From Bryoerythrophyllum caledonicum (taxonomy: Eukaryota > Streptophyta > Bryopsida > Pottiales > Pottiaceae): DNA of 64,000 bases. The stretch's first letter is position 1; the number at the start of each line of letters is the position of its first letter. The stretch spans positions 24,190,462 to 24,254,461 of the forward strand of contig OZ020517.1 of the NCBI GenBank assembly GCA_963971425.1, in the 5' to 3' direction. Of this stretch, positions 1-64,000 are shown piece by piece. The notes under the pieces were generated by a model. It was not told the origin of the DNA, did not search any database, and saw nothing but the letters and a program-made list of their open reading frames with translations. A program made the translations under genes and the position numbers.

Positions 1-1339
1 TCTGATTTGTAAGGATGTTAGTGACTTTTATTACAATATTTATCATATCTTGAGATCTGATTTGTGTGGGTGTTGGTGACACTGATGAAGATATTTTCTC
101 ATATCTTGTAACCTGATCTGCATGTTGTTGTTATATAAGTCACCGGCATGAGGTCTTTCACTCCATCTACTTAGTCTTTCAATGACATAGTTCTCTGCCT
201 GTCAAAACTATGTTACAGTGTGTGGACGGTGAAGTTTAATTTCGTAGCAGTTCGCTCGCTTTCGAAAGCCAATACTTACCAACTATCGCAGTTTTCGGTG
301 TCTGTTCTTACTGCTCCCATTATAAGCTTCTGTCATACACGAAAGTGGTATTGGAGTGACATTCGTTAATTGCCCTTTTCCTTTCTCGTTTTTTACAAAA
401 AAATACGCTACTTTTTCTGGCCCAGCTGCATGCCGAACAAAAAGCCATGCTCACAAGTTCGGTATTTTGCTTCTGTACGACACATCACATACTAAGTTTG
501 TCTGGCTTAATACACGACATACTGATGTTCGTCTCGCTTTTTTTCGTTACTAATTCCTGCATGCTACGACGTCTACAACACCAGCTGTAATTCCAACGTC
601 TGCGCGCTCCAATGATGTTCTGCATGTAACTTGCAAACGACAACACCGGCAGACGAGGAGTCGTCGCTTCTTTTTTACTACAGTATAGTGTTGTTCTCGA
701 CAACATGAGTACCAGCGAGGCTCCAAACTCGACTGAAAAGGTTCATGAGTATTTGTGATATTTGAGAGCTCTGTAGGCTCTTGATTGTGTTTCTTGGCGT
801 TGGATTGTTTAAACTCTAATTCTGTGTTTTCAATAACAAGATGTTGCCATGCTGAAGACACCTCGCAAACGGTTTTAAACTGACTACTTGTTTGTTTGAT
901 TCCATGGGTGCAGGTGAGGCGTGGCGACCTCAGACTTAGAGTATTTACAATATTCATGTCACTCCACTTTTTTTATGTCCACCATACAAAATATTCTTTT
1001 GCATGGCTAGACTGGACTCACTCATTTTTGCTTTACAGATGATAGTTTTACGATGACCTCAATACCATACAAACTAAAACTGCTTTACTTAGTATCTCGT
1101 ATTGATCTGCTTCATGACTTTGTTGTGTTACTTTCTCGTTGTATTTCTTTCGATACAACTTGTACAACTCATTTTCCGTAGCACCTTTTTAGTTTTTATG
1201 GCACTATAGTGCCTTCTCTGAAAGCCTGGGCCATGTTTGCTTGCTTTTACATTATTGTGTCATATCTGAGTTTGATTCAATATGTCTTGTCAAGTATAGA
1301 ATTTGCCTTATTTTGGGGTGTCTAGTCTTGAAAAGTAAC
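1..1339. other. Intergenic DNA, no gene recognised
   Basis: AT-rich sequence with only short open frames on both strands. The somewhat more GC-balanced part at about 240-960 shows no protein motif, splice pattern or RNA fold that I recognise. It could hold untranslated sequence of a gene lying outside the window, but nothing visible supports that. Confidence 0.4.
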
Positions 1340-1360
1340 GCTCTCTCTCTCTCTCTCTCT
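1340..1360. repeat. (CT)n microsatellite
   Basis: About ten uninterrupted CT dinucleotides. Confidence 0.9.
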
Positions 1361-2762
1361 ATACAAGTTTTAAAACCTCATATTTGAAATTGGCATGGTT
1401 GGATTTAGGGAGGGTACAATATATCAACTTCAAAAAAAAAGTCAAAAACCCTTTGACACCCTTAAAGACTATAAATTATTATAAAATAATTTAAGATCTC
1501 AACATATAATTTCAAATACAAAAATCAATTTAGAAAATTACATTACGGAAATAACAACCTGTTTTAAGAGAATCAATAAGAAGTTTTTAAAGAAATCAAA
1601 ATTTAGGGTAATGATACAAAATTAGGCTTGTGAATCTGCAAGATGAAATCTTATGTATAATCAAACAAAAAATGAAACTTGTCAATTTTAGAAATTCTAA
1701 TTGTAAGTATAACTGCTTCTCAATTTGAACTATAATCCAAATGATAATATTTTCAAGCAAGTGAAAAAGTTTTAGATCTTGGAAAAGAGATTTTGAGGTT
1801 TAGATTCTAAGATATAGCGTTCCTTAAGAAGGCATCATCTAATTGTTTACAAAATTGTATAGTCCAGTGAAAGTTTTTTCCTAGCAATTCTTTTTATATG
1901 TGCATATGTAAATACCATGTGCTTCAATAGTTGACTAGGAGTATTTGATTTTAACCAGTGACTAAGAATTGACATTATTCAAACTTGCAACGTTGAAGTA
2001 TTTTTATACATGAACATAAAATTCTAAACCTTAATAAAAAAATAAACACAATAAGTAGAGCGAAGCAAACTGCCGCGTAACACATTAAGAAATTGGATAA
2101 TAGTCATTTTCAAATTTATATATATATAAACAAAAGACTTGCGAGGAAGGTACCAAAACTATAGGCTTTGGTGAATTTATTCATTTAAGCATTTAATATA
2201 GTTTTTTATAGTTTGATGTGCAATTAATATTATTAAATTTCATAATAAGTTTTCAATTAAAAAATTTACTAAAATTTGATTTTTTGAATTTTAAATGACA
2301 GCATGTAGGTAGTGTTGCAATGGCAATAATTCTTATGGATTAGATAGTGTGTATAGATCAGTTGTCAAAGTTGTTGACAATAAATGATATCCAAAACAAG
2401 ATGTAATTTGATTAAATTCACAACACCTTGTATGGATCATCTATGTGGTAAGGTCATTAGAATTGTCATATGCAACAAAAAGTTCATTTAAAGCACATAT
2501 ATTTTGTGTATTTAAGTTTTTTACATTATGTTAGTATCATTGAATTTAATTAAATCCTTACAAAATTATAGTTCTCAAGTTACCTATAATTGAATATAAT
2601 ATTTTAAAATGTTATTGTTTTTTTGGTTAAATATTTATTAAATGGTATAGAATATATCTTTGTATAGTATCCGTATTGTCTTGAATAAATATCATACGTG
2701 ATTTTATTGCATCTTTAATATATTTGTAATCTACCTATATAATAGGCGACAATATGTCTATC
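1361..2762. other. AT-rich intergenic DNA
   Basis: Very AT-rich and poor in open frames. I see no gene, RNA or bounded element here. Confidence 0.5.
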
Positions 2763-2935
2763 CGCCGCTCCCTAATCCTAACCCTAAAAACCCTAAAATC
2801 CCCTAAACCCTAAAACCCCCAAAAATCCTAAAATCCCCTAAACCCTAAAACCCCCTAAAAATCCTAAAATCCCCTAAACCCTAAAAACCCTAAAACCCTA
2901 AAATCCCCTAAAAACCCTAAAATACTAGGATTTAA
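2763..2935. repeat. Interstitial telomere-like repeat tract
   Basis: A degenerate tract of the plant telomere motif CCCTAAA, with frequent one-base length variants such as CCCTAAAA, CCCCTAAA and CCCTAAAATC. There are roughly twenty units in about 170 bp. Being internal and degenerate, it is an interstitial telomere-like repeat, not a chromosome end. Confidence 0.8.
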
Positions 2936-3192
2936 ACTAGGGTAACGATTACATGCACTCCAAAAATAAAGTACTTTTCCATTTAGATTCGATTTGAGCT
3001 TATAGGTTTCAAAATACAAAACATACAACCGTAAATTTAACACACCACCCTCCGCTCTTCCCGTGGGGACAACGGGTAGAAACCCTAGTTACAAAAGGAA
3101 TAAGGATAGACACTTACATTGCGGGGGTTTGTGAAGAGTTGTCAAACTTGCTTCTGCAGTTCAAGAAACTGTTCTAGGTTGGTCTTGCAAAC

Positions 3193-3375
3193 TTAAGGCG
3201 TATTGTGGTATTGCTTCAGATATGCCTTGCCAATGGGAGATCCACCGTTTAACTGCTTGAAGATTTGCTCATAGCTCATCTTCGGTTTTGGTTCCTTCCC
3301 TCTTTCCTCTTCAATATCAGAGTACGTTCCTCGAGTGTACAATCCGCCAGAAGTTGCAGCGAGAGTGCGAGTTTT
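3193..3375 (-). pseudogene. Possible terminal exon or gene fragment, unrecognised
   Basis: An open stretch of about 60 codons on the minus strand ends in TAA at 3193-3195, in a locally more GC-balanced segment. Read in this frame it gives a hydrophilic peptide with the segment MSYEQIFKQLNGGSPIGKAY near its C-terminus. The overlapping frame upstream is also open, so a frameshift or an intron boundary is possible. No start codon or convincing acceptor site was found and I do not recognise a family. It may equally be chance. Confidence 0.22.
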
Positions 3376-5059
3376 TCAACATTGACACCTACAACAGTGT
3401 GATTTGAAGGAAGGGGAGGTGATGAGCATGACAAAGATGTTATGTAGGAAGACGTACAAAAAAAACAATGGAAAAGTGTGAAGGTAACAAAGTCATAAAG
3501 GAGAATATTGTAAAAAAATTACTGGCCATAAGAAAGGGCAAAGAGACAGAGCAGTGAATGAGAAAGAGAGCAAGAGGACTGAAATAACAAAAATTAGAGG
3601 ATACTTTATTTTAAGGAAGAGACAATATTAGAGGTGGCGTTGTAACTTTAAGTAATCTTGGCAAAGTTACTTTGTAAGTTTGGAAAGTCACTAAGAAATG
3701 CTGAAAAAGCAGTGGTTTCAAGGTCCAATTTCAATATGATCGTCCGATTGCCCATGCTTCGCTTCCTTAGCGGCTGCCCATGCTTCACTTCCTCTGCCAT
3801 ATGTGCCATTGTTTCACAAATCATTTGTTTTGCAATGTAATTTTGATTTTGTCAAGAGCAAAACCAATCCTTGTAAAAATGTTCCCACGAAGTAGCAAAA
3901 GATTTTTTTAATATATTTTTTAATAATAATAATAAAATAATCAGGAGAGAGAAGAGGTTAGAAGAAGAAGTTGAAAGAAGAAATTATAAGAAAAAATAAA
4001 TTCAAACAAGAGAAAACAATTGTGAATGTATGTAGGTAGAATAAATGTTGTTGAACCTAAGATAGTACTTAGGCGGGGATATCCACTTGTTTCAGTCACT
4101 AGCAAAGTTATTGTAGAAGAAAAGCATAGATGTTAAATAGTGTTCGAGGAAGAAAATATTTTATTAGAATAAAAAATATAAGAAAGAGATCAAAAGCCTA
4201 AAAAAAGACATAAAAGAAGTTTGGATTGTTTTGGATATTTTATAGGTAGTGAAAGAAAGGTAATGTATGCCTTAGAATAGTATTATGTTGGAAATAAATT
4301 CTTAGAAGACTTGAGGTGGAAATGGTTTAAATTTCAATATGAACATGATGTATATGACTTGAAAAGTACCTTTGGAGCATCACAAACTTGAATAGGGGCG
4401 GACGGACAACATTTTCCAATGCATTTTGATATTTTAAAATCATTAATGAAAGTCGTTTTCCAAAGATACCTAAAATAAGCTAAATGTACACACTAGCGAC
4501 GCTCAAATTCCAACCATCCTACAATGACAAAATTTACTTAAAATAGTAATATTGGAAATCTTAAGCTAATCTCTCTTCCTCTTTCTCTCTTCTATGAGAT
4601 TAGTTTGTAAAAATTCAATAGTTTAGAGGTCCTATCTTAGTGTAACTTATTGTACTAATCTTTCACATGCCAAATTACACCCTTGTATTAACCTTTTTAG
4701 TCAATTTTTGTTCTTCTTACCGTTGGTGAATTTTAGTGTTTAGATCTAGTGTATACGTTAGGTTAGATACTCAAGAATAAATTTATTCAGAAATAAATCA
4801 ATAAATAATTAGAATTTAATTGATCGTTAATTAGAAATTTGTTGGAAGTTTATTAGATGTTAATTAAAATTTAAGTGTTAATTAAAAGTGACCAAGATAA
4901 GAAAAAAACAACTATGATAAGTAAATAATGATTAGCATCTGTAAAATTAATGAGGGTGTATTTAAATAATTAAGGTGAATAAAATTTATTTAAAGTTAAT
5001 AAAAATCTACTTACAAGTAACCAACAATTTATTCTAAATAATAAAAAACTACTTAGGAT
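3376..5059. other. AT-rich intergenic DNA
   Basis: Low-complexity AT-rich sequence with purine-rich patches around 3900-4300. No gene recognised. Confidence 0.5.
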
Positions 5060-5063
5060 TTAA

Positions 5064-5827
5064 CCCCTAAGGTACTGTGACAGTTTTACACCAAAAACAC
5101 TTCAAAATTGTTGGATTCTAGTGCAATGGACAAAGAAGGAAACAAAAACTTTCACTTCTATTTTTGACCGTAGGATCTCAATTAAGACTTATTCAGTAAC
5201 ATACTCAAAAAAATTCATAAACTTTGACCGCACGGATTGAAAGATTATAGTGTTTGAAGACAAGCACATGGTTCATTATCTTTCCTGCGTTCACTAAATC
5301 AGCAGACTTTGACTTCACTAGGTGTCAAGTTTTTGAACTACACAAGGTCTAAATCCATTACCATCTTGTTAAGCATGATGTTAGTTCCTTAGACACCAAT
5401 TTTTGGAGGTAGAGGACGGGTGTAGCATATTCAAAACATCTATGCAGGGAATGGAGGTTCAAAATTTGCCAATTCACACTTTAAATTTTTGTGAACTTGT
5501 TATGTTTTAGATTGGTAATCCGAATTGTCAATAAAAAGGTTTACACCACATATTGTTGTGGGAAAAATAAAAAGTGAAAAATATTAAGTTATCTAGGTTT
5601 TATGTGGAAAAGGAGAAGTTTTTTTGGTACCTTGCCCGCTCTCCCCATTTGAAATTCAAAACCCTATAACTTTTTCATCAGATGCCCAATTTTGGAAAAA
5701 AAATGTTTTTCCTCTAAGGTCTTGGTAATGCCTTTCTATAGTAAAAATTTCAAAGAAAAATGTTGGAAATTGACACCGTAGGAACCTGACCGAATTTTCA
5801 AATTGCCATTTCGTGACACTTGGTCCT
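5064..5827. mobile_element. TTAA-flanked non-autonomous DNA element (degraded)
   Basis: It starts with CCCCTAAGGTACTGTGAC directly after TTAA (5060-5063). The left arm matches other family members at 36371, 47487 and 63187, sharing words such as TTCTAGTGCAATG, TTGACCGCACGGATTGAAAG and CTTTGACTTCACT. The right end reads TTGGTCC before TTTAA and has lost the expected AGGG. It has no coding capacity, as usual for a MITE-like deletion derivative. Confidence 0.6.
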
Positions 5828-5959
5828 TTAACAGTAAATAATACGTCTATTTATTAATGATTAATTAAAGATAACTTAAATAAGTAAAATTCATTAAAAT
5901 TAGTATAAATGATATTATTATAAATAAAAATATATTATCATACTACTAAAATCATAATC

Positions 5960-6080
5960 TATGCAATGAACCATGTAGTCAACCCTGCATTGAACTACAG
6001 AATTGCTACAATCAACCGCGCAGTAAATTGCGCAGTCAACCACGCAGCTATTTGTGCAATCAATCGCGCAATGAATCATG
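5960..6080. repeat. Degenerate short tandem repeat
   Basis: Five to six imperfect units of about 20 bp built on the words GCGCAGT and CAATCAACC or CAATGAATC, more GC-rich than the flanks. No function is evident. Confidence 0.5.
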
Positions 6081-7048
6081 TTAGTTTTTTTTTTTAATGT
6101 TTGTAATATAAAAACTATATTAAAATGGTTGGACTAATGCATTGCAGATCAAGCGCCAATTGCTAGTTATAAATATAAAAAAATCATTTATCATAAACAA
6201 AAAAATATATTATTATAAATAAAAATCATTTATTTTAAATACAAATTAATTAAGGTAAATTAAAAAAATCAGAGTTAAGTACAATTTATATACAAATGAT
6301 ATATCAGTTAGGTTTAAGTAAAATATAGTATGATTAAAAATAATAAGTCATTAAGCTTAAAATAGGTTTAAATTTTGATTTGAAACAAACTCAATTCTTG
6401 ATATGTATAGTACTCATTTTTGTGTAAGCAAAATAGGCTACCTACCATTGGGCGGTAGTTTTTTGCTTTGTATGGATCCCTGTTGTCTCCAACGAGCCAA
6501 GAGTAGTCTCTAGTTAAGTTAACATTTGTAAATGTATATTTGTCATATACTTGACATTTTCTTTACATATTTGTTATTTACTTTATATATTTGTTATTTT
6601 CTTTGTATTCCCGTTTTATATCCATGAGCAACTTGCCTAGGTATATAAAAGTAGAAGTATTAAAGTAACAAAGAGTATAAAATCTTTCAAAAACATAAGC
6701 TTTGTTGGACAAACAGATCATGAATAGATGTACAAGTAAAAGAAGAACTTTGGTCACTAGTGAAGGGCAACGTGAACATAATGATTGTTTGTTCCACCAC
6801 CTAGTCGATGTCCAAAGGATAAAGGATTACTAGTATGGAACTACTTCCCCCACTTGAAGGTAGACATTATAAGTTTTTTTCAAAAATAAAATACATTTAT
6901 ATGTGATGAATACATTAATGTATACAATGGATGGACATTAATATTTTATCATTAGAGAAAAAGTGAAGAGATATGCAATGGTCAGTTAGTTTTGTGCATA
7001 CATTAATATGGTTGCAAAGTGTAAACGGAGCATCAGACTCTAGTCATA
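6081..7048. other. AT-rich intergenic DNA
   Basis: No gene or bounded element recognised. Confidence 0.45.
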
Positions 7049-7841
7049 GGGGGGTTTTCCTCATGGACCATGGTACCAACTTTCTAGGTACCAAGCGCTA
7101 CGTAGGGCTACTTGCGATTTGATTGGTGTAGAGCCTCAAAATCAACCTTGGTCCCGACCTTGGGGTTTCACACATGGACCAAGGTACCAAGGTACCAAGG
7201 GAGTCTAAAATACCTACATGGCATCACTTTTTGGAGGTTTTGACGCCAAAAGTTTGATCCCTTGAGTGAAGTTTGGGTTTCTATTCTCGTTTGGACCAAA
7301 CTCTTGCCGAGGTGCCAAACATTTTTTTCATTAAAGTATATAGATTTGATAAGATCTCAACCATTAGATCAAAACAATAACTTATTTTACCCAAATTCTT
7401 TACTCAAATTTATTATCCAACTTCTTTTACCTGAGATTTTTACATTAATTTTTTAATTCAAATTTTCACCTAAATTTTTTACCTGAAATTTTTTGTGCCG
7501 GTGCTTGTGCTAGAATTTTTTTTGTGAAATGAGCATTTTGACCATTTTCTTAATTTTTGTTTCACCAAAAATGTGTTCCCTTGTAGGCTCCATCGCTAGA
7601 GAATGTGAGAGAGGAAAATTTCATAGAAGCAAGACCCTTAAGAAGTAGAAATTGACTTGGGATTTGCCAAATGGTAGGGATCACGACCTCTCAACTTGGT
7701 ACCTTCGGCTTTCACACATGGACGGTCCCAAACTCCACAAATTGCATATTTTATTATTTTTTTCTAACTTGAAAATTCAGCACCTCCACATAGTTTGGTC
7801 CTTTGGTACCTTGATACCATGGTCCATGTGTGAAACCCCCC
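7049..7841. mobile_element. MITE-like element with GGGGGGTTT termini
   Basis: The left terminus (7049-7080) and the reverse complement of the right terminus (7812-7841) share GGGGGGTTT, then CATGGACCATGGTA, as imperfect terminal inverted repeats of about 30 bp. The flanking trinucleotide ATA occurs on both sides and may be the target-site duplication. Internal CACATGGAC and GGTACC words suggest repeated subterminal sequence. There is no coding capacity. Confidence 0.6.
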
Positions 7842-9398
7842 ATATTTAGGAGTTATGTGGTCATACCAAGGCTGAATGGGGCATAAAAAAGCCTTAACCT
7901 TTGGAAGAACGTCCATGAAAAATTTGGAATGGCGCTTCAAGGTCTTGGATTCAACCCTTTTGGCCATCAAAATAGGCTTAATACAGTAATATTTGATTTC
8001 TTGCTAAAAATTATTTAATTATCTTTTTGAAAGCCAAACCCCAAATTTTCCAAAATTAATTAATTATTTGTATGGAAGTGCCAAAGGTGACCTAAGGTAC
8101 CGTATACTTCTCTGTTACATGTTACCAATGATTGTATCATATGAACTATTTTGTTGCTTTCCTTGCCTCCAGATAGATGTATTTTATTAACCTTCAGACT
8201 CTGATATGGTGGAATAGATTAAAAGCTTTTTTCCAATCCTGAACCTGCAAAATTCTGTAGATAGTTCCTTTGTCAATTACAGGTTATTCCCATAATTCAC
8301 CTCTAAAGGACGTTTTGTCTTTTGAAGGATTTTTTCCATTTTGAGCATGTTCCTGTGATGTCAATGTTGTCACAAATTTTTGAATGTTATAAAGAAGATG
8401 TGCAAGGTAGTAGCTTCATAAAAATAATTTGTTTCACATTGGACTTGTAAAATAAAGTTATGCTACTCTGCAGTCAATTTTAAGGATTGTGGGCAGCTCC
8501 AAAAAAATTCTACGTCCTCTTATAAACGTTAAGATTTTCTATAAAATGAACAATAATTTTTTTTGAGGTCGCCTGAAAAATCTCATATTTGGTGCAATAT
8601 TCCCCTTCAATGCAAATATTTGTCGCACATTGCCTAGTAGGGTATCAAAATATTTCTTTTGTTTTGAAATAAAACTAAAAGAATTTGATTTTTCTGATTT
8701 TTTAAATTTTTATACTATGAGGTGTAGTATGGACCTTCTTTTTGACCATGGGATTTTCATTCTTTTGCAACTTCAAATTTGTAAAAGAATTTATATTTGT
8801 ATCAATAATGATTGAACTCCAACTTTTTGCATAGATTATTTATATATAATACACCTATCTGGCATCTTAAACTTCTAAAACTTAAATGAAGTCAAAGTTT
8901 GCCAATACTCTTAATGCAAGGAAGGAAGAAAAAAAATAAAAAAATCTCTTCACTTCAAACACTATAATCTTCCAATTTGTGCAATCAAACTTTGTGAAAT
9001 TTGTAACCAATGGGTATGTAATAGATCAAGATCAAGATTAGATGGAGAATCTAAGTATTTTTAGTTCCCTTTTCCATTCTTTACACTAAAATGAGTAGTT
9101 TCAAAGTGTTTTGGGTGTAAAATAGTCAAGGAACGATAGGGGCTAAAAGGGCTGCTTGCACAAATTACCAAACATAACTTCAATGCAACTTGTATTGCAA
9201 CTTGTAATTATAGAGATGGGAGGCTACCATTGGATAAAAAGGACAAGATTCATCTTCCATTACCAATACAATACTCCTCTTTTGTGACCCTTAGTTCAAT
9301 ATTATGTAAAAGATGTCCATACTTGCATGAGAAGGGCATCATAGTTGCAAAGCAGGCCTTGCATATGGGATATAATCAACCCATGTCCTTCGTAACCA

Positions 9399-10103
9399 AC
9401 AATTGATTGCCTTGCGCCTCATTTGGCAACTCTGGTACAAGGCCATTGCGGTTAACCAATGGAGGAGCCGGGTTGCTCACGATACTGATGATAGTTGCAA
9501 GGTCTGTGATCGTGGGGAGGTGCAGAGCATTGTGCATAGATTCTGGGCCTGTCCGCAGGCGCGCTCCTCATGGCTCTATGTTATCAAAGTCCTCCAGCAT
9601 CTTAGCAACTCCTCCACACAAAGATGGGGACTTCCCACTCTTCAGCAAGCCTTGTTTGCAGCCCGCCCTTCGCGTAAATTTGGGAAACTCAGTAGGTTTT
9701 GGTTGCTGCTTCGAGGCATCACCATTTGGACTCTGTGGATTGCTCGGAATGACTGGGTGTTTAATCAACACCTTTGGACTCCTTACAAGGTTGAGAGTGT
9801 GATTTGACAAGGCCTCACTGACTACGGGAAAATTGCTTGGGATAGGATTCGATCGGCGAACTCAGAGATGAACAGGGCCAAAGCGGCGTCTAACTTTGAG
9901 TCCAAGTGGGGTAGCAACAAGGCTTTGTGCACGAGGGTGGGGAGTCGGGTCGAGTGGGTTAGAGAGTTTCACTAGGTTCTCGGTTTTCTTGTCGGTCCTG
10001 CGCTGCCGGCCTTGGCGTGCATGTTTTTGTATTGGTTTCTTTGCAATTCAAATTCGTTTTGATTTTGTGCCAAAAAAAAAAAAAAAACAATTGATTGCCC
10101 TGC
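9399..10103 (+). mobile_element. 5'-truncated LINE (non-LTR retrotransposon) copy with target-site duplication
   Basis: The insert (about 9416-10086) contains the C-terminal end of a LINE ORF2, with the reverse-transcriptase-associated zinc-binding pattern CKVCDRGEVQSIVHRFWAC, followed by the tryptophan-rich region IWTLWIARNDWVFNQ. An in-frame TGA interrupts the frame near 9805, and the frame stays open to a TAG near 9975. A short 3' UTR and a poly(A) run (about 10071-10087) follow. A 17-bp direct repeat flanks the insert (9399-9415 and 10087-10103, one mismatch). Truncation, poly(A) and direct repeats together show target-primed insertion. The copy is dead. Confidence 0.88.
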
Positions 10104-10116
10104 TTGGCTACATCTA

Positions 10117-10542
10117 AGGTTGGATGACCTTTAAGCTTGTTGGCCTATTTATAGCGTTTGTATAAGCTTTTTGAACTATTTTTAGCGTTTGTATACGTGG
10201 TAAGATTTTTTTTGGGAATTCAAAATAGGATTTCATGAATATTGCAATTGTCGTGACCATTTATTTCTTCATATTGAAATTGCTACAAATTTTAAAAGTG
10301 AATAGTAAGCCGTGACCCATTCCTCGACATACAAAACTCTCTACTTCCGATAGTAAGTTGTGCTAATGACCACTTGTCAAAGCACCCATCATTGTGAGCA
10401 CGAGAGACTAAAAACCGAGAGCTGTGAACCAATTATAAATTGACTTTCCTAAAATTTCGGAAATGGGGTGGGCGGCTTGTGGGTTTGGCCCACATAAGAC
10501 TCTCAATTCTGGGGTTGATGGTGGTGATAGGTTATCCAACCT
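10117..10542. mobile_element. TA-flanked MITE (family AGGTTGGATGACC), solo copy
   Basis: The termini AGGTTGGATGACC and GTTATCCAACCT are inverted repeats lying between TA dinucleotides (10115-10116 and 10543-10544). The body matches the larger copy at 24993-26319 almost throughout, for example the stretch around TTGCAATTGTCGTGACC. TA target sites and terminal repeats point to the Tc1/mariner (Stowaway-like) type. This copy has an extra internal duplication of about 30 bp near 10145-10195. Confidence 0.75.
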
Positions 10543-11267
10543 TAAAGAAGAAGAACTCCGGTCCCTAAAGGGCCTAAAGGGAGCCGGTGTAAATAAAGTG
10601 TCTGTTCATTCTACCACTAAGTCTATGTCTATTAGACATGGGTTAGTAGTATGGAACTACTTCCCCTCCTCCAAGGTAGACACTATGTACCACGTAACAA
10701 GTAATGGCTACATTTGACATTATGGAACAAACTACCCTATGTAGTGGTCACATTTGTAATCAATTCAAAATACAAAATTTCCAATTTTTGATTGAAAATA
10801 TAATTATTTTGTTATGATGATTATCCATGTATTGTAGAGGTGCTTACCTTTATAATGCTTAGGTGATACCTTTATAATGCCTAGGTGATATCAATCAATC
10901 AAATACTTAGGTGATATCCATGTAATACATAGGTGATACCCATTGTGTCCAAATCACTACATCAAAGAAAAATAATTCTTTTGACAAAGTGGTGCGGAAA
11001 GTGTCCACCAGACACAATATCACATCCTCAAAATGGAATGTGGTGTCCAATAAAATTGTTTTTTTAGCAACATTAATAACTACATCCCTCCCATAAGTTA
11101 TAGCCAAGTATGGTGCCAAGGATGGAGGCGGTAAGAATTTAGTAGAGGTTAGAAGTTAGCAGTGGGTTTAGTAGAGGGCTTCGTAACTTCAACCCAATTG
11201 CACGTCCATCCACCTATCCATGTAGAGGGGCATCCGTCATCCTACTTCAGAGGTGCAATGAGGTTAA

Positions 11268-12107
11268 CCCCTAAAGTCGAAATCGACCAGAATGTGGTCG
11301 ATCTGACTCTGGTCAGGCTCTCAGTTTCTAAATTTAGATCGTATGAAGTTACAACTTTTGCAGGTTGTAGAGTTTTCCCATACCTTTAAAATGACACCAT
11401 TCATGCTTCAAAATTCCTCATACTTTAGGAGATATTCACGGTCAAAGCTTGAAAACACTGTTAGGGCATGCTGAAATCTGCCCAAAACTGCGGTATATGC
11501 TCATTTATTCTCAAAATCTGCCCAAAATCAATTAGATCGCAGTAACTTCAAAAATTCACCAAAAATTGAGATTTTACTTTTTTTCGATTTTTTTTTTCGT
11601 ACATGTAAAAGAGGTAGTAAAGCATGATCCCACCGTTTGGATTTCCAATCCAATAATTATTTACATGCATTTTTAATTGTTGAAAATGGGCATTTGTATT
11701 TGTATTTCAGCATACCTCCATGTGAAAAATTAAGCATTTCTTTAGGTTTTATAGGTCCTATGAGGGTAAAAATTATATGGACATATTCCTTACTCACATA
11801 GGAACAAGAATTTGAAGAGCCTCATGTCAAATTTCCTTTCAAAAATGGTCTTTTTGGACCCCAAAACATTAGTTTTCCATTCTACAACAAGGAAAAAATC
11901 TTTTTTTCAACTTTGAACATTACGATCTCACAAATGGTGAGGAATTTGAATCTAAGATTCGGTATGCATGTACATGTACAAGTTAGGTACTAGATCTTAC
12001 GGTTTCAATACTCGAAAATTTGTCAAAAGTTAAAAATTTTCACCTTGCATTGAAAGAGGGCAGTTTCGAGGGTTTTTGGCAGTTTTGAGGGCTTTCGACT
12101 TTAGGGG
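11268..12107. mobile_element. TTAA-flanked DNA element with perfect terminal repeats
   Basis: The left end CCCCTAAAGTCGAAA and right end TTTCGACTTTAGGGG are perfect inverted repeats, each bordered by TTAA (11264-11267 and 12108-12111). The interior has no coding capacity. It belongs to the same TTAA and CCCTAAAG superfamily as many elements here, but the interior differs from the 0.9-kb subfamily. Confidence 0.82.
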
Positions 12108-12958
12108 TTAACACGAAGGTCGGAGAGGAGGCCGGAGAGAAGACCGGAGGTTGACATGGATGCTGGAGTGTTAGTGAGGCTTAAAAGTAAGTTGAGGTTA
12201 TAAATTAACGACATCATAACTTATCGGAGGTGTAACTTGTAACTTATGGGAGGGAAAAGTGTATGTGCATAAAAATCTTTCATCGCAAGCGAAGTTTGAA
12301 AGCCAAATGTGCACAAATTATGACCAAGTAAATTTATAAATTTTGTGTAGGGCCCAAGTCTTACAACCCGGAAACTGATGGGCAATTTGTAGGTGGTTGT
12401 TGAATCCATCTTTGTCGACGGCTCGAACGTCACGCGCGACGTCAGATTACAGCTCCCAAAGCAGTTGGCCGTGGACTACAGAAACTCCCTCCACTCTTTC
12501 CTCTTTCCTCTCACCTGAAACCACAGCAGAGGATCCTCATCAACGGCGCCTACACTTTAGACTTTGAATGATCCAATAGAAATTTGTCTAGGTGCATAAA
12601 ATATATCAATGTCCGGGGTTGCCCATTTCATATCGATAGCCATGCCACACTAGAGTTTTCCTGGAAGTCTTTCCAAAAGAGGAAAGACAAGAGGAAGGCA
12701 GCATGAGGTTTAGAAAGAAAGAGAGCATGCTCCGTTTTGGTGAACCGATGAAATGTATGGCAATTAAGTAATGGTAATTGATGTTCTTGGGCCCTACCCA
12801 ATGCAAGTTAAAGTTCCTATATAGTACTCCCAAATTCCCAAAGATTTGACCGATAGTTCCGCCACACCTTCTCAACTCAACTATGTCACCATCTCCATGT
12901 GGTCCCGGTTACCGCCAAAAGACCATAAAGTAGGGGGTGACACTTGCTTTTATTTTAA

Positions 12959-13175
12959 TTCCTAAAGGGCCAAGTCATTTTAGAGGAATCTTTGATCCAT
13001 AGATTATAAACTGCCAAGATGGACTTTTTTGAGAATGCAACTGCAGGATCTTCTTCCAAACTTTCATGAGATGATGTGGTAATTTTTTTTTGAATTGTGA
13101 CCGTACAGATTAAAAAGTCGATTGGAGTCAAAGCGGAAAGAATTGTACCCACATGTACACTTGGTCTTTTAGGGG
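12959..13175. mobile_element. Short TTAA-flanked MITE
   Basis: A 217-bp element between TTAA copies (12955-12958 and 13176-13179). The left end CCTAAAGGGCCAAGTC pairs imperfectly with the right end CACTTGGTCTTTTAGGGG. Non-coding. Confidence 0.6.
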
Positions 13176-13368
13176 TTAAGGTGAATAGGGTTGTTTTTGT
13201 ACTTAAATTAAAAAAATTTACGCTTTACACAAATGTTCTAGTATTTTTTTGAATGTTTTTTTTTTACATTTCACCAATATAAATCATTTTATATATAACG
13301 CTTCACTAAATTCTCTACTTAACCACTTCTGTGTACTGATTGTAAGGTGTATTGACATAGAATTTAAC

Positions 13369-14095
13369 CCTTCAAGGACAAGCGACCATTTTCTAATAGT
13401 GAAATGTACCCGCGGCCTTGATGATGTTAGGCGTAATCTATAACACTTGTAGATTCTCCCATCGCCCATGATTCTCTCATCCTTAAAGGATTAAATGATT
13501 ACATGAACTTTAATTGATCTACAGGTAGCTCCCTTTACAACAACCCTATTGGTTGTGCTTGTTAATCATAGAGCCTATATATCGAGTAGATGTAAAAATG
13601 GAAATGATGGGTGAAGGTTGTAACATTGGGATGTTCGACAAATGGTTCTTACTATGCATCTAGTTCTCATATGCTTTATTCTAAATGGATGTCATACGGG
13701 GTGACAATTTGGTTTGATAAATGTTGTTGTCATACCAAGTGGATGTTGTAGACAACAAATATTTGTTTGGGACCCATGCCGCCCGTTATAATGAATATGC
13801 TGTTGTATCAGATGCTTTTGTAAAGAGAGCCCACTGTACATATTGATGAAGACTTTTGGAGCTTAAATTTAACATTTGAAGAAATTCCTGGCCAAGTAAG
13901 CTAGAACAAAATTTCCGTTGTAAAAGCTAGGCAGATAGTTAGAGAAACAACAAAAGAGAAATGTTTGCACAATCTACATCTTCAACCCTTTAAGGCTAGG
14001 CTAACTATGGCTAATGGTCAAATCTACAAAAGTAATAGATTCTTCATAATATTGTCTACTACGCTGGTAGAATTTTACCCAGCCAGCCCTTAAAA
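13369..14095. other. Intergenic DNA with remnants of short TTAA elements
   Basis: Ends of the CCCTTAAGG type next to TTAA occur at 13369 and 13490 and again at about 13988 and 14095, each pair about 110-120 bp apart. These may be two very short MITE relics. No gene seen. Confidence 0.35.
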
Positions 14096-14965
14096 GGTTA
14101 ATAAAATTAAAGCAGCTGCCGGAGGTGAAGTGAAACAAACGTTTCTGACAGCTAAGAGAACAGACAAAGCTTCAGTGAAGTTGGATGATCACTCTTCACC
14201 AAAAGCGTTGTCTTATTGTAGTTGTTCCCAAGCTGCAGAATTATGAATCTCTATTATCACCTCCGTAATTATACAAGTACAGTATGGACCTCTCAGACAT
14301 CCACAAAATGTGCAGCACCACAATCTCATCTTCCAAAACGCCACAGAAAATTTATCTTGGCAGACATGTTCAAGCTCTGTCCACCAACATATATACCGGC
14401 CATGACTTCGACTCTAAAGCTGGTGATTAGATCATTCACTGATTTATCCTTGTTTCCAGGCTTCACCTCCCAAATTAACATATACTTGAGAATTCTCAAA
14501 CTCCTTTGAGAATTTACGCAAAAAGTGTGCACAAGATTTCTAAATTAGCACGACAATCTACACCTTTCGAAAGTAAACTTGGTAGACATGTTCAAGCTCT
14601 GTCTAGATTGCCGGCCACGTCTCATTGAAAACTTGTTCTGCAAGACTTGGTTGTTTCGATGCATTCAAGGATTAGGAAAAACCCTAACCGTTATCGATTA
14701 ATTTAAATCTTTACCAGAACTTTCTAAAAAAAAAAAGATGAACCTGACGTTTTGCAAACCTACAAAACATAGTTCCTAGTTTCTATCAATTTCGTTGTTT
14801 CGATGCACATCAGCAGAAAGATTCCAAGGACTGGAGTGCAATGATCAACGAGTTTTAAATTTCACGAAACTTGTTACAAAACCCAAAGAAACCTCGATTT
14901 TGCTGTAGTCCAACTGAATTCAATGACCTTAGTCTGGTGATTCCTACTCTCTCTCGCACCCTAAA

Positions 14966-15547
14966 CTACCACCGATGGCGACCAGGATGAGCCGACATGA
15001 GCGTCTGGAACTCCTTGAAATCGACCAACTGGTTCCCATCGACATCGACGCAGCTGATCATGTACCGACAGTCGTCCATCGAGACGCGATGGTCGCCGAG
15101 GCACACCAACACGCGGTGCAGCTCCCCGGCGGAGATGAACCCGTCCTTGTCCGAGTCGAACACGTCAAACGCCGACTGCAGCGTCGTCGACTGAGGCTCG
15201 ATCATCGACGGCTCCGCATACAGGGTACTGTTCAACCTGATGAACTCCTCGAGGTCTATCTCGCCGTCGCCGTTGGCGTCCGCGTCCCGGATCATGTGCG
15301 CCACCTCCGCGTCGCTCACCGTCTCCCCGAGCGAGTGCAGCACGGTTCGTAACTCCACCGGCGAAATCTTGCCGTCGCCGTTCAGATCAAACACCTTGAA
15401 ATCCTCCCTCAAGTCTTCAACCACGCCAGGCGGGTCTGGAAGAGGACTACTTGCAAATTGTCTAGTCCTCACGACTTCTCCGTCCTCAATCGCTTCAATC
15501 TCTTCACTGGTTGATGATTCCATCGTGAAACTCGACGACATCGACAC
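14966..15547 (-). CDS. Calmodulin-like EF-hand protein (CML)
   Basis: An intronless, GC-rich 193-codon frame encoding a calcium sensor with four EF-hands in two pairs. The calcium loops are at residues 54-65 (DLNGDGKISPVE), 90-101 (DANGDGEIDLEE), 131-142 (DSDKDGFISAGE) and 168-179 (DVDGNQLVDFKE). Loops 1-3 have canonical ligands at positions 1, 3, 5, 9 and 12. Loop 4 keeps the acidic ligands but has Gln instead of the usual Gly at position 6, so it may bind calcium less well. The first 43 residues are a Ser- and acid-rich extension absent from true calmodulin (149 residues). The first ATG of the frame was chosen, although Met3 or Met9 could also serve. I see no transmembrane segment or clear signal peptide, which suggests a soluble protein. 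CMLs act by calcium-dependent binding to target proteins; the partner cannot be inferred here. Intronless structure is common for plant CMLs. Confidence 0.92.
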   Translation of the reverse strand: MSMSSSFTMESSTSEEIEAIEDGEVVRTRQFASSPLPDPPGVVEDLREDFKVFDLNGDGKISPVELRTVLHSLGETVSDAEVAHMIRDADANGDGEIDLEEFIRLNSTLYAEPSMIEPQSTTLQSAFDVFDSDKDGFISAGELHRVLVCLGDHRVSMDDCRYMISCVDVDGNQLVDFKEFQTLMSAHPGRHRW

Positions 15548-17280
15548 AATTATGGACGTCTAGAGCCGCACTCATATGAAGCCTGGTGCGGTACAGGCCA
15601 GGGCTCCTCGCCTGGGAGTTACCCGAGGTGGGCCCGTCTTAATTGCATGGGGTCATCTTTCTGGCCCGCTTATTTTGGGGGGTGCAGAGGCTTTTTTTGG
15701 ACAAATTTGGGTCCGACGGCCATTGTTTACCTTCGTAGGATCCTCCCTTTCTATTAATAGTTCCCCATCCAAAAACAAAATAGGGTCAAATTTGGCCCTA
15801 CCACCTCGTGGTCCCCTTGTGTAACTCCTAGTGAGGAGGTCAATTTGCCTTGGCCGTTTGGACATTAGTTGATTTAACCCTTCAAGGCGGAGCCTATGAT
15901 CGTTGAATCAACCCCAATTTCCATTCTCCTGTGTGCTGTGATTTTTCATCAAATATAAGTGGGAATTTTATTATTTCATTTTTCAGAGATGAGATCACAT
16001 GATTTGTTCATGTCACAAAAATCACAAATTTGTTTGGGAGAAATTCAATTTATTGTGATTTTGGAAGAAAAAGTGAAGAAAATTCATATCAAATTCAAAG
16101 TATGCTAAAAGCTTTGAAAATTTCACCAATTGTAGGGACCAGAGTTGTGGTGCAAATGAAACTTCCGTGTTCAGCTAAAATTAGAAAACCGGTTATAGGC
16201 CCGAAGTTTGAATCGCAATAACTTATCAAATTTTAAGTGTTTTTCAAGATTTCAAACGGGAATGGAAACTAGACTTCATAAACCTCATTTCACTAGTTGG
16301 ACTCATAATCAAAAAATATGATTTGAATGACTTGGATTCAAATTTAGAGCTAGAGCGAGACGTTTCTAGAATACACTACATTGAGATCCATGTCACAAAC
16401 TTTTTCTTCTTTAGAGATAACATGATTACCTCAATGAGGCGAGTTTCATCAGCATTTAATACTCACATGTTCAATGAACTCTTCACAAAAAGAATTGGAT
16501 GAAAAATGACTCTTTACGACAATAATCATCTTCAAAATGTCATCCGAGCAGCCACTTTTTGGCTGCTCCGGCGTTTAAAGTTTAATAAGATTTACATGTA
16601 GTGATAACTTTTGATGGAGAAAATTTTCATGGAAGGTGCAAGAGCTACCACACTTTTCAGTTAAGGGTTGTGATAACCCTTTTTGGCCTACAAGGCACTG
16701 GGAAGGTCAATTCTGGTGCTCTGCGTGTTGTAACTTTTTCCATGATTGGCCATTGTTGTTGTGGGTTTTGAATGCACTTTGAGCTTTGCGAGAGCTTTCC
16801 AATGCATCTCCATGATGTCCAATCGGTGCAAGCATTAGCTAACTACAATGATTTCCGTGAAGTGGGGTTACGATGATATAAATGAAACTTTAGTGTTCAG
16901 TTAAAATTAGAAGATCAATCAACCATGCTTAAAGGCCCAAAGACTAAAGTGCAATAACTTATACAATGTCATGAGTTTTAAAAATTAAAGTGGAAAATAG
17001 ACTTTTAAAGTTTCTTCCATTTGTTGGACTTAAATTCAACAAATCTCATTTCAACTATATTTAGAGTAAAAGCTAGAAAATAATAAGATTCACTATATTG
17101 AGATCCATGTCACAAACATTTTCTTTGTTAGAAAAAAATATGATCACCTCAATGAGGCAAGTTTCATCATTGTCTAAAATGCTTATACATTCAATGAGCT
17201 CTCTCAAAAGGAATCAAAATATCATGCATTCAAAGTCATCGAGGAAGCCGCATTTTGGCTCTTTGGACATTCCAAGGTTA
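15548..17280. other. Intergenic DNA upstream of the CML gene
   Basis: The first about 300 bp, nearest the CML gene, are GC-rich and hold its 5' region. The rest is repeat-like, with two related halves: similar phrases recur near 16375-16480 and 17095-17170, for example around CACTACATTGAGATCCATG. This suggests an old duplication. No gene recognised. Confidence 0.45.
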
Positions 17281-17284
17281 TTAA

Positions 17285-17566
17285 CCCTTTAGTATCGAGG
17301 AGGCCCAAACAAGGTCTCTAGGCACTATCGTAGAAAGAATATCTATTATTCTATCCACTTGTGGGCTTTGCCTATTTCGGAACGGAGGCGCTCCCTACAA
17401 TTTGGGATCACATGCAACTCTCAAATGCCAAATCTGATTGCTACACCCCCACAAAAGTGATTTCATGAATTTGTATCACATTGATACGTATCCATTGTGT
17501 ACATGATGTTTCACATAATCTATCAAAGTCATAGAATCTCCTTTGTCATGCTCGCCACTTAAAGGT
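17285..17566. mobile_element. Short TTAA-flanked MITE
   Basis: It starts CCCTTTAGTATCGAGG after TTAA (17281-17284) and ends CTCGCCACTTAAAGG before TTTAA. The start resembles those of the elements at 28349 and 20910. Non-coding. Confidence 0.5.
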
Positions 17567-17840
17567 TTAACTGACCAAGGATAAAACAATTTCATACACA
17601 TACTTCAAAGTCACTCTGGATTTTCAGGATGGTAATTAGTGGCGTTGCAGGCTAAGTGTGAGATGTGCATACGAGAGGGCACATCACTCAATCTAGAGCT
17701 GAGTATCTGCAATCACATTCACAATATTCAAACCCATGGTCGGCATCCTCGAACAATTACTTCCACTCATCCTCAACGCATGGTGGGCCGTGCTCGCGAT
17801 ATACGTTACCAATTCATTGCGGTTTGGATTTTGGAATGGG

Positions 17841-17997
17841 AGGGGCCGCGCGAACGCGTGCCCCAGCTGCCACAAATTATGACGTGCATGCCCTCTATTG
17901 AGAGATGCTGGAGTCGCCCCACCCGAAGTGCAATGGGGCGGGCTGCTCCAGGCCATCCGCCTTCCGGATCATGGATCGACTCCGCCCAGGTAAGTGA
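17841..17997 (-). ncRNA. U1: U1 spliceosomal snRNA gene, copy A (type 2)
   Basis: The minus strand has the diagnostic U1 landmarks in order: the 5'-splice-site-pairing segment ACTTACCTG (complement of 17987-17995), stem-loop I, the U1A-type loop ATTGCAC in stem-loop II, the Sm site AATTTGTGG, and a 3' stem-loop closing on CGCGTTCGCGCGG. The length of about 157 nt fits plant U1. U1 RNA in the U1 snRNP recognises 5' splice sites in the nucleus. The upstream region has an AATATG TATA-like box (18021-18026) and a CCCAT-type upstream element (18053-18064). Positions 1-2, usually AU, read TC here. Copies A, H and I share a stem-loop III variant (CATCTCTCAATAGAGG) and are called type 2. Whether it is expressed is unknown. 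Confidence 0.88.
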
Positions 17998-18020
17998 GGA
18001 CCTCGTCGCCACTCCAGCTT

Positions 18021-18064
18021 CATATTCTCAAGCATCCAAGCACTAGGCGGTGAAGTTGATGGGA
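18021..18064 (-). promoter_or_regulatory. U1-A promoter: upstream element plus TATA-like box
   Basis: TCCCATCAACTT (complement of 18053-18064) and AATATG (complement of 18021-18026) lie 38 nt apart, start to start. The TATA-like box begins 29 nt before the U1 5' end. The layout resembles the USE (RTCCCACATCG) and TATA pair of plant snRNA genes. Confidence 0.7.
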
Positions 18065-18626
18065 TATACTGGTAGGCAACCGGCGTGAGAGAAACCAACA
18101 ACAGGCAATGTGTGAGCCTGGAAGAAGCAAACGGTAGCTGGATTTGACACTGCAGATAATCCCCAAGGACACCGTTTTGGATGGTTGTGTGACAAATTTC
18201 TTGGAGTGAGTACAATGCTTTTGAAGTGATGTTGGAATTTGAAAACCACTTCGCTCCTAAGCTTTATCAGCACAAATTTGGAACTCTTTTGCAGAAAGTT
18301 CTAAAGACAAACATTGAATAGAAAAAGAGTAATCCTAAATTTTCATGACGGTAATCAGCTGCATTGCAAGCCAAGTGTAAGACGTTTCCAGGAGATCGTA
18401 GTGCATCACCAAATCCCAAGCCTTCCAAATGAGGCACAATCTAATTCGTTACCTCATGCAAGGGCAGACCGCTGCTAAACTCGACATAACTACTTATCCT
18501 AAGACCATTTCTGCTCATCATCAAACCAGTGGTGAGTCCTGCTTGCGAAATTACACCAATATTGTGCACTTGAAGGAAAAGGAAAAGGATGGCTTCTAGA
18601 CTGCGGTTTTGGCGTTTGGAATTGGT

Positions 18627-18783
18627 GAGGGCCGCGCGAACGCGAGCCCTCGCTACCACAAATTATGACGTGTATGCCTCCCGTAGGAAGATACTAGAAT
18701 CGCCCGGCCCGAAGTGCAATGGAGCAGACTCTTCTAGGCCATCCACATTTCCGATCATGGATCGACCCCGCCCAGGTAAGTGA
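18627..18783 (-). ncRNA. U1: U1 snRNA gene, copy B (type 1)
   Basis: A full-length U1-like gene. ACTTACCTG (complement of 18773-18781), the ATTGCAC loop, AATTTGTGG and a fully paired 3' stem-loop (GAGGG with CCCTC) are all present. The upstream TATA-like box is AATATG (18807-18812) and the upstream element is TCCCATAAACTT (18839-18850). The base after the Sm site differs from sister copies but the stem is kept. It is the inverted-repeat partner of copy G. Confidence 0.87.
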
Positions 18784-19186
18784 TTTTCAAATCATCACTC
18801 CGCCTTCATATTCTCGCGACTCCACGCGTATGGAGACCAAGTTTATGGGATATACAAGCAGTCACCAAGAGCCTCTGAGGGACTTCAACCTCAGATGTTC
18901 GATAATGTCTGTAGAGATCCCCTTGTCTCTTGAAAGGTTGGGCAACTTTGGGGATTAGAATCTGAGACTCGTTTTGGAATCTTGGAAATTTGAGGCTGTC
19001 GAGCCGCGACCAAGTGATACTCTGAGGATTCTTCTCACATGCTGAGGAAAATTTGAAGCTCTGAACGCCTTCATGTTGTGTCGAGGATCTAGAAACATAG
19101 GGACTGGACAAGCACGTCCATTGAAATGCAGGGCATTCACCGAGGATAGCGTGTACTGGTATTTCCAGTTTAGGGTTTCAGATTGG

Positions 19187-19344
19187 TGGGGGCCGCGCGA
19201 ACGCGAGCCCCCGCTGCCACAAATTATGACGTGTATGCCTCCCGTGGGAAGATACTAGAATAGCCCGGCCCGAAGTGCAATGGAACAGACTCTTTCAGGC
19301 CATCCACATAAAGGATCATGGATCGACCCCGCCCAGGTAAGTGA
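19187..19344 (-). ncRNA. U1: U1 snRNA gene, copy C (type 1)
   Basis: All U1 landmarks are intact: ACTTACCTGGGCGGGG, ATTGCAC, AATTTGTGG and the 3' stem GGGGGCTCGCG. The promoter has TATATG (19368-19373) and ACCCATACACTT (19400-19411). There are small changes in stem-loop I (TTTATG instead of CGGAATG) and in stem-loop III. It is the inverted-repeat partner of copy F. Confidence 0.87.
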
Positions 19345-20150
19345 TCAGCACTTCGCCGATCCTGCTTCATATACTCAAGCCTTGCAACACGCAGCGCCAA
19401 AGTGTATGGGTTGTATCTGCAACCACACCCACAGCCATGAGTGAAAGGACGCAACATTGGCGAGCCACGCGAGGAAGCAAAGGGCGAAGCAATCATGTAT
19501 ACCCGGCTCTTTCAAAGTCCACTGTATTGATTAAAATGATGCGCTCAGATTCCTGCGAACAAAATATGTGGATGAATACATGGACAGATGTGGAGGAACA
19601 AGAAGAAAAACGTCGGGCATATCCGTGCAACAAAAAACGGTTGTGAAAGCCATGCTGCAAGCCAATGAGCATTGTTTAAACTGCAACTTGGGCTCTGAAC
19701 ATCCCAATCACAGGCAATCAGTGGACACACAATACTCAAGCACGCCGAGGGTGTGCAGACTTCTAGTCAAGAACTTCGACTGTTTAAGTTCGACATCCTG
19801 TCAATGTCTGTCATTGGATAATGTACACGGACTCTCTCTCTTCTCCGATCTAAATGAGCTTCGATTCCATCAAACACTCGCATCCGGGCCCTGTCGTTCG
19901 AACAGTTCCCGTATACTTCGACACACTGCGTGAACCGCTTGCAAATCCATCGCCAGGCAAGAGAACATGATGCTGAGGACGGAGGACATCCACTGCACTG
20001 GCCGCGTTGTCACCGCCATGTTTCAAGGTAATCTCTCAACGGTGAGAAAGAGAATGTTGAATTCAACTTCTAGCGGTGATCGTCACTGAACGTAGCTACA
20101 AACAGAAAAATGTTTGAACTGACCCACACAGAAGCGATAATTAGAAGCAC

Positions 20151-20642
20151 TTGACACACTTGGTGAGGTTGATCATCGGAGGTCATGTTTTATGCGATCA
20201 TGTGACGTCTCAAAGTCATCAACAAGTGCACTTTTTACAGGAAAAGATGCAAGTAACGAGTGGACTTTTTACAGGAAAAGATGCAAGTAACGTGTGGACT
20301 TTTCACATTCTGGCGATGGCTTCTTTGACGAAGTCGTTTGCGGATGTTGCCTCGCTCTTTTCTGAAACAAACACAGTTGGACTTCCCTTGATTAGCTTTT
20401 GGGACTTGAGAGATGAAAATGGACTTATTTGTAAAGTCATCCTTAGTTTGAGCAAGGTACCTCTTTTCCATTTTATAGAAGTACATTCAGCTCTTATATC
20501 TAGATTAGTTAAAAGGATTCTAGAGTTTACCACATTTATTACCCCTAACATTGTGTGTGAAAGTAGTTTCCAAAACAGTCTGGTAGATTGCATAGTTTAT
20601 TTTTTTGAGTGGATGGTGTCAGTCGTTGAGCAACTCACATGA
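20151..20642 (+). other. Open frame within duplicated unit, unrecognised
   Basis: A 163-codon frame recurs in the opposite arm, where it is shorter (29528-29863, minus). The stretch MASLTKSFADVASLF followed by LPLISF looks protein-like, but I cannot assign a family. A 34-bp tandem duplication (20233-20300) lies inside it. The frame may be a captured exon or chance; the copies differ in length, which argues against selection. Confidence 0.2.
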
Positions 20643-20909
20643 GCAAACACATGTCACCCTTGACGTTCAAACACTAAGTGTCACATGATACTACTTATAC
20701 AATAACGATAAATTTAGTATCACCTTCATTAGATTCCCTCGCGCATTATGAAGCCCTCTTGCTGTCGAGGATAACCAATGTACTTTTTCTTGCAAATTTT
20801 GACTTCAATTTCAAAGATGACGAAAGGTCTCTTCTTGTAATTTGAATTTAATAAGAGAGTTCAATAAATTTAACGTCAATTGAACAACTCTCATACCTAC
20901 CTTGAATCC

Positions 20910-21211
20910 TTTAACTCCAGAGGTCTTGTGAAGGCATGGGAGAATCCACAAGGGTTTGATCATGCACATCAACTAGTAGATAATGCACAACAATATCTAC
21001 ATAGAGGATACATTTCATGTAGACCCCACTTCACATAAATCATTGTAGCTTGCCAATGCTTGTACATATACGCTTGAGAATTGTTCCATTTGAAGCGTAT
21101 GAACTATTGCCACACACTTTCCCGATGAAGAAAATGCATTTTCCACAGAAGGAGCTATACCCCAAAAAAAAACACAATTAACCCAGAAACGACCACCCCA
21201 ATACTAAAGGG
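20910..21211. mobile_element. Short TTAA-flanked MITE, copy in left arm
   Basis: The right end ACTAAAGGG precedes TTAA (21212-21215) and the left end starts TCCTTTAACTCCAGAGG. It corresponds to the element at 28349-28653 in the opposite arm, so it was present before the duplication. Confidence 0.5.
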
Positions 21212-21526
21212 TTAAATAACAATGATGTACATTGATTATCTTTAATAGGAAATCCTAAGGCTCTCCCGTTTCTTGTATCTGGAGCTTGGCTTCTTAACCC
21301 TTTAGCGCCGAGCTAGTCGTTTTTGGATTGATTTTGTTGTACATATGTTGCGTAAAGAAAGTGGATTTAAGGTAGAGGCACCCAATTTGAAGCTCTTACG
21401 CTGAACGCCTTTAAGTTGTGTCGAGGAGCTAGAAACGTAGGCACTGGAGAAGCACGTCCATTGAAATGCAAGACATTCACCGAGGATAGGGTGTACTGGT
21501 ATTTCCAGTTTAGGGTTTGGGATTGG

Positions 21527-21684
21527 TGGGGGCCGCGCGAACGCGAGCCCCCGCTGCCACAAATTATGACGTGTATGCCTCCCGTGGGAAGATACTAGAA
21601 TCGCCCGGCCCGAAGTGCAATGGAGCGGACTCTTCCAGGCCATCCACATTCCGGATCATGGATCGACCCCGCCCAGGTAAGTGG
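21527..21684 (-). ncRNA. U1: U1 snRNA gene, copy D (type 1)
   Basis: A textbook copy: the splice-site-pairing segment ACTTACCTG, the loop ATTGCACTTC, Sm site AATTTGTGG and a perfect 3' stem GGGGGC with GCCCCC. The promoter has TATATC (21708-21713) and ACCCATACACTT (21740-21751). It lies just outside the inner end of the left arm and is the direct-repeat partner of copy E. Confidence 0.88.
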
Positions 21685-22360
21685 GAAGTGCCTTGCCGAT
21701 CCTGCTTGATATACTCAAGCCGTGCAACACGCAGCGCCAAAGTGTATGGGTTGTATCTGCAACCACACCCACAGCCATGACTAGAAGGAAGCAACATTGG
21801 CGAGCCAAGCGAGGAAGCAAAGTGCGAAGAAACAAAAAGCAGTCATGTATACCCATCCCTTCCAAAGTTCACCGTATTGGATTCAGTTTCCTGCGAACAG
21901 AAGATTTAAATGAATGAACAGATGTAGAGGCACATGAAGAAATAAGAGGGGGAAAGCGGTGCAACAGAAAACGGTTGTGAAAGCCATGCTGCAAGCCAGT
22001 GAGCATTATTTTTTGCTGCAGAGACTTGGGCTCTGAACATCCCAATCACAGGCAATCCATGGACGCTTCTTGTTCTCAAGGCGCACGTGAGCAGTGCCGA
22101 ATCCAGTTTTCCTGACCAGTCTGCTCACCTCTCTCGACGGACATCATTGTAGCATTTTGAAACGTACAGAGATCTTAATTCATTAAGGTAAGGAATGTGC
22201 ATATATGGAGAGAGGAGATAATTATACTTTTATTTTTCAGTGATAGCCAATTGAATTACAATTCCAACCCAAGTGATTTCATATTTTTTCAATGAACACT
22301 GAATTAGTTATGAATTTTAAAACTGTGTAGCCATGTTTAGTGGGTGACCAGCAGTAGGTA

Positions 22361-22506
22361 CCCCCCATAACCAACGATCAAAGTAAGGGTCTTGACTAAA
22401 AGCAAACCTCCAATTGGAACTAAGTTCGTGGTACTAGGATGGAAGAGGATTGGATATACCCCAATTTTATAGGCGTTAACTATGTGTTTTTGTTGGTTAT
22501 GGGGGG
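22361..22506. repeat. Inverted repeat pair CCCCCCATAACCAAC (MITE-like), copy 1
   Basis: A perfect 15-bp inverted repeat (22361-22375 and 22492-22506) encloses about 116 bp. The same structure recurs at 26343-26489 as part of a direct duplication. It could be a small MITE; target duplications are not resolved. Confidence 0.55.
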
Positions 22507-22552
22507 CATACTTTATATGGTGTTAGATCGTTAGATATACTCATCAAGAAGA

Positions 22553-23289
22553 ACTACACTAAACATCGCATTTAGTGTAGTCACACAAATAGTGTAATTA
22601 CCCTACTACACTATTTGCGAACTTGTTCACAACTAGTGTTAGCGGCCAACATCATTAATGATGCCTCAACCAATCGCCTACTAGCCGTCAAGTATTTATT
22701 CTCTATGTTGACTTTTCTTGTTTTCCACCTCTCCCTACCCCCAATCATTTGCCTACCAGCTGTCATGCCTTAATTCTCTTCATTGAAAGCCTACCTATAA
22801 TTCCATCCCTTTCTTGCACTCTCTCTCTCTCTTACCCCTATTTTATTCAATATATTGCATGTCTTATGATTTTAGTCTTTTTTATACAAATATTCCTTTA
22901 TTTTTGCGACTATGTTGAATTTACATCACCAAAATCTGGAAATGCCCATAACTTACTCATGTTTTCTTCAAATTAAACATATGATATGTTTTTTGAAATC
23001 TACAGAAAATGTAGATGTCAAAAACATCTCATGGCTGTAATTCCGATCCTTTTTAAGTGACTTATGCTCCTTTGAATAGTGCTGATTTTATTCACAGCGG
23101 CAAGATTTTTCATACACTAATTGTGCACAAGTAAAAAAAAAAAACCACCCATTTTTACTGGAATTCACATACAGTGTAATGTTTCACATTTAGTGTAATG
23201 TTGTGTCGTTACACTAATTGTAATTCTTCCTTTTAGTGTAAGAGTTCGTATTTAGTGTAGACGACACTAAATGCGATGTTTAGTGTAGT
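22553..23289. mobile_element. CACTA-like non-autonomous element with TTTAGTGTA repeats
   Basis: A perfect 26-bp inverted repeat (22553-22578 and 23264-23289) bounds the element. Its ends contain CACTA, and about ten TAGTGTA-like words in both orientations cluster in the 120 bp next to each end. CACTA (En/Spm) transposons carry such subterminal transposase-binding repeats. The 3-bp target duplication expected for CACTA is not clear, so the class is tentative. The interior has no coding capacity. Confidence 0.55.
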
Positions 23290-23299
23290 GTAGACGTGC

Positions 23300-24170
23300 T
23301 TGTCCTAAATATGTGATTCACTAAAATTAGTTCGTTAGAGGGTAAAAGAAGAGAGTCGCTGTTTGTTAATCCGTTTAACATTTTTGGATTTTCGTACAAA
23401 TGAACAGCATTCAATGCCAAAGATAACAGAGTTCATAAGAGAATACAACCAGGCCAGGTCTCGCCAGTAAATAAAAAACTACAATGAATGAAAATTGCGG
23501 ATTTTTATCAGGTATCCTGCATCTAAAGTCATCCAAGAAGCCAAGGTTACGCAAAATCATACACATACTTCAAAGTCATTCTAGATTTTCAGGATGATAA
23601 TTAGTGGCGTTGCGGGTTAAGTGTGAGATGTGCATACGAGAGGGTACATCACTAGTCGGTGCAGTTGATGGGATTTGCTGGTTGGCAACTGCCGAGACAG
23701 GAACCAACGAAAGGTAGCTGGATTTGACACTGCAAAAAATCCCAGAGGACATAGTTTCGAATGCTTGTGTGACAAATTTCCTGCCCGGGTGAGTACGATG
23801 TTTCGGAAGTGATGTTGAAATTTCCTTTTTCCTCCTTAGCATTATCAACACAAATTTGGAACTCCTTTGTAGAGAATTTTAAAGACAAACATTGAATAGA
23901 AAAGAGTAATCCAGCTGCATTGCAAGCCAAGTGTAAGACGTTTGCAGGAGATCGAAGTGCATCACCAAATCCCAAGCCTTCCAAATGAGGCATAATCTAG
24001 TTCGTTTCCTCGTGAGAGGGCACACGGTTGCCACACTCGACACAGGTACTCTCCCTCCAACCATTTCTGAAACCAACTATGGTGAGTCTTGCTTGCGAAA
24101 TTAAACCTATGTTGTGCCTTACATGCTGAAGGAATAGGATGGCTCCTTTCTTGCGGTTTTGGCATTTGGA
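23300..24170 (+). repeat. Third dispersed copy of the U1-flanking unit
   Basis: 23300-23560 matches 31950-32190 in reverse. 23565-24160 matches 17590-18600 in direct orientation, but lacks the U1 gene A segment. It leads directly into U1 copy E. Confidence 0.75.
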
Positions 24171-24176
24171 ATTGGT

Positions 24177-24333
24177 GAGGGCCGCGCGAACGCGAGCCCC
24201 CGCTGCCACAAATTATGACGTGTATGCCTCCCGTGGGAAGATACTAGAATCGCCCGGCCGGAAGTGCAATGGAGCAGACTCTTTCAGGCCATCCACATTC
24301 CGGATCATGGATAGACCCCGCCCAGGTAAGTAG
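24177..24333 (-). ncRNA. U1: U1 snRNA gene, copy E (type 1)
   Basis: A full-length U1 with promoter elements TATATC (24357-24362) and ACCCATACACTT (24389-24400). It is the only copy whose 5' end reads TACTTACCTG, which restores the usual U at position 2. It has a G to C change next to the U1A loop (CTTCCGG) and a change in stem-loop I (TCTATCC). Confidence 0.87.
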
Positions 24334-24992
24334 GGAGTGCATAGCCGATCCTGCTTGATATACTCAAGCCTTGCAACACGCAGCGCCAAAGTGTATGGGT
24401 TGTATCTGCAACCACACCCACAGCCATGACTAGAAGGAAGCAACATTGGCGAGCCACGCGAGGAAGCAAAGTGCGAAGGAACAAAAAGCAGTCATGTATA
24501 CCCATCCCTTCCAAAGTTCACCGTATAGGATTCAGTTTCCTGCGAGCAGAAGATTTATATGAATGAATGAACAGATGTAGAGGCACATGAAGAAATAAGA
24601 GGGGGAAAGCGGTGCAACAGAAAACGGTTGTGAAAGCCATTCTGCAAGCCAGTGAGCATTATTTTTTGCTGCAGAGACTTGGGCTCTGAACATCCCAATC
24701 ACAGGCAATCCATGGACGCTTCTTGTTCTCAAGGCGCACGTGAGCAGTGCCGAATCCAGTTTTCCTGACTAGTCTGCTCACCTCTCTCGACGGACATCAT
24801 TGTAGCATTTTGAAACGTACTGAGATCTTAATTCATTAAGGTAAGGGATGTGCATACATGGAGAGAGGAGATAATTATACTTTTATTTTTCAGTGATAGC
24901 CAATTGAATTACAATTCCAACCCAAGTGATTTCATATTTTTTCAATGAAAACTGAATCAGCTATGAATTTGCAAATTGTGCAGCCATGTTTA

Positions 24993-26319
24993 AGGTTGGA
25001 TGACCTATAACCAGCAACTTAACCCCTAAAGGACTAAGAGGACCAAAACGGTCCTCTGGTGAATTTGGGCAGGTACCTACGATTCGAATAAAAATCCTTT
25101 TTAATTGGAATTTTTTTTCAAGATAGGATCTGATAAGAGCTTCGTGGAGATATTTATTTATTTATTTTTGGATTTGTGGTTTGAAAGTTAGTACCACTTA
25201 AGCCAAAAGTGGGGACTCCGGGCACCTCCAAAATTTTTGACAAAAGTTTCTATTGACATTGAGATTTTTCACACACATAAAGAATAGTTCCTTCTTTAGA
25301 AATTTTCCAAAAAAATTCTTGTCTTTAGTGTAAAAAGTCATTTTATTCCAAGTCAAACATTTTCACACATTGTCGGGCAACCGGGAAAAAAATTTCATCT
25401 TTTCTACATAAAACCTAGAGATCTTCATATTTTTCACTTTTTATTTTTTCAACAACAATATGTGGTGAAAACCTTCTTATTGACCGTTTGGATTATCATT
25501 TGAATACATACGTAGTTCACAAAAAAATAAAACGTGAAATGGCAATTTTTGAACCTCCACTCCTTGCACACTTGTTTTGAATATGCTACACCACTTTTTT
25601 ACCTCTAAAAATTGGTGTGTTGGGAAATAACATCATGCTTAAGACAATGGTAAAAGATTTCAACCTTGTACAATGCAAAAATTTGATACAAAATGAAGTT
25701 AAAGTCAGCTGATCTACTCAACGCAGGGATGAAAATGAACCATTGTTTTGACTTTAAACACTAAAATCTATCAATCCGTGCGGTGGATTGCAACCAAAAT
25801 TTGATGGCATGTTTATATGGAAGTCTTTTTTAAGATCTTACGGTTGAAAATCCGAAATTCACTTTAAAATGTGATTTTCATGTCTCTTTTTGACAGTGGC
25901 AGTTTTGGACTGGTTTTAGAGCGAAATAACTCTTAGTCCTTTAGGGCTTAAGCTTGCTGACCTATTTATAGCGTTTGTACACGTGGTAAGACATTTTTTG
26001 GGAATTCAAAATAGGATTTCATGAATATTGCAATTGTCGTGACCATTTATTTCTTCATATTGAAATTGCTACAAATTTTCAAAGTGGATAGTAAGCTGTG
26101 ACCCATTCCTCGACATACAAAACTCTCTATTTCCACACTAAGTTGTACTAATAACCACTTCTGCATTGACTAAAAACCGACAGCTTTGAACCAATCATGA
26201 ATTGACACCCATCATATCTGACTTCCTAAAATTTCGGAAATGGGGTGGGTCTGTGGTGGTTTTGGTCCACTTTAGCGTCTCCATTATGGGATTCGTGGTG
26301 GTTATGGGTCATCCAACCT
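24993..26319. mobile_element. TA-flanked MITE (family AGGTTGGATGACC) carrying a nested TTAA element
   Basis: The 20-21 bp termini are inverted repeats with one mismatch, between TA dinucleotides (24991-24992 and 26320-26321). The paralogous empty site is visible at 22332-22350: the same flanks joined with a single TA. Removing the nested TTAA element (25023-25947) leaves about 400 bp, matching the solo copy at 10117-10542. It is a Tc1/mariner-type insertion that post-dates the duplication of the U1 D and E flanks. Confidence 0.85.
25023..25947. mobile_element. 0.9-kb TTAA-flanked non-autonomous element (nested)
   Basis: The ends CCCCTAAAGGACTAAGAGG and CTCTTAGTCCTTTAGGGC lie between TTAA copies (25019-25022 and 25948-25951). 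The unfilled relative at 10117-10542 has one TTTAAGCTTG at the equivalent site, which supports a 4-bp TTAA target duplication. The arms are shared with the elements at 40505, 50667 and 62065. It is 925 bp and non-coding. Confidence 0.85.
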
Positions 26320-26342
26320 TAGTGGGTGGCCAGCAGGAGGTA

Positions 26343-26489
26343 CCCCCCATAACCAACGACCAAAAGTAAGGGTCTTGACTAATAGTAAACCTCCGTTTGG
26401 AGGTGAGTTGGTGGTAATGGGATGGAAGAGGGCTGGATATACCCGAATTTTATAGGCCTTAACTATGTATTTTTGTTGGTTATGGTGGG
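26343..26489. repeat. Inverted repeat pair CCCCCCATAACCAAC, copy 2
   Basis: Direct-repeat relative of 22361-22506 with a few substitutions (right arm GTTGGTTATGGTGGG). Confidence 0.55.
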
Positions 26490-26519
26490 CTTACCTTATA
26501 TGGTGTTAGATCTTCATTT

Positions 26520-27273
26520 ATCAAAGAATCTTGCCTCTTGATAAATTGCTTTGGAGCAGAACAATCTCATAGGTGAGAAAAATGTGGACTTTGGATTTTG
26601 TGCTTTGATAGTTTTATATGTGTTCAATTTCCACCCATGCCTTGCCTTACATGTAGTAGGCTGTGGAATTTACAGTCTCTTAGGAAACATCCTCAAAGCA
26701 GGTCGTTGCCAAACCAAACCTACTTGCCAGCCTCGTTTAGATGTTCTTATTTTGTTTTTCATGACATTCAATACTTGAATGCACCATGGAGTTCCTTCTA
26801 ATAGCAAATCGTGGATGTAACTGAAATTGATGGCTGGCATTTTATTTATTCTGGAAATCACTGTGAGCTAAAGTTGAACACGAGAAGATGGGGTGATTGG
26901 ATTTGTTTTGGGTACTTTCTTCTCCTTTTTCTAACTTGCTCCCCCATTGGTATGTTTTGGACCTAGATACAATCGGAAATGAACCATGTATGTTGTATGT
27001 TCTTAGCCCGGAGTAGAATCTCATACTATGAACTTGAAGAAATTTGCTATATACTCAAAGAACTTGAGGGATTAAATTGGGGTTTGGAGTGCGATGAATG
27101 AACTTTTTGAGGTTTTAAAAATTCCATTGTAAAGAATAAAATGCAATACACTTCAATTGTGATCTTCAATACATGTACATTTGGAATTTGTCCTAGCATT
27201 ATTTCTTCAATGTGATCTAATCATCTGAAGAACCCAGTGACCTTATGGAAAGCCCCGGTGCTGTATTCATTAA
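26520..27273. other. Intergenic DNA between repeats
   Basis: Unique-looking sequence in the loop of the inverted duplication. Two short open frames (26551-26801) show no recognisable motif. Confidence 0.4.
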
Positions 27274-27277
27274 TTAA

Positions 27278-27577
27278 TCCTTTAAGGCTAAACCACCATA
27301 TATGGATTGTTTTGGCACCATACATACCTTTGTAGCAAGCGTTGTAGGCCACCTCGAAGGAAAAATAGACCTTGACTTAGAGGTGGAGGAAGATGGGCAA
27401 TCATTGAGACCATTGCCACGACAATTGGTGCAAGCATCGGCAAGCTGTAGTGACTTCTGTGAAATGAGCTCGTAGATTTTTGTGCTGAAATGTATCCAAT
27501 GCGTAGATGTCATTCTACTTTATCTAGAAACACTCGTAGGTTTTCTCAGGCCAAAAAAGCTCATTGGCCTTAAAGGA
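27278..27577. mobile_element. Short TTAA-flanked MITE
   Basis: 300 bp between TTAA (27274-27277) and TTTA. The left end TCCTTTAAGGCTAAACC pairs with the right end GGCCTTAAAGGA. Confidence 0.55.
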
Positions 27578-27644
27578 TTTATAACAACCAAGAGAATCTC
27601 TAAGGTCATTGCCTAGCGACATACATCCATCGATCTTATAGTTA

Positions 27645-28190
27645 AAGTAGAGGCACCAAATTCCAATCACTTAAGCTAGTTCGGGACTCAAATGACATTG
27701 TATGTCAAAACATTTATGTAGAAAGACATTGCGGAATTAGAAAGAAACTCAACAAATATTTCTTCAAATTTAATCACAAAGATTTGCAGCTGATATAGAA
27801 TTTAAAAGCCCAAAAACCACTAGAGCCCATAATCAAACTCTAGAGTAGGTGAGATTTGGTGCCCTCCTTTGCCCAATGCCAACAAGTGAGAGTGAGTAAA
27901 AGAGAGAAGACATGCCATGGATAACCAACTCATGGAGGGTACCCAATGCCGATCGGCCTTGTTCGACTTTCGAGGCAATGCCACCAATGAGAGCTCAATT
28001 GAGGTGGAGCAACCCAAAATTGCACACATTATGACCCAATGCCGAAAATGACTAGTGTTTTCAGAATTTGAGTTATCGATTTTGAGTCACTTCATGCACC
28101 ATTTCATGCATTTGCCATTTTCATGCACCATGCCATGCATATTCTATTGATCGGAATTGGGGGGCCGATCCAAATTGGGTGCCTCTACCT
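27645..28190. mobile_element. TA-flanked MITE (family GTAGAGGCACCC), copy 1
   Basis: Terminal inverted repeats GTAGAGGCACC and GGTGCCTCTAC with flanking TA dinucleotides (27643-27644 and 28191-28192). The body is closely similar to 60228-60750. Its right terminus coincides with the inner end of the right arm of the inverted duplication. Confidence 0.75.
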
Positions 28191-28348
28191 TATATCCACT
28201 TTCTTTAGGCAACGTATGTACAACAAAATCAATCCAAAAAAGTCTAGCTTGGCGCTAAAGGGTTAAGAAGCCAAGCTACAGATACAGGAAATGGGAGAGC
28301 CTTAGGATTTCCTATTAAAGATAATCAATGTACCTCATTGTTATTTAA

Positions 28349-28653
28349 TCCTTTAGTATTGGGGTGGTCGTTTCTGGGTTAATTATGTTTTCTTTTGGGG
28401 TATAGCTCCTTCTATGGAAAATGCATTTTTTTCATCGGGAAAGTGTGTGGCAATAGTTCATACACTTCAAATGGAACAATTCTCAAGCGTATATGTACAA
28501 GCATTGGCAAGCTACAATGATTTATGTGAAGTGGGGTCTACATGAAATGTATCCTCTATGTAGATATTGTTGTGCATTATCTACTAGTTGATGTGCATGA
28601 TCCAACCCTTGTGGATTCTCCCATGCCTTCACAAGACCTCTGGAGTTAAAGGA
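28349..28653. mobile_element. Short TTAA-flanked MITE, copy in right arm
   Basis: TCCTTTAGTATTGGGG at the left and GGAGTTAAAGGA at the right, each bordered by TTAA (28345-28348 and 28654-28657). It is the counterpart of the element at 20910-21211. Confidence 0.6.
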
Positions 28654-28859
28654 TTAAAGGTAGGTATGAGAGTTGTTCAATTGACATTAAATTTATTGAA
28701 CTCTCTTATTAAATTCAAATTACAAGAAGAGACCTTTAGCCATCTTTGAAATTGAAGTCAAAATTTGCAAGAAAAAGTACATTGGTTATCCTCGATAGCA
28801 AGAGGGCTTCATAATGCGCGAGGGAATCTAATAAAGGTGATACTAAATTTCTCGTTATT

Positions 28860-29301
28860 AGAGATAAACGTAAACGATCGAGGATGCGGATGCTGTGTTT
28901 GTCCTGTATCTTGTGAATTTTAAGATAGACGTAATTGCTTCCCCTAAAAAACCGGCGCTTAAAAGTCAGGGCGGTGAATGTGGAAGGGGCTTGATTTGGA
29001 GGCGGAGAATACTACTGAAGCTTGAATTAGAGGCACTGATTCTCTTTTTGTGATCCACGATTCCTACATCATTCCCACGCATTTCACACCGAACCAAACA
29101 TAGCCAACCCGTTCCTTATTCTACGCGGCTGCCATCAAACCCAGGCCTTAACTCCCAGACCCTGGAAAACTTTCCGGATTTGTAACTCACCTTGTCTTTT
29201 TTTTAGCACAAATGAGAGCACGCTAAACCTCGAGCATACCCTGGGTTCAGAGGAGATTCGGCATGGAGATGCTGAGTTTTGGTTCGTTTACGTTTATCTC
29301 T
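28860..29301. mobile_element. 442-bp MITE with 18-bp terminal repeats and 3-bp target duplication
   Basis: The 18-bp ends AGAGATAAACGTAAACGA are perfect inverted repeats. ATT is duplicated at 28857-28859 and 29302-29304. The opposite arm (around 20690-20715) carries the uninterrupted site with one ATT, so this is a true insertion that happened after the duplication. The 3-bp target site would suit PIF/Harbinger or CACTA, but the terminus matches neither clearly. Confidence 0.88.
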
Positions 29302-30602
29302 ATTGTATAAGTAGTATCATGTGACACTTAGTGTTTGAACGTCAAGGGTGACATGTGTTTGCTCATGTGAGTTGCTCAACGACTGACACCATCCACTCAA
29401 AAAAATAAACTATGCAATCTACCAGACTGTTTTGGAAACTACTTTCACACACAATGTTAGGGATAATCAATGTGGTAACCTGTAATATCCTTTTAACTAA
29501 TTTAGATATAAGAGCTCAATGTACTTCTTATTTAATTATAAAATAGAAAAGAGGTGACTTGCTCAAACTAAGGATGACTTTACAAATAAGTCCATTTTCA
29601 TCTCTCAAGTCCCTAAAGCTAATCAAGGGAAGTCCAACTGTGTTTGTTTCAGAAGAGAGCGAGGCAACATCCGCAAACGACTTCGTCAAAGAAGCCATCG
29701 CCAGAGTGTGAAAAGTCCACACGTTACTTGCATCTTTTCCTGTAAAAAGTCCACTCGTTACTTGCATCTTTTCCTGTAAAAAGTGCACTTGTTGATGACT
29801 TTGAGACGTCACATGATCGCATAAAACATAACCTCCGGTGATCAACCTCACCAAGTGTGTCAAGTGCTTCTAATTATCGCTTCTGTGTGGGTCAGTTCAA
29901 ACATTTTTCTGTTTGTAGCTACGTTCAGTGACGATCACCGCTAGAAGTTGAATTCAACATTCTCTTTCTCACCGTTGAGAGATTACCTTGAAACATGGCG
30001 ATGACAACGCGGCCGGTGCAGTGGATGTCCTCCGTCCTCAGCATCATGTTCTCTTGCCTGGCGATGGATTTGCAAGCGGTTCACGCAGTGTGTCGAAGTA
30101 TACGGGAACTGTTCGAACGACAGGGCCCGGATGCGAGTGTTTGATGGAATCGAAGCTCATTTAGATCGGAGAAGAGAGAGAGTCCGTGTACATTATCCAA
30201 TGACAGACATTGACAGGATGTCGAACTTAAACAGTCGAAGTTCTTGACTAGAAGTCTGCACACCCTCGGCGTGCTTGAGTATTGTGTGTCCATTGATTGC
30301 CTGTGATTGGGATGTTCAGAGCCCAAGTTGCAGTTTAAACAATGCTCATTGGCTTGCAGCATGGCTTTCACAACCGTTTTTTGTTGCACGGATATGCCCG
30401 ACGTTTTTCTTCATGTTTCTCCACATCTGTCCATGTATTCATCCACATATTTTGTTCGCAGGAATTGGAGCGCATCATTTTAATCAATACAGTGGACTTT
30501 GAAAGAGCCGGGTATACATGATTGCTTCGGCCTTTGCTTCCTCGCGTGGCTCGCCAATGTTGCGTCCTTTCACTCATGGCAGTGGGTGTGGTTGCAGATA
30601 CA

Positions 30603-30646
30603 ACCCATACACTTTGGCGCTGCGTGTTGCAAGGCTTGAGTATATG
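30603..30646 (+). promoter_or_regulatory. U1-F promoter: upstream element plus TATA-like box
   Basis: ACCCATACACTT (30603-30614) and TATATG (30641-30646) are 38 nt apart, start to start. The TATA-like box begins 29 nt before the U1 5' end. Confidence 0.7.
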
Positions 30647-30669
30647 AAGCAGGATCGGCGACGTGCTAA

Positions 30670-30826
30670 TCACTTACCTGGGCGGGGTCGATCCATGATC
30701 CTTTATGTTGATGGCCTAGAAGAGTCTGTTCCATTGCACTTCGGGCCGGGAAATTCTAGTATCTTCCCACGGGAGGCATACACGTCATAATTTGTGGCAG
30801 CGGGGGCTCGCGTTCGCGCGGCCCTC
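30670..30826 (+). ncRNA. U1: U1 snRNA gene, copy F (type 1)
   Basis: Full-length, with ACTTACCTG, CCATTGCACTTC, AATTTGTGG and the terminal CGCGTTCGCGCGG stem-loop. It shares the stem-loop I variant with copy C (CCTTTATG), and has its own GGGAAATTC change in stem-loop III. The promoter lies at 30603-30646. Confidence 0.87.
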
Positions 30827-31160
30827 ACCAATCTCAAACCCTAAACTGGAAATACCAGTACACCCTATCCTCGGTGGATGTCCTGCATTTCAATGGACAT
30901 GCCTCTCCAGTCCCTATGTTTCTAGCTCCTCGACACAACATGAAGGCGTCCTGCTTAAGAGCTTCAAATTTTTCTCAGCATGTGAGAGTATCACTTGGTC
31001 GCAGAGACTCGATAGCCTCAAGCTTCCAAGATTCCAAAACGAGTCTCAGATTCTAATCCCCAAAGTTGCCCAACCGTTCAAGAGACAAGGGGATCTCTAC
31101 AGACATTATCGAACATCTGAGGTTGAAGTCCCTCAGAGGCTCTTGGTGACTGCTTGTATA

Positions 31161-31204
31161 TCCCATAAACTTGGTCTCCATACGCGTGGAGTCGCGAGAA
31201 TATG
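31161..31204 (+). promoter_or_regulatory. U1-G promoter: upstream element plus TATA-like box
   Basis: TCCCATAAACTT (31161-31172) and AATATG (31199-31204), again 38 nt apart and 29 nt before the RNA start. The spacer sequence differs from that of copy F, so the conserved spacing is not just shared ancestry of a whole block. Confidence 0.7.
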
Positions 31205-31227
31205 AGGGCGGAGTGATGATCGGAAAA

Positions 31228-31384
31228 TCACTTACCTGGGCGGGGTCGATCCATGATCCGGAATGTGGATGGCCTACGAGAGCCCTCCCCATTGCACTTC
31301 GGGCCGGGTAATTCTAGTATCTTCCTACGGGAGGCATACACGTCATAATTTGTGGCAGCGGGGGCTCGCGTTCGCGCGGCCCTC
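31228..31384 (+). ncRNA. U1: U1 snRNA gene, copy G (type 1)
   Basis: Full-length partner of copy B. The splice-site-pairing segment, U1A loop, Sm site and 3' stem-loop are intact. Changes are confined to the lower part of stem-loop I and II (GCCTACGAGAGCCCTCC). Confidence 0.86.
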
Positions 31385-31598
31385 ACCAATTCCAAACGCC
31401 AAAACCGCAAGAAAGGAGCCATCCTATTCCTTCAGCATGCTGCACGGCACAGCATTGGTTTAATTTCGCAAGCAAGACTCACCAGAATTGGTTTCAGAAA
31501 TGGTTTGAGGGTAAGTACTTGTGTCGTGTGCCAACCGTGTGTCCTCTCACGAGGGAACGAATTAGATTGTGCCTCATTTGGAAGGCTTGGGATTCGGT

Positions 31599-31722
31599 GA
31601 TCCATGATCCGGAAGGGGGATGGCTTGGAGCAGCCCGCCCCATCGCGACTCGAGCATCTCACAATAGAGGGCATGCACGTTAATAATTGTGCCAGCGGCG
31701 GCTCGCGGTCGCGCGGTCCCTC
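31599..31722 (+). pseudogene. U1 snRNA pseudogene, copy H (type 2)
   Basis: It starts abruptly at GATCCATGATCC. The first about 20 nt, including the splice-site-pairing segment, and the promoter are deleted and replaced by sequence that lies about 400 bp away in the left arm. The U1A loop is mutated (ATCGCGA) and the Sm site reads AATTGTGCC. It cannot make a functional U1 RNA. Confidence 0.88.
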
Positions 31723-31945
31723 TATTCCTAAATCTATACCGCGTTGAATCGGTAATGAATATCGCAAGGACTGGCTCCCTTTGGGTTGAGGATGAATGGA
31801 AGTAATTGTTCGAGGATGCGGACCGTGGGTTTGAATGTGATCGCTTGTATTTTGCTTTTGATTGAGTGATGCACCCTCTCGTATGCACATCTCACACTCA
31901 ACCGGCAACGCCACTAACTACCATCCTGAAAATCTAGAATGACTT

Positions 31946-32640
31946 GGCTTCTAGGATGACTTTAGATGCAGGATACCTGATAAAAATTTGCAATTTTCAT
32001 TCGTTGTAGTTTATAATTTACTGGCGGGACCTGGCCTGGTTGTATTCTCTTTTGTACTTTGTTATCTTTGGCATTGAATTCTGTTCATTTATACGAAAAT
32101 CCAAACAGAAAAACAAACAGCGACTCTCTTCTTTTACCCTCTAACGAACTAATTTTAGTGAATCACATATTTAGGACAAGCACGTCTACACTACTGTACA
32201 GGACAGTGTTCTCTTCCGATAAGCCAATGAAGATGAGGCATTTTTGTTAAAAAAAACAATACACCCGTCGGACCGAAGTAACATGGCATCTCTCGAATTG
32301 TCTCAACAGATCAAGGTTAACCCGCTGTCGTCTCCAAATGGCCATTGTGCGCCACTTTCCTTAATTCATCTGAATCAACTTCGACGCTGCGAGCAGAATA
32401 CCTACTAGAAGGAGTTGACGAATTCATCATGATTCATATATGATAAAACCTGAAGTGATTACACCAGAATGTTCAATAAATGTCCTAACTTAGTATCATA
32501 ATAGAGGCCTGAAAAATCAATGGGCATCTCTCCGCGGATCAAGACCCATGTGGACAGAAATATGCACCGTGCGCTTCTCAAGCTGCACAATTTACTGTCT
32601 AGACATCGGAAGGAGAATGTACCAGCGTAGAGATGAGTGA
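31946..32640. other. Intergenic DNA downstream of the peroxidase
   Basis: 31950-32190 is a reverse copy of 23300-23560. The remainder should contain the peroxidase 3' UTR (minus strand). No further gene seen. Confidence 0.5.
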
Positions 32641-32652
32641 GCCGATGAATTA

Positions 32653-34149
32653 TTAACGCTGCTCGGTGCCGGAGCACGACGCCGGGCAGTCGGCGGGTTT
32701 GCAGAAGTTCACGCTCTGCGGCGCGAAGTCCGTGTTGGCCTGCGGCGTGACAGAGGTATCCACAGGGTTGCGCACCCAGCACTGCTTACGCACCTGGCCC
32801 CTGGTGCCGGTCAGCACGCTGATGCGGCCCATCTTAGCCATGGACACCTTGAACGCGGCGAAGAACGCGCTCTGGTCGCTGGCGTACTGGGTCACCAGGT
32901 TCTTGGTGCGGTTGTCGCTGCGCAGCACGTCGTCGGAGGTGAGCACGCCGCGACCCAGCACCAGGCTCCGGAAGTACCCGTTGTCGAACACAGTCGTCGT
33001 GTTCGGGTCCAGCGTCATCCGGCGGTCGATCCCCACCGTGTTGCCGTCCAGGCAGTACGTCTCCAGCGCCTGCCCGAACTCCGTGTCCAGGAACGGGGAC
33101 GTCGTGTTGGGCCCAAACCGGTCTGCGAACGTCGAGCACCGTGCCTGCCCAATCGTGTGACCACCTGAAACCACCAAAAAAAACAGTGAGAAATCTAAAG
33201 AATTCCAGAGCTCATGAAGAAGTTTGTGATCGATCAGTCAAAGAATTGTGGTTCAAAAAGTAGATATCTAACAAACTGTGATCGACTTCACCTCCTCACC
33301 TGAGAGGACAACGACGTCTGTGAGATTGAGTCCCACGTTTTCGAAAACCTCGAGCAGTCCTCCGACTCGGAGCGCGCTGCCGGGTAAGTTGGTCTTCGCC
33401 GCAGGTGCGAACGAGTCCAAGCCGTCCATGCGTCCGTATGCCAAATCGATATGTGGGCCTCCTGCCTGTGATCATATATAAACGGTGGTCAGTGCGATTG
33501 TAATTGCTAGCTGAAACTCAAATCTAATCCAAATGGGTGCATAGGATGGAGGCGCTGTGAGTGCGAGTGTGTGTACCTGCTCCACGGCTTCGGCGGCGGC
33601 GGCAGCGAGAATGTCGGCGCACGAGACGATGCCAGGACACGCGGTCTCGAGCTCTTCCTTGATGGCGTCGATGACGGAGTACTTCCCAACGGTGAAGTTG
33701 TTGGGGTGGTCACGCTCCGCGAGGTTCACGATGGTGGATCTCAACAGCAGCGACGCGTCGCAGCCGTTCACGAAACAGTCGTGGAAGAACAGGCGCAGCA
33801 GCTGCGCGGGGGTGAGCGAGTCCGCGGCGATCGCCGCGGCCACCTGACGCTTCACGATGGCAGGAAACGTGGGGCACGTCGTGGCGTAGAAGTCGTAGTT
33901 CAAGGGTCCGTCCCCGTGAACGTCGTCACCTGAAGGGCGGCCGGAAGCTGAAGCTGGAGCCAGAGCCGGAGCTGCATTCGGCACCCCCACTGGAGATGCG
34001 TTCGGCACCCCTACTGGAGGAGCAGCTAGGGGCGCTTGGAGCAGGTTGCGCCGCACTCCAGCACCGCTGAATGGACATCCATCAGCAGACGCAACCTCCG
34101 TCAAGGCTAATAAGCCGCAAAGCACACTGATAACCAACGCAACCTTCAT
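32653..34149 (-). CDS. Secreted class III plant peroxidase
   Basis: Three exons on the minus strand: 34149-33577, 33465-33300 and 33164-32653, with GT-AG borders and a continuous frame of 416 residues. It oxidises phenolic substrates with hydrogen peroxide in the cell wall or apoplast. Residues 1-22 form a signal peptide. The distal site is R119 and H123 in RLFFHDCFVNGCDAS and the proximal haem ligand is H249 in SGGHTIGQ. Most of the eight conserved disulfide cysteines are evident (TTCP, HDC, NGCD, TACPGIVSC, ARC, TYC, KQC). Between signal peptide and core lies a Pro/Ala-rich extension (about residues 35-75) with a repeated PVGVPNA unit, which is unusual for the family. The C-terminus carries three extra cysteines (NFCKPADCPASC). 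An upstream in-frame ATG at 34173 would add eight residues; 34149 gives the better signal peptide. It is divergent from the uclacyanin gene 0.8 kb away. Confidence 0.93.
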
Positions 34150-34576
34150 GATGATAATTAAATCAACCGTCAACTTTGAGCAGCACGTGTACTACAAATC
34201 TGCAAACCGAAACACAACAATGGTGAGCTCATGAAACTTCAGCCAGCTGGATCGAACTATGATCAGTATGTACAACAAATCTAGATCATCAGCTCTGAAC
34301 TTGTGCGGTTCTCTCAATCAATTGGAACTCATACAAAGTATCACAAATCCATGGGTCACATTAAACTTAAGAAAAACTTACACGAAGTGACGAAGTCCTA
34401 AGCTTGCAGGCTCTGGCTTTGGAAGTCAGAGACTTGAGGTGTGGGTAAGAGATGATTGCAGAGAAGTCAATGATCAGCAGACGATAGCACTCTCAAAGCT
34501 CTCACTCTTAGCATACAACTAAAAAGCTAGCTGAGTGCCTTGAGAGGATATGATAGTGAGAGGCCCGAGACTGGAC

Positions 34577-34582
34577 TATATA
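34577..34582 (-). promoter_or_regulatory. Candidate TATA box of the peroxidase gene
   Basis: TATATA on the minus strand, about 430 nt upstream of the peroxidase start codon, in a GC-balanced stretch. It would imply a long 5' UTR or a leader intron. Positional evidence only. Confidence 0.45.
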
Positions 34583-34958
34583 CTCGTGACAGGACGAGCT
34601 CCGAAGTGTACTGAAAGGTTTCTGTCGGTGTAAACCTCAGTGCTTCCCGCTCAGCGCCATCCGCGCACATGGCAACTGTTGGAGTAAAAATAACTAGGCC
34701 ACGAGACACAGCTCAGTTTAGGAACCAGCCCACTTGCCCACTTGTTGAACAACTCGTTTCTTGCATGAATTCCCGGTGGAATAGTTAGTCCCAATGGTGC
34801 CATATAACTGTGCGTGCCAAGATGTCATTTCCAAGGCGTTTGCTGCACAATATCCTTCGCTTTCGCAGGTCCAGCTCTAGAAGTCGCCTGTCACAGTCTG
34901 GGCTGGTCTCTGCCTTGAGTAAATTTTTACTTGTCTCTAGACGAGTACTTACTTCACA

Positions 34959-35589
34959 ATGGCAATGATGGTGCAAGGGTTGGTTCTTGTGTTGGCATTG
35001 GCCTCATTCCTGGACGTGACTGTCGCCGTGCAGCACGTCGTGGGGGGCGATGTCCAGAAGTGGTCCTTCCTTCATCTGAATGATGTGTCTACTTTGTTCA
35101 ATGATTGGGCTGCCAATCAAACTTTCACGACTGGCGATACTTTGTGTAGGTTACCCTGCTGAATCTCTTTTAGTTCTTAGCTTTTTGTGAAATGATATGT
35201 TTCCTGAACTGGCCGGTTGGATTGTTTTTGCAGTGTTTGACTACAACAATGTGACGCACAGCGTGTTGCAAGTGGTGGAAGCGGACTACAATACGTGTAA
35301 CCTGAAGACGCCCATCAACAAGTGGATGACGGGGAAAGACAATGTGTTCCTGTCCAACCCCGGAGCCGTTTACTACATCTGCGGCTCGCCTCTGCACTGC
35401 GCGCAGGGCATGAAATTGGCCATCACCGTCACGGGAGCGGCTGTTGCGGCGCCTCCGCCGCCTCCTGTTGTCGTTGCTCCGTCCCCTTCGAGTCCGAGTC
35501 CGACTCACTCTCACGCTGCACCTGGTGTCACCTTCTCTTTCGCCTTGACAGCCCTCCTGCTCACCATTTCGCACCTCAGCAGCTTGTAA
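34959..35589 (+). CDS. Phytocyanin (uclacyanin-like), probably GPI-anchored
   Basis: Two exons, 34959-35145 and 35234-35589, with a GT-AG intron of 88 bp at the position usual for phytocyanins. Together they give 180 residues. Order: signal peptide (1-23), a plastocyanin-like copper domain (24-128), a Pro/Ser-rich linker (134-156), and a hydrophobic tail (159-180) typical of a GPI attachment signal. The type I copper ligands are H71, C112, H117 and M122 (THSV, YYICGSPLHC, QGM), and C84 with C118 would form the conserved disulfide. All four ligands, with Met as the axial one, fit the uclacyanin group and argue against a non-copper early-nodulin-like protein. Such proteins sit on the outer plasma membrane or wall and are thought to move electrons; the substrate is unknown. 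Its neighbour, a secreted peroxidase, works in the same compartment. Confidence 0.92.
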
Positions 35590-35866
35590 GATGTTTTCAA
35601 AGATCTTATTCCACTGGAGCCATGATTCCCCCTCCGAATTGATGTTTCACTTTTTATTGCGGTTATTACCGCAATATACCGAATGCAACATGGTACTGTC
35701 TTAGTCTGCATGTACCATTTCGCATCACCTCAGTAGCTTGAAAGATTGTTTCAAATTTTATTTTAACGGAGCCATGGTTCCCCCTCCAAATTGATGTATT
35801 CACCTCTATATTGTGGTTATCACCGCAATATAACGTATGCAACATGGTACTGTCTAGCTGTAGAAC
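35564..35866. repeat. Tandem duplication of the uclacyanin 3' end
   Basis: Two units of about 151 bp (35564-35714 and 35715-about 35866). They start within the last nine codons and continue through the 3' UTR. Unit 2 has a broken copy of the last codons. Each unit contains an inverted motif around ACCGCAATATA. Confidence 0.8.
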
Positions 35867-35869
35867 TAG

Positions 35870-36366
35870 TATGCTTCTGTGTATGGTTGAACTTAAACCG
35901 AGAGTAAGGTCAGCCACAGAGCTACTTAGTGTAGTGATACTAGAATCGACGTAGTTTCTTCCCCATTTGGTTGAAACTTGATTTATTTATTCTTTCGCAA
36001 CTTGTGCGACGAACTTGCCATGGAAGAGCAGTGCACACACTCATATAATAGAATTGTTTCCAACTTTTGTTCTTTCAACGTTTACTTGTGTAATGTTTGG
36101 AGCAGAAAAAATGACCTTGGATCAATCCATTCATCCTTTGTTACCTGTTGTATCTCTTCTGAAATACTGAATCCAGCACGCCACTAACTGAACAGAACTT
36201 TGCATCTCAATGATGAAAAATTTGCTACCGATCACCATTTAATTCGACAAAAATGTTGCCATCACGTGAATTGCCTTGTCTACAACATCCATACGTGTAC
36301 TCATTGGTGTAAACTTCACATCTTCGTGAGGGATTTGCGCACAAAACACTGTATCACTGAATTGGA
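35870..36366. other. Intergenic DNA
   Basis: Short open frames without motifs. No gene recognised. Confidence 0.45.
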
Positions 36367-36370
36367 TTAT

Positions 36371-37308
36371 CCCCTAAATTTCCTTGACAATTTCACACCA
36401 AAAGCACTTCAAAACTGTTAATTCTAGTGCATGAGTTAGGAAGAAACATAAAGTCTTGTTTCTAGTTTTAACCGCATAATCTCATTCGACACTTGATAAA
36501 GAACATACTCACAAAATTTCATCAACTTTGACCGCACTGATTAAAAGACTGTAGTGTTTGAAGTAGAAAAAATGTTTCCTGTGTTGAGTGGATCAACAAA
36601 CTTTGACTTCACTTGGTGTCAAGTTTTGCACTACACAAGGTCTAAATTTTGTATCATGATGTTGATCATGATATTAACTCCTTGTACACCAATCTTTAGA
36701 GGGAAAGAAGGGGTGTAACATATTCAAAAAAATTGTGCAAGGAGTCGGGGTTCAAAAAGTACTAGTTCACATTTTAATTTTTTGGGAACAAAATATGTTT
36801 TAGGATGATAACCTGAATGGTCAATATGAAGGTTGAAACCATGTCTTGTAATATAAAAAAAAGTGAAAAATATGGAGATCTCAAAGCTTTATTTGGAAAA
36901 GAAAAAGTTTTTTTGGTTCCTTGCCCAACAATGTGTGGCAATGTGTAAAAGTCTTTGACTTGAGATTAAATGCATTTTTCCACAAAAATTTGCTAGTAAT
37001 ACTCAATACTAGCAAAAGTAATACTACAATATGCTAGGAAATAATATCACTTGCTAATACTCACGTTGTTGGTATTGAGTGTCCTAGCCGAAATTTTTGG
37101 AGTTGCCCAACGTGCCCGCATTCAACAATTTTTTCTTTACGATGGCATAAGTATTAGTTTTACAAGTCCAATGTACCTATACTTCCACGTACCTCTTGTC
37201 TTCTTGCATCTTTGTAAAAAATTCAAGAATTGCAAATATAAATTGCAACCATGGGAATGTGCCTCAAATTCTCAAAAGTCCACCTGGGTAATTTTTTTCA
37301 TTTAGGGG
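36371..37308. mobile_element. 0.9-kb TTAA-flanked non-autonomous element
   Basis: CCCCTAAATTTCC at the left (preceded by TTAT) and TTTAGGGG at the right (followed by TTAA, 37309-37312). The left arm matches 5064 and 63187. The interior around 37010-37280 is unusual for the family and lacks the typical right arm. Confidence 0.7.
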
Positions 37309-37384
37309 TTAAAAGAGGAAGATAAGGAATAGATGAATATGCATTGAAACATACCTAGGTACTTAATTTTTTTATTAAAAAAAA

Positions 37385-37860
37385 TTGGCACAATATAAAC
37401 TGAATTTTATATTGCAAGAAAACAACGAGAACAAAGGAAAACAAGCCAGAACCGCCTGTGCCAAAAAAACTAAGGAAACCCAATTTAAACTCCTTTAGCC
37501 CAAGTAACTAATTCCCCTTGTCTCCTAGACACAGCCTCAAACGACATCGAAATAGGAGAGCGCTTTGAGCCTTTTTTGCTCAATGTTAGCCGTCACGGCT
37601 CTCCCCCAAGCCACCCTACTTTAATAGTAAGACCCTGCCTAATCGTGCTCTAAACTTTGTACACATTCCAACGGCATTGATTAAACACCCAGTCACTGCA
37701 AGCAATCCAAATGGTCCAGAGCACGATTCCTCTAAAGAGTCTCACCTCTTTGAATCTGCGGGGCACCCTTTGGGCAAAAATTGCTTGTTTGAGAGAGGAT
37801 TTTGCCGAGGTGCTGAAATTTCGTAAAGCTCTAGGCAATAGAGTTTTCCTGAAAGTCTGA
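37385..37860 (-). mobile_element. LINE 3' fragment
   Basis: On the minus strand the peptide at 37838-37650 includes IVLWTIWIACSDWVFNQCRW, closely matching the LINE at 9399-10103, and is followed by a decayed C-terminal region. The 3' end carries TTGTGCCAATTTTT-type sequence near 37385, comparable to the first LINE's tail. It is the same LINE family, older and lacking a clear target duplication. Confidence 0.75.
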
Positions 37861-37920
37861 TTTTTAGAGGGTGGCTACCTTGTCTTAGCCAAAACGACAT
37901 GCTGCAGAATTAGTTATTTT

Positions 37921-38031
37921 CTAATCACAAAAGCAAGGTGGATATAAAAACGGAAATATTTAGAGGGTGAGAAATCTAATCACAAAAGCAAGGTGAGATA
38001 TAAAAACGGAAATATTTAGAGGGTGAGAAAT
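37921..38031. repeat. 55-bp tandem duplication
   Basis: Two nearly identical units of 55 and 56 bp starting CTAATCACAAAAGCAAGGTG. Confidence 0.9.
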
Positions 38032-38732
38032 CTAATTTCATAACCATAGGTTGGCATTCCTTGAATAGTACTACAATGTTACATAGCTCCACCTAGCCTT
38101 CCTAAAACTAGGTTCCATATGCACATGTGCATGATTTCTACATCCCCATATAGACTCCTCCATTCATGACTGCACCCTAAATCCGGCTAGACCATCACCG
38201 AGTCACCCATTTTTTTAGTATCCTAATTTTTTAGAGACCACATCCCAGCCCACTAATAAAACTAAGGATGCAGAATCTAATCCTAGGTCGCCATACTGGG
38301 TGCTTTCAGGAAATCTCAAAATAATTTCAGCATATTTAGCTTCTCCATGTTCAGAGTGCGGCTCTCTTCTATTCAAAAACCTGGACTCATGTCTCTGAAG
38401 TCTTCACAGAATCCGGGATGGCGCAATGCTTACCCTAAATGCAGCGCTGGCTTGCAAGTTCCTGCGATTAAGTTCACTTCAAAATTGGCCGACATGCTTC
38501 GCAACGTGCCCCCGGATTACGACACGAGCACGTGAGAATCCTTCGCCTGAAATCGCATAATGCCTAGAATCTTCGGTAAAATTATCCCATATCGGTAGGA
38601 GTAGAATAGGCTCGGCTTGCTTTAATACAGCTTAGACATCGAAATCCGCATGGCCATGCACAGGGACTTCACGTCTGCATGCAGGAATAGGTTATGCGGT
38701 GGCAAATAGTTCGAAACGACCAGTGGAGTCAA

Positions 38733-38877
38733 CTGGTGTCATTTATAGATGGACTAGAAGTCAATCGGTGTTCTATTAAATATTGCTTGCTACGATGGTG
38801 TCATTTATAGAACACTGGTTGTGGATTAGAAGTCTACTGTAGTCAATCGGTATTCTATTAAATATTGCTTACTACGG
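38733..38877. repeat. Tandem duplication of about 75 bp
   Basis: Two imperfect units share AGTCAATCGGT, TTCTATTAAATATTGCTT and the phrase GGTGTCATTTATAGA. Confidence 0.75.
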
Positions 38878-39530
38878 TCCTGTAAAACATGCTTCCAGCT
38901 GGTGTTGTTACAGCAAGGCCACGAGCCACCTTATTGTGGAGCCATTCGTGGAGGCTCTTTTGGACGTACTTTCACCGTTATGGCAAGCCTGGTTGGATTG
39001 TCCCTACGAGGCACTATACAAACACACTATATTAAACATATAAAATGGCGGCACTCCCTCCTACGATTATCTAGAAAAAGATCAAGTCCAAAAGAAGAAT
39101 TAGATGCCCGAATTCTGAGAGAACCTCCATAAAATTGCCTTGTATTCAGTGCCCGGCCTCTTTTATAGAGCCACTCCAAAAAAGGACAGGCGTTTCACAG
39201 TGAGTGTAGTAACACATAATGGATGTAAATTACTTCTATAGAAACCAAACTCTCCTTCGTCAGTTTCGTTTGAGATAGGATCAAGTGTATCACTGAATTG
39301 ATGGTGATTTCAAACTACACAAACTAAATTATAGTACCGTTGGAGGAGTCACTTCCTGTGCGAGAAGAGATGGTGGAGAAAGCTTCTGTTAAGTCAGATT
39401 AGCGGGAGAACGACCTACGATAGACCCGCTGCAGCAAGTTTTTGGCAACTCAATAATCTCCGTCATCCATAGCTGCGACAAGGTTGTATTGGAACCAGTT
39501 CAACGGGAGCTCGTGGGGCTTATACGTACT
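38878..39530. other. Intergenic DNA, more GC-balanced
   Basis: Short open frames only (for example 38902-39132). No motif recognised. Confidence 0.4.
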
Positions 39531-39621
39531 TTTAGTCAAGGTTGTGGTTGCAGATACAACCCATACACTTTGGCGGTGCGTGTTGCAAGGCTTCCTCTCA
39601 CGCCGGTTGCCTACCAGTATA

Positions 39622-39665
39622 TCCCATCATCTTCACCGCCTAGTGCTTGGATGCTTGAGAATATG
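39622..39665 (+). promoter_or_regulatory. U1-I promoter: upstream element plus TATA-like box
   Basis: TCCCATCATCTT (39622-39633) and AATATG (39660-39665), 38 nt apart and 29 nt before the RNA start. A second upstream-element-like ACCCATACACTT lies about 65 bp further upstream without its own TATA. Confidence 0.68.
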
Positions 39666-39688
39666 AAGCTGGAGTGGCGATGAGGTCC

Positions 39689-39845
39689 TCACTTACCTGG
39701 GCGGAGTCGATCCATGATCCGGAAGGCGGATGGCCTGGAGCAGCCCGCCCCATTGCACTTCGGGTGGGGCGACTCCAGCATCTCTCAATAGAGGGCATGC
39801 ACGTCATAATTTGTGGCAGCTGGGGCACGCGTTCGCGCGGCCCCT
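39689..39845 (+). ncRNA. U1: U1 snRNA gene, copy I (type 2)
   Basis: Full-length, near-identical to copy A: ACTTACCTGGGCGGAG, CCATTGCACTTCGGG, AATTTGTGG and a perfectly paired 3' stem GGGGC with GCCCC. It is isolated from the main cluster. Confidence 0.88.
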
Positions 39846-39991
39846 TCCATTCCAAAATCTAAACCGCAGATGAATCGGTATCGTATATCGCAAGCACAGC
39901 TCACCATGGGATTCAAAGGATATTAAGAGAAAGTTATTGTCTGAGTATGTCGACCATGGGTTTGAGTACTGTGAATGTGATACTATTACTG

Positions 39992-40234
39992 CGATCGTAT
40001 AGTCGGACCGTCGTTGGCGGTGTACGAAAACATGATGTTTGTTTCGATGTGATGCAGCGGGGAACAGTTGTGGACCGCAACACTGGCCAGGAGTACATGA
40101 GGAGGGGCCACAACGCTCCGGAGACAGTTGTTCGGTTGGGGTCAGCCGAGGTTTTGCACCTTCAATGATGAGCTCTACATCGATAACCTGCTCCTCAAAG
40201 TACTCCGAAGTGGGCACTGCAATACAGTTCGACA
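39992..40234 (+). pseudogene. Decayed protein fragment, possibly beta-propeller repeat
   Basis: A GC-rich stretch read in one frame gives GPSLAVYENMMFVSM, a stop, CSGEQLWTATL, a second stop, then GQPRFCTFNDELYI. The pattern of alternating 'GPxLAVxxxxxFV' and 'SGxxLWxxT' segments resembles repeat units of secreted beta-propeller proteins seen in fungi, bacteria and some plants. Two in-frame TGA codons mean it is not functional. The family assignment is a weak inference from pattern. Confidence 0.28.
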
Positions 40235-40504
40235 TCTGCCTATGTCTACTTACACCACTATATGCAAACGGACGTCGAACTTATGTTCAGTGAACTTGAG
40301 AGCGCATCAGCTTGTTCAGCACAAAAATTTCTAGATGCAAATTTAAGTGCAGTTCGATCATTTTCAGCTTTTTGCTGTCATTTTTCTGTCTTGAGCATGA
40401 TCTATTGTCGTGGGACAGTAGAGAAATTAATACAAACTAGTCAAAGGGAGATAGTACACCATCCGCTAGACAATTGGTGTATGAGGAAATAACATCATGT
40501 TTAA

Positions 40505-41432
40505 CCGCTAAAGGACCAAATCTCCTTTGGGGGGTTTTTGATTTTGGGCAGGTTCCTAAAATTCGAAAAAAAATCCTTTTTCTCTGAAATTTACATTCTA
40601 GATTTCCTCTGTTAAGAGCTTCGTGGAGATATTTTTATTTTATTTTTTGGATTTGTGATTTGAAAGTTAGTACCACTTAAAGCCAAAAGTGGGGACTCCC
40701 GGCAGTGGGCACCTCCAAAAATTTTGACAGAAGTTTCTATTGACATTGAGATTTTTCACACACATAAAGAATATTTCCTTCTTTGGAAATTTTCAAAAAA
40801 AATTCTTGTCTGTAGTGTAAAAAGGCATTTTATTCCAAGTCAAACATTTTCACACATTGTCGGGCAATGGGGGAAAAAAATTCATCTTTTCTACATAAAA
40901 CCTAGAAATCTTCATATTTTTACTTTTTATTTTTTCAGCAACAATATGTGGTGAAAACCTTCTTATCGACCGTTTGGAATATCATTCGAGTACATACGTA
41001 GTTCACAAAAAAATAAAACGTGAAATGGCAATTTTTGAACCTCCACTCCTTGCACATTTGTTTTGAATATGCTACACCCCTTTCTTACCTCTAAAAATTG
41101 GTGTGTTGGAAAATAACATCATGCTTAAGACAATGGTAAAAGATTTAGACCTTGTACGATGCAAAAATTTGATACAAAGAGAAGCCAAAGTCTGCTGATC
41201 TACTCAACGCAGGGAAGAAAATAAACCATTGTTTTGACTTCAAACACTAAAATCTATCAATCCGTGCGGTGGATTGCAACCAAAATTTCTAAGCATGTTT
41301 ATATAGAAGTCTATTTTAAGATCTTACGGTTGAAAATTCAAAATTAACTTTAAATGTGATTTTCATGTCTCTTTTTGGTAGTGGCAATTTTGGATTGGTT
41401 TTAGAGCGAAAGTGGTCGTGGTCCTTTAAGGG
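40505..41432. mobile_element. 0.9-kb TTAA-flanked non-autonomous element
   Basis: CGCTAAAGGACC at the left and GGTCCTTTAAGGG at the right, each bordered by TTAA (40501-40504 and 41433-41436). It is 928 bp and nearly colinear with 25023-25947. Confidence 0.85.
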
Positions 41433-41436
41433 TTAA

Positions 41437-41736
41437 CACAATGTCAAAAGATATAGACCTTCTGTAGTGCAAAAATTTGGCACCAAGTGAAGTCAAAGTC
41501 TCCTAATTCAGTCAACGCAAGGAAGAAAATGAACCTTGACTTTAAACGCTATAATCTTCCTATTTGTGTAGTGGATTGTAGCCTAAAAAACTATGGTTTG
41601 TTCATAAAGAAATATATTTTAAGATCTTACAATTAAAAGTCCAAATTTATACTTCAATATTAGATTATCTTGCCACTATTTGATAGTGGCAATTTTTGAG
41701 TGTTTCTTGAGCGAAAAATGCCTTGGGCCTTTAGGG
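41437..41736. mobile_element. Solo right arm of a TTAA element
   Basis: It begins directly at the TTAA that ends the previous element and repeats the right-arm sequence, ending GGGCCTTTAGGG before TTTG. It is the remainder of a second copy inserted at, or recombined with, the same TTAA. Confidence 0.55.
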
Positions 41737-42461
41737 TTTGAAGATCTTGATGAAGCTTTGAAGGAATGTATTGAAGCTATTGATATTTTCCCAGATTTGA
41801 AGAAATCTTACAAGGCACAATGTGATGTGATTGAAAAAATGAAGATCTCAAAAACAAGTTGAGTGAGCAATTACAAGGTGACCGGATTGCAATAGCGTTG
41901 GGTTTGGGTTTCGTGGGCAGAGGAGAGTGTAACCTTGGATCCTTTGACATGGAGACAGAGAACAAGCATCGCCTTTTAAATTGCAAAAGATGAATTTATA
42001 TATACTTCATGTTGTGCCTTCATGCCAAATTATATTCATGAAAAACATCTTTGTTTAAAATGGTTCTTTAACATTTGATTAGATCTTATATAAATCAATA
42101 ATTATAGAAGTGCAATCAATTTACAAGGGGAAATTAATTTTCTTAACATGCTTCTTATGTGATTGAAGTGTCAAAATTAAAATCAAGGAAGTATGGCAAC
42201 ACTAATATAAAAAATGCAATGATTTTTTATATAATTGTAATGATGAATTATACTTTGTTTGACTAGTAAACCCTAAAGGACCAATGTCCTCTCGGGGGAC
42301 ATTTTGAGTTTCAATTGAGTCCCACAATCTCAAGTTTAGGCATGACTTTTTATAAAAAAACTGGAAGTGGGCAACTTTTTAATAGCTTTCCACTGACATA
42401 ATTTTTGTAGAAATCTAATTGACGTTTCAAAAGTTACAAACATTTTTTTAATAACATATAC

Positions 42462-42488
42462 AACACGCAATTAAGCAATTATGCACTT
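42462..42488 (+). repeat. Subterminal inverted repeat, left copy (27 bp)
   Basis: It contains ACGCAATTAAGCAATTATGC, is followed by GCCA and AGTGCAC, and is perfectly complementary to 55774-55800. Confidence 0.85.
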
Positions 42489-43137
42489 AGCCAAGTGCAC
42501 TGGTTGCTGGTAGAAAGCCGCAAGTTATTTGCTCATAACCATTTTTTAAATCAAAATTTGGCAAAAGTTTCGTATGTTTTTTGTCAATTTTTTTTGGTGT
42601 TTGTCGTGTTATACCTTGGCATCTTCATGTTCATATCAGTAATATATTTTTTACATTTGCTACCTTTTTTTAGAAAATATATGATTTCTAATCTAGTTTA
42701 CAAATCCTGCTACAAAATTATAATTATGTGCCCAAAGAGATTATAAATTTGTTATGAGTTATTATAGGATTTTAGAGTAGTGCACTACAAATACAATGTG
42801 TAAGAGATACAAAAATATATATGCAATTTCCTAAGACAGTGTAAAGTACCTCACTGTATTTTATAATGCAAAAACATACATAATCAAGCAATTCCACACT
42901 ATCACTGAGGAATTCTAAAATCAAACATATCATATGGACCACCCAATATATAAATATATACCACCCACCGAACGATAGATACATCTTAAATTACAGTATA
43001 CTAACGTATTTGCCACCTAAACTGCGTGCATGCTCTACTATAGTATATAGCTCCACGGCTCAGAGCTCATCTTCTGGCGGAACGACTCCCTCCACGTGTC
43101 CAATGGCGCTACCTACCATAGCGGACAGTTCATGATC

Positions 43138-46100
43138 CTACACTGGATGATCTCCCACATCTTCGATGCCAATGGACGCACACTCAACATATCGGTAATT
43201 GCCAGGAACACCCTCCCGCGTATGCCTTACCCTATCATCGTTGTAGAAAAAACCATCCTCTTGATTGAAGGACATCTCTCGCTCTAACGAGAAGGCCCCC
43301 TGAAATGCAATGATGTCCTCGGATACACTAGATCTTGGAACGGAATGCAAACCTGGTCCGGTATCACTCTGAGTACCTCCGAACGTCTCTTGTGTCTTCG
43401 ATACAGGGTCTGTATGAGAAGGCATCGAAGGCTGTGGAATCCTCCTCTGCACCGAAAAAAATTCCAATGAATCCAATTCTTCTTCCTCCATCTCCAGCCT
43501 AGGACCATCAAATGTATGCCCCACTCCTGCCCCTGCCGCCAAACCAACATCCACTACACGGGTATCTTGCATCCTCTCTGTAGGTGTTGCAGACGTCTCC
43601 CCTGAAGTATTTCTCACCCCCTGCTGCGTTGATGGAATCCTCTCTCTTGGAGGAGACTGGTTCACTCCATCTTCATCGGCGTCTGAACAACTGCGAGATG
43701 AGAAATCGTCAGTGGTACCTGAACGTGGCAATCTCTCATGTAAACCACCTCCATCCTCATTGTCGTCTTCATTCCTCACTCCACCAACCGCCTCTTCAGT
43801 CTCAGGTACGATGTTGCAACCAGTACTTGTTCCACCAGTCCTGACCAACAGTTGTCCTTGGAAATTGTCGGACAACTCATTGTACAAGAATGAAACTCTG
43901 TCTGTACAATCGTCAATGATGAAAACCTCAGATCCCTGGAAATCTCCTTCAAGGATCGTGGGAATGGCCGTAGATATGTTACACGCCACTAAACCCCAAC
44001 CACGGGGCAAGTAAGAGTCCACTAGTCTTGCCAGCTCTGATGGAGATCTCTCAAGTGAATCAACTTCAGAGGGTTGGCGTGCCTCACTCCAGTGATCCAA
44101 GAAAACAAGAGGAAGTGGAACGTCTCCAGAAACATAGTTCGGGCTAGGAGATGTTCCCACAGGGTGCTGCATACAAATCACAACATCGCCAATCGGTTGT
44201 ACTACTTGCTCCAGACGCCCATTCTCTGTAAAATCGAGAGCATAGGGAATAACCGAGTTCGGATCAAACGCCCAACATCTACGTCGCATAGTACATCCCT
44301 CTGGAAGCTTCACCTTCGTGAAAAACTCTTCGTTGGCATACACGGCCGCTGGTAACAAGAAGATGACGTTCCATCGTTCAATATTTGCCATCCATAATGA
44401 CAGCTGTGCAAAAGCCGCGGATAACTGGGCGTCTCCCCAATGACCATCTCCATGCCTCCCACCGCCACGTCGACAATCAATCACCCACGAACATGGTTTC
44501 CCCAACTCTATGTAGTCGGTGCGGAATAACCCTCTTCTACACCGAATCGGAAGAAGATTCTCTGTGTCGCTCTGGCCTGGCCTCTTGACTTCCATCTGCC
44601 ATTCCCAATTAGCAGTAGCATGTCCTCCCACATCCACATACAGTCCAATATATCCACGCCCCCCTGCTGCAATATCACCATAATGAAACCTGATGGAAGG
44701 AGGGATGAGGTAGCCTATGTCTTCCAGCTTAGACACCTTCCCCCGCACAGGAGCAGTCCAAGCTTTTTTCGTGGTAGCATTCAAAAGCTTCCCAAAGGTA
44801 TCAAGTTGTGCGTTACTCCTTGGAAAATACTTCCCTACACGGATACGGAAGAACTCCTCCATGGAATCAGGTGTACTTTCCTTGTTCTCCACCATCAACC
44901 AACGGATGGAATTGATGACAGCTTCTCGTCTCTGATATCGGTCACAAACACCGGCAATCGTACGAGGATGTGGATTCTTGTCTTTTACACCGTCGAAGTA
45001 GTATGCTTGACGAGGTCTTACTCCATCCTCCGTCACCGGCTTCGCTGCAGCAGACTTTGCCAACCGAAGATAATATGGATTCGGAACCCTACCTAACGGC
45101 CTCAACCAATTCTGGGTCATCTCCTTTCTTGTTGGTCGTACGTCCACATTTGGATCGAGCTCTTTCTTCCTCGCCATGTCCTTCCACTTGTCCTCCTCCT
45201 CCTTGCTGTAAAAGAGAATGCCGTCTTCGTAGTCCTTGCATACTTGAATGATAGCTTCAAAGCAGTCATTGCTCGGATTCCATGCATGATTGGTCAGATC
45301 CTCCATATTTTTGGCCAACCTCTTCACCGTGACAACTCCATCCCCCTTGGGCAACTTATGCACTGCACTTGCTACACTCACCAAAGCAACAGCCCTGCGT
45401 GCATCGTCCGCACGTAGTGTGCTGTCAGGCCTCCCATATAGATCCCAAATCTGACGGAGCTTCCTCAAATCCTCCTCCATGGTAGAATACGACTGTCTCT
45501 GGAACTCCGCCACGTTGATCCGCACAGACTTCTCAATGTAAAAACGACGATCATCATACACTACAAAAGACGCCTCCCGCCGCTCGAACGTGTCTAGGTA
45601 CTCACTTAAAGGCATAGTACCATCTCTCCACTGCTGCTGTGCAAACTTACAAGCTGCTACTATGTGTTGCCCATCCACGGGTTCCCAAATGATATGATCT
45701 TGAAGCCAAGAATACTGGGATCCCATAACACCCTGTGCAGAAGCACTCCCGTGTGCAATGAACACGCGTTCAAACTCTCGAGCGGTTCCTACCAACGGAA
45801 ATGGCAGTTCTTCCTTCTCAACGACACCATCATCGGTGGTAGTATGCACGATGTATCTGATCGGTCGAAGTATCAATCTACTCACCCGAGTCGCGGATTC
45901 TGGGTCTCGTAAGCGGTTGAATACTTCTATGACCCTCTTCTGTGATAAAACGCGGTGGTTGGTTTCCGGATTCTCCACAGAGACAATGCGGTCTATGTGT
46001 GCCTTAAACACAAAATTCCCCCACACTGATCCTTTCGCAATCTCCTCTGATGTAGGCACTGGTGCTTTTAAATTCATTGGAGTTGGAAGATCCTGAGGTA

Positions 46101-46503
46101 TCTCCGCATTGTCTTCAAAATCCTCTGGTATACTGTCTGGAAGGTTGTGAAAATCTTCTTCCTCCGGCGCCATGGCTGACACATCAGCTAAATCTCCCGG
46201 TGTAGATGTAGGGGCCCTACGATGACCATCAGACGTCCTGAGCCCCGACCTAGGAATCCTGCCACCCGATCTTGCACTTCTCCCAATCAACCTCCTCCCA
46301 CTTGGATCCAAACTTGATGGGCCTTCTCTTGAACCAGAAGCTACATCACTGTCAACACGTCGTGGCCTCTTCGTAGGACGTCTACTCGTTAATGGAGGAT
46401 TCGGTAATGTCTGTACCTCAGAAGTTGTGGTGGGATGTTGGCCTCCACTTCCTCTCCCCCCCTCCAGTGGTCGCCAATCCAGTTGCAACGGCTCAGCAAG
46501 AAT
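43138..46503 (-). CDS. Large protein with ParB/Srx-like and methyltransferase-like regions (main ORF)
   Basis: A frame of about 1,120 codons on the minus strand, with no ATG near its start. It begins directly after an in-frame TGA (46504-46506), so it is probably the bulk of a single protein starting at 47025. Counting from a TTG at 46488: residues 1-150 are Pro/Ser/Arg-rich with a basic cluster (RRPTKRPRR). Residues 157-280 have the layout of a ParB/sulfiredoxin-like domain, with an NxxTNHRV segment early and VDGQHIVAACK late. Residues 340-600 are mostly helical. Residues 660-880 resemble a permuted N6/N4 DNA methyltransferase: WVIDCRRGGG at the position of the DPPY motif, then a Ser-Pro-x-Glu-Leu helix (RSPSELARLVDSYLPRGW) leading to a Rossmann-like strand and acidic turn (SEVFIIDDC). 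The catalytic DPPY is absent, so activity is doubtful. Residues 900-1116 are acidic and probably disordered. ParB-plus-methyltransferase fusions are known in bacteria and phages. This assignment is an inference from pattern. Confidence 0.6.
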   Translation of the reverse strand: MLAEPLQLDWRPLEGGRGSGGQHPTTTSEVQTLPNPPLTSRRPTKRPRRVDSDVASGSREGPSSLDPSGRRLIGRSARSGGRIPRSGLRTSDGHRRAPTSTPGDLADVSAMAPEEEDFHNLPDSIPEDFEDNAEIPQDLPTPMNLKAPVPTSEEIAKGSVWGNFVFKAHIDRIVSVENPETNHRVLSQKRVIEVFNRLRDPESATRVSRLILRPIRYIVHTTTDDGVVEKEELPFPLVGTAREFERVFIAHGSASAQGVMGSQYSWLQDHIIWEPVDGQHIVAACKFAQQQWRDGTMPLSEYLDTFERREASFVVYDDRRFYIEKSVRINVAEFQRQSYSTMEEDLRKLRQIWDLYGRPDSTLRADDARRAVALVSVASAVHKLPKGDGVVTVKRLAKNMEDLTNHAWNPSNDCFEAIIQVCKDYEDGILFYSKEEEDKWKDMARKKELDPNVDVRPTRKEMTQNWLRPLGRVPNPYYLRLAKSAAAKPVTEDGVRPRQAYYFDGVKDKNPHPRTIAGVCDRYQRREAVINSIRWLMVENKESTPDSMEEFFRIRVGKYFPRSNAQLDTFGKLLNATTKKAWTAPVRGKVSKLEDIGYLIPPSIRFHYGDIAAGGRGYIGLYVDVGGHATANWEWQMEVKRPGQSDTENLLPIRCRRGLFRTDYIELGKPCSWVIDCRRGGGRHGDGHWGDAQLSAAFAQLSLWMANIERWNVIFLLPAAVYANEEFFTKVKLPEGCTMRRRCWAFDPNSVIPYALDFTENGRLEQVVQPIGDVVICMQHPVGTSPSPNYVSGDVPLPLVFLDHWSEARQPSEVDSLERSPSELARLVDSYLPRGWGLVACNISTAIPTILEGDFQGSEVFIIDDCTDRVSFLYNELSDNFQGQLLVRTGGTSTGCNIVPETEEAVGGVRNEDDNEDGGGLHERLPRSGTTDDFSSRSCSDADEDGVNQSPPRERIPSTQQGVRNTSGETSATPTERMQDTRVVDVGLAAGAGVGHTFDGPRLEMEEEELDSLEFFSVQRRIPQPSMPSHTDPVSKTQETFGGTQSDTGPGLHSVPRSSVSEDIIAFQGAFSLEREMSFNQEDGFFYNDDRVRHTREGVPGNYRYVECASIGIEDVGDHPV

Positions 46504-47025
46504 TCAATAAACTTCTGTATCTTCTGGTTCCGCTGGTGGGGCTTGAGTTGTCGCACGTGATGGGTCCCTCTCCCGAAATGCTTCATATCTAATATGTTCC
46601 TCCATAATCTTCTTAGCCTTCAGCACCATCTCCGGTGATAACGCTAAACAGTCTAAGACGTTGTTGTGTCTAGCAGTACGTACCGCAAGAGAGATGTTTA
46701 ACCAAAACGTCTGCAATGATTTGAGGAATTTCACCTGACCTGGATTTTGAAGAAGATTCAAAGGGACAGGTGCCAAAAGCAACTTCTTCAAAAGAGAAGT
46801 CTTCACCTCCGATTGACCTGGACCCACTGCACAAGTAACGTATACCATATCATCACGTCGAAGAGTGAGTGCTTGGATTTTGCCAAAAGTCTTTCCCAAC
46901 GCCGATGTACGCTTCCCCAGCTCAAAGGGATAATCCGTCACCCATAAGAAGGCGCTCGACTCATCCACTTCTGTGATCCACCAGCCGTGGCTCTCCCAGA
47001 TTCTGTCAATATTTGGTGGTGCCAT
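46504..47025 (-). CDS. N-terminal part of the large protein, ended by in-frame TGA
   Basis: 174 codons from ATG 47025 (MAPPNIDRIWESHGWWITEV) to TGA at 46504-46506. The next frame continues in phase without a shift. The peptide has a Trp-rich start, a beta-rich middle and a helical end (LLKKLLLAPVPLNLL, then MVLKAKKIMEEH), and shows no signal peptide. I do not recognise the domain. The open frame reaches 47127, but MAPPN is a better start in context. Three readings are possible: a single nonsense mutation in a 1,300-residue protein, a short intron spanning the stop, or translation of a separate small protein. The intact frames on both sides favour a recent mutation or an intron. Confidence 0.6.
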   Translation of the reverse strand: MAPPNIDRIWESHGWWITEVDESSAFLWVTDYPFELGKRTSALGKTFGKIQALTLRRDDMVYVTCAVGPGQSEVKTSLLKKLLLAPVPLNLLQNPGQVKFLKSLQTFWLNISLAVRTARHNNVLDCLALSPEMVLKAKKIMEEHIRYEAFRERDPSRATTQAPPAEPEDTEVY

Positions 47026-47486
47026 AACGCAACACTCAAAAAACCTGTATATCATTACAAAACGATAGTCACTATTAGTATGGAATAAGATTTTTCTTAC
47101 ATATATAGATTTTTTTCGCAAAGGCATGACAATTACATCAATAGATGATCATTTCACATGAATAGAAAATGTGTATTGATTTAGGGTAAGACCTTGATTT
47201 TAGGGACAATTGTTTTAATATGTTACACTTTCTTCTAATTGCAAAAATTTGTGTACGTAGAACCAATACTATGGATAATTTGAAAGTCTAATATGTTAAG
47301 CAACAAAATGCATTATCTGTATCCTTCTAGAAACACTTCAAAGTTGTTCATTTTTATTGAAGACCAACTATTGAAAAATTAATCTACTTCCATCTTCAAC
47401 CCTAAATTCCAGTACTACTTCTCTTCCATTAAACACCCTTCATGTACTTGAAAAAATATATGAACAAATAACGAATATCATGTTGA

Positions 47487-48430
47487 ACCCCAAAGGTACC
47501 GTGATGGTTTCAAAAATAAACTTCAAAATCCTTGGTTCTAGTACAATGTATAAAAGAAAAAAAAATCAACTTTTATCTCTACTTTTAACCGTAGGATCTA
47601 AATTAAAACTTGTTAAATAACCCATCTACAAAATTCCATCAACTTTGACCGCCCCGATCGAAAGATTATAGTGTTTGAAACAAAACAAATGGTTCATTTT
47701 ATTCCCTATGTTTACCGGATCAAAAGACTTTGACTTCACTTCGTGTCAAATTTTTGCACTCCACAAGATCTAAATCCAATATCAACGTGTTAAGCATGAT
47801 CCTTTTAGTTTTGGTGAAATAGCATATTAATCCAAGTCAATCATTTCCACACATTGTCACACATTTTCGGCCAAGGTACCAAAAAATCTTCTACATTTCC
47901 ACATAAAACTTTGAGATCTTCATATCATTTACTTTTGATTTTTTCTAGAGCATTATGTGTTGTAACCCATATTATTGACCATTTGGATTCTCATTTAAAA
48001 CAATATCAAGTGCAGAAAGATATATAACGCGAATTGAGATTTTTTAAACCTCCACTCATTGCGCAATTTTTTTGAATATGCTACACTCCTTATCTACCTC
48101 TGAAATTTGGTATGTATGGAACTAACATCATGCCTAACATTATGGTAATTGATTGAGACCTTTTTTAGTGCAAAAATTTGACACCAATTGAAGTCAAAGT
48201 CTGCTGATCCAATAAACGCAGGGAAGAAAATGAACATTCTCTCTACTTCAAACATTATAATCTTTCAATCCGTGCGGTGAAACTTTATGAAATTTTTTAT
48301 GCATATTACTTAATAAGTCGTTACTGAGATCCTACGGTTAAAACTACCAAAAAAATCTTTATTTTTTCTTCCTTGCTAATTGTACAAAAACAAGCAATTT
48401 TAACGATTTTTGGTTGAGATATTCTCCACA
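47487..48430. mobile_element. Nested 0.9-kb TTAA element (degraded ends)
   Basis: It starts CCCCAAAGGTACCGTGATGG after TTGAA and has both characteristic arms (TTGACCGCCCCGATCGAAAG and ATCCGTGCGGTG). The right end is degraded to ACCAAGGTACTGTGG. It lies in the interval between the two large genes. Confidence 0.6.
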
Positions 48431-48453
48431 TCATTTATTGACCAAGGTACTGT

Positions 48454-48584
48454 GGGTATCAATAGTGAGGGTATCACCACCAGGGTATGGCTTCCTTAGT
48501 ACCAATACCCGGTTTTCAATCAGGGTATCAACCTAGGGTATCAACTTAGGGTTTCGGTTTAGGGTTTTGTATTTGCGGGTATCA
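48454..48584. repeat. Cluster of GGGTATC repeats
   Basis: Five GGGTATC words and one GGGTATG, several extended to GGGTATCAA, lie in one orientation within about 130 bp, followed by TTAGGGTTT-like phrases. They sit between the divergent genes and could be binding sites or simply a minisatellite relic. Confidence 0.55.
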
Positions 48585-48599
48585 ATGAAGGACATCAAT

Positions 48600-49300
48600 T
48601 CATTGCACCATTGGGTAGTTGTATGAGGGGTGTGCACGCGCACACCCCAGGCAGTTGTGAGGGAGGCTGAGTGTGAGAGCCTAGGGTTTGGAGGAGAGAG
48701 GGGAATGGAGGGGAGGTGTGAGAGAATTTGAGGGTGGGAGGGGAGCCGCCGCAGCTAGGTTTAGGTGGGAGGAGAATGTGAGCGTGTGAGNNNNNNNNNN
48801 NNNNNNNNNNNNNNNNNNNNNNNNNNNNNNNNNNNNNNNNNNNNNNNNNNNNNNNNNNNNNNNNNNNNNNNNNNNNNNNNNNNNNNNNNNNNNNNNNNNN
48901 NNNNNNNNNNNNNNNNNNNNNNNNNNNNNNNNNNNNNNNNNNNNNNNNNNNNNNNNNNNNNNNNNNNNNNNNNNNNNNNNNNNNNNNNNNGGCTAGGGTT
49001 TGGGTTGTTGATTGTGGCGGCTAGGATTTGAGTTAGGTTGGCGGTTTTTTCTACATGGCTGCTAGGGTTTAGCTTTGTGGGCTGGTGTGCATAGCTGCAG
49101 TCACAGATTAATTGTCACGCTATGGACTACCTCACCGTTTCAATTCTCAGTGGTTTTGAAGCCAACATTTCAGTACTATGCTCTGGACTGCACTCAGTTA
49201 ATGGCTATTATCGCGTATAAATACTGGACTTCTAATGGATTTGAAATTTTAGAGATATTGAAGTTGGTGTATTTATTTCTGTGATCAATGATTGCCTCAC
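48600..49300. other. Purine-rich, leader-like DNA around the assembly gap
   Basis: GC-balanced, G-rich sequence with repeated CTAGGGTTT phrases on both sides of the gap, similar in style to plant promoter or leader DNA. It could hold the promoter or first exons of one or both flanking large genes. No coding frame is supported. Confidence 0.35.
48791..48990. other. Assembly gap (200 N)
   Basis: Exactly 200 N, so the real length is probably unknown. Confidence 0.99.
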
Positions 49301-50066
49301 CTCATTCTATCGTATTGACCTATACTTAGAGTTTCCTAGTTTTGATTCTGCAATGAGACAGAGTTAGAGAAGCTTACCAAACTCGCGTGATTTGCCTTGA
49401 AGCTCCACTTGCCTCCTCCAATCTACACACCACACAAAGCTAATTGTAATTAGCAAATTAACTAATGAAGACACTTGGTTTTGATGTTGCAATTCCAGGA
49501 GGGCTCACCTTTGAAAGTGGGAAGAGAAGTGAGCATTTAGGTTTGAATGGAAACCTTATATGCACGTTGAAACCTTGTGCCTCAAGTTGAACAGTCCAAT
49601 TTTGACTTTTGGACTTTGGAAATTTTACTTTGTTTTCTATTTGTTTAAACTTTTAACTTATTACATTAAATTATTTTGGTATATAAAATATACCAATACT
49701 TGGGAGTTTTCATCGCGTAGTTTGAACAAAGCATTGTATAAATTTTATGCAGGTTTCGCAAGTAGGAAAGAGTGGAAGAGCATGTCTACCAACAGTAGGG
49801 GAATGGTGATTTAATGTTAAGCGCCATCAAATATCGGTGCTTGTATCGCTAATACTTGCAACGTATCTTGAGGTGAGAAATTATACTTGCAACATATTTT
49901 GAGGTGAGAAATTACTTGTTATTCATTTTTGGAATTGATTCCCTATCGATCTTTTGTTTTGTGTTGTTAGAATGAACTACATTTGGAATTAGAAATCCTT
50001 TCTTGTATTAGCGGTTGTAACAACTTTCAATGGTGTCAATAATAACAAGTAATATTATTTCTACAT

Positions 50067-50662
50067 TAACCCAAGTCAATCATTTGCCCACATGATCACG
50101 CATTGTAAGGCAAGGAACCAAAAAAACTTCTTCTTTTCCACATAAAACTTAGAGATCTTTATATTATTTTCATTTTATTTTCTCTCTCAAATGATGTGGT
50201 ATAAATCTTCTCTTTCACCATAATACATACGGATTTTCATTCTAAGACATGGTTACATCACAAAAAAATAAAGCGCAACTTGGTAAGTTTTGAATCTCTA
50301 CCCCTTCTACAATGGTTTCGAATATGCTACACCCCTTTTAAACCTCTAAAAATTCATGTAGAAGAATATAACATCATCATTAATATAATGGTAATGAACT
50401 TAAACATTTTGTAGTGCAAAGACTCGACACCAAGTAAAGTCAAAGAAAATTCCCCTCAACCTAGGAAAGAAAGTTAACCGTGTTGTCTACTTCAAACTTT
50501 CATCTTTCAATTCGTGTGGTCAATCTTTATACTTAATAAGTATGAACTAAGGTCGTACGCTTAGACGTATCCATAAAACCTTTTTGTTTCCCACTTTACT
50601 CATGGCAATAGAATGAGCGGTTTTGAAGAGATTTTGTTGTGAAAATGCCTGTCCTTTAGGGA
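50067..50662. mobile_element. Partial TTAA element (right portion)
   Basis: Internal and right-arm sequence of the family, ending GTCCTTTAGGGA at TTAA (50663-50666), which is shared with the next element. The left end is not found. Confidence 0.55.
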
Positions 50663-50666
50663 TTAA

Positions 50667-51583
50667 TCCCTAAGAGACCAAGTGTACGTAAGGGGTACGT
50701 TTTAGATCTTGAGCAAGTTACTAAAATTCTAAACTAAATTTTTAAGTTCAATTTTTTATTATACTAGATTGTCCCTGATAAGAGCTCGATGGAGATATTT
50801 TTAATTTGCTTTTTGGATTCATGGTGTGAAAGTTAGTACCACTAAAAGTTAGAAATGGGGACTCCGGGGAGCTCTAAAATTTTGCTGAGAGTCTCTAATG
50901 ACATTGAGATTTTCCATACAAGTAGATAATATTACCTTCTTTTAAAATTAAAAAAATCTTGTCTGTAGTGTAAAAAATAATTTTAATTGAAGTCTAACAT
51001 TTTTACACCTTTCGGGCAAGCGGGGAAAAAATTCATTTCTACCTAAAACCTAGGGATCTTCAAATTTTTTACTTTTTATTTTTTCAACAAGAATATGTGG
51101 CATAAACCTTCTAATTGACCGTTTGGAATATCATTCTAAAACACATTAAATTCTCAAAAGAATATATTGTGAAAATTGACAATTTTTGAACATCCACTCC
51201 TTGCACACTTGTTTTGAATATGCTTCAACCTTTCTCTACCTCTGAAAATTGGTGTAGGGGGAACTAACATCATGCTTATCACAATGGTAAAATATTTAGA
51301 CCTTCTGTAGTGCAAAAATTTAATACAAAGTCAAATCAAAGTCTACTGATCCACTCAACGCACGGAACATAATCAACCATTTTCTTGACTTGAAACACTA
51401 TAATCTTTCAATCCGTGTGGTCAAAGTATATGAATTTTTTTGAGTATGTTACTTAGTAAGTCTTGATGGAGATCCTACGGTCAAAAGGATAAATTTAAGG
51501 TTTTATTTCCTTCCTTATCCATTGCACTAGAATGAATAATTTTGAAGTGTTTTTGGTGTGAAATTGTCACGGGCTTTTAGGGG
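50667..51583. mobile_element. 0.9-kb TTAA-flanked non-autonomous element
   Basis: TCCCTAAGAGACCAAGTG at the left and GGGCTTTTAGGGG at the right, with TTAA on both sides (50663-50666 and 51584-51587). 917 bp, non-coding. Confidence 0.82.
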
Positions 51584-51587
51584 TTAA

Positions 51588-51974
51588 GTAACATACTCAC
51601 AAAGTTTCATAAAATTGACCGCACGGTTTGAATTTTTTTTATTTTTATAGTAGACAAAATTGGTTCATTTTTTCCCTAAATTGAGTCGATTACCGAAATT
51701 CTACTTTACTTGGTTTCAAAAGTTTGAATACATAGGGTCTAGATTCATTACCATTATGTCAAGAATGATATTAGTTCCTTGTACACCAATGTTTAGGGAT
51801 GGAGAAGAAGTGTAGCATATTGGAAGAGACTTTGCAAGGAGTTGACGCTCTTCATATATTAAATTTTTTCATTTCAAAGAAGTTTATCAAAAGGTTTAGT
51901 ATCATCATCATGTGATGAACACTATATATGTGATCAAAAACATATCTTATATCAGATGAATGGTGCTTTAGAGG
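51588..51974. mobile_element. Partial TTAA element next to the transposase gene
   Basis: Family left-arm sequence (ACATACTCACAAAGTTTCAT and onward) follows directly on the previous TTAA and ends CTTTAGAGG before TTAA (51975-51978). It lacks the terminal left about 150 bp. It ends just 60 bp before the start of the transposase-like frame. Confidence 0.45.
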
Positions 51975-52038
51975 TTAACAATTAGTATATGTATTTTGAC
52001 TAATGTGCAACTATGATGTTTTTTTTTCAATAGTGATA

Positions 52039-55000
52039 ATGGAGAGCCCTTCGATTCAGACTCCTTCGATACGGCCACACATCCAAAGGGATAATATGCT
52101 TTCCACTAGCTCTGTAGGGGCTCGATTAGTACGAGCAGCGCGTGCAAGGCAAATTCAACAGAGATCTGCTGGGATCATGACATCTGAATTGGAAAGGACA
52201 GTAGAATTGCTCTCTGAAAGAGAAGATGTGGTGGGCTTAGCAACCAGGGACCATGCATTCAAAAGTGGCATGGAATTGAATGGGTCGAAGCTGTTCCCAT
52301 TTGAGGTGGCGGTACGTATCACTAGGGTAGATGATGCATTGCATTGGACCGGAGAGATTGTAGGAGAACGCCTTGGCATGTGTGTGGGCTTGATCATTCG
52401 TTGGCCACGATCTTTGCTACGTGTAGTGGCAGTAGAACCTGATATTATAAGAGTCCATGGGGACATTGGATCACAGATAGCCCCTACACAAATGATGGCC
52501 CCAGAATTTGATTTTTCCGAGTTCATCAATATACCAGGATCCACCGAGAGGTCTCGACGTAGTAGTCAAGCTTCAAACGCCATTGATGAAAATTCGCCGT
52601 TTTCCCAGCCTACTCCTTCAAACATCCAAGATTTGCCCCATGTAGATGGATTTGTTTACGTTAGACCAGCACGCCGTCCCTATTCCATGCAAAATAGGAG
52701 AAGAAGAGTTTCAAGAGAGCCATCATTGACAGAAGCTGCACCATCAAAGGTATCACTTAGAAGCGTGCAAATTGCAATAGCACAAGGAGGATGCAAACAC
52801 AATTGTTTGAGGGACGTTCCAGCAAGGTATCTATTGGACATGCGATATAATGCATGGGGTAATGAGTTTTCAGTTCGAAGTACGTGGATGAGACAGATGC
52901 TGGTGTCTTTTTACACAAGGACGGAAGGAACTCGTCGAGACAAGTTTGTAACAAAGTTAGATGGGAAACAAGTTTGCAATGCTTGCTACGCTCCTGGGGT
53001 TGGATATTCACAGAGGCGCTTTAAGCAATTGAAGAAGGACTGTCTAATATATGGAAGAGTGACATCGATTCACGGCAATACCCTTTCAGATCCGATAAGA
53101 GAGAGTACTAGAATGTCTGCAGTAGAGGCTTGTTTTAAATCGTTTGTCGATGAAGCTGGTTGTCCTCAACCTCATCGTTGTATTCGCCGTAAGAGTGACA
53201 ACGAAGTGGTGCCTCTCATTCTCCTTCCTATGAATACAGCCAAATTTGATGTATTCAATTACGTGAATGAGGAGGTCAAGAGAATTTGTAATGGAGAAAC
53301 CATTTCTATGAGTTCGTTCCGGAGGATGTGGCGCATCAAGTATCCCCACGTTCAGGTACCTCCATTCTCGAGATTCTCAAAGTGTTATCATTGTTGGGAG
53401 TATAAATGTGCCATGGAGGGAACCACCAATACGGATGCAAGGATAAAGATAAAGGAGTTGTTTATGTTGCATCTGCGCAATCAGATGGAAGAACGTAGGC
53501 ATTATTGGATATTCAAGAGGTCGTGTTATATTAGCCCTGATTTGTACATGTGCATCATAGTGGATGGCATGGACCAAAACACAACCATGGTACCGAGGAT
53601 GCATCAGACTGTGAAGAACATTGAACACCGGTTTGTGAAGACCCATCTGTGTGGTGCTCTTGTACATGGCATTGGTTTATATTGCGACGTGTGGTTTGGG
53701 GCTCACCACAAACACGATAGCAATCAAGTCGTGAGTACATTGTTGTACGTCATTGGAGATGTGCTACGGAGGAGGGGCTTTTTACCACCAACACTGCGAA
53801 TTCAGGCCGACAACTGCACGCGTGAGAACAAAAACATTTTTATGTTTGCTCTATGTGCTACATTGGTGGGATTGGGGTTTTTTCAGGAGGTGGAACTATT
53901 TTTTCTTATAGTAGGCCATACCCACGAAGATATTGATCAACGCTTCAGTTGTATATCAAATACGTTGAAGAGGTCGGACGTGGACTCGTTGAAGGAAATG
54001 ATTAGTCTTATAGAACGAGGAACATCTCCTACGGAGGCATTTGTTAGCGCTCGGCTGCTAGAGAATGTATGGGATTGGAAATTGTTCATAACTCCTCACT
54101 TACTGACAGGTCAGGATTCATTGGTGGGCATAACATTTCCGCACCACATGCGATTTTATATGGACAATCGAGAAGGGACTCGTGAGGTTCGAGTACAACA
54201 TAAGCATTATTGCAAGGATCCATGGGGACCGGAGGCAGGGACGAAAACTTTGAGGTCGTTGCCAAATAGGGATGAACGACCATCGTTTGCGGAAGTATTT
54301 GCAGCGGACGAACGGGAGTTGAAGGCGTTGGATGACTTCATTGCATATAAGCAAAGGTGCATTCAAAGGTTGCAACATGAGGACAAGAATCGTGAGGCAA
54401 AAGTAGAGGCTGAAAGATTGAAACTCTATTTAGCTCAATTTCCACACAAAGATCGTAGCAATGAGCATCGTACCTCACCATTTTGGCCTTCAGAGTTCTC
54501 CAACACCAGACCTACAGGGAGCACATCTTTGGATGTAATGGTTAGTGCAAGTGAAGAAAATCGCGAGGTAAATGTCGTAGAGCAGGTAGTGGCCATGCTT
54601 CCAAATGCCGAGGCTCGAGGATACTTTGGTCCTCGTAGAGGAAGACCCTCTAATCAAGCAGTGCATAGGGCACAACAAACAGAGCGCAACTATGTTGAGG
54701 AACGCGCCGAAGAAGGAGCAATGTATGAAGGTAATCACGACCCATTTCCACCATTTAATCCACAATCTGATATCCGTTGTGGACAGTTTGTAGCCTTGAG
54801 TGTTGATCGAGCAGAGATAGAAGGCGGTGTACCATTCTATGTGGGGAAAGTGATTGAGGAAGGAAAAAACCGATGGAGACTTAAGATTAAAGTTTGTTGG
54901 TATTGGCCCATCATCCAAAGGGGGGTTACTGATGGACATGGATCTTCTGCACAACGATATGCGAATTGCATGGATTCATTCTGGGAGCCATCTGGGGAGA

Positions 55001-55230
55001 GCCATAGTTGGATAGAGAAAGATGCATGCATTTTTTCATGGGTAGACACACCGGAAAGAACCATGTCCGGGGCCAACGGGTGCAGAAAGCGCAATGTATT
55101 TGGAGTGCAAGTTGAAAGCAGGATTCGCATTCTTCAATCGGCAAAGGCTCACATCCTACAATATATTGCAATGCAAACCGAAGCTATCGATGACGACCGT
55201 TTGCAAGCAGCCCTAAATTCTATGGAGTAG
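52039..55230 (+). CDS. DUF7869-type transposase-like protein (RNase H-like, DDE)
   Basis: An uninterrupted frame of 1,063 codons from ATG 52039. The frame is open from ATG 52003, but 52039 lies just after a pyrimidine tract plus CAG-like acceptor (TTTTTTTCAATAG at about 52019-52031), which suggests a leader exon upstream. Residue numbers below count from 52003. Zinc-type cysteines occur at 264 and 268 (CKHNC), 325 and 328 (CNAC), and 461 and 464 (CYHC). The catalytic-type core is at 515-650: IIVDGMDQN (D521), LRIQADNCTRENKN (D603) and FLIVGHTHEDIDQRFS (H641 to D645). This is the signature of eukaryotic DUF7869 proteins and matches the three acidic positions of DDE-type RNase H folds, with about 38 residues between the second and third. 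The C-terminus (930-1010) has a BAH- or Tudor-like pattern (FYVGKVIEE, then VCWYWP). It probably acts as a nuclear DNA transposase. Intact coding suggests recent activity or selection. Confidence 0.8.
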   Translation: MESPSIQTPSIRPHIQRDNMLSTSSVGARLVRAARARQIQQRSAGIMTSELERTVELLSEREDVVGLATRDHAFKSGMELNGSKLFPFEVAVRITRVDDALHWTGEIVGERLGMCVGLIIRWPRSLLRVVAVEPDIIRVHGDIGSQIAPTQMMAPEFDFSEFINIPGSTERSRRSSQASNAIDENSPFSQPTPSNIQDLPHVDGFVYVRPARRPYSMQNRRRRVSREPSLTEAAPSKVSLRSVQIAIAQGGCKHNCLRDVPARYLLDMRYNAWGNEFSVRSTWMRQMLVSFYTRTEGTRRDKFVTKLDGKQVCNACYAPGVGYSQRRFKQLKKDCLIYGRVTSIHGNTLSDPIRESTRMSAVEACFKSFVDEAGCPQPHRCIRRKSDNEVVPLILLPMNTAKFDVFNYVNEEVKRICNGETISMSSFRRMWRIKYPHVQVPPFSRFSKCYHCWEYKCAMEGTTNTDARIKIKELFMLHLRNQMEERRHYWIFKRSCYISPDLYMCIIVDGMDQNTTMVPRMHQTVKNIEHRFVKTHLCGALVHGIGLYCDVWFGAHHKHDSNQVVSTLLYVIGDVLRRRGFLPPTLRIQADNCTRENKNIFMFALCATLVGLGFFQEVELFFLIVGHTHEDIDQRFSCISNTLKRSDVDSLKEMISLIERGTSPTEAFVSARLLENVWDWKLFITPHLLTGQDSLVGITFPHHMRFYMDNREGTREVRVQHKHYCKDPWGPEAGTKTLRSLPNRDERPSFAEVFAADERELKALDDFIAYKQRCIQRLQHEDKNREAKVEAERLKLYLAQFPHKDRSNEHRTSPFWPSEFSNTRPTGSTSLDVMVSASEENREVNVVEQVVAMLPNAEARGYFGPRRGRPSNQAVHRAQQTERNYVEERAEEGAMYEGNHDPFPPFNPQSDIRCGQFVALSVDRAEIEGGVPFYVGKVIEEGKNRWRLKIKVCWYWPIIQRGVTDGHGSSAQRYANCMDSFWEPSGESHSWIEKDACIFSWVDTPERTMSGANGCRKRNVFGVQVESRIRILQSAKAHILQYIAMQTEAIDDDRLQAALNSME

Positions 55231-55773
55231 ATAGTGTGCCTTTTTTAGTGTATACTAGTTGTGTATGGTAATTGATATATAGTGTATGTGTAAGAGTAGT
55301 ATATTCTAAGGGTGATGTAAGACGTTATGTCATTAATCCTTTAGAGTAAAGCTGTGTTTACTATCGGTGCTAAGTCGAATTGTTGAAGCATCTATATTTA
55401 GTTTTCACCATTGTATGCATTATGTACTATGTAGAATATCTTTTAATCAACTGCCAACCCTTGCAAAAAGTATGTTTTTTTGTAATTAAGTCTGTTTATA
55501 TACTACAATTCTTCAAATCTATCTTTGGAATATTGTGAAACTATATTAAATACACATTTATCTAGTATTAACGAGGGGCCACCACAAATTAGTTGAAAAT
55601 GCCAAAAATCGCTTCCAATATGAACAACCATAATTGTACATAATATTGTTGCAGAAGCTCAATTTTTTTTCCTTATGAAAACATTTTTTTTCTTTGATTT
55701 TTTTTTTTTTTCCAATTTTGCCACTTTTGTTCGCAATGGCCGCCGTTGTACCCAAGTGCACTTTTAAATGGCC

Positions 55774-55800
55774 AAGTGCATAATTGCTTAATTGCGTGTT
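55774..55800 (-). repeat. Subterminal inverted repeat, right copy (27 bp)
   Basis: Exact reverse complement of 42462-42488, followed inward by TGGCC and another AAGTGCAC, as on the left. Confidence 0.85.
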
Positions 55801-55929
55801 ATACAAGTAGTGCAACGGTTTAGTGGAACATACAACAAATAGTGTAGCAAAACTTTAATTAATTATAAATTTGATAGAGCTTCAACATTTTGTCCATTTT
55901 TTTAAAAAAAAACCCTCTTGGAAAGAGAG

Positions 55930-56412
55930 TGGGAATCTTTGCATCAAGCGTATGGATTTTTGAACCTCAAAAATATGAGAAGATACATATATGCAAAACT
56001 TGTTAGTGATTGTTAATTCTCAGCACATAATTGCATTGCGGGATTTTTAAGGACATCTTTTATCCCTCTTCTACTTCTAAAATTTGGTACACATGTGCCT
56101 AACATGATCCTTTTTAAATTAAAATTAGAAGATCATGGCCAGTAGTGCAAAAATTTGCCATAGAAGGTGGTCAAAGTTTATAGAAGGTGTTTAGTATGAC
56201 CTCAAGAAGAGTTTATGCCTCACTTCTGAGGTTGGTATCCTTTAATCCGTACCGTCAAACTATACCAAAATTTTACCACACACTTGTATAATCCTAGTAT
56301 AAGATCCTATGCTTTGATATGTAAAAATTGTGTTCATTTGCATTTTGTATTGAATGCATTGAAACTGAAAATTTTATTGAGTTTGGGTTCTAAATGTCAA
56401 GTTCCTTAAGGG
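55930..56412. mobile_element. Right arm shared with the 0.9-kb TTAA elements
   Basis: It shows the family order (TTGAACCTC, CTACTTCTAAAATTTGGT, AGTGCAAAAATTTG, ATCCGTACCGTCAAAC) and the end CCTTAAGGG at TTAA (56413-56416). It may be the true right end of the 14-kb element or a separate solo arm. Confidence 0.6.
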
Positions 56413-56416
56413 TTAA

Positions 56417-58060
56417 GTCAAACAAAAAATAGTCATAGTCCATAGCTAAACTTGTGAAATAGTCACATACACTTATGCAATTAAAATATGTTACTATTTT
56501 AAAAACCAACTAAGTTATCCACAAGCTACTTGGTTTTATTTTCAATTGCTATTTTCTTTAGCAACTTCTATCCACCAAATGTTGTGCTTCACCAACATTA
56601 TTATTCACTATTCAATCTATATTTCAATGACATTATTGGTTTTTTCATGTGAAGTTATGGTCCTACAAACCTACACTCAAGGGTGATCAATCATCTCAAT
56701 TTTTTCTCAATTTTTTCTTCATTTCTAAATTCATTTGGGTTTTTACTCAAGATCATTTATATATCAATTTTATAGAATCTCTCATTAGTCCAAACTTTGT
56801 ATTTATGTATGCTAATTCACATTAAATTACGTCAATAGCCATACAAGACTACTTGTAATATGGTACTTACAGAATCATTTTATCTACCATTGCCTCCTCA
56901 CTTTGGACTACTACTTGTCATCAACTCATTATTTCTATTAACAAGTTTGTTCACCGATTGCTATTTCAAATTTTTATTTATGTTCTTTTGTCTTCATTGC
57001 AAGTTAGTAAGTCACCAATTATCTACACTAACCTCAAAATCAACAACATGTCATTCATTGCATCTTTACTAATCAATTAGCACATACACTACATACTTCC
57101 ATAAGTTTTCTTTTGTCAATTGGGATGCAAGTTGTCAAAATCACAATACCAAAGTCATTGACTGCACAATTTATTTTCCAAATTTTAACCAATTGTCTTT
57201 ATTATACTACATATTGAATTTAAATGCTTTTGTTAATCATGTATAAAACTCATTCGAGTTATAACATCCACTTTGCTCAATCTAGCATGTTTCATTCTTT
57301 ATCAGACATATAGTCGACAATTACAATCAAGGCATAAAGCAAAAGTACACTAGCCTTGTAAAACATACCATTTTATTACAATTAACTCCAACCTAGACAC
57401 ACAATAAAATGTGGTGAGTGTCAAAGTAAATTGAAACTTAATTATTTATAGGACTCTTCATGAGTATTGGTATCTTGAATCCAACCAATTATCATTTCCA
57501 ATAATTACCAAGGTTTTCTCTTTTTACGAAAACAATTATAATTGCCTATAAATATACTATGCTCAAGCCTTTTTTAAAATATTTTTTCACAGTGTTCACA
57601 CCCTTTTTTCAAGGATAATACATTCATTTGTGTATTCCTTGATTTGATTTCAAATTCTTATGTTCTTTTAAATCAATTATTTATTCTCAACTTCAATAGG
57701 AACCTATTATATGGTGTTAAGGAAAGTATTGCATAGCATTACTTCACATCAATGTGTCTCAATTTAAGGTTTTATAATTGATTCTAGTGAATATTCCATT
57801 TGAACTAATAACAAGCATATTAACTACTTTTAAAAAGATATCCATACTTACATATGTACATTTTAAATCTAGTCAAACCCAATTTTTAATCTTCTAAAAA
57901 CTCGATATATACCATAAGAAATTGTAGTAAGTCTATCATGACAACACCTATAAAAGTAAGAGTAAAACTTGAATTCTTTTTGAAGGAACGACAAGAATTA
58001 GATTCTAGTTTATCTTAATCAATAGTGAGAAGATTAATGTAGAAGATTTATGCAGTATTG
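56417..58060. other. AT-rich intergenic DNA
   Basis: Very AT-rich with no motif-bearing frames. No gene or bounded element recognised. Confidence 0.5.
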
Positions 58061-58136
58061 CATGTCTTAGAAACTGCATTAATCTTCTCACTTATTTTTA
58101 AAAATAGTGAGAAGATTAATGCAGTTTCTAAGACAT
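58061..58136. repeat. Near-perfect palindrome (38-bp arms, almost no loop)
   Basis: CATGTCTTAGAAACTGC at the left and GCAGTTTCTAAGACATG at the right continue inward to a centre of T and A runs, with a single-base bulge. A partial third copy of the arm (AATAGTGAGAAGATTAATG) lies just upstream at 58021-58039. Confidence 0.88.
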
Positions 58137-58690
58137 GGCTAATTGTATATTGACAAAACATATGAAAGTTTACTTAGGCGAAAAAAAGAGTAAAAATGAA
58201 TAAAGTATTATTTTTCTAAAGATTGTGTTGCCAAGCTACAAGCTCAAATTTGTTGGTTGGAATGAGTGTATCCCATATAATTGGTCTAGGTTCAAAACCT
58301 CTTGGATTTGTTTGTGCACTTTTGTGGAACACTGTGGTTTGGCATGCCTAGCAAGAAATCTAAAGGTAGAAAATGCAGCGCTAACAACATCAATAAAAAG
58401 GTGGTAGTTGGTACTACCTCTTTTAAGGCTAAAAATACTTGATCTAGTGTACATCAAGTTAATAACTCATATACCATGCTCATACTCATATGTAATTTTG
58501 ATCATTATTGACTTTACAGTAAGTTACAACAAAAGTAAATTGTTTAAAATACTGTTTGTGTATAATATATAACTACAAAAAAATCTTACCTTCAAAATAT
58601 ATAAATCATAAGATCATTAGATATAAGAAATTAATGATATTTCCACATATTAGAGTGTGAAACACTGTAATGTAACAACTAAATAATATA
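58137..58690. other. AT-rich intergenic DNA
   Basis: No gene recognised. Confidence 0.5.
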
Positions 58691-59242
58691 ATGTAATATT
58701 ATTGAACTAGTGGGGTACCCATGTCCTCCGGACACAACATTTTTTTGTGTTGAGTCTCCACCTCCCCGTCCCCAGCCCTTTCCCTCCAATCCATCATCCC
58801 CGTCCCGCGTCCCCGTCCGTGTCCCCAACTGCAAGATGTGGACGATGCGGACGACGACGCCATTTGATTTCTGGAATGCCCGACGATGTGTAGATGAGGG
58901 TGAGGATGGCACCGTGGACGTTCCGGTGAATTCACTTGTCGCCGTGCTTTTGCACAAACCATGATGACATCAGCTCGAGAAACAAAAAAGACAAAAGCTC
59001 CAGTACGAAACGGCCTCCTTGGAAAGGAAAGGCTCACAGAATAGGTTCGAAGCCATGCCACCGCCATCACACTACAGCATGCATTCTCTCAACAAAATCA
59101 TGTTATGCTCCGCTTGAGTATTTTTCAAAGTTTGGACAATTCTGAACACTGCAAAGATTGCTGTAGGATTGCATATCTTCATCACTGTTGGTTCATGGAG
59201 CTGCACTTCTATTCATTGCAAAGAGCATGCAAAGTATACTTG

Positions 59243-59431
59243 TCAATATCCTATCTCGACACACTTAGGGTTCAATTCCCATCGCGGAGGTGAAAAATGT
59301 TTCGCGAAACCCTCGCCCGTAATGATAGTCGGCGGCATCTCTCGTGATGAGTGCATGGTGTCCATCGCGCGCTCCGGCGGAACAGAAGCGTATGCCGTGG
59401 ATTGCTCCGCCTCGGTACTGCCAGACGCCAT
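59243..59431 (-). CDS. Possible first exon or truncated gene, unrecognised
   Basis: A GC-rich island (58700-59580) stands out from AT-rich flanks. On its minus strand ATG 59431, in the good context ATCCATGGCG, opens a frame of about 60 codons beginning MASGSTEAEQSTAYASVPP. It reaches a stop about 190 nt later without a clear donor site. I do not recognise it. It may be the start of a gene whose remainder is lost, or a chance frame in a GC-rich island. Confidence 0.25.
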   Translation of the reverse strand: MASGSTEAEQSTAYASVPPERAMDTMHSSREMPPTIITGEGFAKHFSPPRWELNPKCVEIGY

Positions 59432-59579
59432 GGATCGCTCGCCCGGACTTCTTCTTGTGCAGCTCCTCGACAAAACTCGTTGTTGCAAACCCTAACTGCC
59501 AAGCTGCGTTTTTTTCATCCAAGCTGCGGTTTTTCATCGGCGCGCTCATTTCATCCACAGGTTCATTTGTCATCCTGAA

Positions 59580-59760
59580 TTCTTTTATAGATATAGATGA
59601 TATAATGTTATATTATTTAGGAATATTATGATATATTATTTAGTGATATTGTGTTATAATATTAGTAACATAATATTATAGTATAATATACATATAATAT
59701 AATATCATTAAACATTTAACTACAGTATTAACAATTGTATCATCTTTTATTTTATATTAT
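59580..59760. repeat. AT-rich low-complexity tract
   Basis: Imperfect ATAATATTATA-type repeats. Similar sequence at 58680-58700 flanks the GC-rich island on its other side. Confidence 0.7.
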
Positions 59761-60227
59761 AAAATTTTCCTTAGGTCTGAGCCTCTTGTAGTGTAGCTAC
59801 TTGTTTATGACAAATAAAAGATTTGATACCTTAAAACTTTTTTAAAATGAAAACATTGGAGATGGTAATGACTAACATGTCAATCTTTCATTTATTTGTC
59901 ACCCTATGATTGATTTTTATAAAAGTTTTTACATTGGATACTAATGCAAGTCTAGTTTTCCCGTAAATATATGATGTCAATTTAAGATGTTAGAATTATT
60001 GTCCCCGGACTATGTTTTAGGATTTAGTGATTACATGTTGGAGTTATGGGTTTATTGGCACTGATGTTTAGGGTTTAGGGGCTTGAACATGGTAAGGGAA
60101 TGGGAAGGGGACGGGGAAGGGATCACCCCGTCCATCCCCATCCATCCTTTCAAAAGCCAACGTGGGAGTCATTTATCCAACAACCCAGCCTATGGACAGA
60201 CCTGTCCCTAGTTGGCTTATGCAAGTA

Positions 60228-60750
60228 AGGTAGAGGCACCCAATTCCGATCACTTAAGCTAGTTGGGGACTCAATTGACATTGTATGTCAAAAACATTCA
60301 TGTAGAAAGATGCGGAATTAGGAATGAAACTCAACAAATATATTTTCAAACTTAACCACAAAGATTTGGAATTGATATAGAATTTAAAAGCCCAAAAACC
60401 TTTGGAGCCCATAATCAAACTACATGGTAGGTGAGATTTAATGCCCTCCTTTGCCCAATGCCAACAAGTGAGAGTGAGTAAAAGATAGAAGACATGCCAT
60501 GGATAACCAACTCATGGAGGGTACCCAATATCGATCTGCCTTGTCCGACTTTCGAGGCAATGCCACCAATGAGAGCTCAATTGAGGTGGAGCAACCCAAA
60601 ATTGCACACATCATGACCCAATGTTGATAATGACTGGTGTTTTCAAATGTTAAGTTGTCAATTTTGGGTCACTTCATGCTCCATTTCAAGCATTTGCCAT
60701 TTTCATGCACCCATGCATACTCTACTGATCGGAATTGGGTGCCTCTACCC
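60228..60750. mobile_element. TA-flanked MITE (family GTAGAGGCACCC), copy 2
   Basis: Terminal repeats AGGTAGAGGCACCC and GGGTGCCTCTACCC extend to ATTCCGATC and GATCGGAAT, between TA dinucleotides (60226-60227 and 60751-60752). 523 bp, non-coding and close to 27645-28190. Confidence 0.82.
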
Positions 60751-60754
60751 TACT

Positions 60755-62060
60755 TTAACCATCAATAGATTCTTGCAAGATTTTTTTAAATTTGAATTAG
60801 AGAGGTTCACACGTGCATTGACCTAGTGCACATGTGAACTTTGCATTGACATATCATATGTGAAGAAAATATTTGTACACGATTATTGGTGATTTTTTTG
60901 CTTTTTCCTACTTGATTGTGTACAAAAATGTTCCTAACCTTATACAAATCAAAACGGAAGTTTTGTATGTGAGGAGAGAGACCAACAATTACAAAACAAT
61001 GAAGGATGTCTTAAAGACAAAGTTCAATCAAAATTTAAGACCAAAATCAATGTGCATGTGTGTGAAATACAACATAGTATGTGGCATGGAATTCATTGTA
61101 TTCACTATATTTTAGTGTATTTGGTGTATTTTGTGTTGTATTCCTAGCTTTTCCAAGAGTTCTATAAATCCAAATCATGATGTGATTGTTGGAGAGTGTT
61201 CATGTAATGTGTGCAAATCTAAACCTCGTTTCTCAAAGCCTAATTCCTCATGGATTTCATGAAAATTGAGTTTTAGCACCTCCGGGGTCCCATTTTGGGC
61301 TTCCTAGGCGCTAAAGGGTTAAAACCTCAAAGTTCTCAATCTCTTGAAGTCTGATTCTGCATTTGATTTTTTTGAAAAAAATAAAAAAGAGAAAGTAATT
61401 AAAACTTGTGCATAGTGTAAAAGTGTCAAATTTAGAGTGTAAGAACAACCCCGTTTTCAAAGTGGTGTGCCATGTTTAGCCAAATTTTGCCACTAGGTAC
61501 CCTGTGCCCATATGCCTTGGCCAAAACTAAGGGGCCATGACCAAATTATAGATAAGCTAACCTTAATTTGGAGCCGTAAATGGTAACCTAAGTTCCAAAC
61601 TTTGGTTAACCTAGCTTAATTTGGAGCCATGAACGGTTGGTAGTGGGGGTGGAAATAGGGTGGAAATGGGATCATTTATAGAGAGATGGTAATAGGCTTC
61701 ATTACTTTATATTAACTTGGCAATGTATACAAACACTGCACTCGTTTGTGAGCTTGGATGAGTTACTCCAGATCAAAAAACAATATGAAAAACCGAAATG
61801 GGAAAATTAGATGAAAGCGTAACAGGCGTTAGGCAACTTTGTACACTTATATTTTCAAAACTGAAAGGAAGTTTAAAGCTTAACCCTTTAAGATGACCAG
61901 GCCTGGGAGAATTACGAGTGTTATAGATCATATAGAACATCATCTACACAGTGGATACATTTCATCACGATTGATTGTCACGGAAATCACTGTAGTTTGC
62001 CTGTTAGATTCCGACACAAATTCTCACCCCATTTGTTGAAAGCACACAAATCCTCAAAAC
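60755..62060. other. Intergenic DNA
   Basis: It contains GGGCTTCCTAGGCGCTAAAGGG before TTAA (about 61300-61322) and TTAACCCTTTAAGATGACC (61880-61900), which look like ends of further TTAA elements. An inverted pair CTAACCTTAATTTGGAGCC and TAACCTAGCTTAATTTGGAG lies at 61556-61626. No gene seen. Confidence 0.4.
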
Positions 62061-62064
62061 TTAA

Positions 62065-63090
62065 CTCCCAAATGGCCAAGTGTAAATAATGGGCTTTTGA
62101 AAGTTCGGTCAAGTTCATGTGGTGTCAATTTCCAACATTCTACTTTGAATTATTTTTTTTACTATAGAAGGACATTACTAAGACCTCAGTGGTAGAACAA
62201 TTTTTTTCTAAATCCGACATTTATTGAAAAAATTATGGGGTTTTGAATTTCAAATGGGAAGACCGTGCACTTTGGGCACCTCCAAAAACTTTTGCTAGGA
62301 CACTCTATTGCATGTGAGATTTTCAATACTTCCAAGTAATATTATTTACCTTCACAATATCAAAAAAAATTCTTGTCTTTGGTGAAAAATAGCATATTAA
62401 CCCAAGTCAAACATTTTCACACATTGTCACACATTGTCACACATTGTCACACATTGTCACACATCGTCACACATTGTCACACATTGTCACATTGTCACAC
62501 ATCGTCACACATTGTCAGGTAAGGAACCAAAAAAACTTCTGCAATTCCACATAGAACCTAGAGATCTTCACATTTGTACTTTTTATTTATTCCACAACAA
62601 TATGCAGTTCAAATCTTCTTTTCGACCATTCGGATTATCAACCTAAAACATATTTAGTTCACAACAAATTTAAACATGAATTGGCAAAATTTGAACCTTT
62701 ACTTCTTGCACAGTTGTTTTGAATATGCTACACCCCTCTTCTACCTTTAAAAAATGGTGAATAAGTAACTAACATCATGATTAACACGATGGTAATAGAT
62801 TTGGAACTTGTGTAGTGCAAAAATTTGACATCAAGTGAAGTCAAAGTCTGCTCATCCACTGAACGCGGGGAAGAAAATGACCCATTTGCTTGCCTTCAAA
62901 CACTATATTATTTCAATCCGTGCGGTCAAAGTGAACAAAATTTTGAGAGTATGTTACTTAACAAGCCTTATTTGAGATCATACGGTCAAAACTAGAAATA
63001 AAAGTTCATGTATCCTTTTTCCATTCACAACACTAGAATCCTATAATTCTGAAGTGTTTTGGGTGTGAAATTGTCACAGTACCTTATGGA
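62065..63090. mobile_element. TTAA-flanked non-autonomous element with internal minisatellite
   Basis: CTCCCAAATGGCC at the left and ACCTTATGGA at the right, bordered by TTAA (62061-62064 and 63091-63094). Both arms are of the 0.9-kb family; the extra length comes from the CACATTGTCA expansion. Confidence 0.72.
62413..62518. repeat. 10-bp minisatellite CACATTGTCA
   Basis: About ten near-perfect units, two of them with CATCGTCA. Related elements have a single CACACATTGTC at this position, so the expansion is local. Confidence 0.92.
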
Positions 63091-63186
63091 TTAACTTAGG
63101 CCGTGGATCAAAAAAAGATGAAGTATTGGTCCCCCAAGTTTGCAAATTACTCCAATAGTGGCCACCTATGGGCCTCTCATCCTTAA

Positions 63187-64000
63187 CCCCTAAATTTCTT
63201 TCACAATTTCACACCAAAAACACTTGATTACTGTTGATTTTGAAAGGATTACTGCAATGACTTTGAAAGGAGACAAAAATATATCTTCCCAAATTCAACC
63301 CCTAAATTTCCTTAACAATTTCACACAAAAAACACATTAGTATTGTTAATTCTAGTGCAATGAATGAGGAAAGAAACAAAAAAAAATCATTTATAGTTTC
63401 AACCGTAGGATCTCATTAAACACTCAATAAATAGCATACTCACAAAATTTCATCAACTTTGACCACATAGATTGAAAGATTATAGTGTTTGAAGTCAAGT
63501 AAATGGTTCATTTTCATCCTTGCATTGTGCAGATCAGTAGACTTTGACTTCACTTGGTGTTAAAGTTTTGCACTACACAAGGTCTAAATCCTTTATCATC
63601 ATGTTGATCATCATATTAACTCCCTGTACACCAATTTTTAGAGGTAGAGAAAGGGTGCATCACATTAAAAAAAAAATGTGCAAGGAGTGGAGGTTTAAAT
63701 AGTGCCAGTTCATGTTTTGTATTTTTTGGGAACAAAATATGTTTCAGAATGATAATCCCAACGGTCAATTTGAAGGTTTACACCACATCTTGTAGTAGGA
63801 AAAATGAAAAGTGAAAACTATGAAGATCTCAAAGTTTTATGCGAAAAAGAAGAAGTTATTTTTGTTCCTTGCCCGACAATGTGTGGCAATGTCAAAAAAA
63901 TCTTTGACTTGGGATAAAATGCATTTACTCACTTAAGACAAGAAATGTTCTTTGACAATATGTTAGGAAATAATCTTACTTGCTAGTATTGAAAATCTCG
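63187..64000. mobile_element. TTAA element with doubled left end, running off the window
   Basis: CCCCTAAATTTC follows TTAA (63183-63186), and a second left end CCCCTAAATTTCC follows TTCAA about 110 bp later. It continues in left-arm sequence to the window edge. The right end is outside. Confidence 0.65.

Follow-up and report, generated by a model that had tools for sequence, protein, structure and literature searches.

The window, that is, the whole 64 kb stretch of DNA that was analysed, contains one copy of a multicopy, self-contained DNA transposon that carries both a DUF7869 protein and a second giant protein, a conclusion that is strongly supported. The element extends from position 42462 to 55800 (about 13 kb). 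A preliminary description of this DNA had instead proposed a 14-kb extent (42271-56412) with CCCTAAAGG ends next to TTAA. Its idea of a self-contained transposon carrying both proteins has held up, now as a multicopy two-gene element, but the TTAA/CCCTAAAGG boundaries have had to be given up.

The ends of the element are a perfect 27-bp inverted repeat that had already been recognised, with AACACGCAATTAAGCAATTATGCACTT at 42462-42488 (plus strand) and its counterpart at 55774-55800 (minus strand); the 40-nt arms are 90% complementary. Comparison with other copies identifies these repeats as the real termini. Dozens of copies lie at different genomic sites, and 20 of these were fetched in order to compare their edges. 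All 20 terminate at the 27-bp repeat and have different sequence outside it, and in 18 of them this common right end is free of mismatches. The left end is present in 13 copies, including C12, in which it is damaged, and the remaining seven either start inside the element (three), have no left part (three) or lie at a contig end (one). In the window the same tetramer, ATAC, stands outside both ends (42458-42461 and 55801-55804), and exact 4-bp target-site duplications of constant length and variable sequence were found in 13/13 readable copies; C12, whose left end is altered, was for this reason left out of the count. Inverted repeats at the two ends in many copies, together with a duplication of constant length, are what is expected of a terminal inverted repeat (TIR) DNA transposon.

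The variable duplications also bear on the boundaries proposed earlier. piggyBac is a TTAA element, and TTAA is likewise the target duplication of Kolobok and Sola3, whereas here the duplicated tetramers vary and none of the 13 is TTAA. Strings resembling CCCTAAAGG do occur near 42271 and 56412, as the model of a 14-kb TTAA transposon with such ends would have it, but they bound an older repeat that the element interrupts, and the outer stretches exist uninterrupted, without the element, in a paralogue (L027). TTAA and CCCTAAAGG ends are rejected because of this uninterrupted paralogue and the edges of the 20 other copies, and that model is now highly improbable. The evidence on the insertion site comes from this paralogous site only, and cut-and-paste excision was not seen as a footprint.

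Between the ends lie two long, divergent genes, as first described. The left gene is full-length (in one to three matching pieces) in 16 of the 20 fetched copies, partial in two, not found within 10 kb in one and out of reach in another, whose contig ends; copies with edges that exclude one of the genes, which the preliminary description had named as evidence against itself, are thus not what is seen in most cases. The two genes descend together, and both are under purifying selection. Long and conserved frames could also belong to a pair of host genes, or of domesticated transposase genes, that are unrelated and adjacent by chance, but the dozens of copies at different sites, and the 20 fetched copies with the same right end, mostly the same layout and duplications that vary between sites, put this almost out of the question. 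The region between the divergent genes (47026-51999) holds copies of an abundant repeat of about 350-580 bp and an N gap at 48791-48990; in the copy checked (L014), GC-rich tandem repeats are found on both sides of the gap.

The right gene (52039-55230, plus strand) encodes the DUF7869 protein, the likely transposase. Its open frame (52000-55230) spans 1076 aa, and within it the Met at 52039 aligns with the start of the relatives. The DUF7869 domain (PF25273) is matched by residues 544-726 (53629-54177, plus strand) at E 4.6e-49, with a score of 167 bits against a curated Pfam cut-off of 26. DUF7869 is a family without an assigned function. A literature search found no publication that uses the name, and short-pattern scans of viral contigs and genome contigs gave no confirmed relative of the right protein. 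The DDE-like acidic triad that had been noticed in the DUF7869-type core proved to be conserved: the catalytic candidates, all on the plus strand, are D522 (53563-53565; D in 23/23 sequences), D604 (53809-53811; 22/23) and D644 (53929-53931; all 22 sequences that have a residue there), with D646 (D in 21/22) as an alternative third acidic residue. Structure prediction supports an RNase H-like fold for this core, and the protein is a predicted transposase in which these residues may be catalytic.

The 4-bp duplications in 13/13 copies, and the three conserved D residues of the predicted triad, would also fit a Sola-superfamily transposon, of a kind with a DDD transposase and 4-bp duplications that is reported from moss; the second protein would then be a passenger added to it, and to this reading we would give somewhat less than an even chance. 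Against a passenger stand the purifying selection on the second gene and its descent with the DUF7869 gene, and against Sola3 the lack of its TTAA. The available text of a review (PMC10741241) describes Sola elements as having a DDD transposase and 4-bp target-site duplications, as sometimes exceeding 15 kb, and as occurring in Physcomitrella; the present element resembles Sola1, Sola2 and Sola3 in its 4-bp duplications, DDD-type triad, terminal inverted repeats and a size within the reported range, the transposases being compared by description only. Sola2 elements can also capture an extra protein, Fanzor1 (PMC3627910), but the Sola2 families in the available part of that paper have AWWT duplications, which were found at 0/13 sites here, and what is available of the two papers mentions no second gene with a ParB fold for Sola. 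Membership in Sola is compatible with the best explanation, a DUF7869 transposase acting with a partner; a mere passenger is not.

The left gene (43138-47025, minus strand) has 1295 codons in the window's copy and encodes a predicted ParB/Srx-fold protein with relatives P0023-P0034. Its frame is broken by a single TGA (46504-46506, minus strand) into ORFs of 214 and 1121 aa; this stop is absent from 16/16 other aligned copies. The core domain (residues 334-511; 45493-46026, minus strand) shows predicted structural similarity to the ParB/sulfiredoxin superfold, an assignment to a superfold and not to a family, and the ParB/Srx fold is supported at the level of prediction. Sequence-level homology to ParB (PF02195, TIGR00180) was dropped: no ParB family is among the Pfam and NCBIfam matches of 11 left-protein members at E 10. 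Pfam, NCBIfam and PHROGs gave scattered matches in single members, none of them to ParB (best E 0.002, 0.0091 and 0.0018, respectively), and Spermine_synt_N, with the N-terminal piece of the protein, and DUF2469 each reached E 0.12. Using hhalign, the left protein aligned with eight plasmid ParBs no better than a reversed control and gave no match to three ParB proteins. A sequence search of the PDB returned two chains of the Skp1 type, with E about 0.04, in a variable region near the C-terminus. With tblastn there was no match in phages, and in plasmids there were two Cupriavidus records at E 5, of which the one inspected is hypothetical-protein DNA; short-pattern scans of viral contigs gave no confirmed relative. 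In a Foldseek comparison with viral models, two unnamed entries matched with E 0.001 or better, and there were weaker matches to a 'Chromosome partitioning protein' (E 0.015) and a 'ParB/Sulfiredoxin domain-containing protein' (E 0.41), which would agree with a ParB fold but are not proof of it.

The C-terminal half of the left protein, modelled mostly at pLDDT below 50, contains the stretches W-x-[IV]-[IVF]-D-C-R-R and 'LER.P.E..RLV', which are conserved in alignment A2 and which we take to resemble amino-methyltransferase motifs. The protein could then be of the Rossmann type, acting in DNA modification or resembling a decayed methyltransferase, with its active part in the C-terminal half (about residues 800-1030) and the ParB-like part serving only to tether it to DNA. 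This is quite improbable, given the low confidence of the model in that half, the lack of any methyltransferase match in Pfam, NCBIfam or PHROG, and the canonical DPPY-type motif not being seen in A2.

The ParB/Srx-fold core itself holds a DGQH motif (residues 451-454; 45664-45675, minus strand) within E-P-[VI]-D-G-Q-H-[IV]-V-A-A, and its four residues are invariant in A2. ParB, with which there is no sequence-level match, carries a G-x-R-R type motif where the left protein has DGQH. The predicted fold of residues 334-511 is like that of ParB, Noc, KorB and sulfiredoxin; a survey of the ParB-CTPase fold reports, in its available text, that the fold is often associated with mobile elements and that in eukaryotes it is most common as sulfiredoxin; the stem 'transpos' is absent from the available main text (PMC12704722). 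The predicted ParB/Srx fold together with DGQH also recalls DGQHR, DndB and GmrS (DUF262) proteins, described as having this fold and a nearly invariant DGQHR or DGQQR (PMC4619093). However, the fifth residue in the left protein is I or V and not R, the NCBIfam DGQHR profile has no match in it, and the GmrSD homologues counted in the available text of that paper are almost all prokaryotic.

Very probably, the window holds a TIR transposon copy with a DUF7869 DD(D/E) transposase and a putative end-binding ParB/Srx-fold partner. As a member of a high-copy TIR DNA transposon family, 42462-55800 would be cut at its AACACGC... ends by the DUF7869 protein, which would insert it without a fixed target motif through a 4-bp staggered cut, and would therefore leave 4-bp duplications. 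Facing TGCACTT/AAGTGCA pairs (spacer 0-14) occur only twice in the 64 kb, once per element end: TGCACTT-N4-AAGTGCA at 42482-42499 overlaps the left terminal repeat at its inner edge and is a candidate protein-binding site, and TGCACTT-N10-AAGTGCA lies at the right end (55757-55780). The partner from the divergent gene would most likely bind DNA near these terminal dyads, and through its ParB/Srx-fold core it would help to bring the ends together or to deliver them; its binding to the element ends, its use of a nucleotide and any part that it has in transposition are what we infer. Kolobok elements, too, can encode two proteins, a DDD/E transposase and another one, between terminal inverted repeats (PMC9587614, available text). 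A bolder version, which we consider rather unlikely, makes DUF7869 a separate transposase superfamily and these elements the first eukaryotic DNA transposons to depend on a ParB/Srx-fold partner for their transposition: like ParB at the parS sites of plasmids, a nucleotide-switched DNA clamp would load at the dyads next to the terminal repeats, and it would hold together or shield the ends of a large element of at least 13 kb. No description of a DUF7869 and ParB/Srx-fold pairing was found among the titles and abstracts listed by the literature searches, a body of work that excludes Repbase and the majority of subscription journals.

With its defined ends and target duplication, this element, which moved recently, gives DUF7869, so far without an assigned function, a concrete and likely role: that of a transposase. 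For genome annotation, such a high-copy family can pass for host genes. The element also adds a two-component transposon to those of eukaryotes, with a partner whose predicted fold has been met chiefly in bacterial proteins of DNA partition, plasmid control and DNA modification, and if this partner is needed, the way in which large DNA transposons join their distant ends would become directly testable.

The element at 42462-55800 is a high-copy, recently mobile transposon with terminal inverted repeats (TIRs) and a two-protein make-up. Both genes and the inverted repeat lie where the preliminary description had placed them, as borne out by ORF and repeat checks of the window. The right gene (52039-55230, plus strand, open frame from 52000) is an intact frame of 1076 amino acids for a likely transposase, with a DUF7869 match in a profile search (E 4.6e-49). 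The left gene (47025-43138, minus strand), for a predicted ParB/Srx-fold protein, is one frame broken in this copy by a single TGA (46504-46506); it closes at stop codon 1296, and that stop is absent from 15 of the 16 other aligned copies. The repeat is perfect over 27 bp (42462-42488 and 55774-55800), with arms 13.3 kb apart, and is 90% identical when extended to 40 nt.

In the genome searched (437 Mb in 894 contigs, window included) the right protein matches at least 43 places at 93-97% identity, the window itself aside (4296 first-look candidates), and the left protein at least 41. The surroundings of 20 other copies, the window not counted, were fetched for end comparison. All 20 stop at the same point beyond the right gene, ...TTAATTGCGTGTT, followed by differing DNA; the 27-bp right end has no mismatch in 18 copies, one in C10a and two in C9b. 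The left end was located in 13, that of C12 being damaged; of the other seven, three stretches start within the element, three are without the left part and one is at a contig end. Where both ends are readable (12 copies and the window), a 4-bp duplication flanks the element in 13/13 cases (ATAC, TATA, AAAC, TGAA, TGTA, GTAG, AACA, TGGT, AACA, TATG, CATA, TTGA, TAAA), 4 bp being the longest exact flanking duplication in each. Their A+T content is 75%; none of the 13 is AWWT and none is TTAA, the duplication first proposed.

The outer ends proposed earlier, of CCCTAAAGG type, are not ends of the element either. When the window flanks were fused at one ATAC and matched against the window and fetched loci, one fetched locus (L027:601-1393) aligned without a break over 811 columns (78.8% identity), covering window 42267-42461 and 55805-56400, with a single ATAC visible at the junction. 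With this uninterrupted paralogue at hand, the element is seen to have landed in an older ~790-bp repeat, whose edges are the CCCTAAAGG-like strings. Elsewhere in the window, an abundant repeat of ~350-580 bp (5052-5638, 25019-25784, 36367-36987, 40501-41335, 47483-48414, 50066-51845, 62274-63999) also lies inside fetched transposon copies, and several of its copies have similar, CCCCTAA-like starts. The window also holds an inverted 2.3-kb duplication (18402-20712 and 29293-31604, identity 93.7%), more repeats of 0.2-0.8 kb between 17 and 40 kb, and an ORF with a plant-type peroxidase domain (33472-34191, minus strand), which matches the first 92 of the 237 positions of PF00141 at E 6.9e-29 and would be in keeping with a plant genome.

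Most of the other copies carry both genes: the left gene is full-length, as one to three matching pieces, in 16/20, partial in two (C8b, C2a) and absent within 10 kb in one (C4c); at C188 the contig ends. The stretches around C4c, C8b and C2a (L016, L019, L021) retain the right gene and right end, and deletion, nested insertion or misassembly may account for their cut or missing left gene. Comparing the matches listed for each protein by hand gave 12 divergent pairs, which include the window and some fetched copies. The distance matrices of the two genes agree (Mantel r 0.94, p 0.0004; seven copies with both aligned), although C12 lies nearer to the other copies by its left gene than by its right one.

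Between the genes, a gap of 200 N occurs in 19/19 long upstream stretches (L010-L028) and in the window (48791-48990). The intergenic region holds repeats common outside the element as well; in L014, the copy examined for GC-rich tandem repeats, these lie on both sides of the gap. We read the gap as assembly failure in tandem repeats; masking could also explain it. On either reading, the element may exceed its apparent length.

Facing TGCACTT/AAGTGCA pairs at most 14 nt apart occur exactly twice in the 64 kb, one per element end, the heptamer alone occurring at 29 places against ~8 expected from base composition. These dyads are kept in 12/12 other copies with ends inspected (spacer 4 left, 10 right), and half of each falls inside the terminal repeat. 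They would be natural candidate binding sites for either protein.

Copies C14a and C14b have no differences in the left gene and 0.06% in the right, C6a and C8a differ by 0.05% in the left gene, and the members of each pair sit at different sites with different target duplications; movement was therefore recent. Among the matches listed, 21/43 right genes and 21/41 left genes are free of internal stops across the matched region (hand count), the window left gene being scored stop-free because its stop falls outside the query.

Public protein sets hold 22 relatives of the right protein (identity 36-83%) and 10 plus two more of the left. Scans of viral contigs confirmed no relative for either protein, and a scan of prokaryotic genome contigs none for the right protein. 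In its 4-bp duplication and DDD triad the element fits the description given of Sola (PMC10741241). Unlike the Sola2 families of PMC3627910, which have AWWT duplications, its duplications are not AWWT, and they are also unlike TTAA. Kolobok (PMC9587614) is already a two-protein TIR transposon, so this make-up is a known kind. A predicted ParB-fold partner in such an element was not found described in the literature searched. Across 17 copies the left gene has a median dN/dS of 0.27, and across 8 copies the right gene has one of 0.24; both proteins were therefore selected for during the spread of the family.
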